Shown here: positions 1 through 64,000 of the stretch, in pieces | Layout: each line of letters opens with the position of its first letter | Position numbering within the stretch: the first letter of the stretch is position 1 | DNA from: Clostridiales bacterium | Lineage (GTDB): Bacteria; Bacillota; Clostridia; Christensenellales; Pumilibacteraceae | Direction: 5' to 3' | Length of the DNA: 64,000 nucleotides | Assembly: GCA_022508505.1 (NCBI GenBank) | Contig: JAFLVC010000006.1 | Span: forward strand, 62,001 to 126,000 | Made by a program: the position numbers and the translations under genes | Notes under the pieces: generated by a model | Told to the model about the DNA's origin: nothing | The model's database searches: none | What the model saw: only the letters and a program-made list of their open reading frames with translations

Positions 1-413
1 CGCTCGTCCACAATATCGAGATGCTACCCGGGCGCGGCGGCCAGCTCGCGAGGACTGCGGGCGCGGCGGCACAGCTCATGGCAAAGGAAGGCAAGTACGC
101 GACTCTCAGGCTCCCTTCGGGCGAAATGCGCATGGTGCTTCAGCGCTGCAAGGCGACGATCGGTCAGGTCGGAAACCTCGACCACGAGCTCGTTTCCTTG
201 GGTAAGGCGGGCCGCAAGCGCCACATGGGCGTCAAGCCGACAGTTCGCGGTGTAGTTATGAACCCTTGCGATCACCCGCACGGCGGCGGCGAAGGCAAGA
301 GCCCGATAGGCAGACCGAGTCCGGTATCGCCTTGGGGCAAGCCGACGCTCGGCAAGAAGACGAGGGCAAAGCACAAGGCGTCCGACAAGTTCATTGTCAA
401 GCGCATCAACTAA
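1..413 (+). CDS. rplB: 50S ribosomal protein L2, C-terminal part (5' end outside the window)
   Basis: This is the C-terminal half of universal ribosomal protein uL2, which helps build the peptidyl transferase region of the 50S subunit. The reading frame is open from base 3 to the stop at 413. It shows the L2 signatures [14 protein letters not shown], the [19 protein letters not shown] loop (the conserved histidine region) and the terminal [13 protein letters not shown]. The gene enters the window from the left, so its start is not visible. It is followed 12 bp later by rpsS, as in the S10 operon. Confidence 0.98.
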
Positions 414-425
414 GGGAGTTCGGAT

Positions 426-704
426 ATGTCAAGATCGACAAAAAAAGGTTATTATGTAGACGCCAAGCTGATGAAAAAGGCAGAGGCGATGCAAGAGACG
501 GCGGACAAGCGCCCCATAAAGACTTGGTCGCGCGCCTCTACGATATTCCCGGAATTCGTGGGCCTCACGTTTGCCGTGCATAACGGCAAAAAGTTCGTGC
601 CCGTGTACGTCACGGCCGATATGGTCGGACACAAGCTCGGCGAGTTCGCCCCCACGCGCACCTTCCTCGGGCACGCCGGCGACAAGACGACTAAGGGTAG
701 ATAA
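426..704 (+). CDS. rpsS: 30S ribosomal protein S19
   Basis: This 92-residue protein is uS19, a 30S head protein that contacts S13 and the A-site finger. It has the family landmarks [12 protein letters not shown] at the N-terminus, a central [33 protein letters not shown] block, and [13 protein letters not shown] near the C-terminus. Length and sequence are ordinary for the family. The GGGAG ribosome binding site lies just upstream of the ATG, and rplV begins 11 bp downstream in the same operon. Confidence 0.98.
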
Positions 705-715
705 GAGGAGCTATT

Positions 716-1108
716 ATGGCGAAAAGGATTAAAGAAAAAGCGGCAAAGGTTGCCGAAACGCGCGAAAAGCGCCCTCATGCGACTGCAAAGTACGTTCGCA
801 TCTCGCCCGACAAGGTGAGAATCGTTCTCGCACTCATTCGCGGAAGGTCTGTTACGGAAGCCATGGCTATACTCCAAGCTACGCCCAAGGCGGCAAGCGA
901 GCAGGTTTTCAAAGTGCTCAATTCCGCCGCGGCAAACGCCGAGCATAATCAGGACATGTCGGTTGCGGATTTGTTCGTTGCCGAAGCGTACGCCGATCCC
1001 GGCCCTACGCTCAAGCGCTATCAACCGGTCAGCAAGGGCAGGGCGCACCACATCTTGAAGCGCACCAGCCACATCACCGTCATTCTCGACACCAAGGAGG
1101 AGCTGTAA
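716..1108 (+). CDS. rplV: 50S ribosomal protein L22
   Basis: This is uL22, which lines the peptide exit tunnel of the large subunit. At 130 residues it is longer than the usual ~110, because about 20 lysine-rich residues precede the conserved start [20 protein letters not shown]. The beta-hairpin region ([24 protein letters not shown]) that reaches into the tunnel is intact. The start is supported by an AGAGGAG box at 705-711. rpsC starts 2 bp after the stop. Confidence 0.97.
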
Positions 1109-1110
1109 TC

Positions 1111-1791
1111 ATGGGACAGAAAGTTAACCCTCACGGTTTGCGCGTCGGCATTATCGAAAAATGGAATTCGCAATGGTTTGCGAGCAAGCAGGAGTTTGCG
1201 GCGTTCGTTCTCGAGGACCACAAGATCCGCGAGTTTATCGAGACCAAGTACAAGTCGTGCGGAATCAGCAAGGTAGTCATCGAGCGTCCGCAGGGCAAGG
1301 TGCAGATTTCCATTCACGCACAGTTCCCCGGCAAGATCATAGGTCAGAAGCACGTCGGCATCGACGAGCTCAAAAAGCACCTCGAAAAGCTTACCGACGG
1401 CAAAAAGATTTACGTCAACATCATCGAGGTTAAGCACCCCGACCTCAACGCCAAGCTTCTCGCCGAGTCGATTGCGGCGCAGCTCGAAAAGCGCGCGTTC
1501 TTCCGCAGGACGATGAAGCAGGCTATGAGCAAAGCCATGCACGCTGGCGCCAAGGGCGTCAAGGTCATGGTCGGCGGTCGCCTCGACGGCGCGGAAATCG
1601 CTCGCGCCGAGCATTATCAGGAAGGCTCCATTCCGCTCCAAACGCTTCGCGCCGACATTGACTACGGCTATTGCATTGCAAAGACGACGTTCGGCGTTCT
1701 CGGCGTCAAGGTGTGGATTTACAAGGGCGACGTTCTCGGAGCAGCGCCGCACAAAGTATCCGGACCGGATACCGCAAAGGAGGGCGAATAA
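1111..1791 (+). CDS. rpsC: 30S ribosomal protein S3
   Basis: This 226-residue protein is uS3, part of the mRNA entry site. It opens with [22 protein letters not shown] and has a type-2 KH RNA-binding domain (about residues 45-110, with the GKIIGQKH loop) followed by the S3 C-terminal domain containing [17 protein letters not shown]. The AAGGAGG box at about 1095-1102 fixes the ATG. The order rplV-rpsC-rplP is the normal one. Confidence 0.98.
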
Positions 1792-1793
1792 TT

Positions 1794-2264
1794 ATGTTAA
1801 TGCCCAAAAAGGTTAAACACCGTCGCGTTCAGCGCGGCAGAATGAAGGGCAAGGCGACGCGCGGCAACACCGTAGCTTACGGCGAGTACGCGATAGTCAG
1901 CCTCGATCCCGGCAGGATCACGTCCAATCAGATAGAGGCCGCCCGTGTCGCGATGACTCGTCACACAAAGCGCGGCGGCAAGGTATGGATATGCATATTC
2001 CCGCACAAGCCGTATTCCAAAAAGCCTGCCGATACCCGAATGGGTAGCGGTAAGGGCGCGCCCGAATACTGGGCGGCTGTCGTAAAGCCGGGTACGGTCA
2101 TGTTCGAGATAGCGGGCGTTGCGGAACCCGTTGCCCGCGAGGCGCTCCGCCTCTCGTCCTACAAGCTCCCCGTGCGCTGCAAGATTGTCAGCAAGGCGGA
2201 CTTGGAAAAGGGTGAAGAGGGCGCGGCACAAGCCGAAAACGTCGAGGCTAAGGAGGTCGAATAA
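1794..2264 (+). CDS. rplP: 50S ribosomal protein L16
   Basis: This is uL16, which helps position A- and P-site tRNAs. The start at 1794 lies 9 bp downstream of a strong AAAGGAGGG box (1776-1784) and gives 156 residues. A second ATG two codons later would lie too far from the box. The family signatures [17 protein letters not shown] and the [19 protein letters not shown] loop are present. An acidic tail of about 15 residues extends past the usual end. The stop overlaps the rpmC start (TAATG). Confidence 0.97.
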
Positions 2265-2470
2265 TGAAAGAGAAAGTTCATGAGCTGAGAGACGACGAAT
2301 TGCAGCAGAAGCTTGCGTCGCTCAAGACCGAACTGTTCAACCTTCGGTTCTCGCACGCGACGGGGCAGCTTGCCAATCCCATGCAGATACAAAACGTCAA
2401 GCGCGACATCGCTCGCGTCAAGACCGTGATAAGAGAGCGCGAGATTCGCGCCGGTAAGGAGGCGAAGTAA
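2264..2470 (+). CDS. rpmC: 50S ribosomal protein L29
   Basis: This 68-residue protein is uL29, a two-helix protein at the exit of the peptide tunnel where signal recognition particle and trigger factor dock. The start [21 protein letters not shown] and the [15 protein letters not shown] segment are typical. The ATG overlaps the rplP stop, and the stop overlaps the rpsQ start (TAATG). Translation of the three genes is therefore probably coupled. Confidence 0.97.
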
Positions 2471-2727
2471 TGGAAGAGCGCAACGACAGAAAGATGCGCG
2501 AGGGCTTGGTCGTATCCGACAAAATGGATAAGACGGTGGTCGTCGCGGTTACGGACAAGTACAAGCATCCGCTGTACAAAAAGACGGTTACGCGCGTGAA
2601 GCGCTACAAGGCGCACGACGAGAACAACGAGTGCGGCGTAGGCGACAGGGTGGAGATTATCGAAACCCGTCCCATATCCAAGGACAAGTGCTGGCGCGTC
2701 AATCGCATAGTCGAAAAGGCGAAATAA
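2470..2727 (+). CDS. rpsQ: 30S ribosomal protein S17
   Basis: This 85-residue protein is uS17, a primary 16S rRNA binder with an OB fold. It shows [21 protein letters not shown], the [21 protein letters not shown] loop and the [17 protein letters not shown] end. It starts inside the rpmC stop codon. A 109-bp gap follows before rplN, which is larger than the other gaps in this operon. Confidence 0.97.
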
Positions 2728-2836
2728 GCCCACTTATCGAACAAGGCAGTTAAACTTACGTACTTGCAACTTTGTTGCATAAGCGTATAAGCAAAAAGGG
2801 AAACAGGCGCGGACGCGGTTCGCGCAAGGAGTAATC
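2728..2836 (+). other. rpsQ-rplN intergenic spacer with two possible hairpins
   Basis: This 109-bp gap separates the S10-type and spc-type parts of the cluster. It contains a short perfect inverted repeat (TTGCAAC, TTT, GTTGCA-like, around 2763-2777) and a GC-rich imperfect one near 2808-2826. There is no T-tract, so neither is an intrinsic terminator. A mid-operon promoter or regulatory RNA structure is possible but unproven. Confidence 0.25.
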
Positions 2837-3205
2837 ATGATACAACCCCAATCGTATCTTAAAGTCGCCGACAACACCGGCGCGAAAGAGATAATGTGCA
2901 TACAGGTTATGGGCGGCTCGTTCAGAAAGAGCGGCAATATCGGCGACATCATCGTGGCGTCGGTCAAGTCCGCGCAGCCGGGCGGCACCGTCAAAAAGGG
3001 CGACGTCGTCAAGGCGGTCATTGTGCGCACGCACCAGGGCATCAACCGCCCGGACGGCTCGCACATTCGTTTCGACGACAATGCGGCCGTCATTATAGAC
3101 AACCAAAAGCAGCCGCGCGGCACGCGTATCTTCGGACCGATAGCACGCGAGCTCCGCGACCGCGACTTCACAAAGATTATATCTTTGGCACCCGAAGTGC
3201 TTTAA
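2837..3205 (+). CDS. rplN: 50S ribosomal protein L14
   Basis: This 122-residue protein is uL14, which sits at the subunit interface and is the target of the silencing factor RsfS. The N-terminal [20 protein letters not shown] and the C-terminal [20 protein letters not shown] segments are diagnostic. Length is exactly that of the family. An AAGGAG box lies just upstream. It heads the spc-type segment of the cluster. Confidence 0.98.
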
Positions 3206-3215
3206 GGAGGACCGA

Positions 3216-3698
3216 ATGAATCTCAACGTCAGAAAGGGCGACAACGTCAAGGTTTTGACAGGCAAGGACAAGGGCAAGACGGGCAAGGTTATCGCGACCG
3301 ATCCCAAGTCCGGCAGAGTGTTGGTCGAGGGTGTCAATATCGCCACGCACCACATGAAGGCGCGCTCGGCTAACGAGCAGTCCGGCAAGCGCAAGGTAGA
3401 GGCGCCGCTCGACGTCAGCAACGTGCAGATAGTCTGCCCGTCGTGCGGTAAGAGCGTACGCGTTCGTCATCAGGAGATAGACGGCAAGAACGCGCGCATC
3501 TGCGCCAAGTGCGGCGCAAGCCTCGACGCTTCGCTCAAAGCCGACAAGTCCAAGAAGAAAGCGGACAAGAAAGCAGCCAAGAAAAAAGCGGACAAGGAAG
3601 TTGCCGAAGAGACGGCGGCGACCGAGCCCGAAAAAGCGGAAAAGGCGGCTCCCAAGAAGAAGAGCACCAAAAAGCCCGCCGAAAGCGAAAAGGAGTAA
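3216..3698 (+). CDS. rplX: 50S ribosomal protein L24 with zinc-ribbon and basic-acidic tail
   Basis: This is uL24, an assembly-initiating 23S rRNA binder. Residues 1-70 are the standard KOW domain (VRKGDNVKVLTGKDKGKTGKV). It continues with a two-CxxC ribbon (CPSCG near residue 74 and CAKCG near 96), seen in some other bacterial L24 proteins. It ends in about 55 residues of low-complexity Lys/Ala/Glu. At 160 residues it is half again as long as the usual ~103. The AAGGAGG box at 3204-3210 fixes the start. The tail is probably disordered and may be lineage-specific. Confidence 0.95.
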   Translation: MNLNVRKGDNVKVLTGKDKGKTGKVIATDPKSGRVLVEGVNIATHHMKARSANEQSGKRKVEAPLDVSNVQIVCPSCGKSVRVRHQEIDGKNARICAKCGASLDASLKADKSKKKADKKAAKKKADKEVAEETAATEPEKAEKAAPKKKSTKKPAESEKE

Positions 3699-3704
3699 AC
3701 CGTA

Positions 3705-4319
3705 ATGGCAGAGAAAGCGAAGAAAACGGAAGCGACCGCAGCAAGCGGCACGCCCGCGGTAAAAACGTCCAACCCCGACAGATACCGTTTGCGCAAGCGC
3801 TATCAGACGGAAATAGTCCCGCAGCTCATGAAGGAGCGCGGCTATAAGAACGTCAACGAGGTTCCCAAGATTGTCAAGGTCGTACTCAACATGCGCCTCG
3901 GCGACATCAAGGACAACTCCAAGAGCATTCAGCTCGCGCAGAGCGAGCTCGACGCCATATCGGGACAAAAGAGCGTGCTCGTCAAGGCGAAGAAGTCGGT
4001 CAGTAACTTCAAGCTGCGCGAGGGACAGTCGATAGCGTTAAAGACGACGCTCCGCGGCGAAATGGCGTACGAGTTCCTCGACAGGCTCGTATCGGTCGCT
4101 CTGCCGCGCGTGCGCGACTTCCGCGGCATATCGGGCAAGTCCTTCGACGGCCGAGGCAACTATGCGCTCGGCATCAAGGATCAGACGATATTCCCCGAGA
4201 TCTCGTACGAGCTCATCGAAAAGATCCGCGGTTTTGACGTTGACGTCGTAACGACCGCAAAGACCGACGAAGAAGCGAAGCTGCTGCTGACTAAGCTCGG
4301 CATGCCGTTCAAGAATTAA
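3705..4319 (+). CDS. rplE: 50S ribosomal protein L5
   Basis: This is uL5, which binds 5S rRNA and forms part of the central protuberance. The conserved body begins near residue 24 ([19 protein letters not shown]) and includes [21 protein letters not shown] and QTIFPEI. About 23 residues of low-complexity Ala/Thr/Lys precede it, so the 204-residue protein is longer than the usual ~179. An internal start at the conserved body has no comparable ribosome binding site. Confidence 0.96.
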
Positions 4320-4329
4320 GGAGTTAATT

Positions 4330-4515
4330 ATGGCTAAAAAAGCGATGATAAACAAACAGCAAAGAGTGCCCAAGTACAAGACGCGCGCTTACACGCGGTG
4401 CAGCATTTGCGGCCGCCCGCATTCCGTGCTCAGGAAGTACGGCATTTGCAGGATTTGCTTTCGCGAACTCGCGTACAAGGGAGAAATCCCCGGCGTGAAA
4501 AAGTCGAGCTGGTAA
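4330..4515 (+). CDS. rpsZ: 30S ribosomal protein S14, zinc-binding type (type Z)
   Basis: This 61-residue protein is the short, zinc-containing form of uS14. Two CxxC pairs (CSICG at residues 24-27 and CRICF at 39-42) form the zinc site. The C-terminal [18 protein letters not shown] is canonical. The zinc type is typical of Gram-positive and many anaerobic bacteria. It lies between rplE and rpsH as usual. Confidence 0.98.
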
Positions 4516-4527
4516 GGAGGTATTAAA

Positions 4528-4923
4528 ATGGTAACGACAGATCCTATCGCGGACCTCTTGACCCGCATTAGAAATGCTATAACGGCGCGTCACGAAACCG
4601 TTTCTATCCCCGCGTCCAAGATGAAAAAGTCCATTGTCGAAATCCTCTATAACGAAGGCTTTGTTACTTCGTACGAGGTTGCCGAAGAGAACGGACACTC
4701 CAACATCAAGGTCGCGCTCAAGTACGACGGTAAGCGCAACGCCATAACCAATTTGAAGCGCATAAGCAAGCCGGGCCTGCGCGTTTACTGCGGCTGCGAG
4801 GATCTTCCCCGCGTGCTCGGCGGCTACGGCATCGCTATCATCTCCACGTCGCGCGGCGTCATGACCGACAAAAAGGCTCGCGAGCTCAAGGTCGGCGGCG
4901 AAGTGCTCGCGTACGTGTGGTAG
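4528..4923 (+). CDS. rpsH: 30S ribosomal protein S8
   Basis: This 131-residue protein is uS8, which binds the central domain of 16S rRNA and in some bacteria represses the spc operon. The start [17 protein letters not shown] and the end [34 protein letters not shown] are diagnostic. A GGAGG box at about 4515-4520 precedes the ATG. The spacing to rplF is 10 bp. Confidence 0.98.
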
Positions 4924-4933
4924 GAGGTAGATA

Positions 4934-5479
4934 ATGTCTCGTATCGGAAGAAAACACATTGATTTGCCGGCAGGCGTCACCGTCAACTTCGAAAACGGCG
5001 TCGTCACCGTCAAGGGCAAGCTCGGCGAGCTCAAGCAGGAAATCAAGAGCCCCGACATCTCTATCAAGGTCGACGGCACCGTTCTTACTGTTGAGCGCGC
5101 AAACGAGCTCAAGCAGACGCGCGCCTATCACGGCCTTTACCGTCAGCTCATAGCGAACATGGTTGCGGGCGTCACGACGCCGTTCACCAAAACACTCATT
5201 GTAGCGGGCGTCGGTTACAAGTGCGCCGTCAACGGCGGCAAGCTCGTCATGAACATCGGCTACAGCAAGCCCGTCGAATACGTCGTTCCCGAGGGAATTA
5301 CGGTTACTTGCCCCGATCCTTTGACCATTGTCGTAAGCGGCATGAGCAAGGAGCACGTCGGCGAGGTCGCCGCTCAGATCAAGTCCAAGCGTCCCGTCGA
5401 GCCGTATCACGGTTACGGACTGCACTACAGCAACGAGGTCGTCCTCCGCAAAGAGGCTAAGACCGCAGGCAAGAAATAG
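4934..5479 (+). CDS. rplF: 50S ribosomal protein L6
   Basis: This 181-residue protein is uL6, near the factor-binding centre of the large subunit. It has the duplicated L6 fold with [15 protein letters not shown] at the start and [21 protein letters not shown] near the end. The second half ends [14 protein letters not shown] where most homologues read PYKGKGIRY, a mild divergence. The TAGGAGG box overlapping the rpsH stop fixes the start. Confidence 0.97.
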
Positions 5480-5490
5480 GAGAGCGCGGT

Positions 5491-5853
5491 ATGATAAAGA
5501 AGATAGACAAAAACAAGATCAGAATGAAGCGCCATGCGCGTTTGCGCCACGACCTCAAGGGCACTGCGGCGCGTCCGCGTTTGTCGGTCTATCGCTCGAC
5601 AAACAACATTTACGTTCAAATCATCGACGACGAAAAGGGTGTTACGCTCGTTTCGGCAGGCACCAAGGCAAAGGGCGTCGACGTCAAGGGTATGACCAAG
5701 ACGCAGGCCGCCGAGTTCGTCGGTAAGACTGTCGCCGAAAAGGCAAAAAAGAGCGGTATAACCGAAGTCGTGTTCGATCGCGGCGGATACCTTTACACCG
5801 GCAGAGTCAAGGCTCTTGCCGACGCGGCGAGAGAAGCCGGACTCAAATTTTAG
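5491..5853 (+). CDS. rplR: 50S ribosomal protein L18
   Basis: This 120-residue protein is uL18, a 5S rRNA binding protein. It shows [37 protein letters not shown] and the C-terminal [28 protein letters not shown], both canonical. Length is normal. It is followed 9 bp later by rpsE. Confidence 0.98.
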
Positions 5854-5862
5854 GAGCGAATC

Positions 5863-6387
5863 ATGGCACGCGAAGATTTCAAGAAGAAAAGAGAAAAAGA
5901 CGTCGTTGACGACGGTATCAAGACCAAGCTCGTCACCACGCGCAGGGTTTGCAAGGTCGTTAAGGGCGGACGCAACAGCAGCTTCGCCGCGCTCGTTGTC
6001 GCGGGCGACGGCAAGGGCAAGGTCGGCGTCGGCATGGGCAAGGCGACCGAGGTTCCCGAAGCCATCAAAAAGGCGGAGCAGGCCGCGCGTCGCAACATGA
6101 AGAAGATTGCGCTCAACGGAACGGCTATCCCGCACGAGACCATAGGCAAGTTCGCTTGCAGCAAGGTTCTCCTGCGTCCCGCACCCGAAGGCCGCGGCGT
6201 TATAGCGGGCGGCAGCGTCCGCGCGGTGCTCGAGCTTTGCGGCATCAACAACATCACGACCAAGTGCTACGGCTCGCGCAACCCCATCAACGTCGTCAAG
6301 GCGACGATGAACGCGCTTACCGCTCTCCGCACTCTCGACGAGGTTGCCGCAATCCGCGGAAAGACCGTTGAGGAAATCCTCGGCTAA
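5863..6387 (+). CDS. rpsE: 30S ribosomal protein S5
   Basis: This 174-residue protein is uS5, important for decoding fidelity. The double-stranded RNA-binding S5 domain ([24 protein letters not shown], about residues 27-50) and the C-terminal domain ([23 protein letters not shown]) are intact. The GGAG box just upstream of 5863 supports the start. A 97-bp gap follows. Confidence 0.98.
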
Positions 6388-6484
6388 GAGCCTCTTGCAC
6401 AGGGTCGCAAGCGACACTTAAGCGGCTACGCACATTAAAGTGCGTTAGTTCACGAGGGAACAACAAATCAAGGAGTCCATGACA
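6388..6484 (+). other. rpsE-rpmD intergenic spacer with a small hairpin
   Basis: This 97-bp spacer contains a perfect 6-bp inverted repeat (ACGCAC at 6428-6433 and GTGCGT at 6440-6445) with a 6-nt loop and no T-tract, followed by the rpmD ribosome binding site. It could slow translation or tune rpmD but is not a terminator. I see no gene in it. Confidence 0.3.
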
Positions 6485-6688
6485 ATGGCAAAGAAAGTAG
6501 AACAGCAGAATAAGAAGCTCTGCGTTACGCTTGTAAAGAGCACTGCCGGAAGGCTTGTTAAGCAGCAGCGCACGGTGCAGGCTTTGGGACTTAAAAAGCT
6601 TCATCAGTCCGTAACGGTGGACGACACCCCCGCAATGCGCGGCATGATAAACGTCGTCAGCCACCTCGTGACGGTTACCGAAGCGTAA
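6485..6688 (+). CDS. rpmD: 50S ribosomal protein L30
   Basis: This is uL30, a small large-subunit protein. The start at 6485 is preferred over the ATG at 6479 because the GGAG box at 6472-6475 then has 9 rather than 3 bases of spacing. It gives 67 residues. The segment [33 protein letters not shown] is the L30 signature, followed by the expected [15 protein letters not shown]. Confidence 0.95.
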
Positions 6689-6727
6689 GTCTCGAGCTAC
6701 CACTTCATATCGGAGGAAATGTAATTT

Positions 6728-7177
6728 ATGAAAATGCACGCAATGATGCCGGCGGACGGCGCGCGCACCAAGGCAAAGCGTCTCGGTCGCGGCATAGGCT
6801 CGGGGCTCGGCAAGACTTCGGGCAAAGGTCATAAGGGCCAATGGGCGAGAAGCGGCGGCGGCGTTCGTCCCGGATTCGAGGGCGGACAGATTACGCTCGC
6901 AAGGCGTCTGCCTAAGCGCGGATTCAACAACAAGTTCCGCAAGTTGTTCACCGTAATCAACGTAGACGAGCTCAACGTGTTCGACGACGGCACTGTTGTC
7001 GACCTCAAGCTTTTGGTCGCGACCGGCATTGTAAAGAAGGTCGAGGACTACGGGCTCAAGGTTTTGGGCGACGGCGAACTGACTAAAAAGCTTACCGTAA
7101 AAGCGGCTAAGTTCACGGGCTCCGCCAAAGACAAGATCGAAAAGGCGGGCGGCACTGCAGAGGTCTTAAATGTTTGA
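6728..7177 (+). CDS. rplO: 50S ribosomal protein L15
   Basis: This 149-residue protein is uL15, a late-assembly large-subunit protein. The glycine-rich N-terminal extension ([22 protein letters not shown]) that threads into the rRNA core and the [15 protein letters not shown] motif are present. A GGAGG box lies at 6712-6716. The last 8 bp overlap the start of secY, suggesting coupled translation. Confidence 0.97.
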
Positions 7178-8477
7178 AACGCTTAAAAACGCTTTCAAGA
7201 ATAAGGATGTGCGCAAAAAGATTTTAATCACGCTTGCGCTCCTCTTTATTTATAGGCTGGGCTGCTGGATTCCCATTCCGGGCATCGATCCGGCGGTTTA
7301 CGCGAGCAGCATTCAGTCTAACGACACCTTGCTCGGATTGCTTTCGGGTATCACCGGTAACGCGTTGCAGAACGGCGCACTGTTCGCAATAGGCGTGACA
7401 CCGTACATCAACGCTTCGATTATCTTGCAGCTGTTGACCGTCGCAATCCCCAAGCTTCAGGAATACCAAAAGCAGGGTGACGAAGGAAAGCGCAAAATCA
7501 CGCAGATAACGCGGTACATCACGATAGCTCTTGCGCTCGCGCAGTCAATCGGTATCACCGTTTCGTATTCGAGAGCGGGTGCGCTTTCGACCAACGTGTT
7601 CGGCCCGTTGACCAACGAGTTCGTTATCGGTATGTTCGTGTGCGTCATAATGATAACCGGCGCAATGCTCACCATGTGGTTGGGCGAGCGCATCACCGAC
7701 TACGGTATCGGAAACGGCATAAGCCTTTTGATATTCGTCGGTATCATCTCCTCGGCGGGTATCGCGATCATAGCTAAGTTCCAGTCGGCTTTCGGCGGCA
7801 ACGACACCGCGATTTGGGAGCTCTTGGGCTTTGTGATAATGGTCGTTGCGATATTCGCGCTGATCGTATTCGTCGACCTCGCGGAGCGCCGAATCCCCGT
7901 ACAGTACGCCAAGCAGATAAAGGGCAGAAAGCAGTACGGCGGTCAGAGCACATATATCCCCGTCAAGGTCAATGCGAGCGGCGTTCTGCCGATTATATTC
8001 GCAACCGCGATCATAACCTTCCCGCAAATGATAGCTCAGCTCTTTACCGACGCCACCAACGGCTTCTACATCTGGTGGCAGAAGTGGTTGGGCGTAGGCA
8101 CTCCGATATACTCGGTACTCGTCGCGCTTCTCATTCTCTTCTTCTCGTACTTCTACGCGCAGATCGAGTTCAACCCCGAGGACATATCGCGAAACATTCA
8201 ACAGTACGGCGGCTTTATCAACGGCATACGCCCGGGCAAGCCGACGACCGAGTACCTTTCGAGAATAAGCAAAAGGCTCACGCTGTTCGGCGCTATATTC
8301 CTCGCGTTCATAGCGCTCGTACCGTCGCTTATATTCAGGCTGGCGTTAGGCGCCGATTCGCTTGTAAACGCGTTCTCCGCAACCGGTATGCTAATCGTAG
8401 TTTCGGTCGCGCTCGAATTCAACAAGCAGCTCCAAAGCCAGCTCATGATGAAGCAGTACAAGGGCTTCTTGAAGTAA
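7170..8477 (+). CDS. secY: Protein translocase subunit SecY
   Basis: This 435-residue membrane protein is the channel-forming core of the Sec translocon, expected to span the membrane ten times. The plug-region motif [26 protein letters not shown], the [23 protein letters not shown] segment and the cytoplasmic loop [18 protein letters not shown] are diagnostic. The GTRPGKPT-like loop reads [14 protein letters not shown]. It begins inside the 3' end of rplO and precedes adk. Confidence 0.98.
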
Positions 8478-8489
8478 AAGGAGGCTAAG

Positions 8490-9107
8490 GTGAACATCAT
8501 CATTATGGGCGCGCCCGGCTCCGGCAAGGGCACGCAGGCGGCAATGATTTGCAAGGCGCACGATATTCCGCACGTTTCGACGGGCGACCTGTTGCGCAAG
8601 AACATAGCTGACGGCACCGAGCTCGGCAAAAAGGCCAAGGCGTACATGGACGCCGGACAGTTCGTCCCCGACGAGCTCGTCATAGCACTTTTAAAAGCGA
8701 GAATAGCGGAGAGCGACTGCAAAAAGGGATTTTTGCTCGACGGCTTCCCGAGGAACGCGGCGCAGGCGGAGGTGCTTGACGGCATTGTCAAGATAGACGT
8801 CGCGCTGTACCTCGAGACAGACCTCGACGCGCTCGCCGACCGAGTAGCAAGCCGCAGGGTTTGCCCCAAGTGCGGTTACAGCACGAGCGCGGCCGCCGCT
8901 CCCGACGGCAAGTGCAAGGAGTGCGGCGAAACGCTCATCATCCGCGACGACGACAAGCGCGAGGTGGTGGAGAACAGGCTCAAGGTTTACGCCGAAAAGA
9001 CCGCGCCGCTCGTAGACTACTACAAGGCAAAGGGCGTACTCAAAACGGTCAACGGCATGAACGCCATAGACAAGGTAAACGCCGACATCGAGGCCATTCT
9101 TAAATGA
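8490..9107 (+). CDS. adk: Adenylate kinase, zinc-LID type
   Basis: This cytoplasmic enzyme interconverts ATP + AMP and two ADP. The 205-residue protein has the P-loop GAPGSGKGTQ (about residues 7-16), the AMP-binding STGDLLR, the DGFPRNAAQAE motif, and a LID with two Cys pairs (CPKCG and CKECG, about residues 126-150) that bind zinc, as in Gram-positive Adk. The start is GTG, placed by AAGGAGG at 8478-8484. The stop overlaps the map start (ATGA). Confidence 0.97.
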   Translation: MNIIIMGAPGSGKGTQAAMICKAHDIPHVSTGDLLRKNIADGTELGKKAKAYMDAGQFVPDELVIALLKARIAESDCKKGFLLDGFPRNAAQAEVLDGIVKIDVALYLETDLDALADRVASRRVCPKCGYSTSAAAAPDGKCKECGETLIIRDDDKREVVENRLKVYAEKTAPLVDYYKAKGVLKTVNGMNAIDKVNADIEAILK

Positions 9108-9844
9108 TAGTCAAAACCGACAAAGACCGCGAGGGAATGCGCGCCGCAAGCAAGGTCGTCAAGGCGGCTTTGGACGCGGCGGCGGCATTCATCAGACCGG
9201 GCGTAACGACGCTCGACATCGACGCGGTCGTCGAGGAAGCGATACGCAAGGCGGGCGGCACGCCGTCGTCCAAGGGCTTTCACGGCTATCCCAACGCCTC
9301 GTGCATATCGGTTAACGACGTGGTCGTCCACGGCATACCGTCACTGCAGACGGTCAAAAGCGGCGACATTGTGTCTGTCGACATAACGGTACTTTTAAAC
9401 GGATATCAAGGCGACGCGGCGCGCACCTTTGCGGTGGGCGACGTTGCCGAAGCGGACTTGCGGCTGATTAAAGCGGCCGAGGCGGCGTTCTACGCCGGCA
9501 TGGAGTACGTCAAGGCAGGCAACCGCGTGGGCGACGTTTCGAGCGCTATCCAGCTATATTCCGAGATAAACGGCTACGGCGTGGTGCGGGCGCTTACCGG
9601 GCACGGCATAGGGCACAACATGCACGAGCCGCCCGAGGTCCCCAACTTCGGCAAGAAGCATGCAGGCCCCGTACTTCAGAACGGGCTGTGCATAGCGGTC
9701 GAGCCGATGATAACGAGGGGCGACTGGCGCGTCCAGGTCGCACGCGACGGCTGGACGACGCGCACGGTGGACGGCAGCAACGCGGCGCACTACGAAAACA
9801 CAGTCATCGTAGGCAGCGACGGGCCCGAAATCCTCACGTTGTAG
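9104..9844 (+). CDS. map: Type I methionine aminopeptidase
   Basis: This enzyme removes the initiator methionine from new proteins using two divalent metal ions. The 246-residue protein shows the metal ligands in order: SVDITVLLNGYQGDAART (two Asp), GHGIGHNMHEPPEVPN (His, then Glu nearby) and the terminal YENTVIV (Glu). The N-terminal SH3-binding zinc extension found in some homologues is absent. It overlaps adk by 4 bp. The KOW protein follows directly. Confidence 0.97.
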   Translation: MIVKTDKDREGMRAASKVVKAALDAAAAFIRPGVTTLDIDAVVEEAIRKAGGTPSSKGFHGYPNASCISVNDVVVHGIPSLQTVKSGDIVSVDITVLLNGYQGDAARTFAVGDVAEADLRLIKAAEAAFYAGMEYVKAGNRVGDVSSAIQLYSEINGYGVVRALTGHGIGHNMHEPPEVPNFGKKHAGPVLQNGLCIAVEPMITRGDWRVQVARDGWTTRTVDGSNAAHYENTVIVGSDGPEILTL

Positions 9845-9850
9845 GTGAAA

Positions 9851-10105
9851 ATGGAAGCGGGCGACATTGTTATAAGCCGCGCGGGGCACGACAGCGGCAA
9901 GGCGTTTATCGTAACGTCGGTCGTGAGCGACGACTTCGTCCTCATAGCGGACGGCAAAACGCGAAAGATAGAAAGCCCCAAGCTCAAACGAATAAGGCAT
10001 TTACGGGTGGTCGGCAAAAGCGAGCTCGACGGCCCGACAAACGCAAAGATACGCAACCGTATCAAAAAATTTCATTCCGACGGGAGATTGTATGCCGAGA
10101 AGTGA
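9851..10105 (+). CDS. KOW-domain RNA-binding protein (L14e/L6e/L27e-like)
   Basis: This small basic protein of about 84 residues has a KOW motif ([21 protein letters not shown]) and a lysine/arginine-rich C-terminus. Genes of this type sit between map and infA in many Bacillota and are annotated as KOW RNA-binding proteins related to archaeal-eukaryotic L14e. Their exact role is unknown. The ATG at 9851 has an AGG-type box at 9843-9846. A GTG at 9845 directly after the map stop is an alternative start. The 3' end overlaps infA by 14 bp. Confidence 0.85.
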
Positions 10106-10313
10106 TAATATAGAGACCGAAGGCGTCGTAGAAGAATGCCTGCCCGGTACCAAGTTCAAGGTAAAGCTCGACAACGGCGCGACCGTGCTCTGCACGATAG
10201 CCGGCAAGATGCGTGTAAACTACATCAAGGTTCTGTTGGGCGACCGTGTCAAAGTGGCGATTTCGCCGTACGACATTACGAAGGGTATAATCACGTTCCG
10301 CAGTAAAAACTGA
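10092..10313 (+). CDS. infA: Translation initiation factor IF-1
   Basis: This 73-residue OB-fold protein binds the 30S A site during initiation. The family signature [43 protein letters not shown] is complete, and it ends with [13 protein letters not shown], close to the usual KGRITYR. It starts within the 3' end of the KOW gene, which suggests coupled translation. Confidence 0.98.
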
Positions 10314-10398
10314 TTATCGCGCGACTGCGCGCGAAACAGAAAATCCAACAACTCTCAACAAGCTAAAAGCGGTCGAAAGGCCGCATAAGGAGTAAATC

Positions 10399-10515
10399 AT
10401 GAAAGTCAGATCGTCAGTTAAGCCCATGTGCGACAAGTGCAAGGTCATTCGCCGTCACGGCAAGGTCATGGTCATTTGCAGCAAGAACCCCAGCCACAAA
10501 CAGCGTCAGGGTTAA
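10399..10515 (+). CDS. rpmJ: 50S ribosomal protein L36
   Basis: This 38-residue protein is bL36, a small zinc-binding large-subunit protein. It begins [19 protein letters not shown] and carries the zinc ligands Cys11, Cys14, Cys27 and His33 (CDKC ... ICSKNPSH). An AAGGAG box at about 10387-10392 precedes the ATG. It lies between infA and rpsM as is standard in Bacillota. Confidence 0.97.
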
Positions 10516-10667
10516 GGCTCGTTTCGAGCGGTTTCCTGCCGCACCGCGGCAAAAAGTATGGTAGGGAACAGCTCGTTCGATACACGTCCCGAAAGGAGCG
10601 CGACATTCCACACGGTTTGATCGGGGCGCAGATATTTTAAAAAACCAACTATCAAGGAGTAGTCAAA

Positions 10668-11045
10668 GTGGCAAGAATTGCAGGCATAGATTTGCCCAAA
10701 GAGAAACGTGTCGAGATAGGCCTTACCTACATCTACGGTATCGGCCGTCCGACGGCAAACAAGATTCTTAAAGCGACGGGTATCGACCCCGACACGCGCG
10801 TCAAGGATTTGACGGGCGATCAGGAGAATGCGCTCCGTACCTACATCGACAAAAACATCAAGGTAGAGGGCGATCTTCATCGCGAGGTGGAGCTGAACAT
10901 CAAGCGTCTCAAAGACATCGGCTGCTACCGCGGCGTAAGGCACCGCAAAAACCTGCCCGTGCGCGGTCAGAACACCAAGCAGAACGCGCGCACCCGCAAA
11001 GGTCCCAAGCGCACCGTTTCGCGCAGCAAGAAGAAGGAGAGATAA
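10668..11045 (+). CDS. rpsM: 30S ribosomal protein S13
   Basis: This 125-residue protein is uS13, in the 30S head, contacting P-site t[29 protein letters not shown] at the start and [28 protein letters not shown] at the C-terminus are diagnostic. The start codon is GTG, preceded by AAGGAG at about 10654-10659. A 152-bp gap separates it from rpmJ and shows no clear terminator. Confidence 0.98.
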
Positions 11046-11048
11046 CCC

Positions 11049-11438
11049 ATGGCTGTCAAGAAAACTTCTACCAAGAAAAAGATTACCAAAAACATCGACA
11101 AGGGTTGCGTGCACATTCACGCGTCCTTTAACAACACGATTGTTACGGTTACGGACGAACAGGGCAACGCCATTGCGGCGTGCTCGGCGGGCGCGCTCAA
11201 ATTCCGCGGCTCGCGTAAGTCCACGCCGTATGCTGCGCAAATGGCTGCCGAAGAAGCGGCTCGCCGCGCGATGGAACACGGCGTGCGTTCGGTCAAGGTT
11301 TTCGTCAAGGGCCCCGGCCCCGGCAGAGAATCGGCTATCCGCGCTATGGAAGTAGTGGGGCTTCAGGTCACGGAGATTTCCGACGTGTCGCCCATACCGC
11401 ACAACGGCTGCCGTCCGCCTAAGCGTCGCAGAGTGTAA
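11049..11438 (+). CDS. rpsK: 30S ribosomal protein S11
   Basis: This 129-residue protein is uS11, part of the 30S platform. [20 protein letters not shown] and the C-terminal [18 protein letters not shown] are canonical. It follows rpsM by 3 bp and precedes rpsD. Confidence 0.98.
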
Positions 11439-11449
11439 GGAGAATTATC

Positions 11450-12070
11450 ATGGCAAGAAATATTTGTGCAGATTGCAGACAGTGCCGCAGAGAGGGCCAG
11501 AAGCTGTTCCTCAAAGGCGAGCGTTGCGTATCCAAAAAGTGCGCGATGGAGCGCCGTCCCGTTCCTCCGGGACCGCACGCCATGACGCGTCGTAAGAACA
11601 GCGAGTACAACACTCAGCTTCGCGAAAAGCAAAAGGTTAAAAGGGCGTACGGCGTGCTCGAAAAGCAGTTCCGCATGTATTACGAGCGTGCGGAAGCGCA
11701 AAAGGGCGTCACCGGTGAGAACATGCTCGCCATGCTCGAAAAGCGGCTCGACAACGTCGTTTACCGCATGGGCATAGGCGCTTCGCGCAAGATGTCGCGC
11801 CAGATTGTCAATCACGGTCATATTCTCGTGAACGGCAAGCGCGTCGACATTCCGTCCTATCAGGTAAAGCTCGGCGACGAGATAGCCATTCGCGAGACCA
11901 GCCGCGACAACGCGCTCTTCAAGGAGCTGCGCGGCGCAAAGATCGTTATGCCCAAGTGGGTTACGTTCGACACCGAGAACTTCGTCGGCAAGATCGTAGA
12001 CAACCCCAAGCGCGACGACATCGACCTCAACATCAACGAACAGCTCATCGTCGAGTTGTACTCGAAGTAA
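11450..12070 (+). CDS. rpsD: 30S ribosomal protein S4, zinc-finger form
   Basis: This 206-residue protein is uS4, a primary 16S rRNA binder. The N-terminal domain carries four cysteines (about residues 7, 10, 26 and 31, CADC ... CVSKKC), so it is the zinc-binding C+ form. The S4 domain (RLDNVVYRMGIGASRKMSRQIVNHGHILVNGK) follows. rpsD located between rpsK and rpoA is the arrangement of most Clostridia, in contrast to Bacillus subtilis. Confidence 0.98.
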   Translation: MARNICADCRQCRREGQKLFLKGERCVSKKCAMERRPVPPGPHAMTRRKNSEYNTQLREKQKVKRAYGVLEKQFRMYYERAEAQKGVTGENMLAMLEKRLDNVVYRMGIGASRKMSRQIVNHGHILVNGKRVDIPSYQVKLGDEIAIRETSRDNALFKELRGAKIVMPKWVTFDTENFVGKIVDNPKRDDIDLNINEQLIVELYSK

Positions 12071-12086
12071 TAAGGAGTAGCGAACT

Positions 12087-13040
12087 ATGATGGAAATCGA
12101 AATGCCGAAGATTACGATGGAAGAAAACGACAGCTACCGCACAGGCAAGTTTGTCGTCGAGCCACTCGAGCGCGGCTACGGCCACACGCTCGGCAACGCG
12201 CTTCGCCGCGTGCTTCTGTCCAATCTCCCCGGTGCGGCGGTAATCGGTATCATGATTGAGGGCGTCGACCACGAGTTCTCGACGATAAAGGGCATCAAAG
12301 AGGACGTTACGGAGATCGTTCTCAACCTCAAATCGCTCAACCTCAAGGCCAATTATTCGGACAAAACCCTCGTCAAGGAGTTGCACCTTCAAAAGAGCAG
12401 CGCCGGCGTGGTTACCGCGGCCGACATCGACGTCGATCCCGAAATCGATATTCTCAACCCCGACCTGTATCTCTGCACGCTCGACGACGGCGCTAAGCTC
12501 GACATGACGCTGTACGTCGGCAAGGGCAGGGGCTACGTCGTCGCGGAAAACCTCAAGGACGCGTCGCGCCCCATCGGGTACATTCCCATCGACGCGATAT
12601 TCACGCCCGTTAAGTTTGCCTCGTATTCCGTCGAGCCGACTCGCGTCGGTCAGTCCATGGACTACGACAAGCTGACTATAAACGTCAAGACCGACGGCTC
12701 GCTTTCCGCAAGGGACGTTCTGAGCTTAGCGGCAAAGGCGCTCGAGGACCACACGAAGCTGTTCGTCGCGCTGTCCGACACCATATCCGGCATGGACATT
12801 CTCGTCTCGCGCTCGGAGGACAGACAGCAAAAGGTGCTGGAAATGAACATCGAGGAAATGGACCTTTCGGTCAGAAGCTACAACTGCTTGAAGCGCGCCG
12901 GCATTCACACCGTTGCCGACCTCACGCGCAAGACCGAAGAGGACATGCTCAAGGTTCGCAACCTCGGCCGCAAGTCCCTCGACGAGGTCATCGCCAAGCT
13001 CCGCACGTTCGGGCTCGACCTTCGCGCCTCGGAAGACTAA
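12087..13040 (+). CDS. rpoA: DNA-directed RNA polymerase subunit alpha
   Basis: This 317-residue protein is the alpha subunit that nucleates RNA polymerase assembly. The N-terminal assembly domain contains PLERGYGHTLGNALRRVLLSNLPG and VVTAADID. The C-terminal DNA- and activator-binding domain contains LSVRSYNCLKRAGIHTVADLTRKTEEDMLKVRNLGRKSLDEV. Length is normal. The start at 12087 has AAGGAG upstream; the Met two codons on is also possible. Confidence 0.98.
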   Translation: MMEIEMPKITMEENDSYRTGKFVVEPLERGYGHTLGNALRRVLLSNLPGAAVIGIMIEGVDHEFSTIKGIKEDVTEIVLNLKSLNLKANYSDKTLVKELHLQKSSAGVVTAADIDVDPEIDILNPDLYLCTLDDGAKLDMTLYVGKGRGYVVAENLKDASRPIGYIPIDAIFTPVKFASYSVEPTRVGQSMDYDKLTINVKTDGSLSARDVLSLAAKALEDHTKLFVALSDTISGMDILVSRSEDRQQKVLEMNIEEMDLSVRSYNCLKRAGIHTVADLTRKTEEDMLKVRNLGRKSLDEVIAKLRTFGLDLRASED

Positions 13041-13058
13041 TCAAGGAGAATTAAACGC

Positions 13059-13568
13059 ATGGAACAGAGAAAACTTTCGCGCCCGACCGATCAGCGTAAA
13101 GCGCTTTTGCGCAACCAAGTAACGGCGCTTTTGTGGAACGAAAAGATAACGACGACGTATGCGCGCGCCAAAGAGGTGCAGCGCCTCGCCGACGAGATAA
13201 TCCAGCTCGCCGTCGACAATGTGCTCGACGTCAAAAAGGAAATCAAGCACACCGTCGACAAGAAGGGCAAGGCAATCGACATCGAGGTCATAGTCGACGG
13301 CGAAAAGCGGCTTGCCGCGCGTCGTAAGATCATGGCTATGGTCTACGATCCGCCCGAAGTTCGCAATCCCGACGAGACCAAGCCGGCGTTCCGCGAGAGG
13401 ACGAGCGACATCCAGCACCCGCTTATTGAAAAGATTTTCAACGTGTACGCCATTCGCTACGCTCAGCGCAACCGCGATCAGGGCAGCAGCGGCGGCTATA
13501 CTCGCGTGCTCAAGCTCGGTCCGCGCCGCGGCGACGCCGCCGAAGAAGCTCTTATCGAGTTGGTGTAA
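13059..13568 (+). CDS. rplQ: 50S ribosomal protein L17 with an internal insertion
   Basis: This is bL17, at the bottom of the exit tunnel. The N-terminal part (LSRPTDQRKALLRNQVTALLWNEKITTTYARAKEVQRLADEII) and the C-terminal GGYTRVLKLGPRRGDAAEEALIELV are canonical. Between them, roughly residues 55-100 carry extra charged sequence, so the protein has 169 residues rather than ~115-130. It closes the operon and is followed by an intrinsic terminator. Confidence 0.96.
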   Translation: MEQRKLSRPTDQRKALLRNQVTALLWNEKITTTYARAKEVQRLADEIIQLAVDNVLDVKKEIKHTVDKKGKAIDIEVIVDGEKRLAARRKIMAMVYDPPEVRNPDETKPAFRERTSDIQHPLIEKIFNVYAIRYAQRNRDQGSSGGYTRVLKLGPRRGDAAEEALIELV

Positions 13569-13626
13569 TGTAGCGCCGCGTTGCGGCTAAGATAAGAGAT
13601 AAGAATGAATAATGAATAATCAAGGA

Positions 13627-13654
13627 AGCGCGAGACTCTATGCTCGCGCTTTTT
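13627..13654 (+). terminator. Intrinsic terminator of the ribosomal operon
   Basis: An 8-bp GC-rich stem (AGCGCGAG / CTCGCGCT) with an 8-nt loop is followed by TTTT. It lies 60 bp after rplQ. The same hairpin recurs, with changes, at several other gene ends in this window. Confidence 0.85.
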
Positions 13655-13669
13655 GCGTGGTTATATTTC

Positions 13670-13698
13670 TTGACATATATGTGCCGTGATAGTATTAT
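13670..13698 (+). promoter_or_regulatory. Sigma70-type promoter for the 13730 lipoprotein gene
   Basis: The -35 box is a perfect TTGACA (13670-13675) and the -10 is TATTAT (13693-13698), with 17 bp between them. Transcription would start about 13705, giving a short leader with an AGGAG ribosome binding site. Confidence 0.75.
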
Positions 13699-13729
13699 TA
13701 GATACATAAAGGCTTACTTAGGAGAAAAA

Positions 13730-15064
13730 ATGAAAAGAAAAAGTCTTTCTATAGCGTTCGCGGCGGTGGGCGTTGCGGCTTATGCTTTTACGCTTTTTGC
13801 GTGCGGCGACGACAAAAGCGACGGCGGCAACGCCAAGCCCTTGCCGGACTACGAGATAACCGTTCCCGACGAGACGACGATAAAGTCGCAGACGGTTACC
13901 GAAGCGCAGTGGCAGGCGGCGTGGAAGCTCGACGCGGTGTCAAACGTCACGTTCGTCGGCAACGGTTATACCGTCGATGACGGCGAGACCGTCGATTACA
14001 GCACGAGCATCGTCAAGGTGAACGGAAGTAAGCGTTATGAAAAGCTGCCCGTCATGCACTCGCTGTTTTCGGGGCTGACGGCGTATGACGAAAAGTACTA
14101 CAGCGCTACGAAAGACGGAGTTGTGATGTACGAAAAGTACACCGACATTTGGGACGGACAAGTTACTGACGAAATAATCAACTTTAACGTCGCCTGCGAT
14201 TTGAATTGTCCCGACGTAAAAGACAGCTTTTTGCAGTTTGTCTACGATGCGGAGAATGCGCAATACACGTACACCGACAGCGGCAATGCGCAGTATACGT
14301 ACGCGTACACCGTCAAAATTTTCGGCGGCAAGCTGAGATATGTCAAAATCGAAACGGAATTCACGACGGGCGAGCGCGTCGGCACAAAGCACGTTTACGA
14401 GAACAACATTTACGACTACGGCAGCACGGCGGTGACGCTTCCCAAGCTTCCGACGGGCGGCGGCTCGGCAATCGGCGGGGGAAGCTCGGACATAGAGCGC
14501 ACCGTCACCGAGGACGAGTGGAAGAGCCTTCTGTCTGCCGAGCGCATCGGGTCGTGCGTCATCACGGAGACTGTCGGCGACGACCGTACGAGACTGCTGA
14601 TCGATGCCGACAATGACAGGTTTTCCATTGAAGCGGCAGACGGCTCTGTCCAAACGTACGCAAAGCTGGACGGTCGCTGCTACCTATTTACGCGAGACGG
14701 TTCCGAGTGGTCGGTCGCGGCGATAACCGAGGCGCAGTATAGCGAAAGGTTTAACGGCTGCTTTGCTTGGGCTGCGATTCTTTCGGGGCTTTATGCGGAG
14801 TTTGAGTATGTCGGCGAGGAGCATAATTGGTGGGGATACTATTTCGCCTCGGGCATGAGCTTCGGCGGCGCGACGGCGGATGTTAGGCTCGATTTTTCGG
14901 GGCTTGCGAACGACGACGGTGTGAATAAAAAATGGGACTACCTGCTGATAACAGGCAAACGGTCGTCTGCGTACCCCGACAACGGCACTGCGTTCACCGT
15001 CGCGTTGAGGTGCAACGCCAGAAAGCCCAATATCACCGTACCGGATATCACCTTGCCGGAATAA
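13730..15064 (+). CDS. Lipoprotein of unknown function with two repeated domains
   Basis: This 444-residue protein has a lipoprotein signal (MKRKSLSIAFAAVGVAAYAF then TLFAC, lipidated Cys at about residue 24) and should be anchored to the outer face of the membrane. The mature part has two similar halves that begin VTEAQWQAAWKL (about residue 50) and VTEDEWKSLL (about residue 260). Both are rich in Tyr, Asp and short beta-strand patterns, as in lipocalin-like lipoproteins. I do not recognise a catalytic motif. The ATG at 13730 follows an AGGAG box; an upstream in-frame start at 13640 lies before the promoter and is rejected. Confidence 0.8.
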   Translation: MKRKSLSIAFAAVGVAAYAFTLFACGDDKSDGGNAKPLPDYEITVPDETTIKSQTVTEAQWQAAWKLDAVSNVTFVGNGYTVDDGETVDYSTSIVKVNGSKRYEKLPVMHSLFSGLTAYDEKYYSATKDGVVMYEKYTDIWDGQVTDEIINFNVACDLNCPDVKDSFLQFVYDAENAQYTYTDSGNAQYTYAYTVKIFGGKLRYVKIETEFTTGERVGTKHVYENNIYDYGSTAVTLPKLPTGGGSAIGGGSSDIERTVTEDEWKSLLSAERIGSCVITETVGDDRTRLLIDADNDRFSIEAADGSVQTYAKLDGRCYLFTRDGSEWSVAAITEAQYSERFNGCFAWAAILSGLYAEFEYVGEEHNWWGYYFASGMSFGGATADVRLDFSGLANDDGVNKKWDYLLITGKRSSAYPDNGTAFTVALRCNARKPNITVPDITLPE

Positions 15065-15109
15065 ACGATAAGCGCCGTAGGCGGCTGAGATAAGAGATAA
15101 GAATGATTG

Positions 15110-15139
15110 AAGCGCGAGACAGAAATGTTCGCGCTTTTT
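15110..15139 (+). terminator. Intrinsic terminator, GCGCGA family
   Basis: AAGCGCGA pairs with TCGCGCTT around an 11-nt loop, followed by TTT. It ends the 13730 lipoprotein transcript and matches the terminator after rplQ. Confidence 0.8.
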
Positions 15140-15149
15140 AGTGCACTAT

Positions 15150-15260
15150 CAGGCTCCCTTGAATTTAGGGGAGCTGTCGCCTTTAGGCGACTGAGAGGAT
15201 GTTTAGGCTCCCCTTAATAAGGGGAGCTGGCTGCCGCTTGCGGCAGACTGAGGGGATGTG
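15150..15260. repeat. Dispersed palindromic repeat, two units
   Basis: Each unit joins a CTCCC(C)TT..AAGGGGAG palindrome to a second small hairpin (GTCGCC/GGCGAC in the first, CTGCCGC/GCGGCAG in the second) and ends GACTGAG(A/G)GGATG. The same modular units recur at 16690, 21791, 21986, 29311 and 43850. No coding capacity is seen. Confidence 0.75.
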
Positions 15261-15565
15261 AAAATAAATAGATTCTTCGACTCTGCGCTGACGCGCTTCG
15301 CTCAGAATGACAAAAGAAGTGCATATCGCCACCGAAGGTCGTGCCGTAAAGAAATGTACTGTTTGATATGTGTCATCCTGAGCCCCGCGAAGGATCTGTA
15401 AGCGACGGCGTATGGCGTCGCTTCATTTTTATTCAGCTCCCCATGTCGCATATATGCGACTGAAATAACAACCGTATCTAAAGATAAGAAAACAAACATC
15501 ATATGAATTCCGACGCTTGCTTATCTCTGTGCCATGCGATTTACTAATCTGTTACTATTGTGTAT

Positions 15566-15582
15566 GTACGTTAATAACGTAC
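15566..15582. repeat. 17-bp perfect palindrome, copy 1
   Basis: GTACGTTAATAACGTAC is perfectly palindromic and occurs again unchanged at 21669-21685. Both copies are outside confident genes. It may be a protein-binding site or the core of another small repeat. Confidence 0.5.
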
Positions 15583-15678
15583 TTAGGTTTTTTCGGCTTA
15601 CTCGATATAAGCAAAGGTAATTTGTACTTGAAACGAGCCGCTTGGCGTAACCGCCGCGAAATTGCGCATACTATCCGC

Positions 15679-16683
15679 ATGATATTTATTGACAGGCAAG
15701 GTAATGCGGCGTGGGCGATGAGCGACGCCATGGCGGGCACCGATTATATCGCGCGGCTGGAGGCGCGCATAAGCGGTTACGGCAAAAAGGCCGTTGCGAT
15801 GTGTTCGGCGGACGCCGCGATACACACGGCGCTAAAGCTTTGCGGGGCGGGGTGGGGCGACTACGTTTTCGTCCCGACGTTTACATTCTACACAAATATA
15901 GCGACGGTGACGAACGAGGGGTGCCTGCCCGTCTTTCTCGACTGCGATCCGGAAACCCGTTGCGTTTCGGTGAGCGCACTCGAAACGGCGTTCCTGTGGT
16001 CGGAGTTGCAGGACAAAATGCCCAAGGCTGTCGTCGTCGATGACGCGTTCGGCGCGGTGGCGGACTTCGACAGGTTACTTCCCATGTGCAAGGCGTACGG
16101 CGTGCCGCTCATCGAGCTCGCTTGCGACGCGTTCGGCGGCGAGTATAACGGCAGGCCGTGCGGCGCGTGCGGCGATTACGGCGTTATAAGCTTCGCAAAA
16201 CGCGTGGACGGCGGCGGCGGGGCGCTCATACTTCCCGTCGACGAGGAGCGCGCGGCGCGCGAGTTTTCGCGCGGGTGCTACAGCGAGAGCGAAAACCACG
16301 ACTACAAAATGCACAACGTGATCGCCGCGCTCGACTGCGCAAAGCTGCAGTCGGCAAAAAAGATAGGCGAGCGCGCCAAGCACAACCTCGCCGCGCTCTG
16401 CGACGGGACCGACTCGGTCGCGCAGCCGACCGATGGCGACGCGGCGACTTACGCACTGTGCCGCGCGGCGCGGCACGCGGCGGCGATCAAGGCGGCGGGG
16501 TACGACGTAAAAACTCCGCCGCCCGTGCACACCATGCCGCAGTATTCGACATGTCCGTTCTTCGAGCACGAGCAGGGGTTTTGCGTTGCGCGCTCATTTT
16601 CCGACTGCTGTCTCGTCGACATGGACATATCGGCGCATAAAAGAAGAAAGCTCGCCAAGATGTTGAGAAATTACCAAGTGTAA
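15679..16683 (+). CDS. DegT/DnrJ/EryC1/StrS-like PLP-dependent aminotransferase family protein
   Basis: The protein (334 residues from 15679) resembles the DegT/DnrJ/EryC1/StrS family, whose members make amino or keto sugars for surface glycans using pyridoxal phosphate. It shows the N-terminal ARISGYGKKAVAMCSADAAIHTALKL segment, PTFTFYTNIATVTNEGCLPVFLDCD, VVDDAFGAVADF (where most members have EDAAQA) and ISFAKRVDGGGGALI, where the lysine could be the PLP-binding residue. The C-terminal domain is short compared with the usual ~370 residues. The frame is open back to 15517 but no start has a good ribosome binding site, so the 5' end is uncertain. Divergence suggests altered or lost activity. 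Confidence 0.6.
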   Translation: MIFIDRQGNAAWAMSDAMAGTDYIARLEARISGYGKKAVAMCSADAAIHTALKLCGAGWGDYVFVPTFTFYTNIATVTNEGCLPVFLDCDPETRCVSVSALETAFLWSELQDKMPKAVVVDDAFGAVADFDRLLPMCKAYGVPLIELACDAFGGEYNGRPCGACGDYGVISFAKRVDGGGGALILPVDEERAAREFSRGCYSESENHDYKMHNVIAALDCAKLQSAKKIGERAKHNLAALCDGTDSVAQPTDGDAATYALCRAARHAAAIKAAGYDVKTPPPVHTMPQYSTCPFFEHEQGFCVARSFSDCCLVDMDISAHKRRKLAKMLRNYQV

Positions 16684-16689
16684 ATGAGT

Positions 16690-16793
16690 TCACATCCCCT
16701 CAGTCACTCGTACCTCGTGACAGCTCCCCTTGTTAAGGGGAGCCTGACGGTCTCTCAGTCAGCTTCGCTGACAGGCCTTACACAGGGGAGCCT
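16690..16793. repeat. Dispersed palindromic repeat, two units
   Basis: This copy reads TCACATCCCCTCAGTCAC..., then CTCCCCTTGTTAAGGGGAG, then a second unit with CAGTCAGCTTCGCTGACAG and a degenerate CACAGGGGAG end. It lies in a 316-bp gap between the DegT-like gene and the NrdG-like gene. A decayed GCGCGAG hairpin without a T-tract follows at 16801-16828. Confidence 0.75.
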
Positions 16794-16964
16794 AATGTGG
16801 AAGCGCGAGATAGAGATGCTCGCGCTTAACAGATTCCTCGCTTTAGCTCGGAATAACCTGTGGTTACTTCGTAGGACGGTAAAAGAGCTTTTCGCAATTT
16901 GTCGGGCGTAACAATCAACGAATGACGGCAGTCCATACACGACAAAAATCCAAGCTGCGCTTGG

Positions 16965-16993
16965 TTGACATAAATATCGTAATACATTATAAT
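16965..16993 (+). promoter_or_regulatory. Consensus sigma70 promoter giving an apparently leaderless mRNA
   Basis: TTGACA (16965-16970) and TATAAT (16988-16993) are both perfect and 17 bp apart. The expected transcription start, 7 nt after the -10 box, is at 17000, which is the A of the downstream ATG. No ribosome binding site exists upstream of that ATG. Confidence 0.75.
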
Positions 16994-16999
16994 ATTCGC

Positions 17000-17713
17000 A
17001 TGTGGAACGATGCGAAGTACATAAAGATAAGCGGACTGCAAAAGCTGACGCTGCTCGACTATCCCGAACACACGGCGTGCACGCTGTTCGTGCCGGGCTG
17101 TAATTTCAAATGCCCGTTCTGCCATAACAGCGAGCTTCTCGGCGGCAGCGTCGAGTTCTACGACGAAGCGGAAATATTCGCATTCCTAAAAAAGCGCAGG
17201 GGCGTACTCGAAGGCGTGTGCGTCACGGGCGGTGAGCCGACGTTGTACACCGATCTCGGTAGGCTTTTGTCCGACATAAAAGAGCTCGGGTACGAAGTCA
17301 AGCTCGACACGAACGGTTACATTCCCGAAAGATTGACGGAGCTGTATCAAAAAGGACTGCTCGACTATGTGGCAATGGACATAAAAAACTCGCCCGCGCG
17401 CTATGCCGAAACGATCGGACTGCCCGAAGCGCGGTTCGACATCTCGCGCATAACCGAGTCGATAGGTATTATAATGAACTCGGGCGTCGGGTACGAGTTC
17501 CGCACGACGGTGTCAAACGAGCTGTTCGACGACGAGAGCATGGACGGCGCCGCGCGCATGATAGCGGGCGCGGACAAGTACTTCCTTCAAAAGTTTGTCA
17601 TGCGCGACACCGTTCCGTCAAAAACGCTCACCGCCCCGACAGACGATAGGCTCGAACACTACCTCGAAATAGCGCGGCGGTACGTCGTAAACGCAAAAAT
17701 CCGCGGAACGTGA
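17000..17713 (+). CDS. Radical SAM activating enzyme, anaerobic ribonucleotide reductase type (NrdG2-like)
   Basis: Proteins of this family use a [4Fe-4S] cluster and S-adenosylmethionine to make a glycyl radical on an anaerobic partner enzyme, usually the class III ribonucleotide reductase. The 237-residue protein begins near the family pattern (IKISGLQKLTLLDYPEHTACTLFVPGCNFKCPFCHN). It has the CxxxCxxC cluster ligands at residues 34, 38 and 41, then the GGEPTLY motif and the KLDTNGY strand. The nrdD partner is not in the window. The start at 17000 is chosen from the promoter and homology; the ORF runs back to 16922 through the promoter. Confidence 0.85.
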   Translation: MWNDAKYIKISGLQKLTLLDYPEHTACTLFVPGCNFKCPFCHNSELLGGSVEFYDEAEIFAFLKKRRGVLEGVCVTGGEPTLYTDLGRLLSDIKELGYEVKLDTNGYIPERLTELYQKGLLDYVAMDIKNSPARYAETIGLPEARFDISRITESIGIIMNSGVGYEFRTTVSNELFDDESMDGAARMIAGADKYFLQKFVMRDTVPSKTLTAPTDDRLEHYLEIARRYVVNAKIRGT

Positions 17714-17735
17714 AAAAAGAATATATTACCACAAC

Positions 17736-17766
17736 AGAGCGACGGACTTACGTCGCTCTTGCTTTT
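17736..17766 (+). terminator. Intrinsic terminator after the NrdG-like gene
   Basis: A perfect 9-bp stem AGAGCGACG / CGTCGCTCT with a 6-nt loop is followed by TTGCTTTT. The T-tract overlaps the -35 box of the next promoter. Confidence 0.8.
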
Positions 17767-17787
17767 CTTCACAACTTGTGGTAAAAT
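17759..17787 (+). promoter_or_regulatory. Promoter for the 17811 gene
   Basis: TTGCTT (17759-17764) and TAAAAT (17782-17787) are separated by 17 bp. An AAAGGAGG ribosome binding site follows at 17800-17807. Confidence 0.55.
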
Positions 17788-17810
17788 AATTGCGAGATAA
17801 AGGAGGATAA

Positions 17811-18185
17811 ATGTTTTACTCTTTCGAAAAAGAAGATATACTAAAGGCGTCGGCGTATATTGAGATTAGGTATTGTAAACTAAAACCGAAAGCAAGCATT
17901 AAAAAAATAGTTTCGACTCGCTCAATAAAGCCTTGGGAAGAAGATTCTTTGTACGCCCATGTCGATGATATTGTGTCTGATTATGCGGATATATTTTGTG
18001 GCGGCGTTTACAATAATTTGAAAACCGGGCCTGTGGACTTATACGGAATAAACTATTATTCGCCGGATTTGCTAAAAGTCATTATAGACAAAATCGAAAA
18101 ACGAAAACCGTTAGATTACGAAGCGCTTTTGGCGTGGTTAAAAGCCGGAGAAAAATACAACGGTATTTATGTTCTTGGAATTTAG
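17811..18185 (+). CDS. Hypothetical protein, 124 residues
   Basis: I do not recognise this protein. It has 124 residues, is soluble by appearance, is rich in Lys, Asp, Tyr and Ile, and has no signal peptide, Cys motif or obvious nucleotide-binding loop. An excellent AAAGGAGG box 3 bp before the ATG and a promoter upstream support it as real. Its base composition is more AT-rich than neighbouring genes, which suggests acquisition. It is followed 22 bp later by a Nudix gene with its own GGAGG box. Confidence 0.7.
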   Translation: MFYSFEKEDILKASAYIEIRYCKLKPKASIKKIVSTRSIKPWEEDSLYAHVDDIVSDYADIFCGGVYNNLKTGPVDLYGINYYSPDLLKVIIDKIEKRKPLDYEALLAWLKAGEKYNGIYVLGI

Positions 18186-18207
18186 ATAACTTCGGCGGAG
18201 GCGCAAT

Positions 18208-18687
18208 ATGACGGATATGACGGTGGAGTGCGGCGACGGGCTTGTGACCGTTCGCGTCGGCGCGATTATTCAAAGAGACGGCAAGGTGCTCATGGTCGGC
18301 AACAAGAGAAGCGACTATCTGTATTCGGTCGGCGGGCGCGTGAAGTTCGGCGAAACAGCGGAGCAGGCGGTCGTTCGGGAAGTACGGGAAGAAACGGGCG
18401 TAAAAATGGAAGTCGACCGACTCGGCTTCGTTCATGAAAATTACTTTTACGGCGACGCGCCGACCAACCTCGGAAAATTGATATACGAAATTTCTTTTTA
18501 CTTCTACATGAAAGTTCCCGACGACTTTTCGCCGCAAAGCTATTCGTTTACCGAGGACGGCTGTGAAGAATATCTCAAATGGGTGTCGCTCGACGACTGT
18601 TCGCAAAAGATGTATCCCGAATTTTTCAAAGGCGAATTGAAAAGCCCAAAGAACTATGTCAAGCATTTCGTAACCGACGAACGATAA
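18208..18687 (+). CDS. Nudix hydrolase
   Basis: Nudix enzymes cleave nucleoside diphosphates linked to another group, with substrates ranging from oxidised nucleotides to sugar nucleotides. The 159-residue protein has a complete Nudix box at residues 43-65 (GGRVKFGET ... REVREETGV), matching GX5EX7REUXEEXGU. N-terminal VGAIIQRDGKVLMVGNKR is the usual first strand pair. The substrate cannot be predicted. It stands in a series of small accessory genes read in the same direction, each with its own ribosome binding site. Confidence 0.9.
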   Translation: MTDMTVECGDGLVTVRVGAIIQRDGKVLMVGNKRSDYLYSVGGRVKFGETAEQAVVREVREETGVKMEVDRLGFVHENYFYGDAPTNLGKLIYEISFYFYMKVPDDFSPQSYSFTEDGCEEYLKWVSLDDCSQKMYPEFFKGELKSPKNYVKHFVTDER

Positions 18688-18711
18688 TACTAATTTGTTA
18701 AAGGGCATCAA

Positions 18712-19470
18712 ATGAGAGGCGAGGAAAAATTCAGCGGAAAAGCTACCCATTACGACAGCGCGCGGCCGTCATATGCGGAAAGCTTGTTGGACGTTTTGTA
18801 TGCGGACTTCGGTTTTTCGGCACAGTCGGTGATTGCCGATATAGGTTCGGGCACGGGAATATTTACCGAACAGTTATTAAAACGCGGTAGCACTGTGTAC
18901 GGCGTGGAACCGAACGCCGATATGCGAGAGACCGGCGAAAAAAGGCTTAAAGGATATTCGAATTTCATTTCGGTAAGCGGCGACGCTGTAAACACGGGGC
19001 TTGCCGATAATTCAATAGATATCGTGACGGCGGCGCAGGCGCTCCATTGGTTTCCGCTCGAAGAGTTTCGCAAAGAGTGCAAGCGAATTTTAAAGCGGAA
19101 CGGAAAAGTCGTTATCGTTTACAACGAGAGAAGCGGCGGCGCCGTCAATGAGAAGATAAATGCGGCGATTGCGCGCCGTTGCGACCTCGGCGGCGCGAGT
19201 ACGGGACCTGCGTTTATCGAGGCTAATCAAAAAAAGATAGACGAGCTGTATCACGGCGAGTTTGACGAAATTCGCAAAAGCAATTCGCTCTTAATGGACA
19301 GGGAAAAGTTTATAAGCTATTGGCTTTCGCGCTCATACGCGCCGCGCGAGGGAGACAAAGCTTACGAGCCGTTTATAGACGATTTAAATGCGATTTTCGA
19401 TGAGTATGCGAAGGACGATATTATCACGGTCGAACAGCAGTCGGTTGCATACATCGGAAGTTTACGGTAA
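18712..19470 (+). CDS. Class I SAM-dependent methyltransferase
   Basis: This 252-residue soluble protein has the Rossmann-type SAM-binding motif I (VIADIGSGTGIFTEQLLKRG, residues about 40-60), the acidic end of strand 2 (VYGVEPN) and a motif IV region (IDIVTAAQALHWF). The FSGKATHYDSARPSYAESLLDVL opening is typical of YafE/UbiE-related methyltransferases acting on small molecules. The substrate is unknown. It starts 24 bp after the Nudix gene. Confidence 0.88.
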   Translation: MRGEEKFSGKATHYDSARPSYAESLLDVLYADFGFSAQSVIADIGSGTGIFTEQLLKRGSTVYGVEPNADMRETGEKRLKGYSNFISVSGDAVNTGLADNSIDIVTAAQALHWFPLEEFRKECKRILKRNGKVVIVYNERSGGAVNEKINAAIARRCDLGGASTGPAFIEANQKKIDELYHGEFDEIRKSNSLLMDREKFISYWLSRSYAPREGDKAYEPFIDDLNAIFDEYAKDDIITVEQQSVAYIGSLR

Positions 19471-19491
19471 TTTTCAAGGGGGGGAAGAGCT

Positions 19492-19869
19492 ATGGCGTTT
19501 TGGTGGCCCAGCTTTGTTTTTAGCTTGATTGTGCCTGCGTTTGCGATCATCGCAGGACGGTTGATGTGGAAGCGTTGTCCGAGTGAAATCAGTTACTGGA
19601 TAGGCTACAGGACGAAGCGCTCCATGAAGAGCAAGGACACATGGAAGTTCGCGCACGAGTATTTTGGAAGGCTTTGGTGGATAGTCGGGTGGGCGGTGTG
19701 CTTGCCGCTCGGGCTTGCGATGATTCCGTTTATCGCTTGCACCGAATCGACAATCAGAATCGCTCTCGCGATTATCGTAGGCGTTCAAATCATAGTTTTG
19801 ATTGCTATGATTATCCCGACTGAAATTGCCCTTGAAAAGAATTTTAACATCGACGGCACGCGCAAGTAG
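19492..19869 (+). CDS. SdpI-like integral membrane protein
   Basis: This 125-residue protein has three predicted membrane segments (about residues 5-25, 62-82 and 88-110) and the SdpI-family signature YWIGYRTKRSMKSKDTWKFAH. In Bacillus subtilis SdpI is the immunity protein against the killing peptide SdpC, but many family members are solitary and of unknown role. No sdpC-like toxin gene is seen nearby. The AAGGGGGG box lies 8 bp before the ATG. Confidence 0.75.
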   Translation: MAFWWPSFVFSLIVPAFAIIAGRLMWKRCPSEISYWIGYRTKRSMKSKDTWKFAHEYFGRLWWIVGWAVCLPLGLAMIPFIACTESTIRIALAIIVGVQIIVLIAMIIPTEIALEKNFNIDGTRK

Positions 19870-19889
19870 ATTTATTTGAGGTGTAAGAC

Positions 19890-20225
19890 GTGATACATAA
19901 AATGAGCTTAGTGCCATCTGCTTTCGACACAATCGCAACAGGCAAAAAGACGGTTGAAATGCGGCTATGCGACGAAAAACGAAAAAAGCTAAAAGTCGGC
20001 GACGAGATAGAGTTCGAAAACACGGAAACTCGCCGCGCGATTCGGTGCGAGGTCGTCGGGCTTTTTCGCTATAAAGATTTTTTCGAGCTGTATTCCGCTT
20101 TTGACAAAACAGCAATCGGGTACGGCGAAACCGATACGGCAAGCGCAACGGATATGTATGCGTACTATTCGCCCGAACAGATAGAAAAGTACGGCGCGCT
20201 TGCAATAGAAATCAGGTTGATATGA
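19890..20225 (+). CDS. ASCH-domain protein
   Basis: This 111-residue protein resembles ASCH domains, a PUA-like beta-barrel fold proposed to bind RNA or modified bases. It shows IHKMSLVPSAFDTIATGKKTVEMRLCDEKRKKLKVGDEIEF, with the conserved GKK..E.R...D..R..KVGD pattern, and a YSPEQIEKYGALAIEI end. The start is GTG with GAGGTG upstream. Function is unknown. Confidence 0.8.
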   Translation: MIHKMSLVPSAFDTIATGKKTVEMRLCDEKRKKLKVGDEIEFENTETRRAIRCEVVGLFRYKDFFELYSAFDKTAIGYGETDTASATDMYAYYSPEQIEKYGALAIEIRLI

Positions 20226-20246
20226 GCTTTTAAAGGAGTGCTTGCG

Positions 20247-20582
20247 ATGAATAAGGTCAAAATAACCGTTTTGAAAACTACGTTCGACAAAGAACTTGCC
20301 GACATTTACGGTGTAGATGGGTTGTCGACTTGTCCGTTCCACAAGGCGGGGCAGGTGTTTTATGCCGATTATGCCAAGCCCGACGGTCTGTGCGACGAGG
20401 CGTGGAAGGCGATTTATCAGTATGTGTTCGCTTTGTCGCACGGCGCGCGCGACGGGTTGTTCTATTACGGGGATTGGATAAAGGAAAAGGGCGTAGCGAT
20501 ATGCAGCTGTAACGACGGACTGCGCCCCGTGATTTTCAAGTTGGAAGCGACGGATGAGCAGTCGACGGCGGAGGCGAATTAG
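20247..20582 (+). CDS. TIGR04076 family protein
   Basis: This 111-residue protein matches the TIGR04076 pattern of small uncharacterised bacterial proteins: KVKITVLKTTF at the start, a CPFHKAGQVF motif, a P.GLCDEAW segment and a late glycine-rich strand. Two conserved Cys (in STCPFH and GLCDEAW) could bind metal. The ATG at 20247, 8 bp after GGAG, is preferred over GTG 20238. Function is unknown. Confidence 0.7.
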   Translation: MNKVKITVLKTTFDKELADIYGVDGLSTCPFHKAGQVFYADYAKPDGLCDEAWKAIYQYVFALSHGARDGLFYYGDWIKEKGVAICSCNDGLRPVIFKLEATDEQSTAEAN

Positions 20583-20603
20583 CTTTAAAAACAAGGGGCG
20601 AGT

Positions 20604-21029
20604 ATGAAGATTATAGAATATCAAGAGAAATACAGAGACGATATGATATTTATGGTGCTGGAAGCTAAAAACGCTTTGGGCAGGATTCCGCGCCTAAACG
20701 AGGATTTGTTGGACATTCACGCCCACTATTTTTTACGCGGCGATAAGTTTTGGCTCGCAATAAACGACGATGACAGAGTAATCGGCTGTGTCGGTTATAA
20801 TGGGTACGACAGTGATACGGCGAAATTGCATCGACTGTATGTGAAATATAATCTCAAAAGGCAGGGGATAGGCTCCGAGCTCTTGAAAACCGCGGAGCGA
20901 CACATGAAGGCTGTAGGCTATAAATACTCGGTCGTTCATCTCGGCGGCAAGGAGTATTTCGAGTCGAAGCAGTTTTACCCCAAGCACGGATATTCGGAAT
21001 ACGGCGAGCTAATGCGCAAGGAACTGTAA
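20604..21029 (+). CDS. GNAT family N-acetyltransferase
   Basis: This 141-residue protein carries the GNAT acetyl-CoA binding motif A (LHRLYVKYNLKRQGIGSELLKTAERHM, about residues 74-100) preceded by the strand VIGCVGYNG. It ends with the usual FYPKHGYSEYG. The acceptor could be a small molecule, antibiotic or protein N-terminus. It follows the TIGR04076 gene by 21 bp. Confidence 0.88.
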   Translation: MKIIEYQEKYRDDMIFMVLEAKNALGRIPRLNEDLLDIHAHYFLRGDKFWLAINDDDRVIGCVGYNGYDSDTAKLHRLYVKYNLKRQGIGSELLKTAERHMKAVGYKYSVVHLGGKEYFESKQFYPKHGYSEYGELMRKEL

Positions 21030-21050
21030 AGTTAAGAGGGTTTTTACATT

Positions 21051-21623
21051 ATGAAAATCAAAATGATTGCACTTGCGATTATTTTCTTCATGGCAGGATT
21101 GGCGTGCGGGATTGCGTACTATTTCGCGCGCTACGGCGTTCTGCTCACTCTGGCGATAACGTTCGGCACGTGCTTTTATCACTTTGGCTTGCGGCTTGTC
21201 GTTGGGCACAGCATTGACGCTATTTTCAAAAACAAGATGAACTACGACAGGTGGTGGTTTAGAGAGCGCAAGTTCGAGACGACGCTTTACAAGATTCTTC
21301 TCGTCAAAAAGTGGAAGAGGTTTATGCCGACCTATAAGTCGGAGTACTTTGATATACGCAAGCATTCGCTCGAGGAGATTGTCATGGCGACCTGTCAAGC
21401 GGAAATCGTGCACGAAGTAAACATGGTGCTGAGCTTTGTACCCGTCGTGTTTACGATATGGTTCGGCTCGCTCGCCGCGTTTTTGATAACCTCGTGCGTG
21501 GCGTTTTGCTTTGACGGTATATTCGTTATCATGCAGAGGTACAACCGCCCGAGGCTTCGGCGGCTAATAGAGCTGAAGAATAAGAGAAAAGCGAATACGC
21601 AGACCGATTCCGGCGCGGATTGA
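21051..21623 (+). CDS. CrtO-like (glycosyl-diaponeurosporenoate acyltransferase-like) membrane protein
   Basis: This 190-residue protein has two N-terminal membrane segments (about residues 5-24 and 27-46) and a hydrophobic hairpin near 122-155. The central motifs WWFRERKFETTLYKILLVKKWKRFMPTY and IVMATCQAEIVHEVN match the pattern of the CrtO-type acyltransferase family first described in staphyloxanthin synthesis. No other carotenoid genes are present, so a role in that pathway here is doubtful. It is the last of the small-gene series; a repeat-rich gap follows. Confidence 0.55.
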   Translation: MKIKMIALAIIFFMAGLACGIAYYFARYGVLLTLAITFGTCFYHFGLRLVVGHSIDAIFKNKMNYDRWWFRERKFETTLYKILLVKKWKRFMPTYKSEYFDIRKHSLEEIVMATCQAEIVHEVNMVLSFVPVVFTIWFGSLAAFLITSCVAFCFDGIFVIMQRYNRPRLRRLIELKNKRKANTQTDSGAD

Positions 21624-21668
21624 TTGGCGCATACCGTGTGCTCGCTTTTGATAGGAACGGCGGCGCGC

Positions 21669-21685
21669 GTACGTTAATAACGTAC
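21669..21685. repeat. 17-bp perfect palindrome, copy 2
   Basis: GTACGTTAATAACGTAC is identical to 15566-15582. Flanking bases differ between the copies, except that both are preceded by a short G/T-rich run. Confidence 0.5.
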
Positions 21686-21790
21686 GTGAACGCTCACAGC
21701 AGAGAAATAGAGCGTTTGGCATATCGGGAAGTGAGCGTCGGTATTTATTGGGCGGTTGCTTTTTGTACATTAGGTGCGAGTGTTATTTGT

Positions 21791-21896
21791 TCACATCCCC
21801 TCAGTCAGCTACGCTGACAGCTCCCCTTATTAAGGGGAGCCAGAACAGTCCCTCAGTCTGCCGCAAGCGGCAGCCAGGTCTTACACAGGGGAGCCG
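21791..21896. repeat. Dispersed palindromic repeat, two units
   Basis: The first unit has CAGTCAGCTACGCTGACAG then CTCCCCTTATTAAGGGGAG. The second has CTGCCGCAAGCGGCAG and a degenerate CACAGGGGAG end. It ends GCCGAATA, as do the copies at 22090 and 29363. Confidence 0.75.
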
Positions 21897-21985
21897 AATA
21901 GTGGTCGCGCGAGCGCGAGAATTGAATAATGCGGCGAAGCCGCGACCGCAATTATTCACTATTATCTATTCATTATTCGTTTATT

Positions 21986-22090
21986 TCACATCCCCTCAGT
22001 CAGCTTCGCTGACAGCTCCCCTTATTAAGGGGAGCCAGAACAGTCCCTCAGTCGCCTAAAGGCGACAGCTCCACTTATTAAGGGGAGCCG
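21986..22090. repeat. Dispersed palindromic repeat, two units
   Basis: This copy pairs a CAGTCAGCTTCGCTGACAG hairpin and CTCCCCTTATTAAGGGGAG with a second unit carrying GTCGCCTAAAGGCGAC. It lies directly before the terminator of the minus-strand gene. Confidence 0.75.
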
Positions 22091-22098
22091 AATAAAAG

Positions 22099-22129
22099 GA
22101 AAGCGCGAGCATTTCTGTCTCGCGCTTCT
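22099..22129 (-). terminator. Intrinsic terminator, GCGCGAG family (minus strand)
   Basis: Read on the minus strand, GAAGCGCGAG and CTCGCGCTTTC form a 9-bp stem with a 9-nt loop followed by CCTTTT. It ends the 22173-24239 gene and matches the plus-strand terminators at 13627 and 15110. Confidence 0.75.
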
Positions 22130-22172
22130 ATAATTATTATCTCTTGTCCGTTCATTTAGCTGCTCGCGCCGC

Positions 22173-24239
22173 TTATCTTCTTCTCGGCGGTCTGCGTCCC
22201 GACGACGGACGGCGCCGCGCGGGCGCTCTTCTCTTTGCATGCGCGCTCTTGCGCTTTGCCGGTTTCCTGGCGGGCCGTTTTGCGGGCGCCGCGGGGGCCG
22301 AGCCCGAAGCTTTTGACGCGAGCGTCATGACGTACACTTGCTTGTCCTTTATCGAATAGAACACGCCGTCGGCGAGCGCCACATATTCGCTGCCGAGGTT
22401 GGGCGGGGGTTGGTGTACGGGGTTGGGGAGCGTATTGCCGGTCATCGGATCCATTTGCACGATTTCGGCGCGGACGTCTTTGACGTTTTCCGCCTCTCGC
22501 TGCTTGCGCTCGATCTCCCTCTCGCGGTCGCGCAAATCTTTGTCCGCTATGTCGCGGCGCAGTCTTTCGAGCTCGCTCTCAAGTCTGCCGTAGCCGTGTA
22601 CGTCGTAGTAGTGTTGAGTGGGGGGAGGGGGCGCCGTTTGGCTTTGCGCCTGTCCGTTGTTGCCGCCGCCTTGCGCAATCGACACCGTCAGCTTGCCGAC
22701 GAGGTCGCGCATGTTGTCGAGCTCGGCTTTGAGCCTATCGACCTCATGGCTTGACTGCGGTTCGAGCGCCGTCGGCGTCGGGCGCACCGCGCTCGCTTCC
22801 TGTGCGCGGAGCTGTGCGGCCTGTGCTTGCTCCATCATGGCGCGGGCTTGCTCCATCATTACCTTGGCGGCTTCTGTCGCCGCGCCGTTTTGCGGAGCGT
22901 ACGCCGCTTGCGCTTGCTGATACTGAAGCTGTGCCGCTTGCGCTTGCGCCGCCTGTTGTGCGGCTTGCGCTGCTTGCAACGCCTGCGCTTGCGCTTGTGC
23001 CGCTTGCATTGCCTGAGCTTGTGCCTGAGCGGCTTGCGCTGCCTGAGCTGCCTGCGCCGCTTGCATGGCTTGAGCCTGTGCTTGAGCCTGAATTTGCGCC
23101 GCCTGAGCTTGTGCCTGTTCGATCATGGCTCGCGCTTGCTCCATCATCGCCTTTGCTGCGTCCGTTGCGGCGTCGCTTTGCGGCGGAACGTATGCCGTTT
23201 GCGGCATGACGAACGGCTGCTGCACGGGCTGCTGATATTGCTGTTGCGGTGCGGGTTGTTGCACGGGCTGTTGATATTGCTGCTGAGCGGGCTGCTGCGC
23301 CGTTTGCATTTGATATTGCTGTGCGGCCTGTGCCGCCTGTTCTTGATACTGTTGCGTTTCCGCTTGCGATTTCGCGTTTTTCTTCATCATGGCGCGAGCG
23401 CGTGCCATGATGTCCTCCTCGCGCGCCTTTTCTTCGGAAATCTCGTTCTCTTCCGCTTCCTGCCGCGCGATCATCGCTTCGAGCTGGTCCTCGAGAAAAT
23501 CGCCGAGCTGGCTTTGCGCTACCGTTTCCGCGTGCTCCTCTGCCGCCTGTCTCGTAAGCATTGCTTCGAGCTGATCTTCGAGGTAGTTGCCTATCTTTTC
23601 TTCTGCGACGGCCTGTGCGCGTTCTTCGCGCTCCTGCTCGTCGAAGATTTCGTTAAGCTGTTTGTCGAGGAAGTCGCCGATCTGTTCCTGCGCCATGGTT
23701 TGCGCGCGCTCTTCCGCCGCTTGCTCGACCATCATGTCATTAAGCTGCTGATTGAGGAAATCGCCGATCTGCGTCTGCACCTCTTCCGCAATCGCTTCAT
23801 TTCGGTCGGTCGGGGGCGGGGGAACGAACACGGGCTCTGCGGGCTGTTCTGCCGCCGGTTGGGCGTAAACGGGCTCGGCTGCGGGCTGCGCCATAATCGG
23901 CTCGTCCGTCGGCGCTTGCGCATAGACGGGCTCCGCGCCCGGCATTGCGAACACAGGCTCCGCGTTCTGTGCGGGCTGCGCCATAATCGGCTCGTCCGCC
24001 GACGCTTGCGCGTAGACAGGCTCCGCGCCCGGCATTGCGAATACAGGCTCCGCGTTCTGTGCCGGCTGCGCATAAACGGGCTCTGCGCCCGGCATTGCGA
24101 ACACAGGCTCGTCGGCTGCCGTGACGACGATGGGTTCGTCGCCGAGCTGTATGACGGGCGGCATATCGAACACGATGGGCGGTTCGGTACCTTCTATTAC
24201 TTGATCTCCGAGATCATTGTGGTCTTTAAGTTCAGACAT
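22173..24239 (-). CDS. Gln/Ala/Pro-rich repeat protein with coiled coil and basic tail
   Basis: I do not recognise this 688-residue protein; it has no signal peptide or membrane segment. Residues about 35-125 repeat an EPVFAMPGAEPVYAQ unit. Residues about 150-265 contain four 29-residue repeats of the form QIGDFLxxQLxxxxxEQxAEERAxxxAQE, predicted helical. About 300-490 is Gln/Ala-rich low complexity, and a charged coiled coil follows (near 560-610). A short folded segment (YVALADGVFYSIKDKQVYVMTL) precedes about 45 Arg/Lys/Pro/Ala residues. The tail suggests nucleic acid or polyanion binding, and the repeats suggest a scaffold. The start at 24239 fits the promoter; no ribosome binding site is obvious. 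Confidence 0.75.
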   Translation of the reverse strand: MSELKDHNDLGDQVIEGTEPPIVFDMPPVIQLGDEPIVVTAADEPVFAMPGAEPVYAQPAQNAEPVFAMPGAEPVYAQASADEPIMAQPAQNAEPVFAMPGAEPVYAQAPTDEPIMAQPAAEPVYAQPAAEQPAEPVFVPPPPTDRNEAIAEEVQTQIGDFLNQQLNDMMVEQAAEERAQTMAQEQIGDFLDKQLNEIFDEQEREERAQAVAEEKIGNYLEDQLEAMLTRQAAEEHAETVAQSQLGDFLEDQLEAMIARQEAEENEISEEKAREEDIMARARAMMKKNAKSQAETQQYQEQAAQAAQQYQMQTAQQPAQQQYQQPVQQPAPQQQYQQPVQQPFVMPQTAYVPPQSDAATDAAKAMMEQARAMIEQAQAQAAQIQAQAQAQAMQAAQAAQAAQAAQAQAQAMQAAQAQAQALQAAQAAQQAAQAQAAQLQYQQAQAAYAPQNGAATEAAKVMMEQARAMMEQAQAAQLRAQEASAVRPTPTALEPQSSHEVDRLKAELDNMRDLVGKLTVSIAQGGGNNGQAQSQTAPPPPTQHYYDVHGYGRLESELERLRRDIADKDLRDREREIERKQREAENVKDVRAEIVQMDPMTGNTLPNPVHQPPPNLGSEYVALADGVFYSIKDKQVYVMTLASKASGSAPAAPAKRPARKPAKRKSAHAKRRAPARRRPSSGRRPPRRR

Positions 24240-24269
24240 GATATATACACTGTTAAATTGGTACATAAT

Positions 24270-24298
24270 ATAATACAATATTCATCGGCGATTGTCAA
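24270..24298 (-). promoter_or_regulatory. Promoter for the Gln/Ala-rich repeat protein (minus strand)
   Basis: On the minus strand TTGACA (24298-24293) and TATTAT (24275-24270) are 17 bp apart. The start point would be about 24262, leaving a 23-nt leader without a Shine-Dalgarno sequence. Confidence 0.65.
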
Positions 24299-24425
24299 TA
24301 GCTTTTTTAATTTTTATCTTACAGTAAAATAAAGTGCGGAATTGAGCGGTGAATGGTTTGCGCGGTCCCGCGGCACGGCCGCCTGCCGCCGCGCGAGATT
24401 TTACGAAAAATATTTCGATTGGGGG

Positions 24426-24455
24426 TTGACTATGACGGTGTCTATGTGGTAAAAT
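24426..24455 (+). promoter_or_regulatory. Promoter for the FN3-like lipoprotein-pullulanase pair
   Basis: TTGACT (24426-24431) and TAAAAT (24450-24455) lie 18 bp apart. A GAGGGG ribosome binding site follows at 24473-24478. Confidence 0.55.
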
Positions 24456-24482
24456 GAAATACAGCAAAAAAAGAGGGGTATG

Positions 24483-26432
24483 ATGAGAAAATTTCTTTTC
24501 AAATCGGTATTGGCGATCGTCGTGCTGTGCCTTGCGGTGTTCGGTTTTGCCGCGTGCTCGGACGACGAAGAACCGTCCGACGGCAAGTTTCCGTCGGTTG
24601 ACGCCGATACGATCAAGGTCAGTGAGACGGCGGCGGGCATAATTTTGTCCTGGGGTGAGGTGCCTATGGCGTCGAACTATGCCGTCACGTGCAACTCGTT
24701 CAAGACGTCGGTGACGAGCAACTACATCAACATGTCGCGGCAGACAGGTTTTACGCTGCCCGCCGACGGCGAGTTCAACTTTACGATAGTCGCGAAGTCG
24801 TACGGTTATGACGATTCCGACCCTGTAAATTTTCAGTACACCGCAAAGGGGGTTACTTTGGACAGCCCGCAAATTAAGTCGTTTGAAAACGGCGTTCTCG
24901 AATGGAGCCCCGTGACGAGCGCATCGGCATATAAGGTATCGGTTGACGGAGCAAACCAATCGGACGGCAGCGACGGGTTGTATCACAAAACGACGCTCGA
25001 CATGACGGCGTTTGCTGCGGCGGGCACGACCAAGGTGGAGATTTCCGCCGTCGGCAGCAACGACAAATACTTCAAGGCGAGCGCATCTGTGACGGTGGGC
25101 GTCAACGCGGCGCGCACAAAGCTGATGCTCCTTCCCATAACCGAATACACGCTTAAAGACGGCGTAATTTCTTGGGATGCGGTCGGCGGCGCTTCGGCAT
25201 ACCGCGTCGTCGATATCAACATGACTGTCGCAAAGACGATCAAGGCTGCCGACGAGCTTAGCTACGACATGACGGGCAACAACCTCATCGTCGGCGTGTT
25301 CCCCATATCCGCCGACAAAGCGATAGCCGACGCGGAAGTGGCGCCCGTCGCAATCAAGTATCTCGACGGCGCGGGCACGGCGAGCTCGCCGTATCTTATT
25401 ACGACGGCATTCGACCTTCGCGCTATCGATTACTATGAATTCATGTATGCGGAAGAACTCGCGGCTGGAAAAACGCCCGCGCAAAACCGCTACCGCCTCG
25501 AGAAAGCGATTAACTTTAACTCGGTCGCGGCGCTCGACAACGAGTCCAACTTCTTCACGCTGACGAGGCCGTTCTACGGCTATCTCGACGGCAACTTCAA
25601 AAAGCTTTCAAACGTCCGCGTCGTGTACGACGGCGGCTATTGGGCGATGTTCGACTTTATCGCGACGGGCGCGGAAGTGCGCAACATTACATTCGATAAT
25701 ACCGAGATTTCCAACAGCGTTCAAGACCCCGACTTTCCGATCAATGCGTCCATTGCGGCAATCGCGTTCAGAAACTACGGCACCATTCGCGGCATAACTC
25801 TTAATGACGCGAGGTTTACCGCGACGGGCGGCGCGGTCGCCGGCATTTGCACCAATAACTACGGCACGGTCACAAAGTGCACGGTGTCGGGCGAGTTCGT
25901 GCAAAAGGCGATAAAGGATTTGATCGCGGCGGACGCTCACCTGCTTTACAATCAGGTAAGCTACGAAATGGCGGGAATCGTCATTGAAAACTTCGGCACC
26001 GTTTCGGAGAACAGGGTGGAAACGCTCGACATTCGCGGAAGCGAGTGCGAAAACGTCACCGAATGGAAGTACGGCGACTACGGCGACCGTCAGGCTCCTT
26101 TGAAGTGGGGCACGCCGTATAACAACGTGCGCTCGGCGGCGGGCATTGTTTCGATTAACCGCGCGGGCGGCGCCGTTACAGGCAACTCGTACGGCACGGT
26201 CAACCTCATAAGAGTACTCGGCGATTATTCGGGCTCCGAGTTCGGCGGCATAGTCGCGTACAATGCCTCGCGCGGCGTCATCACGTACAGCGCGAGCCAT
26301 ATCGGGACGTTCACCTACAGTTCTACCGCTTCGGTGGGCGGCAAGATAACGGCGGAGATAGGCAAGACCTCCGACTACCGCGGCTCGGTCGTCGGAAAGA
26401 ACGACGGCAGCAGCACGACGAGCAAGGCGTAA
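24483..26432 (+). CDS. Surface lipoprotein with FN3-like repeats and a GLUG-like beta-helix region
   Basis: This 649-residue protein has a lipoprotein signal (KFLFKSVLAIVVLCLAVFG, then FAAC). It continues with about three fibronectin-III-like repeats in residues 40-290, recognised by WGEVPMASNYAV, WSPVTSASAYKV and WDAVGGASAYRV. A C-terminal half of glycine-rich strands (GIVSINRAGGAVTGNSYGTV, FGGIVAYNASRG) resembles GLUG or right-handed beta-helix repeats. It probably binds polysaccharide or another surface partner. The pullulanase gene follows 12 bp later, so the two are likely co-transcribed. The second of two adjacent ATGs is used because of ribosome binding site spacing. Confidence 0.8.
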   Translation: MRKFLFKSVLAIVVLCLAVFGFAACSDDEEPSDGKFPSVDADTIKVSETAAGIILSWGEVPMASNYAVTCNSFKTSVTSNYINMSRQTGFTLPADGEFNFTIVAKSYGYDDSDPVNFQYTAKGVTLDSPQIKSFENGVLEWSPVTSASAYKVSVDGANQSDGSDGLYHKTTLDMTAFAAAGTTKVEISAVGSNDKYFKASASVTVGVNAARTKLMLLPITEYTLKDGVISWDAVGGASAYRVVDINMTVAKTIKAADELSYDMTGNNLIVGVFPISADKAIADAEVAPVAIKYLDGAGTASSPYLITTAFDLRAIDYYEFMYAEELAAGKTPAQNRYRLEKAINFNSVAALDNESNFFTLTRPFYGYLDGNFKKLSNVRVVYDGGYWAMFDFIATGAEVRNITFDNTEISNSVQDPDFPINASIAAIAFRNYGTIRGITLNDARFTATGGAVAGICTNNYGTVTKCTVSGEFVQKAIKDLIAADAHLLYNQVSYEMAGIVIENFGTVSENRVETLDIRGSECENVTEWKYGDYGDRQAPLKWGTPYNNVRSAAGIVSINRAGGAVTGNSYGTVNLIRVLGDYSGSEFGGIVAYNASRGVITYSASHIGTFTYSSTASVGGKITAEIGKTSDYRGSVVGKNDGSSTTSKA

Positions 26433-26444
26433 GGAGGGGCGAAA

Positions 26445-29282
26445 ATGATGAGAAACGCAAAGAATACGATTATATTCGATAACCGCATCAAGCGCACGGC
26501 AATAGTCGCCGCAATCATTTTGCTGCTCACTGCGATCGCGAGTGCGCTCTTGACCTTCCGCGCGGTCGACGTTTCGGCGGAAACGCGTGCGGGCAAGGCC
26601 AACACGATAACCCTTCACGTCTACGACACCGGAAAAGGATACAGCACTCTCGGAACTTGGATATGGATGCGCGGCTCGTCGGGCATACCGACGGAGGGCG
26701 GCTACATTGCGGACGGCGAGCAGTTCGTCAAGGAAGCGGAAAACAACACAGCGTACTCGTTCGACAGGACTTTCTCTGCGGGCGACATCGCAAAGATGAG
26801 AGAAGGCACGCTTTTGGGCTTTCTCGTATGCACCAACGACCCCAATGTGAGCGGCTCGGCCGTTTGGGGCAAGTACAAAAAACAGACCGCCGACGTGTTT
26901 GTCGATATCTCGCGCGTACTCGACTCTAACGGCCATGCGGACGTTTATTATGTCAGAGGAGATACGGTAGCATATACCGACGTGGAGGCTGCAAAGATGG
27001 CACTCGAAAAAGTTAAAAGCGCAAGATTTACCGGCAAGAATGCGACCTCCGTCGACGTGGCGTTCGATTCGACGACCATTCTCACGCCGAATACGACCGT
27101 CGAGCTTCACCAAAACGGCGAAAAGATTTCCGAGACCAAAGCCGTGCTCGCGGCGGGACTTCAGACGGCGTACGACGCGACCGCGAAGTTTACAGGCGTT
27201 TCGTTCGACTTTGCGTCGAGCTACATGCTCTACATAAAGGACGTGCCGACCGGCGCCGCCGTTTCCATGAACGCGTTTATCGACGACGTCGACTTTATAA
27301 AGACGTACGAGTGCGAGGACACGCAGAGCCTCGAGTACGGCGCGATTTACTCGCCCGAAAAGACGACGTTCCGCGTGTGGGCGCCGTTCGCGACGTCGGT
27401 TGAGGTCAACCTCTACGACAACGGAACCTCGGGCGACGCAACCTCCGTCCTCAAATGCAAAAAGCGCATTCCCGAAGGCGGCAAGTGGGGCGGCGTTTGG
27501 GAAACCGACGTCAGCGACGATTTGGTCGGCGTCTACTACACCTACACCGTCGATAACGGCGGGCTCATAACCGAAACAATCGACCCGTATGCCAAGGCGG
27601 CGGGCGTAAACGGCATGCGCGGCATGGTGGTCGACCTCGACGCGACCGATCCCGAGGGCTGGGAGAACGACAAGCATCTTTACGGGCTTTTCCCCGACCG
27701 CGCCGACACCCCCATAGTGTGGGAGGTTCAGGTCAAGGACTTCTCGTCGTCCGCCGACTCCGGCATGAAGTACAAGGGCAAGTACCTCGCGTTCACCGAG
27801 GAAAACACGACTGTGCCCGGCAAGCCCAATCTTCCGACGGGCGTCAACTACCTGAAACAGCTCGGCATAACCTACGTGCACCTCAACCCCGTCTACGACT
27901 TCGCGACGGTTGACGAGAGCGATATGTCGATAGCGGACGACACTCACGACAACTTCAATTGGGGCTACGATCCGCAAAACTACAACGTGCCCGAGGGTTC
28001 GTACTCCACCGATCCGACGCGCGGCGAGGTGCGCATAACCGAGTTTAAGCAGATGGTCATGGCGCTCCACAAGGCGGGGATAGGCGTCATCATGGACGTC
28101 GTTTACAACCACACCTACGCGACGGGCGGGCAGGCGCTCAACGACACCGTTCCCAATTACTACCACCGCACCGACAATAACGGCGCGTTCACCGACGATT
28201 CGGGCTGCGGCAACGGCACCGCTTCCGAGCGCACGATGATGCGCAAGTACATGATTGAATCGCTCAAGTATTGGGCGACCGAGTACCACGTCGACGGCTT
28301 CCGCTTCGACCTCATGGGTATTCACGACACGCGCACGCTCAACATGATTCGCGACATGTTCGACGAGGAAGTCGAGGACGGCAAGCATATACTCATGTAC
28401 GGCGAGCCGTGGTCGGGCGACGGCGGTTACGTCGCAGCTTCGTACACCAACCGCGTCAATGCGACCAAAACTCAGCTCGCGGGCGTCGGCAAGTACACCT
28501 ACAACGGCGACAACGGTTATCTTACGAGCGAAGCCAACAATATGTTCAAGCAGAACAGCTGGGATTGGGCGTACAACACCACAAAAGCGCTCAAGGACAG
28601 AATAGCGATTTTCGGCGACAGCGGCAGAAACGCGCTCCGCGGCGACAACAAGCCGGGACAGGGCTGGGCCAACGGCAATACCGGAACGGTAGGCGGCGTT
28701 CAGAAAATGATGGAGGGCTACTGCGGCACGAGCGGCTACGGCATAACGTCGAGAAACGGCTCGCAGAGCGTGGCGTACGCTGCGGCGCACGACAACTACA
28801 CGCTGTGGGATCAGATGGTCGGCGCCCCCGCAGGTGAGCAGACGCCGCTCGTCTACGATTATCCCGACACGTACAAGATGAATAGTTGCAAGCTCATTGC
28901 GAGCGCATACCTGCTTTCCATGGGCATTCCGTTCATGCTCGCGGGCGAGGAGATGGGCAGGACCAAGTACGGCAACCACAACTCGTACAACTCGCCGTCA
29001 AAGGTCAATCAGCTCGTGTGGTCGCGTCAGGAAAAGTTCTCCGACCTGTTGGATACCTTCAAGGCGCTCATCAAGCTCCGCCTCGACAACCACGACACGT
29101 ACTCTTACTACTCCGCTTGCACCAACCCCGCCGCGTGCTATTATAACTTTGACGGTACAGGCGGCGCCGTGCTTAAGTTTACGAAATGGGAAGTGGGCAA
29201 CCTCGGCATTTCGGGCACTCTCAACGCCAACACCAAGCACGGAACGATAACCGACGGCAAGGGGAACGACATTAGTTTTTAG
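26445..29282 (+). CDS. Secreted pullulanase type I (GH13)
   Basis: Pullulanases cut alpha-1,6 branch points in pullulan and starch. The 945-residue protein has a signal/anchor segment (about residues 22-42) and an N-terminal CBM41-like domain (TLHVYDTGKGYSTLGTWIW). A CBM48 region (TTFRVWAPFATSVEVNLYD) leads into a GH13 barrel with the pullulanase motif NWGYDPQNYNVPEGSY. The catalytic residues are the nucleophile Asp622 (GFRFDLMG), the acid Glu654 (MYGEPWSG) and Asp783 (AAHDNYTLWD). DVVYNHTY is conserved region I. It shares an operon with the upstream lipoprotein, suggesting alpha-glucan capture and cleavage at the cell surface. Confidence 0.95.
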   Translation: MMRNAKNTIIFDNRIKRTAIVAAIILLLTAIASALLTFRAVDVSAETRAGKANTITLHVYDTGKGYSTLGTWIWMRGSSGIPTEGGYIADGEQFVKEAENNTAYSFDRTFSAGDIAKMREGTLLGFLVCTNDPNVSGSAVWGKYKKQTADVFVDISRVLDSNGHADVYYVRGDTVAYTDVEAAKMALEKVKSARFTGKNATSVDVAFDSTTILTPNTTVELHQNGEKISETKAVLAAGLQTAYDATAKFTGVSFDFASSYMLYIKDVPTGAAVSMNAFIDDVDFIKTYECEDTQSLEYGAIYSPEKTTFRVWAPFATSVEVNLYDNGTSGDATSVLKCKKRIPEGGKWGGVWETDVSDDLVGVYYTYTVDNGGLITETIDPYAKAAGVNGMRGMVVDLDATDPEGWENDKHLYGLFPDRADTPIVWEVQVKDFSSSADSGMKYKGKYLAFTEENTTVPGKPNLPTGVNYLKQLGITYVHLNPVYDFATVDESDMSIADDTHDNFNWGYDPQNYNVPEGSYSTDPTRGEVRITEFKQMVMALHKAGIGVIMDVVYNHTYATGGQALNDTVPNYYHRTDNNGAFTDDSGCGNGTASERTMMRKYMIESLKYWATEYHVDGFRFDLMGIHDTRTLNMIRDMFDEEVEDGKHILMYGEPWSGDGGYVAASYTNRVNATKTQLAGVGKYTYNGDNGYLTSEANNMFKQNSWDWAYNTTKALKDRIAIFGDSGRNALRGDNKPGQGWANGNTGTVGGVQKMMEGYCGTSGYGITSRNGSQSVAYAAAHDNYTLWDQMVGAPAGEQTPLVYDYPDTYKMNSCKLIASAYLLSMGIPFMLAGEEMGRTKYGNHNSYNSPSKVNQLVWSRQEKFSDLLDTFKALIKLRLDNHDTYSYYSACTNPAACYYNFDGTGGAVLKFTKWEVGNLGISGTLNANTKHGTITDGKGNDISF

Positions 29283-29310
29283 ATTAGATAAGAAAATAAG
29301 AAATAAGAGG

Positions 29311-29363
29311 GACAGTCCCTCAGTCTCCTAAAGGCGACAGCTCCCCTTACACAGGGGAGCCGA
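29311..29363. repeat. Dispersed palindromic repeat, single unit
   Basis: One unit with CAGTCTCCTAAAGGCGACAG and a CTCCCCTTACACAGGGGAG palindrome, ending GCCGAATA. It sits directly between the pullulanase stop and its terminator. Confidence 0.7.
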
Positions 29364-29372
29364 ATAAAGATG

Positions 29373-29402
29373 AAGCGACGGATATAGATGCCGTCGCTTT
29401 TT
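29373..29402 (+). terminator. Intrinsic terminator after the pullulanase gene
   Basis: AAGCGACGG pairs perfectly with CCGTCGCTT around a 9-nt loop and is followed by TTT. The loop (ATATAGATG) resembles loops of the GCGCGAG terminator family. Confidence 0.8.
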
Positions 29403-29405
29403 GAT

Positions 29406-29585
29406 TGAACCCATTTCGGCGCTCCGCGCCACTTTCCACTTTGAATGCTGTCGCATTAAAAGGGGAAAGCAAGACGCGAAGTAATAGGGCGTTGCGCATT
29501 GATTACCGTAACGCCTCGCTGTCCGCTTTTCCCGCGTATGCGGGTAAATGGGAAAGTGCCCCGAAGGGGCGAAAGGGGTTTTGCG
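29406..29585. repeat. 'CCCCTTTCGGCGCT' intergenic repeat, copy 1
   Basis: About 180 bp begin with ACCCATTTCGGCGCTCCGCGCCACTTTCC-type sequence (described in parts) and include an AAAAGGGGAAAGC segment, a GACGCGAAGTAA segment and a closing GAAAGTGCCCCGAAGGGGCGAAAGGGG. A related element lies at 35115-35288 and a fragment at 35669-35697. Confidence 0.55.
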
Positions 29586-29663
29586 GCGCTTTGCGCCGCA
29601 CTCTCTGAAATTCGCGCGAAGCGCACCTTAATTATTCACTATTCACTCTTATCTCTTATCTAA

Positions 29664-29685
29664 GGCGCATTGCGCCGTTTTTTTC
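29664..29685 (+). terminator. Possible intrinsic terminator
   Basis: GGCGC-ATT-GCGCC forms a short perfect hairpin followed by GTTTTTTT. It lies 20 bp before the next promoter and may insulate it. Confidence 0.6.
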
Positions 29686-29695
29686 GCTTTAAGGG

Positions 29696-29724
29696 TTGCA
29701 AAAAGGCAAAAGTTGTGGTAAACT
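29696..29724 (+). promoter_or_regulatory. Promoter for the GH78-like gene
   Basis: TTGCAA (29696-29701) and TAAACT (29719-29724) have 17-bp spacing. The boxes are imperfect but correctly placed. Confidence 0.5.
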
Positions 29725-29766
29725 AAAAATGTTATATGTCCAAAATGCGCGGTGAAAGAGGATATT

Positions 29767-31932
29767 ATGAGCAAAGTCGATGAGCCTACGTTACTTTTTT
29801 CAAAATCCAAGTGGATATGGGCGGCGGACGCCACTCACAGGGGCGCGTGCGTCGTCATGCGGAAAACGCTGTCGTTCGGCACCGAAAGGCCGCCTGCGCG
29901 CGCGCTTTGCCGCGCCGCTTGCGAGACGCACTATTATTTGTACGTCAACGGTCATGCCGCAGTGTGGCACGGCGGGTTGAGCCGCGGCAAGCAGGCGTAT
30001 TACGACGAGTTCGACATCGCAAAGTTCCTCATGAAGGGTGACAACGTGATCGTCGTTTACTGCCAATACTACGGAAACGACGGGCGCGACCTCGTGACCG
30101 CGCCGCGCGCCGGATTTATCTTCGAGTGCAACGACCTCAATATTTACAGCGACGAGAGCTTTTTGGTTTACGACAACGTCGCGTATAAACAGACGAAGCC
30201 CGTCAACTGCTGCTATGCCGGAAACAACATGATGTACGACGCTTCGCTCGAAGGTCAGATTCAGAACGTACTCATGCCGTCGTTCAATTCGTCGCTCTTT
30301 CAGCCGGCGACGGTTTTGAGCGAGTATCCGGACGAGTTGTCGGGGACGCTTTTGCCGCGACCGCTACCTTTGGACAGGTTTTCGGCGCAGCCTGTAATCG
30401 GGCGCGTCAAAAAGTCGACCGACCAGTTCGCGGGCGACACATACACGATAGAGCTTCCCCGCGAAATGCGCGTGACGCCGTACATGGAAGTCACGGGCAA
30501 CGGTCAGGAAAGGATAAGAATTTACACGGATAAGAGCGCGTGCCGTGGCACGTTCGGCGACGAGGCGAGCGTCTATAACGCCTACACGATCGAATACCTG
30601 ACAAAGCCGACGGTCAACATCTTCGAGGGGCTTCTCCCCATGACGGGCGAAAAGCTGATTTTTTCCATGCCGCGCACCGTCAAGGTGATGAAGCTCGGCT
30701 ACCGCGAGATAGGCTACGACGCCGAGCCGACCTGCGTTTTCCAGACGGACAACGCGCGGGTGAACGCACTGTTCGGCAAGGCGATGAACACACTCTACGC
30801 GTGCATGGGCTCTACTATCGTCGATACGCCAGAGCGCGAGCGCACGCTGTGGTTAGGTGACGGTTCGATAGCGGCGCGAGCGCTTTATCTCGGTTTTAAC
30901 GGAGCGGCGCCGCTCGTCAAAAAGGCGATCGACGACATTCTCGACTACAGGGACGGCGAGGTGCTTAACAGCTGCGTGCCCGGAAATCTTCCCGTCGACA
31001 TGCCGGCTCACGGACTGCTGGCGCTCGGCGAGTACGGCATTTTTGCGCAGTACAGAAACTTCGTCGGCGACCTCGAGCTGTTGCGTCGCGAGCACGAAAG
31101 CCTGTGCGACTACCTCATGATGTGGGAAATGACAGAACACGGCGTTGCGCTCCGCGACGGCAGCAGGCGGTGGTACGACAATCTCTACAACGTAGACGAG
31201 CCATTAATCGAAAACGCGCTGTACTATTCGGCGTGCAAGTACATGGTGGAGCTCGGCAATACCCTCGGCGGCATAGATTATCTCGAAACGCTCGAGGACA
31301 GAATGGATAACATTGCGGACTACATCGAAAGCTGCTGGGACGGCTTGGGCTACATCTCGCGCGAGGACGGGTATGACGATCGGGCAAACGCGCTAATCGC
31401 GCTCAGCGGACTCGTCCCCGACGACAGAAAGGCGGACGTTGCGCGCCTTCTTTGCTCGACGCACAGTGCTTCGCCCTATCTCGAGTGGGCGGTCATCGAG
31501 GCGCTCGGCGCGCTCGGCAGAAAGGACCTTGCATTGAAGCGTTTCGAATCGCGCTATGCGCTTCTTGCCGACTCGGAGAGCTCGACGCTCGGCGAGGACT
31601 TTAACGGCTACGGTTCGAGCTGTCAGAGCTATCAGTCGGCGGTCATTTCCGAGCTCGTCACCGTTTTCGGCGGCATAGATATCAAAAAAGGCGCGACCCA
31701 CATAACAATCACGCCTGACTTTACTGCGCTCAAGGATCTCCGTTGCTCGCTCAAGCTCGCGACGGGCGAGCTCGACGTGCGCTACAAATACTCGAGCACG
31801 CGTATAGACATCGTGGTAGAAAACCACACTACCGCTAAGGTCGCGCTCGAAATTATTCCCGAACTCATCGGGCGCGGCAACGAACGCAAAAAAATAACTA
31901 TCAACAAGGGCAAGAATAAGTTTACGATATAA
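29767..31932 (+). CDS. GH78-like alpha-L-rhamnosidase-related glycosidase
   Basis: This 721-residue protein resembles family GH78 six-hairpin glycosidases, which release rhamnose from plant glycans and related substrates. The N-terminus SKWIWAADATHRGACVVMRKTLSF fits the family's opening beta-domain (W-[IV]-W, then a kinase-like FRK pattern). VDTPERERTLWLGDGSIAARALYLGF corresponds to the conserved DCP.RE..GW.GDA start of the (alpha/alpha)6 barrel. No signal peptide is seen, so it probably acts on imported oligosaccharides. The ATG at 29767, just after AGAGG, is chosen over GTG at 29752. Substrate is uncertain, since the family motif is altered (LWLGDG). Confidence 0.7.
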   Translation: MSKVDEPTLLFSKSKWIWAADATHRGACVVMRKTLSFGTERPPARALCRAACETHYYLYVNGHAAVWHGGLSRGKQAYYDEFDIAKFLMKGDNVIVVYCQYYGNDGRDLVTAPRAGFIFECNDLNIYSDESFLVYDNVAYKQTKPVNCCYAGNNMMYDASLEGQIQNVLMPSFNSSLFQPATVLSEYPDELSGTLLPRPLPLDRFSAQPVIGRVKKSTDQFAGDTYTIELPREMRVTPYMEVTGNGQERIRIYTDKSACRGTFGDEASVYNAYTIEYLTKPTVNIFEGLLPMTGEKLIFSMPRTVKVMKLGYREIGYDAEPTCVFQTDNARVNALFGKAMNTLYACMGSTIVDTPERERTLWLGDGSIAARALYLGFNGAAPLVKKAIDDILDYRDGEVLNSCVPGNLPVDMPAHGLLALGEYGIFAQYRNFVGDLELLRREHESLCDYLMMWEMTEHGVALRDGSRRWYDNLYNVDEPLIENALYYSACKYMVELGNTLGGIDYLETLEDRMDNIADYIESCWDGLGYISREDGYDDRANALIALSGLVPDDRKADVARLLCSTHSASPYLEWAVIEALGALGRKDLALKRFESRYALLADSESSTLGEDFNGYGSSCQSYQSAVISELVTVFGGIDIKKGATHITITPDFTALKDLRCSLKLATGELDVRYKYSSTRIDIVVENHTTAKVALEIIPELIGRGNERKKITINKGKNKFTI

Positions 31933-31972
31933 GCCCGTATCGCCGCGGCAGTCCTGCCGCATGACGGAGACC

Positions 31973-33265
31973 ATGAAACAAAAAATACTACTCACATATA
32001 TCGAATCGGGGTTTGGGCATATATCGTCGCTTGACAGTATTCACGCCGCGCTCGAAGAGCAATACTCCGACGTATACGACATACAAAAGAGCTATATCAT
32101 GCGCGACGACGGTCTGCCGCATCTTCAGCGCATGGAAAAATTTATCATCAAGCAGGTTCAAAACACCAACAGACTGCCTTGGTTCGGCGACTTCGCTTTT
32201 ACCGTCATACGCTTTTTCGGCAGCGATCACCTCATGCGCTTTTTCCACCGCCAAATGAACGGCAAGTCGTGGAAGGAGGGTTTGGCGGCGCTCGAAAAGC
32301 GCAAGCCCGACGTGATCGTCACGAATCATTACTTTACAAACATGCTCGCCGTCGACTACAAGCAGAAGATCGACCCCGAGGTCAAGATAATCAACTACAA
32401 TCCCGACTGCACGCTCCACACGTTTTGGGACAAGCGCGACGGCATATTCGTCGTAAACAACAAGTACGCGTTCGACAGAGCGCTCAAGTTCAAGTTCAAA
32501 AAGGAAAACCTCCGCGAAGTTGCGCCGTGCGTGCGCGAGTGCGTCGAACAGTGTAACCTCACGCGGCAAGAGCTTCGCGAAAAGCACGGGCTGCCGCAGG
32601 ACAAGTTTACCGTCGCAATCGCCGACGGCGGCTATATGATGGGGCGGGGGCCTAAGTTTGCCAAGGCGCTCATAAAGAGCGGGCTGCCTATAACGATGCT
32701 CGTCATTGCCGGCGACAACGAAGAGCGCTATGAGGAATTCACCGCAATCGCAGAGGGCAGGGGCAAGCTCAAGCTCGGCGAGGGCGCGACGCTCAAGGTC
32801 TACAGGTTCATGAAAGAGGCGTACGAGCTGTACGGCGCGGCGGACCTCCTTTTGACCAAGGGCGGACCGAACGCCGTTCTCGACAGTATTTATATGGACA
32901 CCCCCGTCATGATAAACTACTCCCCGCACGTCATCGAAAAGGGCACGGTCAGGACGTATATAAGAGAGCTCGGCTGCGGCGAAAAACAGGGCAACCGCAA
33001 AAAGGCGGTAAAACGGATTTCTCAAATGATGACGGACCGCACCGACCTCGATGCGTACGCCGAGAATATCAAAAAGCTCAAGGAAAAAGGCAACGGAGCT
33101 TCGGCGGTGGCGGCAATCATCGACGGGCTTGCAAAAGAACAGCGCGAGGCGAGGCGGGATCGCGGCATAATTTACGACTGCGACAATGCCGACGACGATA
33201 AGCCGCAGGCGGAAGGCGTGGAAAGCGTCGGCGCGGAGCATTCGGAGATGACGTCTTCACAATGA
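31973..33265 (+). CDS. GT28-family glycolipid glycosyltransferase (MGDG synthase/UgtP-like)
   Basis: This 430-residue protein resembles the MGDG synthase/UgtP branch of GT28, which transfers a sugar from UDP-sugar to diacylglycerol at the inner membrane face. It begins with the family pattern LLTYIESGFGHISSLDSIHAAL, has a central TNHYFTNMLAVDYKQK segment, and the C-terminal nucleotide-sugar site ADLLLTKGGPNAVLDSIYMDTPVMIN (normally TKPGG). The hydrophilic tail of about 40 residues is probably disordered. The start at 31973 is preferred from alignment; ATG 31961 has no ribosome binding site. It overlaps the PlsC-like gene by 4 bp (ATGA). Confidence 0.8.
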   Translation: MKQKILLTYIESGFGHISSLDSIHAALEEQYSDVYDIQKSYIMRDDGLPHLQRMEKFIIKQVQNTNRLPWFGDFAFTVIRFFGSDHLMRFFHRQMNGKSWKEGLAALEKRKPDVIVTNHYFTNMLAVDYKQKIDPEVKIINYNPDCTLHTFWDKRDGIFVVNNKYAFDRALKFKFKKENLREVAPCVRECVEQCNLTRQELREKHGLPQDKFTVAIADGGYMMGRGPKFAKALIKSGLPITMLVIAGDNEERYEEFTAIAEGRGKLKLGEGATLKVYRFMKEAYELYGAADLLLTKGGPNAVLDSIYMDTPVMINYSPHVIEKGTVRTYIRELGCGEKQGNRKKAVKRISQMMTDRTDLDAYAENIKKLKEKGNGASAVAAIIDGLAKEQREARRDRGIIYDCDNADDDKPQAEGVESVGAEHSEMTSSQ

Positions 33266-34224
33266 ACACGAAGGCATATCGCGAAATGTTTAAAATGCTG
33301 CTGGACGCCGGCGAGCTCCCGCAGGACATATACGACAAGGTTATTTCCGAGATTGACGCGGACGGCAAGATGACCGTGCGCGTTTACAACATGTATCTCG
33401 AAGAGCTTGAACGCCGTCGGCTGTTTGCTGTCGACGGCGCACCTTTTACTACAAAAAACAGCGCGAGAACGGACGGCACGTACGTCTATAAGCGCCCAAA
33501 AAATCCGTTCTGGCACATTCACCGCGCGATTTGGGCGACGATTGGCAAGATTGTCGGGTTTTTGGCGAGCGGGATAGGCTACGGGTTTTGGCATTTCCCG
33601 AGAAAGGAAAAGAAAAAACTGAAAGGCGTCGGCGCGTGTATCACCGTTTCCAACCACGTCGGCTATCTCGACGGCGGGCTTACGCGGCGGGCGCTCGGCA
33701 TGAAAAAACAGTACATAATCGTAGCGCCGCACAACTGCAAGAGAAACCTCGGCGGCGCCATACTCAAAAGCGCGATCGCCGTGCCGCTCCCCATATCCTT
33801 TCACGGCGTCAAGCCGTTCAACGAAATGCTTGAATACCTTAAAGATAAGGGCGCGGCGCTCCATTTCTACGCCGAAAAGAGCATGTGGATAAGGTACAGA
33901 AAGCCGCGGCCGTACCAAGACGGCGCGTTCTTCTACGCGGACAAGCTGGATGTTCCCATAGTGCCCATGCTGTATTGCTTTAAGGAAAGCAGGGGACTCA
34001 GAAAACTTTTCGGAATGCCGCGGGCGGTCATTCGTGTCGCCGATCCCATATATCCCAACGCGGAGCTGTCTCACGCCGAGCGCAGAAAAGATCTCAGGGA
34101 ACGCACGGAAGAAGCAACCAAAAAGCTTTACGAGGAGTTTTACGGGATCGAACTCGAATACCTGCCGCCGCTCGAGGTGACAGACGCCCAAACGGACGGC
34201 GAGCAAACGCTTGAAAAAGTTTGA
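33262..34224 (+). CDS. PlsC-like 1-acyl-glycerol-3-phosphate acyltransferase family protein
   Basis: This 320-residue protein has an acyltransferase domain in residues about 120-260. The catalytic HX4D motif reads SNHVGYLDGG, and the second motif (usually EGTR) is altered to EKSMW. About 95 residues of mostly charged sequence precede it. One hydrophobic segment (IWATIGKIVGFLASGIGYGF, about residues 90-109) could anchor it. Start/stop overlap with the GT28 gene implies co-translation, so the pair probably builds or remodels membrane glycolipids. Confidence 0.82.
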   Translation: MNTKAYREMFKMLLDAGELPQDIYDKVISEIDADGKMTVRVYNMYLEELERRRLFAVDGAPFTTKNSARTDGTYVYKRPKNPFWHIHRAIWATIGKIVGFLASGIGYGFWHFPRKEKKKLKGVGACITVSNHVGYLDGGLTRRALGMKKQYIIVAPHNCKRNLGGAILKSAIAVPLPISFHGVKPFNEMLEYLKDKGAALHFYAEKSMWIRYRKPRPYQDGAFFYADKLDVPIVPMLYCFKESRGLRKLFGMPRAVIRVADPIYPNAELSHAERRKDLRERTEEATKKLYEEFYGIELEYLPPLEVTDAQTDGEQTLEKV

Positions 34225-34239
34225 AAGTTAGTGTATACT
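34211..34239 (+). promoter_or_regulatory. Promoter for the parA-like gene
   Basis: TTGAAA (34211-34216) and TATACT (34234-34239) are spaced by 17 bp. The -35 box lies inside the last codons of the PlsC-like gene. Confidence 0.55.
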
Positions 34240-34284
34240 GTATTCAATCACAGCAACATATAATCACACATGGGATAAAGAATT

Positions 34285-35100
34285 ATGGCAAAAACTATAG
34301 CAATAGCCAATCAAAAGGGCGGCGTCGGAAAGACGACGACTTGCGTAAATCTTGCGGCGTTCTTTGCGGCGTTCGGCAAGCATGTTCTCGTCATCGACAA
34401 CGACCCGCAGGGCAACGCGTCGAGCGGACTCGGCATCGAAAAGCACAAGGTCAAAAAGTCGGTTTACAGCCTTATCGTCGGCGACTGCACGGCAAAAGAG
34501 GCGATAGTCGGAACGGGCGTGGACGGGCTTGACATCATTCCGTCCAACATCGACCTCGCGGGCGCGGAGGTCGAGCTCGTCGGGCTCGAAAACCGCGAAA
34601 ATTCGCTCAAGCGCGCGATCGCGTCCATAAAGAACGACTACGACTACATATTCATCGACTGCCCGCCGTTTATCGGGCTGCTGACGCTAAACGCGCTTAC
34701 GGCGGCGGACTCCATACTTATTCCCATGCAGGGCGAGTACTTCGCGCTCGAGGGTCTCAGCCAGCTGATGAACACCATTAAGCTGACCAAAAAGATTTTA
34801 AACCCGTCGCTCGAAATAGAGGGCGTCGTCGTCACCATGTTCAATTCGCGGACAAACCTCGTCAACTCTGTCGCGGAGGAGATTACGCGCTACTTCGGTA
34901 AGAAGGCGTTTTCGACGCGAATTCCGAGAAGCGTCAGGCTCGCCGAAGCGCCGTCGTTCGGGCTGCCCATTACGCAGTTCGACCCGACGTCCACGGGCGG
35001 TATCGCGTACAAAAACCTCGCAGAGGAAATGCTCAACCGCAACCGCGATCCGTTCACTCCCATTAAGAACCTGTCGGCATTGAAGAAGAAAAATCAATAA
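34285..35100 (+). CDS. ParA/Soj family ATPase (orphan)
   Basis: ParA/Soj ATPases segregate DNA or position other cargo. The 271-residue protein has the deviant Walker A KGGVGKTT (residues 11-18), the LVIDNDPQGNASSGLG motif, the Walker B YDYIFIDCPPFIGLLTLNALTAADS and the C-terminal IPRSVRLAEAPSFGLPITQFDPTSTGG, all typical of chromosomal Soj. A parB gene, normally next to soj, is absent; repeats and a broken endonuclease gene follow. It may serve a ParB encoded elsewhere or position another cargo. Confidence 0.93.
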   Translation: MAKTIAIANQKGGVGKTTTCVNLAAFFAAFGKHVLVIDNDPQGNASSGLGIEKHKVKKSVYSLIVGDCTAKEAIVGTGVDGLDIIPSNIDLAGAEVELVGLENRENSLKRAIASIKNDYDYIFIDCPPFIGLLTLNALTAADSILIPMQGEYFALEGLSQLMNTIKLTKKILNPSLEIEGVVVTMFNSRTNLVNSVAEEITRYFGKKAFSTRIPRSVRLAEAPSFGLPITQFDPTSTGGIAYKNLAEEMLNRNRDPFTPIKNLSALKKKNQ

Positions 35101-35114
35101 CGTCGCTGTGTTCG

Positions 35115-35288
35115 AACCCCTTTCGGCGCTCCGCGCCACTTTCCCCTTTGATCGCTTCGCGCTAAAAGGGGACAGCGAGACGCGTCGATAATCGAAGTGC
35201 GAAGCTCTGTTACTTCGCGTCTCGCCTCCCACTTTTAATACGAAGTATTCAAAGGGGGAGGTGTCGGCAACGCCGACGGTGGGGGTTT
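35115..35288. repeat. 'CCCCTTTCGGCGCT' intergenic repeat, copy 2
   Basis: It begins AACCCCTTTCGGCGCTCCG, continues with a CCCCTTTGAT...AAAAGGGG arm, a GAGACGCG...CGCGTCTC inverted repeat and ends with GGGGGAGGTGTCGGCAACGCC. It lies just upstream of the DUF559 pseudogene. A fragment of the same repeat in the same orientation lies at its 3' end. Confidence 0.6.
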
Positions 35289-35310
35289 ATTTCAAAAAAT
35301 AGGAGTTATT

Positions 35311-35670
35311 ATGCCCAATTCGAAGATACATAACGACAGGCTTTTGGCGCGGTCACGGGCTTTGCGAAGCGGCATGACCGAGCATGAGCGGAAGTTATGG
35401 TACTGCTATCTGAACAAGTGCAGGTTTAAATTCAAGCGACAGGTTACATTCGGCAATTATATAGCCGATTTTTATTGCCAAAAAGCTCGGCTCGTCATAG
35501 AGCTTGACGGGGATTGACATTTCCGAAAAGACGCCGCAGACTACGACGCGCGGCGGGACGCGTTTATGAGAAGCTACGGCTTTACGGTTTTGAGATATAC
35601 CAACGTCGACATCAACGACAATTTCGACGGCGTGTGTATGGATATCGAAAATCATTTGATTGATGCTTGA
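35311..35670 (+). pseudogene. DUF559 endonuclease-like gene interrupted by a nonsense codon
   Basis: DUF559 proteins are short, Vsr/PD-(D/E)XK-type predicted endonucleases. The frame reads 68 residues (MTEHERKLWYCYLNKCRFKFKRQVTFGNYIADFYCQ described in part, then LVIELDGD). It then hits TGA at 35515-35517 and continues in frame for 51 more typical residues (HFRKDAADYDARRDAF, then FTVLRYTNVDI) to TGA at 35668-35670. The stop stands where the family has a residue before His (ELDG-x-H), consistent with a single-base change such as TCA to TGA. The whole frame is about 119 codons, the family length. TGA is a normal stop elsewhere here. Confidence 0.8.
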
Positions 35671-35697
35671 GCCCCTTTCGGCGCTTCGCCGACGTGC
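35669..35697. repeat. Fragment of the 'CCCCTTTCGGCGCT' repeat
   Basis: AGCCCCTTTCGGCGCTTCG repeats the beginning of the elements at 29406 and 35115, directly overlapping the end of the DUF559 pseudogene. The pseudogene is thus flanked by direct copies. Confidence 0.5.
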
Positions 35698-35825
35698 CGT
35701 ACTCGCCGATTCCACCGCTCGTTTTCGGTCGGTTTTTTACACAATATTTTATTTTCAGTGGCGGTTTTTGCGGTAAAACTGTCCTTAAGAAAGGAAAAAA
35801 CGCGACATTTTTTTTGATATGGGTA

Positions 35826-35854
35826 TTGACAAAGAAAATTGGCGGTGGTATAAT
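35826..35854 (+). promoter_or_regulatory. Consensus promoter for the 35923 lipoprotein gene
   Basis: TTGACA (35826-35831) and TATAAT (35849-35854) are perfect, with 17-bp spacing. A roughly 60-nt leader ends in a GGGAGG ribosome binding site. Confidence 0.8.
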
Positions 35855-35922
35855 TACAATGTTATAGGTAAAAACTAAAACAAAGTTTATTACCGTCATA
35901 TTATTTTGCATGGGAGGCAAAA

Positions 35923-37590
35923 ATGAAGAAAAGGAAAGTGGCATTAGCCGTAGGCCTCAGTTTGGCTATCGGCATTTGCGGCGCAAGCCTTGTTGCTTGC
36001 GGCGGCGACGATTCGGGCAAGGAGCCCGGCAAAACCCCCGGCGGCACGCCGGTAGCGACGGAGGTCAAGTCCGAGTACTATCTCGCAGGAACGAGCCCGA
36101 CGTCTTCGCTCTTCTCGTCGGCACTCGGCGATTGGAACAACGGCGCTAAGACGGTCGAAGATATCCCCGACTCCATCGCGTTCTATAAGTCCACGACGAA
36201 CAACGTGTACGTGCTTACCGCAGACTTCTTTGTCGGCGACGAGTTCGGCGTTTTGATAGCCGGTCAGGGCTGGGACGGCCAGATGGGCACCAACGTATTG
36301 TCGCCTGCACCGACCGAAACCACCGACATCGGCGAGGGCGGCGGCTACGACATCAAGAACATCAAGGTCAACAAAGAGGGCAACTACACGTTCATCCTCA
36401 CCGTCGGCAAGAGCGGCAACAAGTTGACCTACGTCCGCAACGGCAACCCCGACCCCGTAACCGTACAGTACAACTACTGGGTAAAGGGCGAGAAGATCTC
36501 CGGCGGCGCAGCTAAGTACAACGCGCTCACGCAGCTCAAGACCGACAAGGATCAGACCGAGTACACCGTCACCGTCAACCTTGCCGCGCAAGAGAAGATA
36601 TCCATTCTCGGCGCGTCGGTAACCGCCGGCAACAGCGGCACCGCTATCGATGAAGTTACGCTCAAAGAGGGTGCGGCTATCACCGCTCTCACCGGCGACG
36701 CGGACGGCTATCAGTTCCAGGCGGGCGAAGCAGGCGCTTACACGATTACAATTACCGAGGACGACGTAGTCGACCGCGAGGCCAACAAGGTTACGACCAA
36801 GCGCGAAGTCAACGCGACCAAGGCTGCAGCCCTTGAGTACGAGATTAAGATCAGATCCACCGCAGGCGACGGCTACATGGATCAAAAGGAATATGACTTC
36901 GAGCTCAAAGGCGACAAGTACGAGTACAAGTTTACCGCGGCGGCAAGCAAGCCCCAGACGCAGACCGATATCAAAGACATCGCCGTCAAGGATTCGTTCA
37001 AGATCAGCGTAGTCGGAAAGGACGGCACGTCGATAGGCTCCAACGCAAAGGTGCTTTACGACCTCGTGCTTAAAGACGGCTTCCTCGCAGGCTGGAGCGA
37101 GCTCTCGCCCAACATCAACTATCAGAACACGCAGTACACCATTCTTGCGGCCGGCGAGTATACCATATCCATCGACGCCACCACCTTTGAAGTGACCGTA
37201 ACGAGCGAACAGGACGAAGTTCCTTCGTACACCGTTTATGCTCACGGCGCTTACGGCGGCAAGTCCGATTGGGGCGCGCACGAGGTTACCGGCGTCGTTT
37301 CGTCCGGCAATTCGTACACGACCACGCTCACGCTTTCGCTCAAGGCGGGCGACGAGTTCGGCTTCAAGACGCACTACACCGCAGACCACGCCATGCTCGG
37401 CGATCAGCTCGACTGGGCCAGCTCGAACGGCAGTAACATCATTGCCGGCAAGCTCGAAGGCGTAAATGCGGACAAGACCGGCAACTTCAAGGTACTTGCC
37501 GACGGCACGTACAAGTTCACCATCGTCGCCGGCGAGGACGGCAAGTTCGTCTCGGTAACCGTCGAGGAAGTACAAGCCCCCGCGGCATAA
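35923..37590 (+). CDS. Lipoprotein with repeated putative carbohydrate-binding modules
   Basis: This 555-residue protein has a lipoprotein signal (KVALAVGLSLAIGICGASL then VAC, Cys at about residue 26) and a Gly/Pro/Thr linker. Several beta-sandwich-like modules follow. The first (EYYLAGTSPTSSLFSSALGDW, then DEFGVLIAGQGWDGQMG) and the last (YTVYAHGAYGGKSDWGAHEV, then GDEFGFKTHY) look like the starch-binding modules of SusE-like or amylopullulanase proteins. Two or three related modules lie between. A role in surface alpha-glucan binding fits the nearby pullulanase, but this is inferred from pattern only. Confidence 0.65.
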   Translation: MKKRKVALAVGLSLAIGICGASLVACGGDDSGKEPGKTPGGTPVATEVKSEYYLAGTSPTSSLFSSALGDWNNGAKTVEDIPDSIAFYKSTTNNVYVLTADFFVGDEFGVLIAGQGWDGQMGTNVLSPAPTETTDIGEGGGYDIKNIKVNKEGNYTFILTVGKSGNKLTYVRNGNPDPVTVQYNYWVKGEKISGGAAKYNALTQLKTDKDQTEYTVTVNLAAQEKISILGASVTAGNSGTAIDEVTLKEGAAITALTGDADGYQFQAGEAGAYTITITEDDVVDREANKVTTKREVNATKAAALEYEIKIRSTAGDGYMDQKEYDFELKGDKYEYKFTAAASKPQTQTDIKDIAVKDSFKISVVGKDGTSIGSNAKVLYDLVLKDGFLAGWSELSPNINYQNTQYTILAAGEYTISIDATTFEVTVTSEQDEVPSYTVYAHGAYGGKSDWGAHEVTGVVSSGNSYTTTLTLSLKAGDEFGFKTHYTADHAMLGDQLDWASSNGSNIIAGKLEGVNADKTGNFKVLADGTYKFTIVAGEDGKFVSVTVEEVQAPAA

Positions 37591-37628
37591 TCAATTCGCA
37601 CGACGATATAATATCACTAAACAAAAAG

Positions 37629-37651
37629 AACCGCCGAAAGGCGGTTTTTTT
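37629..37651 (+). terminator. Intrinsic terminator after the 35923 gene
   Basis: AACCGCC and GGCGGTT form a perfect stem with a GAAA loop, followed by seven T. Confidence 0.88.
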
Positions 37652-37717
37652 GTGGGGGAATAGGCTGTCCTTACGCAATTGCGGAGCGCAAGACGCCGCA
37701 TGCCCCGCGTTAAACGC

Positions 37718-37746
37718 TTGACAAAAGCGGGCGTATATAGTAAAAT
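37718..37746 (+). promoter_or_regulatory. Promoter of leader-RNA copy 1
   Basis: TTGACA (37718-37723) and TAAAAT (37741-37746) are 17 bp apart. The same TTGACA/TAAAAT pair precedes the other two leader copies. Confidence 0.75.
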
Positions 37747-37749
37747 AGC

Positions 37750-37830
37750 ACCACTTATATAGCGGTACATACCGAATGGCAGAAAACAATCAATGGCGAT
37801 TGAAGCAGCCGTTGATTTTTTGTTGTTCGG
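37750..37830 (+). ncRNA. Conserved structured leader RNA, copy 1 (candidate attenuator/riboswitch)
   Basis: This 5' leader of the 37846 gene matches leaders at 41386 and 44099. It contains a small hairpin (CGGU..ACCG, 37763-37774) that is CGGA..UCCG in the other copies, a compensatory change. It also has the invariant CAATCAATGGCGATTG (37787-37802). A 10-bp hairpin pairs 37788-37797 with 37808-37817 and runs into TTTTTT (37816-37821), as in an intrinsic terminator. The invariant CAATC and GATTG can pair with each other instead, an apparent anti-terminator. I recognise no known riboswitch class. Confidence 0.65.
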
Positions 37831-37845
37831 CACCGGAGAGGCGAT

Positions 37846-40800
37846 ATGAAAAAATCCAAAAAACTCATAGGAATAATAGCGGCAATAGTCGCGGTTGTCG
37901 CCGCCATGCTGATTGCGGTGGCGTGCGAGGACGACGGCGGGTCGCCCAAAAACAAAAAGTACACGCTGTCGTTTGAAACGTTCGGCGGCACTGCCATTGC
38001 TCCGATCACGGCGGAGGCGGGTTCAAACATCACGCCGCCGCAAGATCCCGAAAAGGAGGGTTACACCTTCGAGGGCTGGTATCTCAACGCCAACCTTATG
38101 GGAAGCTCGGTGCAAATCCCGACGGTCATGCCGTCATCTAATATCACGTACTACGCCAACTACGTCGAGAACGGAGTCAAGGTAATATACGTGTTCAACC
38201 TCGGCAACGTCTATCACGACGCCGATATTGCTCCGTCGGTGGGCGAGCCCGACACGACTGTAACCGTCAAGGACGGCGCAGATTTCGGCGCGACCGGCTA
38301 CATGTTTGTCGGCTGGTCGATAAATCCGACCGGCGAGGTTGCGATTACAGGCGAGAAAAAAGCGGGGCAGTACAACCCCGGCGACGAAATTCCGCTCGGC
38401 GAGTCGGACGTCGTTCTCTACGCGCAGTGGGCGCGCGAGTACACCGACGCGCGGCAGATTAGCGAGGACAAGATTTACGTCTACAATCCGCTCATAGGGC
38501 ACGGTCTCGGCGCGGCGACACTCGTAAGAAAAGGCAAGCCCGACAAGCTCGGCTTTGTCGCGAGCAAGGAGGACAGCGGCTCCGGCTTTATGGAGTTCAC
38601 GTTCTACTTTGAAGAAAGCGAGGGCGGCGAGGTTACCGGCAGGCTTTACGACGACTTTACTTACGCGTACGCGTCGGGCGACGGGACACGTATGTTCCTC
38701 TATTACGACCACGTCACGCAGTCCGAGCAGAACTACATTCTTGCGGTGGACGAGTACGACTTTGCGACGCTTAACGAGGTCGTGGGCAACCAGACCGCAG
38801 TTCGCGCGTACGGCTACTACGCGTACAACGCAGACTACAACGACTACACCTTTGTCTATATGGATTCGTACGGCGAGGAAGGCACAAGCTACTTCATGCT
38901 CGACGAGCGCATAATTGTAGGCACGGAGTTCAACGGATACTTCACCTTCCAAGGCTTTGAGAGCGGCTCGTACCTGTGGTACGACAACGGCGAAATGCTC
39001 AACTACCGCCTCGACCTCAACGGCTACGGCTCGGCGCGGCTGTATTCCTACGACGCCATCACCGAAAGAACAGAACTCGTCGGCACGGGCGCTTACCACG
39101 GCACCGAGCTGTACGAAGACTACTACGGCGAGTGGCAGTTCGAAGCGACGGACGGCGACGCGTACGACTTTAAGTTCGTGCTCAACGAACTGTACCTCGG
39201 CACAGATATCGTGCCCGTGTATATAGAATACAACCCCGACTACGACCTCACTCTAAACGCCGCCGTCGGCGACGGCACGCTCATTCTCAATGGCTACGGC
39301 GTCGCGATATACAGAGAGGGCGGCATGGAGTATATCGGAAACTGCACCGTTCTTGGCGAAAACGTCAAGTTCATTCCCGCCGAGATAAACGGCGAGGCGG
39401 TGGAAAACCCGACCACCATGTACTTCAACATAGACTTCGACGCGCTTACCTTTACGGTCAACGTCGAGGGCTTTATAATCGACAACGGCGTGCTCACCGC
39501 GTATAGGGGCGAGTCGCAGATTGTCGTCATTCCCGACGAGGTGACGGAAATTGCCGCCGACGCATTCAACTACACAAGGTCGGAGAGCGAAACCTCGCTA
39601 ATTTCGGTAACAGTCCCCGCGAGCGTGACAAAAATAGGCGACAGAGCGTTCCAGAACAACTACACTCTGCTCCGCGCCGTGTTCCTTTCCGAAACCCCCG
39701 CGGAGGTCGAGAGCTGGGATATGACGGTCAATCCTTTCCGCTGGCCTGCGGGCGGGTTTATAATCGTCGTTCCCGAAGGCAGCCAGGCTGCGTATAAAGC
39801 GGCGTGGGCGGGCTGTCCGTATGACATAAAGGGCAGCTTCGAGGTATCGCAGCTTCCCGAGTTCGAGATTGAGGACGGAGTGCTCGTCAGGTACAACAAG
39901 CAAGAGGGCTCGGCGGATTTGCTCGATCTCACCATTCCGAGCGAGGTTACCGAGATAGCCGACCGCGTGTTTCTGGGCATGAGCTTTATACGAAGCGTCG
40001 ACCTCAATAACGTCGTAACGGTGGGCGCCGACGCATTCAGCGCCTGCGAAAACCTTGTAGAGGTTGTACTCACCAACGTCAAGACGGTGGGCGAGGGCGC
40101 GTTCTCCGACTGTATAAGATTGTCGACGAGCGGCGTGCCCGGCATTCTGGAGCTTCCCGCGGTCGTCACGATAGAGGCGTACGCCTTCCAAGGCTGCGAG
40201 AGTTTGGTGCGCGTCATGCTCGGCGAGAACCTCGGCGAGATAGGCGACTACGCATTCTACGAGGTGCAGATTTATGCGGGCGATCCGCCGCTGTTTATAG
40301 AGCTTCTCGGCACGGAGGCGCCGATTATGGGCTACCGCGTGACGGTCGGCAATATCGCCGTCCGCATACAGGTCGTCGACATATCCGTCGTGCTCAAGTG
40401 CTACGAGGAGCCGACCTGGTCGATGTACAACAAGCACCTCTACATTCAGTCGGGCGAAGAAAAGGGCAAGTATTTCAGCGGCATCGATCTTCTCGAGCTC
40501 GACGGCAGGGCGGAGCTCCAGTCCTCGTACCTGTTCATGTACGAGATTGACGGCACTACCATCACATTCTACGAGTTCGACTCCGACACCCGCGAGGTCT
40601 TTATATACTCCGGCACGATAGCTGACGGCGTGATAACCGTCAGGCTGGGCGTGACCGATTATGTGTTCGAGAAGGCGAACGGACCCAGAACGTACACGAC
40701 CGCCGACGGCGCTTATACGCTGGTCGTCGATCCGATCGCCCTCCTGCCCGAAAGCTACGAGGATTACACCGGCTATGCCGACGCGACGCTCAACGGCAAC

Positions 40801-41196
40801 AAGGTCAGCATTTACATTCTCGGTTACAACACCAAGACGATTAAGAACTACGTCGATACCGACGGCAAAAAGTACAACCTCAGCCTGTCGTTTGAGGGCA
40901 ACACCCTCGTCGTAACAAAGCGTCTTGCCGACGGGTACGTGCGCGACATAAGGTGCGAGACAGACGACAGCGTGCTCAACCTGCACTACTCGGGCAGTCT
41001 TGTCTATGTGTTCGGCACGATGTATATAGACGATATAGATAACGGCATTACGTTCGGCGACTACGGCACGATTGCCACCATGCTGTCCGACACCGAGTTC
41101 ACATTTATACGCGACTGGAAGAGCACGAAGTACTATATCACCGTCACGCTTTCGGACGATTACACGACGTTTACTTACACATACACGAAAGCGTGA
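37846..41196 (+). CDS. Large lipoprotein with B-repeats and a BspA-type leucine-rich repeat domain
   Basis: This 1,116-residue protein has a lipoprotein signal ending IAVAC (Cys about residue 27). Two InlB B-repeat (Flg_new, ubiquitin-like) modules follow at about residues 39-200, marked by PEKEGYTFEGWYLN and FVGWSINPTGE. A long beta-rich region follows to about 555. A BspA-type (LRR_5) leucine-rich repeat domain at about 556-805 (VVIPDEVTEIAADAFNY, VTVPASVTKIGDRAFQN, LTIPSEVTEIADRVF) and further beta-modules complete it. Such proteins are surface adhesins or ligand-binding proteins. The gene has its own promoter and regulatory leader and GGAGAG ribosome binding site. Confidence 0.85.
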   Translation: MKKSKKLIGIIAAIVAVVAAMLIAVACEDDGGSPKNKKYTLSFETFGGTAIAPITAEAGSNITPPQDPEKEGYTFEGWYLNANLMGSSVQIPTVMPSSNITYYANYVENGVKVIYVFNLGNVYHDADIAPSVGEPDTTVTVKDGADFGATGYMFVGWSINPTGEVAITGEKKAGQYNPGDEIPLGESDVVLYAQWAREYTDARQISEDKIYVYNPLIGHGLGAATLVRKGKPDKLGFVASKEDSGSGFMEFTFYFEESEGGEVTGRLYDDFTYAYASGDGTRMFLYYDHVTQSEQNYILAVDEYDFATLNEVVGNQTAVRAYGYYAYNADYNDYTFVYMDSYGEEGTSYFMLDERIIVGTEFNGYFTFQGFESGSYLWYDNGEMLNYRLDLNGYGSARLYSYDAITERTELVGTGAYHGTELYEDYYGEWQFEATDGDAYDFKFVLNELYLGTDIVPVYIEYNPDYDLTLNAAVGDGTLILNGYGVAIYREGGMEYIGNCTVLGENVKFIPAEINGEAVENPTTMYFNIDFDALTFTVNVEGFIIDNGVLTAYRGESQIVVIPDEVTEIAADAFNYTRSESETSLISVTVPASVTKIGDRAFQNNYTLLRAVFLSETPAEVESWDMTVNPFRWPAGGFIIVVPEGSQAAYKAAWAGCPYDIKGSFEVSQLPEFEIEDGVLVRYNKQEGSADLLDLTIPSEVTEIADRVFLGMSFIRSVDLNNVVTVGADAFSACENLVEVVLTNVKTVGEGAFSDCIRLSTSGVPGILELPAVVTIEAYAFQGCESLVRVMLGENLGEIGDYAFYEVQIYAGDPPLFIELLGTEAPIMGYRVTVGNIAVRIQVVDISVVLKCYEEPTWSMYNKHLYIQSGEEKGKYFSGIDLLELDGRAELQSSYLFMYEIDGTTITFYEFDSDTREVFIYSGTIADGVITVRLGVTDYVFEKANGPRTYTTADGAYTLVVDPIALLPESYEDYTGYADATLNGNKVSIYILGYNTKTIKNYVDTDGKKYNLSLSFEGNTLVVTKRLADGYVRDIRCETDDSVLNLHYSGSLVYVFGTMYIDDIDNGITFGDYGTIATMLSDTEFTFIRDWKSTKYYITVTLSDDYTTFTYTYTKA

Positions 41197-41243
41197 GCGA
41201 CGCTTCGCGTCTAAATGAATAGATAAGAGATAAGAGATAGAGG

Positions 41244-41273
41244 AAGCGCGGGAGAGAGATGCCCGCGCTTTTT
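41244..41273 (+). terminator. Intrinsic terminator, GCGCGGG variant of the repeated family
   Basis: AAGCGCGGG pairs with CCCGCGCTT across a 9-nt loop (AGAGAGATG) and is followed by TTT. It differs from the rplQ terminator by compensated stem bases. Confidence 0.82.
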
Positions 41274-41354
41274 CAGATCCTTCGCAGGGCTCGGGATAAA
41301 CCGTTTTGTTTCACAAATCGGCGCAAATTGGCTCCGAAACTCGTCTTAAAATGC

Positions 41355-41384
41355 TTGACAAATTTCGGCTGTGTGGTGTAAAAT
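41355..41384 (+). promoter_or_regulatory. Promoter of leader-RNA copy 2
   Basis: TTGACA (41355-41360) and TAAAAT (41379-41384) have 18-bp spacing. Confidence 0.7.
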
Positions 41385-41385
41385 A

Positions 41386-41470
41386 CCACTACTATATCAA
41401 TCGGAAAGTGGTCCGAACGGCAAATGACAATCAATGGCGATTGCACGGCTATTGATTGTTTTGTGCTTTA
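41386..41470 (+). ncRNA. Conserved structured leader RNA, copy 2
   Basis: The copy has CCACT..AGTGG (about 41386-41411), the CGGA..UCCG hairpin (41402-41415) and the invariant CAATCAATGGCGATTG (41428-41443). A 12-bp terminator-like hairpin pairs 41427-41438 with 41448-41459 and is followed by a T-rich run. The ATG found in copies 1 and 3 just after CCGA is ACG here, so a conserved leader peptide is unlikely and an RNA structure is favoured. Confidence 0.65.
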
Positions 41471-41548
41471 AGGGCGGTTGCGGCACAGCTCACGTGCAAG
41501 TACGAGGATATAGAAAAAACAGCATTACACCTTATCAGGAGGAGAAAA

Positions 41549-43654
41549 ATGAAGAAAGCATTAAAGGCATCTGTACTTATCGCGGCGGCGCTCGCATTCG
41601 GCTGCGCGGCTGTTGCTTGCGACGGCGATAAGGACCCCGAAAACAACAAGAAGGATCCGCCCGCGGAGACCACCTATTCGGTCACTTACGACCTCAACGG
41701 CGGCACGGGCACCGTTCCCACCGACTCCAAGAAGTACAAAAAGGATGACACCGTAACGCTCGCCACCCCCGGCGACGACGTTGTCTATACCGGCTGGACG
41801 TTCAACTGCTGGAGCTACGGCGGTCAGAACTACGAAGCAGGCTCGAGCACCTTCAAGATGCCCGCCGCTGACGTAGTGTTCAAGGCGGTATGGGATGAAG
41901 ACGAGTCGGTACCCAAGTACACCGTCACTCTCAAGAGCGCCAAGGCAGACGGCACGTTCGACACCTCTGTCATAAAGGTTGTCAAGGACGACGACGACGA
42001 TCTCGGCGGCACGGCGTACACCTTCCCCGAAAACCCGTTCTCCAAAGAGGGCTACAGGAACACCGCTTGGAAGTACAGCAACCCCGATTACGACGCAAGC
42101 AATCCGTATGAACCCGAGTACATATACAATGACCCCGGATACGCCGATTACGTATTGACCGGCGATCTCGAGCTCACCGCGTTCTACTGCAACGTGTACA
42201 CCGAAAAGGACGGCGGGGAATACGCCAACAAGCTGTATTTTGCCGAGGACGGCAAAGCTTATACGTACAGCATTTCTCCGTATAGCCGCTACGAGTATGA
42301 GATAAAAGACGGTATTGCGACTTTGAGCGGCGAATACGGCTCGAGCATCTATAAGCTCAACGACACAGACTACACCTATCTCGGACAAGACTACATGCAG
42401 GACTATACCCTCACGGCGAATGACGGAACGGAAATGACATTCGACGGCTTCGGCGTGGCGACGATTGGCACGCACAAGGGCACCTACACCGTCGAGTCGT
42501 ACGAGTTAAAGAGCGTTGCGTTCGAAGACGCGACCGAGAACACTCTTGTCATCACGTATGAAATGGGCGAATACTCCGCACGCGGCACGCTCGCTTTCGG
42601 CGCCGACGAGGTCTACACCTTCGGTGAGGAAATTCCCGAAGGTCCCTTCACCATTACTTACGAAGTGCCCGCAGGTCAGTCGGTCGACGGCACCGAGAGC
42701 GTCGAAAACTACGGCGACAAGATTACACTGCCTACGAGCGCGCTCACCAATGCCGACGGCTTGACCGTTTACGATTGGAAGGACGAAAACGGCAAGTATT
42801 ATGCGCCCGGTGACCAAGTCGAAGTCAAGGGAAATATGACATTCACCGCCGTATTCTACAAGAAGTACACCGGCTCTTCCGACGATATTTTCGTAAGCGC
42901 CGACGGAACGAGCTATAAGTTCTACTTGGGTGACAACTATCCCACTCCTTGCTCCGTTTCCGACGGAAAGATGTACGACGAGGACGGCGATATCCTGTAT
43001 AAGCTTACGGACGGCGCAGCGGGCGAGCCCGGAACATACGTGGCGCCCGACGCCCTCAAATCGTCCACGTTTGTAGACTCGACCGAAACCGCGACGGTGA
43101 AGCCCGACGGCTTCGGCGCGGTGACGCTCACTATCGGCGACGCCACATACCCCGGCACCTATACTGTCGTAGGCGAAGACGGCGTTATCGAATCCGCCAC
43201 AATTACGTTCACAGGCGACGCCGTCGGTACGCTTGCCGTCGGGTTCTCGTTTGACATGGAAACAATGACCGGCGGATTCACCGCAACCGGCAAGATCACC
43301 GTCGGCGGAACGACCTACCTCTTCGGCGATGTCGAAGATGAGGTCGAGATACCTGCGAGCTATGTAGGATATTGGGATGCCTATATCGGCGGTGTCTCCT
43401 ATACGGTTGATATAGAAGCCGATGAGTGGAGGAACTGCGGAGTTAAAGGACTGCATTTCCATTATTTGCAGCCCGGCGTTGGTAATAATTCGGAACATGC
43501 GGAAATTAAATTGCTTTCGTTTGATGAAACCGACGGTCTCAAGATAGAAGACGTAAACGGCAATATCTACTTTATCAAGTTGCTCGATAACGGCAAATTG
43601 TCGTTGAAGTCGGAAGACGGCACCACCGTCAATGTTGAGCTCAACGCAAACTGA
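41549..43654 (+). CDS. B-repeat lipoprotein
   Basis: This 701-residue protein begins MKKALKASVLIAAALAFGC then AAVAC, a lipoprotein signal. B-repeat (Flg_new) modules start near residues 43 (YSVTYDLNGGTG, then TFNCWSYGGQNYEAG) and 366 (TYEVPAGQSVDGTESV, then YDWKDENGKYYAPGD). Each is followed by a beta-module ending in a recurring F(D/N)GFGxxTIGxHxGTY signature (about residues 297 and 520). The same alternation is found in the next gene. The start at 41549 has AGGAGGAG 5 bp upstream; the longer ORF from 41456 would begin inside the leader. Confidence 0.85.
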   Translation: MKKALKASVLIAAALAFGCAAVACDGDKDPENNKKDPPAETTYSVTYDLNGGTGTVPTDSKKYKKDDTVTLATPGDDVVYTGWTFNCWSYGGQNYEAGSSTFKMPAADVVFKAVWDEDESVPKYTVTLKSAKADGTFDTSVIKVVKDDDDDLGGTAYTFPENPFSKEGYRNTAWKYSNPDYDASNPYEPEYIYNDPGYADYVLTGDLELTAFYCNVYTEKDGGEYANKLYFAEDGKAYTYSISPYSRYEYEIKDGIATLSGEYGSSIYKLNDTDYTYLGQDYMQDYTLTANDGTEMTFDGFGVATIGTHKGTYTVESYELKSVAFEDATENTLVITYEMGEYSARGTLAFGADEVYTFGEEIPEGPFTITYEVPAGQSVDGTESVENYGDKITLPTSALTNADGLTVYDWKDENGKYYAPGDQVEVKGNMTFTAVFYKKYTGSSDDIFVSADGTSYKFYLGDNYPTPCSVSDGKMYDEDGDILYKLTDGAAGEPGTYVAPDALKSSTFVDSTETATVKPDGFGAVTLTIGDATYPGTYTVVGEDGVIESATITFTGDAVGTLAVGFSFDMETMTGGFTATGKITVGGTTYLFGDVEDEVEIPASYVGYWDAYIGGVSYTVDIEADEWRNCGVKGLHFHYLQPGVGNNSEHAEIKLLSFDETDGLKIEDVNGNIYFIKLLDNGKLSLKSEDGTTVNVELNAN

Positions 43655-43682
43655 TTTTAAACAAATATCCATAAACAAAAAG

Positions 43683-43707
43683 ACGGAGGCTGCGGCCTCC
43701 GTTTTTT
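43683..43707 (+). terminator. Intrinsic terminator after the 41549 gene
   Basis: ACGGAGGC pairs with GCCTCCGT around a TGCG loop and is followed by six T. Confidence 0.88.
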
Positions 43708-43849
43708 GTTGTGTGCGTTTGACAGATTCCTCGACTTTTTTCGGAATGACACTATGGGTACGACCGTGCCTTTCTTTACTGCACTTCAATTCAATGAGGG
43801 TATGCAACTACTGTGTCATCCTGAGCGGAGTCGAAGGATCTGTTTATTT

Positions 43850-43906
43850 CACATCCCCTCAGTCGGCTCCTTCGTCGCCGACAGCTCCCCTTATTAAGGG
43901 GAGCCT
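43850..43906. repeat. Dispersed palindromic repeat, single unit
   Basis: The unit reads CACATCCCCTCAGTCGGC..., with a GTCGGCTCCTTCGTCGCCGAC-type hairpin (imperfect) and CTCCCCTTATTAAGGGGAG. It is preceded by a TCCTGAGCGGAGTCGAAGGA repeat. Confidence 0.7.
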
Positions 43907-44067
43907 GATAGGGGTACAAAATGCTCTATCCCCGTTATGCACAGCAGAATGGCGTTTATTTCTTTTTAATGACACGCAATTCGTCGGGTGTAGCGCAAAA
44001 CGAACAACTACAGTCCATACACGACACATTAAAACGCAAATTGAGTCCGATAGCGGCGTTAAATTAC

Positions 44068-44097
44068 TTGACAAGCCAAGCATTAGTATAGTAAAAT
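44068..44097 (+). promoter_or_regulatory. Promoter of leader-RNA copy 3
   Basis: TTGACA (44068-44073) and TAAAAT (44092-44097) have 18-bp spacing, as for copy 2. Confidence 0.7.
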
Positions 44098-44098
44098 A

Positions 44099-44180
44099 GT
44101 ACCACTATATCTATCGGAAAGTGATCCGAATGGCAAAGGACAATCAATGGCGATTGAAACAGCTATTGGTTGTTTTGTGT
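44099..44180 (+). ncRNA. Conserved structured leader RNA, copy 3
   Basis: The copy shows CACT..AGTG (44103-44123), the CGGA..UCCG hairpin (44115-44128) and invariant CAATCAATGGCGATTG (44141-44156). A 12-bp hairpin joins 44140-44151 to 44162-44173 with two G-U pairs where copy 2 has A-U or C-G pairs. A TTGTTTTGTGTTTT run follows. Pairing is preserved despite base changes, which supports a selected RNA structure. Confidence 0.65.
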
Positions 44181-44253
44181 TTTAGGGGACTTTTCGGCGG
44201 GCTACTTCCGCAGATAGGATATAAACAGCATTCAACCCTTTAGGAGGATTATA

Positions 44254-47200
44254 ATGAAGAAAATAGCAAAGGCATCGCTCATAGCCGCCGCGGCGTTCGC
44301 GTTCGGATGCGCGGCCGCTGCGTGCGACGACGGCACCACTCCGGGCAAGAAGCCTCCCGCACAGGAATATGCCCATACCGTGACGTTCACCTCGAACGAC
44401 GCGGTTCCCGGCGACGGTCCCACGTCGATTGGCGTAAAGAATTCGGGCGACGAGATCAAGCTTCCCGACAACACGTTCACCAAGGCGGGCTGGGAGTTCT
44501 ACAAGTGGAAGGACACCGCCGCAGGCACCTACCACGCCGAAAAGGAAACGATCAAGGTCACGAAGGATCTCGAGTACTTGGCGGTGTTCTACAGGGAATA
44601 CGCCTATCAGATCGAGGCCGCGAACCAGCCCGATATTTACGTGTGTGACGACAACGTCGTGTTCGTAAGCGAGCTCGGCGGCGACACGTCGTACACCTAC
44701 GAGCTCGAGGCCGACGGCATAGCCAAGGTCACGGTTGCCGCGGGCGTTTACGGCTATTACAAGATAAACGACGCCGACAATACCTATATCGACGCGGACG
44801 TTCTGCGCAGCGAAGGCCCGTTCTCCACGTACGACAAGGCGGCGACGCTTTCGTTCGACGGCTTTGGCAAGGCGACGATCGGCAGCCATACAGGCAGCTA
44901 TACATACGACCGCACCACGCACGCCGTCTCCAACCTCACGTTCGAAGGCACCACCTCGAACACGCTCGCAGTCGCCTACGAGGGCGGCAAGCACACCGTC
45001 AGCGGCGCAGTCACGTTCGCTAACGGCGACAGCTATTCGTTCGACGAGGAGCAGGGCGGACCGCAGCTCGAAGGCACCTACACGTACGAGGGCTACTATG
45101 ATTCGGTAGGCAATAAGTACTCGAAGTTCGAAGTCGATTTCGACACGCTGAAGGTTACATATTACTACAAGCGGCTTACGAATGACTTGTCCGACGAGAC
45201 CAATCTGGTAAGGGAAAATACCAACTTCCCCGAAGGCTACGATAAGGAAGAGTACACGTACTACTATGTCGAGCTTGTCGGCGACGTCACGTTCGGACTG
45301 CTGATCAAAAACGACGGCTCGGAGCTCCTATTCTGCGACGCACATGACGAGTATCTCGCCACATTCCATAAAGTAGTCAACCCTACCGTTTCCGTCACCG
45401 TATCGTTCAAGCTGCCCGAGGGCGCGACGGCGAGCGGCGCGCTCGAGTCTAAGACCGTCGATGCCGGCACCGAGATAGACCTTCCCACCAACGTTTCCAA
45501 GTCCGGTTGGACTCTCTTCGGCTGGAAGGACGCGGACGACAAGTATTACACCGACGGCAAGTACACGGCGACACGCACCGTCATTCTTACCGCGGTGTTC
45601 AAAAAGACGTACAGCTATGCCGAGGACTCCTGGTACTACGGCGATATCGACATACTCGATGACGAAAGCGTTTATGACTATTACGCGAGCGACGATCCCA
45701 TACCGTACACCGTAATCGACGGAGTGATTTGCTATGAAAGCAACGGCATTATCATCGGAATACGCCTCAACGATGACGGAACGTATAACGTCGCCGATGA
45801 ATTGTGGGGCTATTCGTTTACCGCAGACGACGAAGAAACGACGATCGTATTCGACGGCTTCGGCAAGGTCACGCTCGGCTCGCATGTGGGCACTTATGTA
45901 GTCGATATTACGCCTTCCGGCTGGTATGACATTATAAACGGCGCAACGGTTACGTTTGCCGACGCTACGAGTAACGAGCTCGAGATCGAGTATACGGACG
46001 ACGATGTGTTTGTCATAAGCGGCTCTATAACTTTCGCTGACGGCACGTACACGTTTAACAACGCTGCACCCGAGCCTGAGTTCGACTTTACGGTCACGTT
46101 TGTCGGTCCCGACGAAGGCGCGACGGGAACTGCGCCTGATCCGATGGGTGCAAACGCCGGCGGCAAGGTCACGCTTCCCGACAACCCGTTCACCAAGGAC
46201 GGCTGGACGTTCTACAAGTGGAGACAGATGGACCTTGACCCGTCGACGAATTCCAGCGCATATCGCGTACCGGGCGGCACCTCGAACGCAATAAACAAAG
46301 ATACCACCTATAAAGCCGTATTCCAAAAGGTTTATAAACTTACAGGGCTCTATCCCGGAAACCTCATTTTGCTTGACGACGGCTATCTCATTGATACGGA
46401 CGGCTATTTTGCAAGCTATACGCGTGTCGGCGATATTGTAACAGACCAGTACGGATATAAGTACAAGGTTAACGACGCTACCATGACCGCAGTTGAAGAT
46501 GACGGTATGTCGTTTTATCCTGCCGAGTCCAATGAAGGCCCTCAGATTACGTTTAACGGCTTCGGAGTAGCTACTATCAACGGTCATACCGGAACGTACG
46601 TTTTCGATTTCGATAGCTATACGATAACGAGTATCGAGTTTGAAGGCGAAACCGAAAACACGCTGAAGTTTAACTACACCACACCGACAGGCAAGCTTTC
46701 TTTCGGCGACAGCGAGAAATACACGTTCGGCGATGTTAAGGACGACGATGATCAAGCCGAATGGGTAGAGTACACGGGCGATGTCGAGCTCGAAGATTAT
46801 CCTGCGGTCGGAAGCATTGTGTGGGTTAAAATCGACGTGAACGGTGTGGATTCCGCCGTCACATATAAGGTTGCCGGCGCCCCCAATACCGTTTATACCG
46901 CAACGGCGAAGCCCGAGTATAACGATGGGAATAAGCTCTGCTACTCTCTCTTGGATTTCGGACCGAATGCCGTATCTGCCCCGCGCATACTTTTGGAGAT
47001 AAGCGCGGACAAGAGCAAACTGAATATCTACTCGTCGCGCGACAGTTCGTTGTTAGGCTCGCTTACCAAGGGCGGCGCAATAGAAGAGCCCGATCCCGAG
47101 GTCGGCAAACTCCCTGTGAAGTTTGAGGGCACCTACGTCGGTAAGTCGGTGGCGGACGGAGATTCCGAGGTCGTCATCGACGGAACCGGTACAATAACGT

Positions 47201-48072
47201 ATGTCAAGCTCGACGGCGAGGTAAAGACTGCGATTGAGGTCGTGGAATGCAATATTAACTACGGCGAATATAGCATCACGCTTAAACTCGACGGCACTAC
47301 GTTTACAATGACTGCGACCGACGGCGATCTCATTGAGGCAATATCGCTAGTAAGTTCGTACCCTTCAAGAGTTTATATCGATCTTATCCGTAAGGTAGAA
47401 AAAGTCGAAATAGGCGAGAAGTTCTACGGTACATACAAGTCTGATGCGGACGGCGGTTCCGAGGTTGTCATTGGCGCAAACGGCGTAACCACTTTCAAGA
47501 TTAAGGGCACGACGTATACGAGTATCAAGGTTTTGGAATATGACGACGAGGAGCCGTATATCGAGATTGAGGCCGACGGCGTCAGCTTTACGATAGGCGT
47601 GACAGACAGCCAGGAAAATCCTGTTCAAGAAATCACTGTAATGTGTTATAGCCCGATGATATACGTTTCGATAGCCCGCGACGAGTCCGGCGGCGAGACG
47701 CCTGCCGATGCCAAATTAGCTGATTTTGCAAACATAGAGTTTGGATTCAGTTCTTTGAGCGAAGCGGAAGCAGCGTCGGGCGTTGTTGCTACATCTGATT
47801 CAGCCAAAATTTTCAAAGTGTCTTTCAAATGGTCGGGATCTGAGTTTACGATTTCGCACTATAGAAATGCAAATGCGATGTTGTCAACGACATCTGCGAG
47901 AGAAGATAATTACGGCAATACTATCACGGATCAAAACTATGCCGGGTTGGCCATAAGCTTTAAATACGGCGGCAAAACAATTAGCTTGCATTTTAAAGTC
48001 ATCGACGGAAAGAAAGCTGTTACGGTTTACCTGGAAGGAGTAGAGACAGCAACTTGGTACGAGATAGCATAA
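44254..48072 (+). CDS. Very large B-repeat lipoprotein
   Basis: This 1,272-residue protein begins MKKIAKASLIAAAAFAFGC then AAAAC, near-identical to the signal of the 41549 gene. Three B-repeat modules start near residues 40, 378 and 609 (GWEFYKWKD, GWTLFGWKD, GWTFYKWRQ). Each is followed by a beta-module with the FDGFGKATIGSHTGSY-type signature (about 200, 532 and 766). Two further 100-residue repeats begin near 956 (FEGTYVGKSVADG) and 1056 (FYGTYKSDADGG). It is probably surface-anchored and ligand-binding. An AGGAGG box at about 44241-44247 fixes the start. Confidence 0.85.
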   Translation: MKKIAKASLIAAAAFAFGCAAAACDDGTTPGKKPPAQEYAHTVTFTSNDAVPGDGPTSIGVKNSGDEIKLPDNTFTKAGWEFYKWKDTAAGTYHAEKETIKVTKDLEYLAVFYREYAYQIEAANQPDIYVCDDNVVFVSELGGDTSYTYELEADGIAKVTVAAGVYGYYKINDADNTYIDADVLRSEGPFSTYDKAATLSFDGFGKATIGSHTGSYTYDRTTHAVSNLTFEGTTSNTLAVAYEGGKHTVSGAVTFANGDSYSFDEEQGGPQLEGTYTYEGYYDSVGNKYSKFEVDFDTLKVTYYYKRLTNDLSDETNLVRENTNFPEGYDKEEYTYYYVELVGDVTFGLLIKNDGSELLFCDAHDEYLATFHKVVNPTVSVTVSFKLPEGATASGALESKTVDAGTEIDLPTNVSKSGWTLFGWKDADDKYYTDGKYTATRTVILTAVFKKTYSYAEDSWYYGDIDILDDESVYDYYASDDPIPYTVIDGVICYESNGIIIGIRLNDDGTYNVADELWGYSFTADDEETTIVFDGFGKVTLGSHVGTYVVDITPSGWYDIINGATVTFADATSNELEIEYTDDDVFVISGSITFADGTYTFNNAAPEPEFDFTVTFVGPDEGATGTAPDPMGANAGGKVTLPDNPFTKDGWTFYKWRQMDLDPSTNSSAYRVPGGTSNAINKDTTYKAVFQKVYKLTGLYPGNLILLDDGYLIDTDGYFASYTRVGDIVTDQYGYKYKVNDATMTAVEDDGMSFYPAESNEGPQITFNGFGVATINGHTGTYVFDFDSYTITSIEFEGETENTLKFNYTTPTGKLSFGDSEKYTFGDVKDDDDQAEWVEYTGDVELEDYPAVGSIVWVKIDVNGVDSAVTYKVAGAPNTVYTATAKPEYNDGNKLCYSLLDFGPNAVSAPRILLEISADKSKLNIYSSRDSSLLGSLTKGGAIEEPDPEVGKLPVKFEGTYVGKSVADGDSEVVIDGTGTITYVKLDGEVKTAIEVVECNINYGEYSITLKLDGTTFTMTATDGDLIEAISLVSSYPSRVYIDLIRKVEKVEIGEKFYGTYKSDADGGSEVVIGANGVTTFKIKGTTYTSIKVLEYDDEEPYIEIEADGVSFTIGVTDSQENPVQEITVMCYSPMIYVSIARDESGGETPADAKLADFANIEFGFSSLSEAEAASGVVATSDSAKIFKVSFKWSGSEFTISHYRNANAMLSTTSAREDNYGNTITDQNYAGLAISFKYGGKTISLHFKVIDGKKAVTVYLEGVETATWYEIA

Positions 48073-48100
48073 TAAAATCCCAATCATACCAAAACACAAA

Positions 48101-48124
48101 AAGGACCGCTGCGGCGGTCCTTTT
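48101..48124 (+). terminator. Intrinsic terminator after the 44254 gene
   Basis: AAGGACCGC pairs with GCGGTCCTT around a TGCG loop, with TTTT. Confidence 0.88.
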
Positions 48125-48468
48125 GCTATGTAATAAGTAATAAAGTGATTGAAGTGCGGGATTGATATGCCCGCGCTTATTTATGCGGCTAACGCCTAGT
48201 TCCCCCCGCTGCGCGCTAACGCGCTTCGGTCGGGATGATGGGTAAACGTTTTGCTCATTTCGGAAAAGCGTGCCTACACCGCCACGGCGCGTCGGTTCGA
48301 AAACGACACGCTCTTTTCGGAAAGGCACGTCCTATCGTCCATCATCCAGAGCATCGTCGAGGGATATAGGCGCTCCGCGCCGCACTCTTTTAATCTCGAC
48401 CTAAATTATTCACTATTCATTCTTATTTCTTATATATTCATTTAGCCGCATAGCGGCGCAAAAAACAC

Positions 48469-48497
48469 TTGACATTGGGAAGTGTTTAATGTATAAT
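48469..48497 (+). promoter_or_regulatory. Consensus promoter of rplM-rpsI
   Basis: TTGACA (48469-48474) and TATAAT (48492-48497) are perfect with 17-bp spacing. Confidence 0.85.
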
Positions 48498-48503
48498 ATT
48501 CAA

Positions 48504-48613
48504 TGCATTGCGGAAAAGCGGTTGTGCCCGCCCCGGCTCAAAGCGCGCCGCAAGAGATCGCACGGCGTGAAACGCGCGATCCAACCGACAAAATTTTTAC
48601 GAGGTTGTTTTCG
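48504..48613 (+). promoter_or_regulatory. rplM 5' leader, candidate autoregulatory RNA
   Basis: About 110 nt separate the promoter from the rplM ATG. The leader is GC-rich and contains a GATCGC/GCGATC hairpin (48556-48561 with 48576-48581). Bacillota commonly have a structured L13 leader used in feedback control, but I cannot confirm a match to that family by eye. Confidence 0.4.
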
Positions 48614-49087
48614 ATGAAAACATTGATGGCAAAAAAGATTGATTCCCGCACTGCCGACTACAAGATCGGCGATAAGGAATACAAGCGCAGCTGGTACGTG
48701 GTCGACGCCGCGGGCGTTCCGCTCGGCAGACTCGCAAGCCAAGTCGCTATGGTTCTCAAGGGCAAGAGAAAGCCCGAGTACACGCCCAACGCCGACGTCG
48801 GCGATTTCGTTATCGTTATCAACACCGACAAGGTCGTTCTGACGGGCAACAAGCCGACCAAAAAGCTTCGCACTTACTACACCGGCTATATCGGCGGGCT
48901 CAAGCAGGAAAAGTATTCCAAGTTCCTGCTCGAAAATTCGGACAAGGCTGTCGTCAAAGCGGTCAAGGGCATGCTTCCCAAGAACTCGCTCGGCAGACAG
49001 ATGATTAAAAAGCTCAAGGTGTTCAAGACCGCCGAGCACAACCACGAGGCACAAAAACCTCAACCGCTCAATATAGAAAAGAGGTAA
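48614..49087 (+). CDS. rplM: 50S ribosomal protein L13
   Basis: This is uL13, an early-assembly large-subunit protein. The 157-residue product shows [66 protein letters not shown] and the C-terminal [21 protein letters not shown]. The ATG at 48614 lies 8 bp after GAGGT. The longer frame from 48503 runs through the leader and is rejected. It forms an operon with rpsI. Confidence 0.97.
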
Positions 49088-49091
49088 TATC

Positions 49092-49505
49092 ATGGCTACC
49101 AAATCGACTAAGAAAAAGCTTCAATATTGGGGCACCGGCCGCCGCAAAAAGGCTGTCGCGCGCGTTCGCGTCCTGCCCGGCGGAAGCGGCACTATCACGG
49201 TCAACAAGCGCACGCTCGACGAGTATTTCCCGCTCGATACGCTCAAGCTCATCGTCAATCAGCCGTTCGCGGAAACCGATACCGCAGGCAAGTTTGACGT
49301 AGTGGTCAACGTCAGAGGCGGCGGCTACACCGGTCAGGCCGGCGCTATCCGTCACGGCATCTCCCGCGCGCTCTGCAACGTCGACGAGACCTACCGCCCC
49401 GCGCTCAAAAAGGCGGGCTTCCTCACGCGCGACCCGAGAATGAAGGAGCGCAAAAAGTACGGCCTCAAAAAGGCGCGCAAGGCTTCGCAGTTCTCCAAGC
49501 GCTAA
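49092..49505 (+). CDS. rpsI: 30S ribosomal protein S9
   Basis: This 137-residue protein is uS9, whose C-terminal tail touches P-site t[22 protein letters not shown] near the start, [21 protein letters not shown] in the middle and the terminal [11 protein letters not shown] are canonical. It starts 4 bp after rplM. Confidence 0.98.
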
Positions 49506-49508
49506 GGC

Positions 49509-50540
49509 ATGGCGGATTCCTCGCAGGACAAGCGGCTTGAATCGGGCGCACTGCTCGACGACAATGGCGAGCTCATCGAGAGCGGTTATGCGTTCTCGCA
49601 GGTCAAGACCTACGACCGCGCCGCTGTCCGGCGCAAGCGTTTGCGCATAAAGGAATGGGACTACTACTATTTCGGCGACGACAAGCGCGGCGTTGCGCTC
49701 ACCGTCGCCGATAATTCGTACATGTCGCTCGGATCCGTGTCCGTTCTCGACTTCGAGCACCTGACGTATATCACCAAGAGCAAGATCGGGCTGTTCCCTA
49801 AAGGTAAGCTCAATATGCCCAAGGCTTGCGAAAGCGGCGACGTCCTTTTCGATAAGGGCGGGGTGAAGATAGAGTTTACAAACGGGGGCGGCGAGAGAAA
49901 GCTCGAGGCGACGTACAAGAAGTTCGACGGCAAACAGGACTTTTGGTGCGAGATCGTGCTCGAGCCGTACGTCGGCGACAACATCACGACGGCAACGCCG
50001 TTTAATAAGCGGCGGCAGTTCTATTACAACACCAAGATAAACTGTCTCAAGGGTCACGGCACAGTCCGTGTCGGCGACGACCGCCATGAGTTTGTCGGCG
50101 GTAGTGGCGTGCTCGATTGGGGCAGGGGCGTGTGGCCGTACAAGAACGTGTGGTATTGGTCGAGCCTGTCGACCGAGGTGAACGGCATTCCGTTCGGACT
50201 CAACCTCGGCTACGGCTTCGGTAATCCGACCGCCACGGAAAACACAGTGTTCTACGGCGGCAAGGCGCACAAGCTGAACAATGTAAAGTTCGATATTCCG
50301 TTTACGCTCGGCGCGATAGACTACCTCAAACCGTGGAAGATCGAGGACGACGAGGGAAGACTGCAGCTCACTTTCTATCCCGTCATTGACAGAAAGGACA
50401 AGATGAACGTCGGGCTGCTGTCGACAGATCAGCATCAGGTTTTCGGCAAGTTCTACGGCAAAGCGACGCTCGACGACGGCACGATAGTGACGGTTACCGA
50501 CAAGATAGGATTCGCGGAACACGTCAGGAATAAATGGTAA
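49509..50540 (+). CDS. DUF2804 family protein
   Basis: This 343-residue protein matches DUF2804, a family of unknown function. Recognisable segments are KEWDYYYFGDDKRGVALTVADNSYMSLGSVSVLDF, the central GSGVLDWGRGVWPYKNVWYWSSLS and GIPFGLNLGYGFGNPTATENTVFYGGKAHKL, and a C-terminal ALDDGTIVTVTDKIGFAEHVRNKW-like end. It has no signal peptide. It starts 3 bp after the rpsI stop with only a weak ribosome binding site, so its translation is probably coupled to rpsI. Linkage to a ribosomal operon is likely incidental. Confidence 0.85.
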   Translation: MADSSQDKRLESGALLDDNGELIESGYAFSQVKTYDRAAVRRKRLRIKEWDYYYFGDDKRGVALTVADNSYMSLGSVSVLDFEHLTYITKSKIGLFPKGKLNMPKACESGDVLFDKGGVKIEFTNGGGERKLEATYKKFDGKQDFWCEIVLEPYVGDNITTATPFNKRRQFYYNTKINCLKGHGTVRVGDDRHEFVGGSGVLDWGRGVWPYKNVWYWSSLSTEVNGIPFGLNLGYGFGNPTATENTVFYGGKAHKLNNVKFDIPFTLGAIDYLKPWKIEDDEGRLQLTFYPVIDRKDKMNVGLLSTDQHQVFGKFYGKATLDDGTIVTVTDKIGFAEHVRNKW

Positions 50541-50601
50541 TACTGCGGCGAAAGCCGCGAGAAAAACAAAAGAATATGCCCGACATAAGTCGGGCGAGTA
50601 C

Positions 50602-50691
50602 GGAGAGATGGCTGAGCGGCTGAAGGCACACGCTTGGAAAGCGTGCATACTGTAACAGGTATCGCGGGTTCGAACCCCGCTCTCTCCGCCA
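50602..50691 (+). tRNA. tRNA-Ser (anticodon GGA)
   Basis: The 90-base gene has a 7-bp acceptor stem (GGAGAGA / TCTCTCC), an anticodon stem CACGC/GCGTG with loop TTGGAAA (anticodon GGA at 50636-50638), a long variable arm and a GGTTCGAACCCC T-arm. The CCA end is encoded (50689-50691). It reads UCC and UCU serine codons. Its 3' 58 bases are the left attachment site of the adjoining prophage, and integration leaves the gene intact. Confidence 0.95.
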
Positions 50692-50692
50692 A
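50634..50692 (+). repeat. Left attachment site (attL core) of the prophage
   Basis: This 59-bp sequence, from the anticodon loop to one base past CCA of tRNA-Ser, is repeated exactly at 59552-59610. It is the target-site core used by the integrase gene just downstream. Confidence 0.93.
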
Positions 50693-50700
50693 AGACCGAA

Positions 50701-50736
50701 AAACGGTGTTTTGTGACCACAAAGCGCCGTTTTTTT
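50701..50736. terminator. Bidirectional terminator-like hairpin at the left prophage end
   Basis: AAACGG and CCGTTT arms enclose a TTTTGT..ACAAAG inner stem. T runs occur on both strands (TTTTTTT on plus; TTTTT on minus). It can end tRNA transcription rightward and, in the circular form, integrase transcription leftward. Confidence 0.65.
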
Positions 50737-50763
50737 GCACTTCATGACCACTTGAACGGAAAA

Positions 50764-50776
50764 GTATGCACGCTTA
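50764..50776. repeat. Inverted 13-bp copy of the attachment core
   Basis: AGTATGCACGCTT is the exact reverse complement of AAGCGTGCATACT at 50639-50651 within the attachment core. It lies just beyond the integrase stop. It could be a second integrase core- or arm-type binding site. Confidence 0.5.
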
Positions 50777-50784
50777 ATTTAGTT

Positions 50785-51702
50785 TTACGTACCGATTTTC
50801 GACGGATTATAACCGTCGAGCTTTTCGAGCTCCTTTCGCTCGAATTCCGTTGTAACATGACTGTAAAAGTTCGCCGTCGTGCCGTAGTTGCTATGCCCGA
50901 GCCATTTCTGAACCGTCTTCATGGAAACCCCGGCTTCTAAGCAGCGCGTGCCGAATGTGTGCCGCAAGTCCTTGAGCGTGAACGAGAAGTTCAACCGTGC
51001 CACGATATCACTTAAATGTCGCATTGCCATTTGATACGAAGTAGGGAAGAGTCGCGCGCGATCCTTCGGCAGCTCGTCCAATAATGCTCGTAGCTTCTTA
51101 GATATAGGCAAGAGCCTGTCCGAGCGCACCGTCTTTGTGCCGGGAATACGCAAGTATTCCTCGCCGACATTATCCCAGGTCATACTCAACGGTTCCGATG
51201 GGCGAGCTCCGGTCAACAGGTAAAACCGGAAAAGCGCGTAATCCTCATCATTGGCAGCTTCCGCCAAAAACGCAGCTTCTTCCGCAGCAGTCAGCGAACG
51301 CCCACTATAATACTTGTGCGACACTCCGGCGACAGCGGCCACCGGGTTACTATCTATATGCCCGCACCGAACAGCTTCCCGGAACGCCTGATTATACACC
51401 TGCCGCACCACTTGTCGCATACGCTCCGAAGAAACGGCATTAAGCGCCGATTGTATGTCCGAAGGCTTATACTGATTAAGCGGTCGATCGCGAATATTCG
51501 GCTTAACGTGCTTTGCTATGACATGGGATAAGTCGTAACCACCGTCGCGCAACTTCGGCGCCCGATAGACAGTAAACCACTCGTCAAGCCAGGCATGCAA
51601 TGTTACCGAACAATCCGAAGGAGCGGAAGACAAAATTGTCAACCGCTCCGAGATTTTATCGAGCTTGTCCGATATTGTAAGTAGCACGTCGAGGATATCC
51701 AC
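50785..51702 (-). CDS. Prophage tyrosine integrase
   Basis: This 305-residue site-specific recombinase would move the element in and out of tRNA-Ser. A charged helix (residues 1-25) and SAM-like DNA-binding domain (about 35-125) precede the catalytic domain. The catalytic residues seen are Arg167 (LTGARPSEPL), Lys190, Arg247 (LKDLRHTFGTR), His270 (WLGHSN) and the nucleophile Tyr280 (NFYSHV). The first His of the usual HxxR box is Lys244. It lies at the end of a leftward operon, next to the left att site, 1 bp after the upstream gene. Confidence 0.93.
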   Translation of the reverse strand: MDILDVLLTISDKLDKISERLTILSSAPSDCSVTLHAWLDEWFTVYRAPKLRDGGYDLSHVIAKHVKPNIRDRPLNQYKPSDIQSALNAVSSERMRQVVRQVYNQAFREAVRCGHIDSNPVAAVAGVSHKYYSGRSLTAAEEAAFLAEAANDEDYALFRFYLLTGARPSEPLSMTWDNVGEEYLRIPGTKTVRSDRLLPISKKLRALLDELPKDRARLFPTSYQMAMRHLSDIVARLNFSFTLKDLRHTFGTRCLEAGVSMKTVQKWLGHSNYGTTANFYSHVTTEFERKELEKLDGYNPSKIGT

Positions 51703-51703
51703 G

Positions 51704-52207
51704 CTATACGTTAAGCCCGAGTTGGTGCTTCTTGTTCGCCAGCTCCACAGCCTTTACGACGATTGCTTTGTCCGACGCCGTTTCAAAGCGCAGCGGAGCG
51801 GCAAAGTCGCCCTCGATCTCGTCGCGAACGTAAGCGTAATAGGACACGGTGGACGCGCTACGGCCGGTTGCAAAATCCCTGCGTTTCGTTATCCGAACCG
51901 CAAAATCGACGGTATCGTTTTGCCCGAACACCATGTCAAGCAACGCATAAGCGCTTACGTCGGCGAACCGATCTTCCGTTTTCCCGGGCCGAACTCGTAC
52001 TTGCATAGCGACGCCGCGCAGCGTGCAATTAAAGAAGTAATCGCTGTACTTCTTGCCGCCCTTGTTGGTTGTCTTGCGCGTTACCGTAACGTCGGGTATG
52101 ACCGTATACAAACTGCGCACTTCTTCGTTGTCTTCGTTGAGTACAACATCATCTTCGTTGACTACTTCGTTCTCAACTACTTCTTTTGCCTTCTTTACTT
52201 CTTCCAT
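51704..52207 (-). CDS. Prophage protein, 167 residues, possible ssDNA-binding protein
   Basis: I do not recognise this protein with certainty. It has an acidic N-terminal 30 residues followed by a beta-rich domain (LYTVIPDVTVTRKTTNKGGKKYSDYFFNCTLRGVAMQVRV, given as a region at residues 32-72) and no membrane segment. Its place in the leftward early operon, its size and its beta-rich fold are compatible with a single-stranded DNA-binding protein such as filamentous phages need, but no motif proves it. An AAGGAG box precedes the ATG. The integrase begins 1 bp after its stop. Confidence 0.65.
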   Translation of the reverse strand: MEEVKKAKEVVENEVVNEDDVVLNEDNEEVRSLYTVIPDVTVTRKTTNKGGKKYSDYFFNCTLRGVAMQVRVRPGKTEDRFADVSAYALLDMVFGQNDTVDFAVRITKRRDFATGRSASTVSYYAYVRDEIEGDFAAPLRFETASDKAIVVKAVELANKKHQLGLNV

Positions 52208-52366
52208 GACCGTAATCTCCTTTTTGGTCTAAATATTTGCTTCCGGGAAACCCCGGGGAAAGCCGTCCGCGCTCGCAGCGATCCGCCAAGAAAGCTTTGA
52301 GCGCGAGCATGGGAGTAATGCCCGTGCTGCCATTGCGGCAGCCGAATGCCATTTTTACAAAGAGCT

Positions 52367-52669
52367 TTACTTGCTCTTTTTCGCCGCCGCTTTGCTCTTT
52401 TTATACTCCTCGCGCTCTTTGCGCTTACGAGCTTTGTATGCGGCGCGCTCGGCGGCAGTCGCGTTCTTGTACGCCGTAATTCTTGCGCTCTCGTTAAGAG
52501 CATCACGTTGACCTCTTGCATAAGCTCGCTGCTCGGCCGCACTGAACTTACTATCCTTTTTAACAGGCTTTTCACCGTTAGCGACCTGCGTGTAATGCTT
52601 ACGCTTCTCTTTCAGACTAAATCTGGGCACTTGTTTCTTTCCTTTCCCCTTGAGCCTGGGGGCGAGCAA
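52367..52669 (-). CDS. Prophage small basic protein, 100 residues
   Basis: This 100-residue protein is very rich in Lys, Ala and Arg (for example RARGQRDALNESARI is close to its middle, and it ends KSKAAAKKSK). It looks helical and DNA-binding, with no hydrophobic segment. A GGGAAAGGAA-type ribosome binding site precedes the start. A 159-bp gap to the next gene contains a CCGGG..CCCGG hairpin (about 52253-52266). No homologue is recognised. Confidence 0.6.
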   Translation of the reverse strand: MLAPRLKGKGKKQVPRFSLKEKRKHYTQVANGEKPVKKDSKFSAAEQRAYARGQRDALNESARITAYKNATAAERAAYKARKRKEREEYKKSKAAAKKSK

Positions 52670-52676
52670 TTATTAC

Positions 52677-52796
52677 TTATTCGTATAGATCACACGGCTC
52701 TTCACACGGAGCCCTAAAGTCCCTATCCGGCATATCGAAAGGGAAATCACAACGCTCATTCTCTGCGTCATAAAATACACACATGAAACAACTCAT
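52677..52796 (-). CDS. Prophage Cys-rich mini-protein, 39 residues
   Basis: The frame encodes a 39-residue acidic protein (begins MSCFMCVFYDAENERC, ends CEEPCDLYE) with five cysteines arranged CxxC, C and CxxxC, suggesting metal binding. Its ATG overlaps the TGA of the upstream 88-residue gene (ATGA), typical of coupled genes, and the next gene starts 7 bp after its stop. No homologue is recognised. Confidence rests on this packing. Confidence 0.5.
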   Translation of the reverse strand: MSCFMCVFYDAENERCDFPFDMPDRDFRAPCEEPCDLYE

Positions 52797-53059
52797 AATT
52801 GCACCTCGTCTTTGAACAATTCGGCTTGTTCGGCAAGCGCTATTATATCTTCCCAATCAAGCAAGAATATTCGATTGCCTAATGCAACCATCGGGGCGGC
52901 AGTATTCGCTCCAATAGATAACTCGAACTGCACCGTTTGACCGTCGACGACGACATCGCCACTACCGACATACTGCCTAAAAAATAAAGCATTGTCGACG
53001 ACTTTACCATACTTGTGTTCGCCGACAGCTACGGCGAAAGTCTTTGTCTTTTCTTCCAT
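52793..53059 (-). CDS. Prophage protein, 88 residues, first gene of the leftward operon
   Basis: This 88-residue protein (EEKTKTFAVAVGEHKYGKVV, then a LLDWEDIIALAEQAELF helix near the end) has no membrane segment or known motif. It is the first gene behind the repressor-controlled leftward promoter, so it may be an early regulator or replication accessory protein. The ribosome binding site is GGGGG 10 bp before the ATG. Its stop overlaps the start of the Cys-rich mini-protein. Confidence 0.6.
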   Translation of the reverse strand: MEEKTKTFAVAVGEHKYGKVVDNALFFRQYVGSGDVVVDGQTVQFELSIGANTAAPMVALGNRIFLLDWEDIIALAEQAELFKDEVQL

Positions 53060-53082
53060 ATTAAATTTACCCCCATGTGTAA

Positions 53083-53147
53083 TTCCGAAAATCGGAACAA
53101 ATACATTATAATTCCGTTTTTCGGAATTGTCAATCCGTTTTTCGGAA
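53083..53147. promoter_or_regulatory. Three repressor operators
   Basis: Three copies of TTCCG-N5-CGGAA lie at 53083-53097 (spacer AAAAT), 53112-53126 (TTTTT) and 53133-53147 (TTTTT, with ATCCG in the left arm). Site 2 fills the spacer of the leftward promoter, site 1 lies at its start point, and site 3 lies directly upstream of the repressor's own -10 box. This resembles a lambda-type operator set and is the likely binding site of the XRE protein encoded beside it. Confidence 0.82.
53105..53133 (-). promoter_or_regulatory. Consensus leftward prophage promoter
   Basis: On the minus strand TTGACA (53133-53128) and TATAAT (53110-53105) are perfect, with 17-bp spacing. It drives the leftward operon that ends with the integrase. 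Operator 2 occupies the spacer exactly. Confidence 0.85.
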
Positions 53148-53151
53148 TTTC

Positions 53152-53160
53152 TGCTATAAT
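53152..53160 (+). promoter_or_regulatory. Extended -10 promoter of the repressor, apparently leaderless
   Basis: TGCTATAAT (TGn-TATAAT) is an extended -10 box without a good -35. Transcription should start at about 53167, the A of the repressor ATG, and no ribosome binding site is present. Confidence 0.7.
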
Positions 53161-53166
53161 TTTTTC

Positions 53167-53439
53167 ATGAATTATCATTTTGGGCAAAAATTAAAAGAAC
53201 TACGAAAAGAAAAGGGGATAACACAAGCAGAACTCGCCCAAATTTTTAATACAAGTAAAACCACTATTTGCCAATATGAAACAAGCAAACAAGAACCAGA
53301 TTTAACACTTATTACAAAAATAGCAATTTACTTCGCGGTATCAACTGACTACCTTCTCGGCCTAGAAGACGAGAACGGAGCAAAGACTTACAACACGTAC
53401 AACAATTACGGCACGCATAAAGGCGACGTTAAGTTTTAA
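53167..53439 (+). CDS. Prophage XRE-family (CI/Cro-type) repressor
   Basis: This 90-residue protein has an N-terminal helix-turn-helix of the HTH_3/XRE type in residues about 8-62 (LKELRKEKGITQAELAQIF, SKTTICQYE, then FAVSTDYLLGL). The short remainder (NTYNNYGTHKGDVKF) lacks the peptidase-like dimer domain of LexA-type CI, so RecA-dependent self-cleavage is unlikely. It is transcribed away from the early operon and should bind the three operators beside it. The mRNA appears leaderless, as for lambda cI. Confidence 0.9.
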   Translation: MNYHFGQKLKELRKEKGITQAELAQIFNTSKTTICQYETSKQEPDLTLITKIAIYFAVSTDYLLGLEDENGAKTYNTYNNYGTHKGDVKF

Positions 53440-53454
53440 AAAGGAATTGCAAAA

Positions 53455-53988
53455 ATGATAACAGCAGACAACCGCCCGAGCAATACAAACATATCCCCAA
53501 TGCCGTTTACATTTCTATTTATTGCCTGTATCGTAATTGCGACAATATCGTTTATCGGACTTATATTCGCTTTACGCAAACGCATTCGAATCAATAAAGG
53601 TTTAGCTGTAAATACTTCCGGCAATGCCGCAGCAATCGCTTTACTTACTCCTCTTTTATTACTCTGTATTGTCGGCATAGTGTTCATCGGAATTGGGCGA
53701 GAAGCGACCGACGACGATATAAACATTGACCTCGAACAAAAAATATCCCTAAATATGAATTTTGACATTACCGCCTATGAAGACATAAGCGACCTTGAAA
53801 TAAAATTCGAATTCACAAATAAAAACGGCGTCGTTATATCCACCAAATACAAAAAAGTCGGAGACGTTCAAAAAGGCAAGACTTATCAAGTATCTATCAA
53901 ATTGACGGAGTTCAGCCTATCAGATATAGCGAATGCTTATGAAGTATCCGCAGAAGTTACAGGCGGAAGAGTATCATATTTCTCATAA
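53455..53988 (+). CDS. Membrane protein co-expressed with the repressor
   Basis: This 177-residue protein has two hydrophobic segments (about residues 17-42 and 58-82) followed by a roughly 90-residue exposed beta-rich domain (NIDLEQKISLNMNFDITAYEDISDLEIKFEF, residues about 92-122). It follows the repressor by 15 bp with an AAGGA box, so it is expressed in the lysogen. Genes in this position often give superinfection exclusion or alter the host surface. That role is inferred only. No family is recognised. Confidence 0.65.
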   Translation: MITADNRPSNTNISPMPFTFLFIACIVIATISFIGLIFALRKRIRINKGLAVNTSGNAAAIALLTPLLLLCIVGIVFIGIGREATDDDINIDLEQKISLNMNFDITAYEDISDLEIKFEFTNKNGVVISTKYKKVGDVQKGKTYQVSIKLTEFSLSDIANAYEVSAEVTGGRVSYFS

Positions 53989-53997
53989 CAACTATTT

Positions 53998-54022
53998 CCT
54001 CGCCGCAGCGAGGTTTTCTTTT
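53998..54022 (+). terminator. Terminator of the repressor operon
   Basis: CCTCGC pairs with GCGAGG around CGCA and is followed by TTTTCTTTT, 9 bp after the membrane protein stop. Confidence 0.8.
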
Positions 54023-54445
54023 GCCTCTAAATCCTCGTACACCTACACCTATTGCGCTATCGCATTGTGCCGTATGCCGTGCGTGTCCGGCGCGTCGCAG
54101 GAGTTGATAGAGGGTGTGTGCGCGGGTAATCCGGCGTGAGGTCGCGCGGTAGTTAAGCTTTCGTGCCCGCCTCAATATGCGACGCGCTCGCGTTAAAATT
54201 CGCTCCTTCGTCGCTCATCTCGCTTAGAGGTTTCGCACCGCTTTTACACGCTCCTTCTGTACAGGCGTTTCATAAGCCCGTTTGAGTGTTACACGTTGCT
54301 TGTCTTGACGAGCGGCGCGCCGGGGCGCGCCGGACAAGCAAAATCGCGCTCGGAACGCCCCGGCGGCGGCAACGCAGGCTGTATGCCGCCGCCGGGCGGG
54401 GGGATTGGGCGCGTGAATGTGCGGTTTTGTTCGTTTCCCGGCACG
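54023..54445. other. Prophage non-coding region with strong hairpins (candidate replication origin/packaging signal)
   Basis: This GC-rich block of about 420 bp has no convincing gene. It contains GCTTGTC..GACAAGC (54298-54304 with 54333-54339) enclosing CGGCGCGCC/GGCGCGCCG, and a 12-bp perfect stem joining 54359-54370 to 54385-54396 with a 14-nt loop. It lies directly downstream of the rolling-circle initiator gene. Inoviruses keep their plus and minus origins and packaging hairpin in such an intergenic region, which is the likely role here. The nick site cannot be named from sequence alone. Confidence 0.55.
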
Positions 54446-54468
54446 AAAAAACGACCGCTTTCGCAGTC
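54446..54468 (-). terminator. Terminator of the rep/structural operon (minus strand)
   Basis: On the minus strand GACTGC pairs with GCGGTC (one G-T) around GAAA, followed by GTTTTTT, about 38 bp after the initiator stop. Confidence 0.75.
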
Positions 54469-54505
54469 TTGCCGTTTAGATCTATTTAATTTTTAGCCTT
54501 TTCCG

Positions 54506-55807
54506 CTATGCCGGCGGTTCGTCTATAAGCCCTATATCGCAGCACCGTTGTTCATCAATCGTCATGCGGCGTTTTATGGTCGTAGGGTTCCGGCGAATAA
54601 CCGAAGGATCTATTACATAGCGCTTGACTTTTCTTTTGCAGCTTATATTGAAAAACATTACCATATCATTCTTAAAAAACTCGCCGACGAACTCGGAAGG
54701 CAAGTGCCTGGAATAAAATACCTTTTCGCCTTTTTCCATATACCGGCACATTTTCGCCGTGTATGTCGCCATAGCCTTAATATCCGACCGCATTGCTTCC
54801 CGGATATCCTCGTACTCGTTTACGCCGAATTTTTCTCGTACTTCTGTATTCTCAATGTACTCGTGAATGCAGCCATGCTTTTTACTGTAATGTTGCTGCT
54901 CTACCAGCTCTCCGATCTCTTTGCCTTCCGGGATATAAAAGAAGCCGTGAAAGTGCAACCGTTCATTTTCCTCGCCGTGCTCGAATACGCCCATAATACG
55001 CCAGCCCTTCCGAACTGCCATGTTATTGAACCATTTAAGTAGCACCTTTCTGAACACGGCTTCGGAAGAAAACTTTGCGCTGTCGTATGTAATCGTCCAC
55101 CATGCCGTCCATTGCGTTTGGTCCTTCTTCCGATGAAATCGCCGCTTCCTGGCAGAATACGCCGCGGATAAATTGTAAATCTTCCGCGATACAAACTCGT
55201 AACAGGTTTCCTGCTCGACATTATCGTCATATTCGTAGCCTTCATAAAAGGAGTTTACAAGCTCGCTTTCTATCTTGCAGCGCTGCTCTTTATACGGGTA
55301 CTTCTGTCGCAATTCGCGATAATGGAAATCGAAAAGCTCGTCCCAATATGTCTTTTCGTAAACCGTCCTTTCCGCTGCGGCGTTTTCGCCCGGGATATAT
55401 GCAACATATTGCCCGCCGTCGTAATAATACTTATATGTCCCGACACGAGTATCGTTCTCGTCTACAAGACCGCTGACGAGCTCCTCGGTCTTCTTTCGGC
55501 GTGCCTTATACATTTCTTCCGGGGTAGGCAACTTAATGCCGTTTTCGCGCGCCAATTCTTCCTGCTGGGCGAGGAACCGCGCGCGATCGGGGAAGTGCCG
55601 ATTACGATACACCCGGACATACCCGGCGATAAATCTGTTTTGACGAGCACGCCCCCATGTGCATTTTTTAAGCTCAGGGAACTCGTCGGAAGAATAATTA
55701 CACAACGGAAGAAGCTCGCCGTTCTCTTTCTCGATAGGGCGAGCGAATAACCGAATTATTTCCGGGTTCGTTTCCGGCACAAGACCATACTGCGAAAATT
55801 TACTCAT
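54506..55807 (-). CDS. Rolling-circle replication initiator (HUH endonuclease)
   Basis: This 433-residue protein should nick the double-stranded origin of the circular phage genome to start rolling-circle replication. The metal-binding HUH motif is at residues 285-287 (ERLHFHGFFYIPEG), and the catalytic tyrosine motif follows at about 349-356 (ATYTAKMCRYMEKG, Tyr349 or Tyr356 with Lys352). Upstream WTAWWTITYDSAKFSSEAVFRKVLLKWF fits motif 1. The first 220 residues are a long charged domain without clear homology. It is the last gene of the leftward structural operon, next to the putative origin. Confidence 0.9.
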   Translation of the reverse strand: MSKFSQYGLVPETNPEIIRLFARPIEKENGELLPLCNYSSDEFPELKKCTWGRARQNRFIAGYVRVYRNRHFPDRARFLAQQEELARENGIKLPTPEEMYKARRKKTEELVSGLVDENDTRVGTYKYYYDGGQYVAYIPGENAAAERTVYEKTYWDELFDFHYRELRQKYPYKEQRCKIESELVNSFYEGYEYDDNVEQETCYEFVSRKIYNLSAAYSARKRRFHRKKDQTQWTAWWTITYDSAKFSSEAVFRKVLLKWFNNMAVRKGWRIMGVFEHGEENERLHFHGFFYIPEGKEIGELVEQQHYSKKHGCIHEYIENTEVREKFGVNEYEDIREAMRSDIKAMATYTAKMCRYMEKGEKVFYSRHLPSEFVGEFFKNDMVMFFNISCKRKVKRYVIDPSVIRRNPTTIKRRMTIDEQRCCDIGLIDEPPA

Positions 55808-55828
55808 TACTTACTCCCATGAATGAAT

Positions 55829-56182
55829 TTATTTCGACACTTGCGACAGCGCTTCTTTTACTACCGGCACAAGCGCTTTTTCCGACTGATCAACCTGCGG
55901 TTCGGCTTTTGGCGGCTCGTCTTCCGGCGGTTCTTCGACTGCCTCTTCTTCTGCCGCTGCTTCTTCGGCAAGCTCTTTAGCGCGCTGCTTCTGATACTTC
56001 TTATCTGCCTTGCGTATCTTCTTCCAGGAGCGGCCAAACTCCTTACAGATAAACGACATAATCTTTTCGCGCATGAAAAGAGGTACATAATCTTCGGTAT
56101 CCAACAAACACTCAAAGGTCTGATTGAATTCGTTTATGCACTCGCGCATGAGCTCGGTTATATGGTAATTCAATTCCGACAT
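55829..56182 (-). CDS. Prophage acidic protein, 117 residues
   Basis: I do not recognise this protein. The first 75 residues are helical and basic at the end (ICKEFGRSWKKIRKADKKYQKQRAKEL). The rest is Glu/Pro/Ala-rich low complexity (EEEAVEEPPEDEPPKAEP). There is no signal or membrane segment, which argues against a coat protein. It lies 2 bp after the Zot-like gene and 21 bp before the initiator gene, so it is co-transcribed with both. Confidence 0.65.
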   Translation of the reverse strand: MSELNYHITELMRECINEFNQTFECLLDTEDYVPLFMREKIMSFICKEFGRSWKKIRKADKKYQKQRAKELAEEAAAEEEAVEEPPEDEPPKAEPQVDQSEKALVPVVKEALSQVSK

Positions 56183-56184
56183 AA

Positions 56185-57003
56185 CTACTCCTTTTTACTC
56201 GATTTGTAAAAACCCCGCGGCAGCTCGTCATCATTTTTCTCGTAGTACTCAATATACCCCTCGATAGAATCTTCCGTCGATTCTGCCGGCATATAATCGA
56301 TATCCTCGTCCAAATGCCCGGCATAGAACTTCGGCTTACAGCTCTGACTGTCGTAGCACTTAAAGACATTGTAATCGGCCTTGACTATCTCTTCGGTGTA
56401 ACAATCCTTGTCCGTTTTTCCGCTGTTCAAATACCGCTCAAGCAGACCGTTATTGTCAATACGGCGTATTCGCCATTTAAGCCCGATAATCTCGTCGTAC
56501 TTATTCCGGCGGATGTCAAGCTTGACTATTTCAATAAAACTCGACAGCTCGCGAATGTTTAAGTCAATAAGCCCGGGCCGCTGCGTATCCAGGTATATAT
56601 CCAGGTAGTCATGACCGTGCTGCTCGTACCAACGCGATTGCCAATCCGGATAAGCCTTACTCATGCGGCTATTGAGATACTTTTGCGCTTCCGTAATGAA
56701 TATTGCCTCATGCGGAAGATTAAAATGCGTTTTGACGTAGGGGTTATCAAAGCCGAGGCGGAAAGGATTTATTATGCGGTTCTGCCGCGGCCGATAACCG
56801 AACCGTTTAAGGCGTATTACATAATTCGCCGACACGCAATGTTGCGGGATCGTCTTTATGGCAGTAAAGCCCGAGGCAATCTTTGCTTCAAGCTCTTCCT
56901 GCATATACTTATTCCGCTGCCGATCGAATGCCGTTTGACACGCTAAGTGCGTCATAAAGCAAGTCTTCCCGGTGCGGGGTGGGGCAAAGATTATAGTTAT
57001 CAT
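56185..57003 (-). CDS. zot: Zot-like morphogenesis ATPase (inovirus pI type)
   Basis: Zot/pI proteins are the inner-membrane-associated ATPases that drive filamentous phage assembly and are the hallmark gene of inoviruses. The 272-residue protein begins MITIIFAPPRTGKTCFMTHLA, with Walker A at residues 7-14. Walker B is at about 100-107 (EAIFITEAQ, with the family's E-A-Q pattern), followed by the DYLDIYLDTQRPGLIDLNIRELSSFIEI block typical of the N-terminal Zot domain (PF05707). No C-terminal membrane segment is evident, unlike many Zot proteins. Its start overlaps the stop of the upstream surface protein gene. Confidence 0.9.
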   Translation of the reverse strand: MITIIFAPPRTGKTCFMTHLACQTAFDRQRNKYMQEELEAKIASGFTAIKTIPQHCVSANYVIRLKRFGYRPRQNRIINPFRLGFDNPYVKTHFNLPHEAIFITEAQKYLNSRMSKAYPDWQSRWYEQHGHDYLDIYLDTQRPGLIDLNIRELSSFIEIVKLDIRRNKYDEIIGLKWRIRRIDNNGLLERYLNSGKTDKDCYTEEIVKADYNVFKCYDSQSCKPKFYAGHLDEDIDYMPAESTEDSIEGYIEYYEKNDDELPRGFYKSSKKE

Positions 57004-58415
57004 GCCGAATTCGCACCTTCTTCCTTCTTCTCTTTAATCTTCCGCACAAGCGCGATAATCCCTTTAAACGGCAAAGATATAAGCCAGAACAAAGCCTTAA
57101 GGAGCCACAATAGCACAAAGCCAAGCGCCTTCAAGACTACAAGCAAAAACTGTCCGATAAACGGGAAAAGAGCTATCAGAATAGGCAAAACTATTGCGGC
57201 TCCAAAAACGATAAGAACCCACACCCACCAAGGCCAACTGTCATCATCAATCGATATATTATCCCTACGAGAACTTGCAGTACGCTTATCGTCGACTACT
57301 CCGACTTTATACGACACACCGTCCGTCTCATACGTCAACTGCAAAATTGACGTTTTCGACGGAGCAAGTACACCTGTACCGGGTTTTGAAACAGCGCCGC
57401 CACTCTCTACACCATAAGAAAGTTTCTTAGTATAAAACCGCACCACCCAAGATTTACTTTCAATTTCCTTTTTTACGGTTTTATCTAACTTATCACCGCT
57501 ATCTGTTATAGACTTAATAAATTCGCCTGAAGTTTGTATAGCACTAAACTTATGTTTTTTATATCCTTTCCACCAAGAACCTTCAACTACAGATGTAACA
57601 TCATCTGCAGTTATTATTTTTATTTGATTTTTATACCACGTATCAAGAACATGATCGGTTCCATATTCAACAACAACCACATCATATTTAATAGTTGCTT
57701 CCAATAAACGCTCTATAAAAACATCGGTGTTAAAAGCAATATAGAATAATGAAGTATTACTGCCGGAAACTATGCCCTCGTCCGTATGATAACGAAGAAC
57801 GCCGACATATTTTTCTGTAACCGTAATCGTATTCAACGACATAACGGAATAGATAACGGATTTACCCGAAGTTTCGGCAATCCATGTTTGACCGACAGCA
57901 TAAACTTTATTATCAATCGTATTGCCGTTGTCTACAACAGGCTCGCCATCAACCGACTTAATCCACGGTCGAGTTATCTGCACGATCGAATAAAACCGTG
58001 TGCCGGCAGAAGCCACTTTAAAGCCCTTAACGGCATACTTATAAAACGGTTCATCTTTCGACACCAACGTAAGCTCGTAATCAAGATACTTCGCCGTGTC
58101 TTCACTTGCCGACGTAGACATTCGAATTTCTTCTGCTTTAAAATCGCCGCTCGGTTGATAAGCATAAACATATAAACTGCCTTTATTCCCCTCGGCAATC
58201 TGGATAATCGAAATCGAATAATCATTGTCCCTTGCCGGGTAATTGACGATATCAAACGAAGGATCCTTTTTCAAATCTTCCAAGACGCCCGAAGGCGCTT
58301 CATCGGCGGCGTACGCTCTGACCGAAGGCACGAGCGCAAACAATGGCAGCACAAACAGCAGCACGCATAAAAGCGCTTGCCGCACTATAATCTTGACACT
58401 CTTTGTCTTATTCAT
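57000..58415 (-). CDS. Prophage surface protein with signal peptide and C-terminal membrane region (pIII/pVI-like)
   Basis: This 471-residue protein has a signal peptide (VRQALLCVLLFVLPLFALV, cleavage near YAA-DE), a large exposed domain of mainly beta type and a strongly hydrophobic end. That end begins WPWWVWVLIVFGAAIVLPIL and continues with two or three further hydrophobic stretches, then a basic KKEEGANSA tail. A signal, ectodomain and C-terminal anchor just upstream of zot is the layout of inovirus tip/adsorption proteins. Sequence homology is not evident. The ATG at 58415 has a GGGAGG box; a GTG four codons upstream lies inside that box. Confidence 0.8.
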   Translation of the reverse strand: MNKTKSVKIIVRQALLCVLLFVLPLFALVPSVRAYAADEAPSGVLEDLKKDPSFDIVNYPARDNDYSISIIQIAEGNKGSLYVYAYQPSGDFKAEEIRMSTSASEDTAKYLDYELTLVSKDEPFYKYAVKGFKVASAGTRFYSIVQITRPWIKSVDGEPVVDNGNTIDNKVYAVGQTWIAETSGKSVIYSVMSLNTITVTEKYVGVLRYHTDEGIVSGSNTSLFYIAFNTDVFIERLLEATIKYDVVVVEYGTDHVLDTWYKNQIKIITADDVTSVVEGSWWKGYKKHKFSAIQTSGEFIKSITDSGDKLDKTVKKEIESKSWVVRFYTKKLSYGVESGGAVSKPGTGVLAPSKTSILQLTYETDGVSYKVGVVDDKRTASSRRDNISIDDDSWPWWVWVLIVFGAAIVLPILIALFPFIGQFLLVVLKALGFVLLWLLKALFWLISLPFKGIIALVRKIKEKKEEGANSA

Positions 58416-58479
58416 ATTTCCTCCCACAAACGGAAAATAGGCAAGACACCTCTGCCTTGCCTCTATCCGTTTAAATCGA

Positions 58480-59523
58480 TTACATCACTACATTGCCCGG
58501 GGCGAGCTCGACACCGCCGACCGCAGTTCCCAGCGTAGTCAAATTGAACCCGAGATTGATTGTGCCGGTAAGCGTACTGTATTTACCGGTGACGCTGTAT
58601 GTAACTTTCATAGCGCCGCTACCGATTATAGAACCGGAACTACACTTCTGATAGAATGTAGACTTGCTAACGTACGCAGTCCCGTAAACTTGCTTTAAAA
58701 AGCTTTCGTTTATCATTACATCCGTAGGATCGCTGCTCGTAAGAGTATACGAACCGGGTACTTTACCGCCGCAATACGTCGACACAAATAAATCGCTCGC
58801 GGTAATTTCAATCTTATACGTAACCTCATCGGAAACCGTGCCGGTACCATAATAAGGGGATATGCCAAGACGATACTCGCTGCCGACATTGATAAGAGTA
58901 TCTGCTTTGCCGGTTACGGTATTGGTAATATTTTGACCGCCCTTCGATATGTTTTCGCCCTCATGCATAAAACGCAGCAAAAGCTGATTAAGTCTTTGCG
59001 CATAATCAACCGTACATGTTGCCATTTTGCTGTCGTCAAAAGTACTTTCACATGTAACGGTTATTTGCTCGCCGAAAGCCTGCTTGCCGACAAGAGTTGC
59101 CGTCATGCCCGCAACGCTCATATCGACATAATCGCCGACAGATTTCCCGGTCGCCCACGAACTTTCCGGATTCGTCCAATCTATAAAGAAATTAACTGTC
59201 TTTATAGACGCGTCTTCCGGCGTAACCGTCGCAGTGATTTTTATGCCGTCCGCCGCTGCAATCGCATTGGTCGAAGCATAGGGAACAACCTTAAGCGAAA
59301 CCGTTTCGGAGTTCTCAACCTCTGCTATAAGGTCATTGACCTTGAGCTTGTCATCTTCTTCGGTGTCTTTCTTCTTTTCGGTTTTCTTAGTATTGCTTGA
59401 GAACCATGTGGACACCTTCCAATTCGTGAAACCTTCCGAACCCCACGCAATCGTGATGAATGCCGCAAGCACGAAGGTCAATACAACGATTATTGCAATC
59501 GTTTTTCTTGTAATTTTAGTCAT
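58480..59523 (-). CDS. Prophage surface protein with N-terminal membrane anchor
   Basis: This 347-residue protein has one N-terminal hydrophobic segment (residues about 8-27, KTIAIIVVLTFVLAAFITIAW), a charged linker (KKTEKKKDTEEDDKLK) and a beta-rich exterior. Patterns such as VTPEDASIKTVNFFIDWTNP and ITVTCESTFDDSKMATCTVDY are Ig-like (Big_2-type). It may be a virion or adsorption protein and is the first gene of the leftward operon. The ATG at 59523 follows AAAGGAGA by 8 bp. The longer ORF to 59736 runs through the tRNA-derived repeat and is rejected. Confidence 0.75.
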   Translation of the reverse strand: MTKITRKTIAIIVVLTFVLAAFITIAWGSEGFTNWKVSTWFSSNTKKTEKKKDTEEDDKLKVNDLIAEVENSETVSLKVVPYASTNAIAAADGIKITATVTPEDASIKTVNFFIDWTNPESSWATGKSVGDYVDMSVAGMTATLVGKQAFGEQITVTCESTFDDSKMATCTVDYAQRLNQLLLRFMHEGENISKGGQNITNTVTGKADTLINVGSEYRLGISPYYGTGTVSDEVTYKIEITASDLFVSTYCGGKVPGSYTLTSSDPTDVMINESFLKQVYGTAYVSKSTFYQKCSSGSIIGSGAMKVTYSVTGKYSTLTGTINLGFNLTTLGTAVGGVELAPGNVVM

Positions 59524-59551
59524 TTTTTTGCTCTCCTTTAATTGAAAATTT

Positions 59552-59610
59552 TTGGAAAGCGTGCATACTGTAACAGGTATCGCGGGTTCGAACCCCGCTC
59601 TCTCCGCCAA
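59552..59610 (+). repeat. Right attachment site (attR core) of the prophage
   Basis: This is an exact 59-bp copy of 50634-50692, the 3' part of tRNA-Ser from the anticodon loop to CCA plus one A. It is a tRNA fragment and not a functional gene. Confidence 0.93.
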
Positions 59611-59862
59611 GCGGCACCGAGTTGAACAATAAAGTTCGGCTCGGTTTTTGTATTTAATCAAAATATTGTGTTTCATGGTATAAATATATATTTCTACAGT
59701 GGCGTTGAGCATACAAACGCACGAAGAATCGATCATGTTTAAAAATAAGAAAAATATAATGTCACGGTGGAAAAAGCAGGTAAAAAAACTCTATTTATAT
59801 ATAAAGGGTACTAAGGAGGACAATTATGAAGACTTAGCGCTTTTAGCTGTTAATCGGAGATG
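59611..59862. other. AT-rich region right of the prophage
   Basis: About 250 bp hold a CGGCACCGAG...CTCGGTTTTTG hairpin (about 59612-59648), a TATAAA-like box, and an excellent AAGGAGG ribosome binding site at 59815-59821 followed by ATG, two codons and a stop. No convincing full gene is seen; a gene remnant is possible. Confidence 0.5.
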
Positions 59863-60753
59863 CTATAGCTTATTTCTGTAATTGAACTTATTAAGGACTT
59901 GCTTTTTGCGTTGGGTGGTGACTTCTGTATAGATTTGGGTTGTAGCAATGCTTGCATGTCCGAGTATTTCTTGAACCGAACGAAGATCTGCGCCGTTGGC
60001 GAGTAGGTTGGTAGCAAAGGTATGGCGTAGATAATGCGGTGTAGAGTAAGTCCCGATTTTTGCTTTTTTTAAGTATTTCTTGTAGATGTATTCTATCCCG
60101 TGTATGCTTATGGGACGGCCGTACCGGTTGACAAAAAGTCCGTTACACCCATCTGAATTCTTGCGTTCTTTTAATAGCGCGACAATTCGGGTCCATGTAA
60201 TGGGAGAGGATATGTAGATAAGCCGTTGCTTGCGGCCCTTTCCGTGGATGAGCAAAGTGCGTTCGGAAACGATAATGTCGTTTAGTGTAATGGCAGCGGC
60301 TTCGCCGATGCGGATGTCGGTGCTTATAAGTAAATCGATTAGCGCCGCGTCGCGGGTGTATTCAGACTTGGCAAAACGAGAGAGGGAATCGAACTCAACA
60401 GAATCGAAGCAATTGAGAATTTTCGATACGTCTCTAACGGCAATGGTTTTTGGAAGCTTGCGCTCTTGCTTGAAACGAAATTTCAGTTTGGCAAAAGGTG
60501 AGCGGTCCATGACTTCGGTATCTACAAGATAGGAATAGAAACATTTTAGAGTAATTATCTTGCGTCGAATGGAAGTATCTTTGAGTTTAAGCTGAGAACT
60601 TAGATGCGAAATGAACGAGCAAATGTCCGGTTTTAAGATGTTTTGTTCAAAAGAAAAGAATTGATGCAGATCACTTTTGTAAGCGAATAGGGTTTTGACG
60701 GACAAGTTTTTAGTAGCTCGTAAGTAGCTGATGAATTTCGACAAATAGTCCAT
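59863..60753 (-). CDS. Tyrosine recombinase (XerC/XerD-like), second integrase
   Basis: This 296-residue recombinase is unrelated in detail to the prophage integrase. It has an N-terminal SAM-like domain (residues about 5-85) and a full catalytic set: Arg148 (STDIRIGEAAA), Lys172 (HGKGRKQR), His240 and Arg243 (TPHYLRHTFATNLL), His266 (ILGHAS) and Tyr275 (TQIYTEV). It looks like Xer or an integrative-element recombinase. It lies 253 bp beyond the prophage's right repeat, close to the tRNA fragment, and is divergent from the STAND gene 92 bp away. It may belong to a second element carrying that gene. Confidence 0.92.
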   Translation of the reverse strand: MDYLSKFISYLRATKNLSVKTLFAYKSDLHQFFSFEQNILKPDICSFISHLSSQLKLKDTSIRRKIITLKCFYSYLVDTEVMDRSPFAKLKFRFKQERKLPKTIAVRDVSKILNCFDSVEFDSLSRFAKSEYTRDAALIDLLISTDIRIGEAAAITLNDIIVSERTLLIHGKGRKQRLIYISSPITWTRIVALLKERKNSDGCNGLFVNRYGRPISIHGIEYIYKKYLKKAKIGTYSTPHYLRHTFATNLLANGADLRSVQEILGHASIATTQIYTEVTTQRKKQVLNKFNYRNKL

Positions 60754-60845
60754 GATTCCTCCAAAATGTAAAATTATCTATCTTACAGTATACCAAATTA
60801 GGGTGCAATGTACCTTACAATAACTTGTAATTATTTGGAGTAAAG

Positions 60846-63800
60846 ATGAAGCGATATTTTAGTGAGAAGTCGCCCAATATTCATTGGAAGTTAAATGAAA
60901 ATTTGGGAAATAGGTTTGAAGATTTAATAACAAATTTGATGATTGAACAATTAAAGAAATATCATCCTAATGTTATCGTACACCAAACACAGAGAAGTGC
61001 GGACGGCGGTAAAGACATAGTCGTAATTTCGAAAAAAGATAATTTAAATATATTGGGGCAAAAATTTATATTAAACGGAAAAAACGAGATAAAAATTTTT
61101 TTTGAATGTAAAAGCACTGACGATTCCGTTTTAAGTTATGATAAAGTCTGTTCCAGTTTTACCCGTGCCAAACATCAAAACATAGATTATTATGTTCTAG
61201 TTACCAATAGCACAATTTTACCGCAAGCTTTTTGGCTTATAGAAGATGATTTAAGCGCGAGTCATATAGCATTTAAGCTTATTGACAGCTTTTTGCTTGG
61301 AACATTTATTGCAGATTTTGCATCTCCAAATTCTAATAAAACAATTAAAAATCCTTACGATAAATCAAGCAAAGCTGATTTTTATTTTGAATATCAAGTA
61401 GATTCTTTTAAGGAACAACTCACAAATAAGTATGATATTTATATGCTATTGCGGAACTACTCAAGCAATAATAAATTATGTAAATTAAGATTAATGACAG
61501 ATGTTAATTGGTCAATAGATATAGATGAGATATCATTAGCAATTGAACCCAATGGATTCGCAATAAAAAAAATAACAGTTCAGCAAAATCATTTTGATGG
61601 TGTTCCTGATTTATTGTTTAAAGTTCAAGTTAATGGAACAGAATCCGATATTATGATAAACGGGATTGATGGCGATATAGTTTTCGATCCGCCATTTTTT
61701 GGAGAATCGCGCAAACTCCTAATAAATTCTTTATCCAATCAAATAAAAACTGGCGATACCCCGTCGGTAATATGTTTTTGGGGTGAAGCAGGGATAGGAA
61801 AGACACGGCTCGTTGAAGAGCTTATGTTAAAACTTAATGGAACACTATTTGATTTTTTTGAATGCAAATCGACAAGTGGGCAAAGATCAGAACAAAAGAT
61901 AATAAGGTTTTTAAATACAAAGAATTACATTCGTTCAGATGAAACTGGTGATTTTTCTACTATAATAAACAATTGCCATAACGAATACCGTCACGCAATA
62001 ATCTTCATCGATGATTTACATAATAGTTCCTCTGAATTTTTTGAGCAGATTAAGAAAATAAAACCGGCGTTAACAGATGTTACATTAATCATTTGTGGGC
62101 GCACAGATTTCGATATGGGGAATGTAGATTATTTGTCGTTTATAAAGTGGACAAAAGAAAAGATTAAGCACTGCTATGAGATTGACGGATTGAAAGATTC
62201 TGAAACTAAAAATATGATTAAAGCGATGGTCAATGGCGTTCCCGAATATGCGTTAAACAGACTACACAGATTGAGTATGAATAATCCATTATTTATTGTG
62301 CAATTTATTGAATACATGCTAGATGTTCGAATTGTCAAACTTATTAATCGCAATACCGTAGGTATCATCGATATAAATAGATTCCATGAAAAAGAATTCA
62401 TTCCTAAAAAAATCGAACACATCTATAAGCGAAGGATTGAAAACTTACTTAATGCTCCCGATGGTATAAATTTATTAAATTTTTTGTATAAATTAGCGCT
62501 TTGTAATGGTAAGTTCCAAAGAGTTGAATGCTACAAATATTTTGATTGTAACTATGATTATATAGATAAACTAAAAGAACATCGATTTATACAGAATGGT
62601 AAATATATATCATTTTTCCATGAAAGTTTTTTTCTGTACATTAAAAAACGCATAGAAAACGCGAGGAAATTACGTAAATCGTTAGCATCTGACATATTAG
62701 GAAAATATGATATTGAAAAGAAATTAAACAACTTTCTTCTGGGCCGCTTATGCGTTTATGCGAATAAAAATGAAACCGCTACAAATTACTTTGAGAATAT
62801 TATTTCTTGGATAGACAGAATTGATAATATATCTAATTTAAATGTTAATCTAGACTATTACGATTATTTATTTGATATTTTTGAATTATCAAGACAAAAT
62901 TTTTCATTTTATGAAATCGCGAAAAAGGCTTTGATTGCCCGTGTATATATCACATTACATCACTTTGCGCCTATCAATGCTGCGAACGAATGTGATATTG
63001 CAATATCTCTTATAAATAAATATAATTTATCTAATGACAAAAGAACTTTATTATCAATATTAGAATTAAAAGCACATGCTTTAATGAATGCAGGACTATA
63101 TGCTAATGGCGAAGCTCTGCTGAAAGAAATTCAAGTCAATTGGATCTTAGATAAAAAAATTTTAGACAACAAGACTTTGTTTGATATGTATGACCGACTT
63201 TCATCGGTTTATAGACACTTCAATCTTAAAGAACTTGCGATTAAATATAACGAACTATCAAGAGTATTAGCCGATGATCTCAATGATGCTCACTTGCAAA
63301 TGCTATCCAACAGAACGAAGTATAAAATACATTTGTATTTAGATAGAAATATAGCAGAGGAAAGCCTTAAAGAAACTAACGATTTAAACAAAATCACCCC
63401 GTTGCAGAGAATTAAAACAGATAACGATTTAGATTTATGTGGATTAAAGATTTTAAATAATAATAGTAACAACAATGATCAAATAATAGAAGAAATAAAA
63501 TTGCTGCATAATTATTCTGACAAGCAAGGCTTTAACCGAGCTAAAATACATTCATATTTTCTGTTGGCGGTTTGTTATTTATTAAAGGGTGACGAAAATT
63601 CGATAACAACAGCAGGCCAATATGTCGAAGAAGCAATCAATTTAAGCGCGACATTTGGCATTGTAGGCTACATGTGGAGATTGTACAATTTAGATGCGAT
63701 AATCAAAACCCGCTTAAATGCTGATTTTCAAGTAATACATAAAACATTCAACACGGTATTTGACATATTGCGGAATCGCGGTTTACTGTATATAGGCAAT

Positions 63801-64000
63801 TGCGACCTTACTCATGGAAATATTCTAGCCATTAGCAATTATGGTTTTCATTTGCAAGAGCAAAGATTTGAGTCTTTTTTCTATGAAAAGATGTCACTGA
63901 TAACTTTCAATATGCAAAATAGGTTATTATGCAAAATAGCGAAGAATGATGCGCATCCATTAAGCGAATATTTGGTTCAACAATATCAAAGAGCAAAGAA
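60846..64000 (+). CDS. Avs-like antiphage protein: PD-(D/E)XK nuclease + STAND NTPase + helical repeats (3' end outside window)
   Basis: The frame is open from ATG 60846 to the window edge (at least 1,051 codons). Residues about 15-130 form an Mrr-like PD-(D/E)XK nuclease: GNRFEDL (Glu25), ADGGKDIVVI (Asp57), FFECKS (Glu87-x-Lys89). A linker precedes a STAND/NACHT-type NTPase with Walker A GEAGIGKT (313-320), Walker B AIIFIDDLH (Asp389, Asp390), LIICGRTDF and NNPLFIVQFIEYM, then a winged-helix-like FFHESFFLYIKKRI. From about 610 onward it is alpha-helical and TPR-like. This is the Avs (AVAST) plan, where the C-terminal part senses phage proteins and the nuclease kills or cleaves DNA. Strong AT bias indicates transfer. 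Confidence 0.85.
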   Translation, partial: MKRYFSEKSPNIHWKLNENLGNRFEDLITNLMIEQLKKYHPNVIVHQTQRSADGGKDIVVISKKDNLNILGQKFILNGKNEIKIFFECKSTDDSVLSYDKVCSSFTRAKHQNIDYYVLVTNSTILPQAFWLIEDDLSASHIAFKLIDSFLLGTFIADFASPNSNKTIKNPYDKSSKADFYFEYQVDSFKEQLTNKYDIYMLLRNYSSNNKLCKLRLMTDVNWSIDIDEISLAIEPNGFAIKKITVQQNHFDGVPDLLFKVQVNGTESDIMINGIDGDIVFDPPFFGESRKLLINSLSNQIKTGDTPSVICFWGEAGIGKTRLVEELMLKLNGTLFDFFECKSTSGQRSEQKIIRFLNTKNYIRSDETGDFSTIINNCHNEYRHAIIFIDDLHNSSSEFFEQIKKIKPALTDVTLIICGRTDFDMGNVDYLSFIKWTKEKIKHCYEIDGLKDSETKNMIKAMVNGVPEYALNRLHRLSMNNPLFIVQFIEYMLDVRIVKLINRNTVGIIDINRFHEKEFIPKKIEHIYKRRIENLLNAPDGINLLNFLYKLALCNGKFQRVECYKYFDCNYDYIDKLKEHRFIQNGKYISFFHESFFLYIKKRIENARKLRKSLASDILGKYDIEKKLNNFLLGRLCVYANKNETATNYFENIISWIDRIDNISNLNVNLDYYDYLFDIFELSRQNFSFYEIAKKALIARVYITLHHFAPINAANECDIAISLINKYNLSNDKRTLLSILELKAHALMNAGLYANGEALLKEIQVNWILDKKILDNKTLFDMYDRLSSVYRHFNLKELAIKYNELSRVLADDLNDAHLQMLSNRTKYKIHLYLDRNIAEESLKETNDLNKITPLQRIKTDNDLDLCGLKILNNNSNNNDQIIEEIKLLHNYSDKQGFNRAKIHSYFLLAVCYLLKGDENSITTAGQYVEEAINLSATFGIVGYMWRLYNLDAIIKTRLNADFQVIHKTFNTVFDILRNRGLLYIGNCDLTHGNILAISNYGFHLQEQRFESFFYEKMSLITFNMQNRLLCKIAKNDAHPLSEYLVQQYQRAK

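What the first reader, a model, noticed from the sequence alone, without database searches (positions are those of the whole stretch)
60846..64000. Candidate new Avs-type antiphage sensor: Mrr-like nuclease fused to a STAND NTPase
Seen directly: an uninterrupted frame of at least 1,051 codons with E25, D57, ExK87-89 (nuclease), GEAGIGKT (Walker A), IDD389-390 (Walker B) and a long helical C-terminus. Known: Avs2-4 and related STAND defence proteins combine an N-terminal effector nuclease, a central NTPase and a C-terminal TPR-like sensor for phage terminase or portal. Inferred: this is a defence gene, supported by low GC, a neighbouring recombinase and a tRNA hotspot with a prophage. The C-terminal sensor may recognise a different trigger from known Avs types, since nothing in it is recognisable by eye.
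Basis: partly seen in the sequence, partly recalled or inferred. Interest (0 to 1): 0.85.

Follow-up and report, generated by a model that had tools for sequence, protein, structure and literature searches.

The report
Invertible cassette toggling paired immune genes
A suspected anti-phage gene of a gut bacterium shares an invertible piece of DNA with an enzyme gene facing it, and a neighbouring recombinase probably flips the piece so that one or the other gene stands behind the promoter.

Summary
The larger finding surrounds it. A perfect 38-bp inverted repeat covers its ribosome-binding site and ATG; the other copy, 4.9 kb away, covers the start of a convergent carbamoyltransferase gene. A Xer-like recombinase adjoins. 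The assembly holds both right-hand junctions, so the segment inverts, in a clone or between strains. The repeat is a dif-like site. Its core lies within 320 bp upstream of 53 of 76 related recombinases, against 4.8% of control windows. Similar repeats bound 22 further cassettes plus three more in the window's genus. They pair TIR, SIR2, STAND-like, pentapeptide or unknown proteins mostly with small-molecule enzymes; five are Thoeris-like pairs. In 10 of 24 the recombinase-side flank has a strong promoter, in 1 of 24 the far flank. Two locus pairs share flanks but hold unrelated cassettes, breaking at the sites. Reading: an invertible, exchangeable two-gene switch for defence genes. Alternate expression and anti-phage action are inferred. 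Eight literature searches found no description.

The parts
59863..60753 (-). Xer-like tyrosine recombinase, 296 aa; the probable invertase
   Evidence: Phage_integrase 1.4e-35; XerC model TIGR02224 5.4e-67 but 226 bits, below its cut-off of 335; relatives at 73-84% identity with a full-length match in 4 other genus genomes
60781..60809 (+). Degenerate promoter-like pair TCTTAC-17-TGCAAT at the position where relatives have a near-consensus promoter
   Evidence: Sequence; position matches relatives; my own score for this flank is only 6.5, near the background
60813..60850 (+). Left copy of the 38-bp inverted repeat, through the ribosome-binding site and ATGAA
   Evidence: Perfect inverted match to L003 7733-7770 = G000:C22:127732-127769
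60814..60840 (+). dif-like recombination site CTTACAATAA-CTTGTAA-TTATTTGGAG
   Evidence: sequence; core shared with relatives
60846..64000 (+). Nuclease-STAND gene (1,076 aa; last 76 bases lie beyond the window)
60906..61229 (+). Mrr_cat nuclease domain, residues 21-128
61758..62111 (+). AAA_22 NTPase match, residues 305-422
62412..63998 (+). C-terminal part, drawn as helices; no family match
   Evidence: No Pfam match beyond residue 422 at E <= 0.1; low-confidence fold

Best explanation
The nuclease-STAND gene is one half of an invertible two-gene cassette. Two genes face each other and each start codon lies just inside one of two inverted dif-like sites, so transcription should come from outside. 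The adjacent Xer-like recombinase exchanges strands between the sites and flips the 4,957-bp segment, which puts either the nuclease-STAND gene or the carbamoyltransferase gene next to the recombinase-side flank. In many relatives that flank carries a strong promoter and the far flank does not, so the two genes are probably expressed in turn. The assembled state has the nuclease-STAND gene on the recombinase side. When made, the protein probably senses an infection product with its C-terminus, assembles through its NTPase and cuts DNA with its Mrr domain (by analogy with Avs proteins, recalled). Shown: the repeat, two alternative right junctions in one assembly, the recombinase, the family, cassette exchange. 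Inferred: that this recombinase does it, alternate expression, nuclease and anti-phage activity.
For: 38-bp perfect inverted repeat over both start codons, found nowhere else in the assembly except at a contig start. Contig C12 starts with 27 bases of the STAND gene, the repeat and the flank with which C22 ends, so both right junctions exist. Core site upstream of 53 of 76 related recombinases against 4.8% of control windows; exact inverted repeats of 18 bp or more in 22 of 45 loci against 13 of 740 control windows. Start codon 0-60 nt inside the site at 46 of 52 cassette ends. Recombinase-side promoter in 10 of 24, far side 1 of 24; far-side terminator-like hairpins in 9 of 27, near side 0 of 27, background 5 of 150. 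Homologous cassettes in opposite orientation in different genomes; cassette exchange at the sites. Contigs end within 260 bp upstream of the recombinase in 28 of 80 loci, downstream in 5 of 80.
Against: In the window's own genome the recombinase-side promoter is degenerate and the far flank scores the same (6.5 and 6.6), with no terminator; alternation there rests on homology. The junction of left flank with carbamoyltransferase was not seen. The genome may be a mixed population, so the two junctions may come from two strains. 23 of 76 recombinases lack the site nearby and 23 of 45 loci lack an inverted repeat of 18 bp. Thoeris needs both proteins (recalled), which fits badly with strict alternation. 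No homologue of the STAND protein was found in 391 class genomes at E <= 1e-8, so its function has no comparative support.
Confidence: 0.6

Rival explanations
1. The two genes act together as one two-component defence system (signal-making enzyme plus sensor-effector, as in Thoeris). Inversion tunes the dose of the two or arms the system only around a flip, when the old protein persists and the new one is being made.
For: Five cassettes hold SIR2-STALD with TIR, the two Thoeris parts. Both partners are conserved together in L055/L114/L121 and in L059/L100/L103/L105. Enzyme partners recur: D-Ala-ligase-like or other ATP-grasp, GNAT-SHMT, glycosyltransferase.
Against: Only one flank has a recognisable promoter in 10 of 24 cassettes, and far flanks often carry terminator-like hairpins. 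The GNAT-SHMT enzyme of L128 has a partner with no blastp match to the partners in L055/L114/L121, and D-Ala-ligase-like enzymes have partners unrelated to each other.
Confidence: 0.28
2. The switch is about the enzyme: it varies a surface or secreted molecule (carbamoylated or glycosylated), and the large NTPase proteins are regulators or unrelated passengers, not anti-phage proteins.
For: Known invertons in gut bacteria often lie near surface genes (PMC11892184, abstract in listing). Partners here include a carbamoyltransferase and glycosyltransferases.
Against: Five cassettes are TIR with SIR2-STALD and hold no surface enzyme. The window's protein has a nuclease domain above cut-off.
Confidence: 0.1
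3. An ordinary defence-island gene: the inverted repeat is a relic or assembly effect and the recombinase is a leftover of the provirus next door.
For: Flanking genes of these loci match PADLOC models as well; a provirus ends 250 bp from the recombinase gene.
Against: Repeat exactly over both start codons, alternative junctions in one assembly, and the conserved link of recombinase and site in 53 of 76 loci.
Confidence: 0.02

Closest known systems
Ureaplasma parvum mba / UU376 switch with XerC (PMC3599477, passages read)
   Same: A XerC-type tyrosine recombinase binds short inverted repeats and inverts a locus so that two proteins are expressed alternately
   Different: Surface antigens, not defence genes; I saw nothing there about exchange of cassettes or a family across genomes
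pXerC/D sites and pdif modules of Acinetobacter plasmids (PMC9947245, passages read)
   Same: Xer-type sites in opposite orientation bound segments that invert; sites carry different spacers
   Different: 11-6-11 sites of the host XerC/XerD against a 7-bp spacer here; resistance modules on plasmids; no dedicated recombinase gene beside the cassette
Phase-variable type I restriction (hsdS shuffling; PMC4948785 and PMC11892184, listing and passages)
   Same: Tyrosine recombinase and inverted repeats vary a defence gene within a population
   Different: Shuffles parts of one specificity subunit; here whole genes with different functions trade places
Thoeris (ThsA SIR2-STALD, ThsB TIR)
   Same: SIR2-STALD and TIR genes side by side in L061, L066, L080, L084, L098
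   Different: Here convergent between inverted sites, mostly with one visible promoter; not the window's own gene pair
Avs4-type STAND proteins (recalled: Mrr-like nuclease, STAND NTPase, C-terminal sensor)
   Same: Order of domains
   Different: No detectable sequence match to PADLOC models or solved structures

Membership tests
Avs/AVAST STAND proteins | N-terminal effector nuclease and central NTPase in one protein | tested here: met
   Mrr_cat and AAA_22 above cut-off; STAND models themselves only below cut-off
Avs/AVAST STAND proteins | Match to a family model or solved member | tested here: not met
   PADLOC at E <= 1: only DpdK 0.012; PDB at E <= 1: none
Avs/AVAST STAND proteins | C-terminal TPR-like sensor of phage terminase or portal | tested here: inconclusive
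   No TPR family match; helices in an unreliable model; ligand not testable
Phase-variable DNA inversion (inverton) | Inverted repeats with a site-specific recombinase | tested here: met
   38-bp perfect repeat and adjacent recombinase
Phase-variable DNA inversion (inverton) | Both orientations present | tested here: met
   Both right-hand junctions in one assembly; the left alternative junction was not seen, and a strain mixture is not excluded
Phase-variable DNA inversion (inverton) | Expression depends on orientation | not testable with these tools
   Promoter placement in relatives only
XerC/XerD | Match to the equivalog model at its cut-off | tested here: not met
   TIGR02224 226 bits (cut-off 335), TIGR02225 209 bits (cut-off 330): Xer-like, not filed as XerC or XerD
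pdif modules | 11-6-11 XerC/XerD sites | tested here: not met
   Sites have 7 bp between AATAA and TTATT, against 6 bp in the sites of PMC9947245
Thoeris (other loci, not the window) | SIR2-STALD protein and TIR protein encoded together | tested here: met
   L061, L066, L080, L084, L098 (the TIR match of L061 is below the Pfam cut-off); ThsA models match 7 of 60 cassette proteins
Thoeris (other loci, not the window) | TIR signal activates SIR2 and protects from phage | not testable with these tools
   Needs experiments

The most novel reading that the evidence does not exclude
A 'split immunity' platform: gut and rumen Clostridia keep the two halves of two-component defence systems (TIR and SIR2-STALD; STAND-type sensor and signal-making enzyme) head to head in invertible, exchangeable cassettes behind one promoter. 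A cell makes mainly one half at a time, full immunity arises only around an inversion or differs from cell to cell, and the dif-like sites also let whole immune cassettes be swapped between genomes. The carbamoyltransferase would then be the partner of the nuclease-STAND protein and not an unrelated alternative.
Probability: 0.3. Interest if true: 0.93.

Novelty: new variant of a known kind. Interest (0 to 1): 0.8.

Why it matters
DNA inversion is well known for surface antigens and for hsdS genes. A recombinase family that flips and exchanges whole Thoeris-like and STAND-type gene pairs would mean that innate defence in gut bacteria can differ from cell to cell, so that a genome's gene list does not tell which defence is on. 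It poses a sharp, testable question: how does a two-protein system work if only one half stands behind the promoter? It also gives a way to find new defence pairs: read what lies between the dif-like sites.

Tried and rejected
Relatives of the STAND protein: none confirmed in viral contigs; in plasmids one Ruegeria record, 22.6% identity over 39% of the protein; only its own genome among 20 genus, 74 family and 391 class genomes. The carbamoyltransferase was found only in its own genome among 20 genus genomes. Structure prediction of the window's 1,051 residues without an alignment gave mean pLDDT 36.4 and was not used for a fold search.

PADLOC comparison: cassette genes (60 proteins) matched 33 families; flank genes (57 of a random 60 drawn; I left out one very long frame and two at locus ends when making A2) matched 57 families, among them KwaB, PDC-S34, QatA and PifA. 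The tool gives no count of proteins with a hit, and the surroundings are defence-rich, so I claim no enrichment inside cassettes.

Promoter count: for L129 I had set the 'near' side by the promoter itself, which is circular, and L130 is cut off; both are left out, giving 10 of 24 and 1 of 24. With them the script gives 11 of 25 and 2 of 26. The equal spacers at the two ends (25 of 26) follow in part from choosing exact repeats, and the automatic core finder failed for L091 (core AGTAA). L103 and L171 are exceptions to the convergent plan: the gene next to their right-hand site reads outward. The phage collection has no near match to window 50500-60800. Rejected: a second copy of the locus as source of the extra repeat, because C12 carries the same flank as the end of C22.

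Full report
OBSERVATION. The frame that starts at 60846 is open to the window edge and ends 76 bases beyond it in the genome's own contig: 1,076 aa, L003 2847-6077. Pfam gives Mrr_cat (21-128) and AAA_22 (305-422) above cut-off; nSTAND6, NB-ARC and NACHT match only below cut-off. PADLOC gives nothing better than DpdK at 0.012 and the PDB nothing at E <= 1. A fold from the single sequence is unusable (mean pLDDT 36.4), though it draws the C-terminus as helices. The anatomy is right; the name 'Avs' is not shown.

WHAT SURROUNDS IT. A 38-bp stretch before and into the gene (60813-60850, ending ATGAA) recurs, inverted and without mismatch, at the start of a second gene: a 556-aa carbamoyltransferase (Carbam_trans_N 6.2e-35, Carbam_trans_C 1.8e-63) that runs towards the first (L003 7737-6067). 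The two genes overlap by 11 bp at their ends. With up to 3 mismatches the 38-mer occurs at these two places of contig C22 and once more near the start of contig C12. C12 begins with 27 bases of the nuclease-STAND gene, then the repeat, then the flank with which C22 ends; repeat plus flank share 121 bp. So one assembly holds carbamoyltransferase-repeat-flank and STAND-repeat-flank: the 4,957-bp segment inverts, within a clone or between strains of the sample. The fourth junction (left flank with carbamoyltransferase) was not seen. Beside the segment, at 59863-60753, lies a Xer-like tyrosine recombinase. The far flank leads into a gene with a SLOG domain and TIR matches (L004 177-2105).

A FAMILY OF SWITCHES. 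A scan of genome contigs confirmed 106 relatives of the recombinase and kept 80, by record title largely Clostridia. In 53 of the 76 with at least 40 bp upstream, a core AATAA-7 bp-TTATT (at least 9 of 10 letters) lies within 320 bp upstream; of control windows downstream of the recombinase 4.8% have it. Of 45 loci with at least 1.5 kb upstream, 22 have an exact inverted repeat of 18 bp or more between that region and DNA further out, against 13 of 740 control windows. With four cassettes from the window's genus (two in G000, one each in G001 and G005) I described 26; L171 and L167 came later. At 46 of 52 ends of the 26 the start codon lies 0-60 nt inside the site, median 12; there are 20 different 7-bp spacers. 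The pattern TTACAATAACTNNNAATTAT (one mismatch allowed) occurs in 10 of 20 genus genomes and never in its reversed control. A related pattern occurs in all 17 genomes searched with it, which I chose because they hold such recombinases, with one reversed-control hit in all; many of those sites are palindromes and count on both strands.

WHAT THE CASSETTES CARRY (Pfam; several NTPase and TPR matches are below the curated cut-off). (a) SIR2-STALD against TIR, a Thoeris-like pair: L061 (TIR below cut-off), L066, L080, L084, L098. (b) NTPase, TIR or large proteins against small-molecule enzymes: L003 Mrr-AAA with carbamoyltransferase; L130 AAA protein with an Mrr-like N-terminus (20.6 bits, cut-off 21) with a glycosyltransferase 2; L167 protein with weak NTPase matches and an N-terminus that looks Mrr-like by eye only, with a glycosyltransferase 2; L097 TIR-AAA (TIR below cut-off) with SHMT; L113 TIR-TPR with D-Ala-ligase-like and radical SAM enzymes; L127 AAA-TPR (below cut-off) with a D-Ala-ligase-like enzyme; L128, the second cassette of this genome, AAA protein (below cut-off) with GNAT-SHMT and an alcohol dehydrogenase; L055, L114, L121 proteins of about 800 aa with GNAT-SHMT; L054, L065, L076, L091 large proteins with D-Ala-ligase-like enzymes. 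(c) Others: L051 and L171 pentapeptide proteins with an ATP-grasp protein and with a pyridoxal-dependent decarboxylase; L116 glycosyltransferase 2 with a weak CAP12-TIR match; L108 TIR with a small AAA protein; L129 an unknown protein with a spermidine-synthase-like one; L059, L100, L103, L105 proteins of about 345 and 560 aa with weak Pfam matches or none. By blastp both partners are conserved together in L055/L114/L121 and in L059/L100/L103/L105.

DIRECTION AND PROMOTER. With a simple score of my own, 10 of 24 cassettes have a near-consensus promoter (7.4 or more; background 95th percentile 7.2) in the recombinase-side flank pointing in, and 1 of 24 in the far flank. In the wider set of 53 loci the best hexamer pair has its -10 at 7-10 bases before the site arm in 28 and at 19-21 bases in 6. 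Terminator-like hairpins that point into the cassette stand in 9 of 27 far flanks (two of them, L113 and L116, are one shared flank), 0 of 27 near flanks and 5 of 150 background windows. In the window's own genome the promoter position is kept but degenerate (TCTTAC-17-TGCAAT), the two flanks score alike (6.5 and 6.6) and no terminator was found. For this cassette alternation rests on homology.

INVERSION AND EXCHANGE ELSEWHERE. Homologous cassettes lie in opposite orientation relative to the recombinase: L114 against L121, L103 against L100 and L105, L055 against L121. Contigs end within 260 bp upstream of the recombinase in 28 of 80 loci and downstream in 5 of 80, as expected if assembly stops at a flipping segment. 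Of the 20 genus sites with known contig length, 12 lie within 130 bp of a contig end. In G479 a 4,389-bp contig is one whole cassette; its left end shares 141 bp and its right end 34 bp with the start of the recombinase contig. L113 and L116 share flanks of 94.05% (4,874 bp) and 95.5% (3,108 bp) identity that stop at the sites, yet their cassettes show no similarity by blastn or blastp; L105 and L114 likewise, with flanks of 81% (618 bp) and 84% (1,227 bp). So the sites also mark where whole cassettes were replaced.

MECHANISM. I think the recombinase flips the cassette so that one of two genes stands behind the promoter. Equal spacers at both ends fit a tyrosine recombinase, which needs matching overlap sequence (recalled). 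What stays odd is Thoeris: its two proteins act together (recalled), yet only one would be driven at a time. Either residual protein and flipping make immunity transient, or the far gene is transcribed by means I cannot see, or the halves act apart. These are the first rival and the novel case.

PRINT. Eight searches for phase variation or inversion with anti-phage defence, Thoeris, Avs, CBASS, invertons, STAND with ATP-grasp, XerC and invertible cassettes listed no description of this (open-licence PMC only, no bioRxiv; capped lists). The nearest are the Ureaplasma mba switch (PMC3599477, passages) and pXerC/D plasmid inversions (PMC9947245, passages). The abstract of PMC12529663 says that recombinases are often found beside anti-phage genes and that their function in phage defence is unknown. 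In passages of PMC11892184 on invertons of a gut community I found hsdS genes but no match for 'Thoeris' or 'phage'.

Noticed in passing
window 50602-59610: An inovirus-like provirus in tRNA-Ser: an exact 59-bp direct repeat (50634-50692 and 59552-59610), an integrase-like frame by eye (50785-51702), a Zot match and a REP_ORF2-G2P match, both just below the Pfam cut-off.
   Followed up: partly
L128 (G000:C22) 105-5275: A second invertible cassette in the same genome: an 815-aa NTPase-type protein against GNAT-SHMT and an alcohol dehydrogenase. Its left flank is 93% identical over 131 bp to the region upstream of the window's recombinase.
   Followed up: partly
L129 5021-6766 (G001, Anaerocaecibacter muris CLA-AA-M11): An intact cassette in an isolate, about 125 kb from the recombinase gene on the same contig, so the recombinase may act at a distance.
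   Followed up: partly
L004 177-2105: A 642-aa gene with a SLOG cluster-2 domain and TIR matches just beyond the far site, reading away from the cassette: a possible further defence gene.
   Followed up: no
L100, L103, L104, L105, L108, L110, L114: Instead of a consensus promoter these loci share an element like ATTTCGAGGAGA between recombinase and site; its role is unexplained.
   Followed up: no
L059, L061, L091: Records titled Candidatus Scatousia excrementigallinarum, which I recall as a non-Clostridia lineage, carry three such recombinases with cassettes: either wide transfer or contigs binned wrongly.
   Followed up: no
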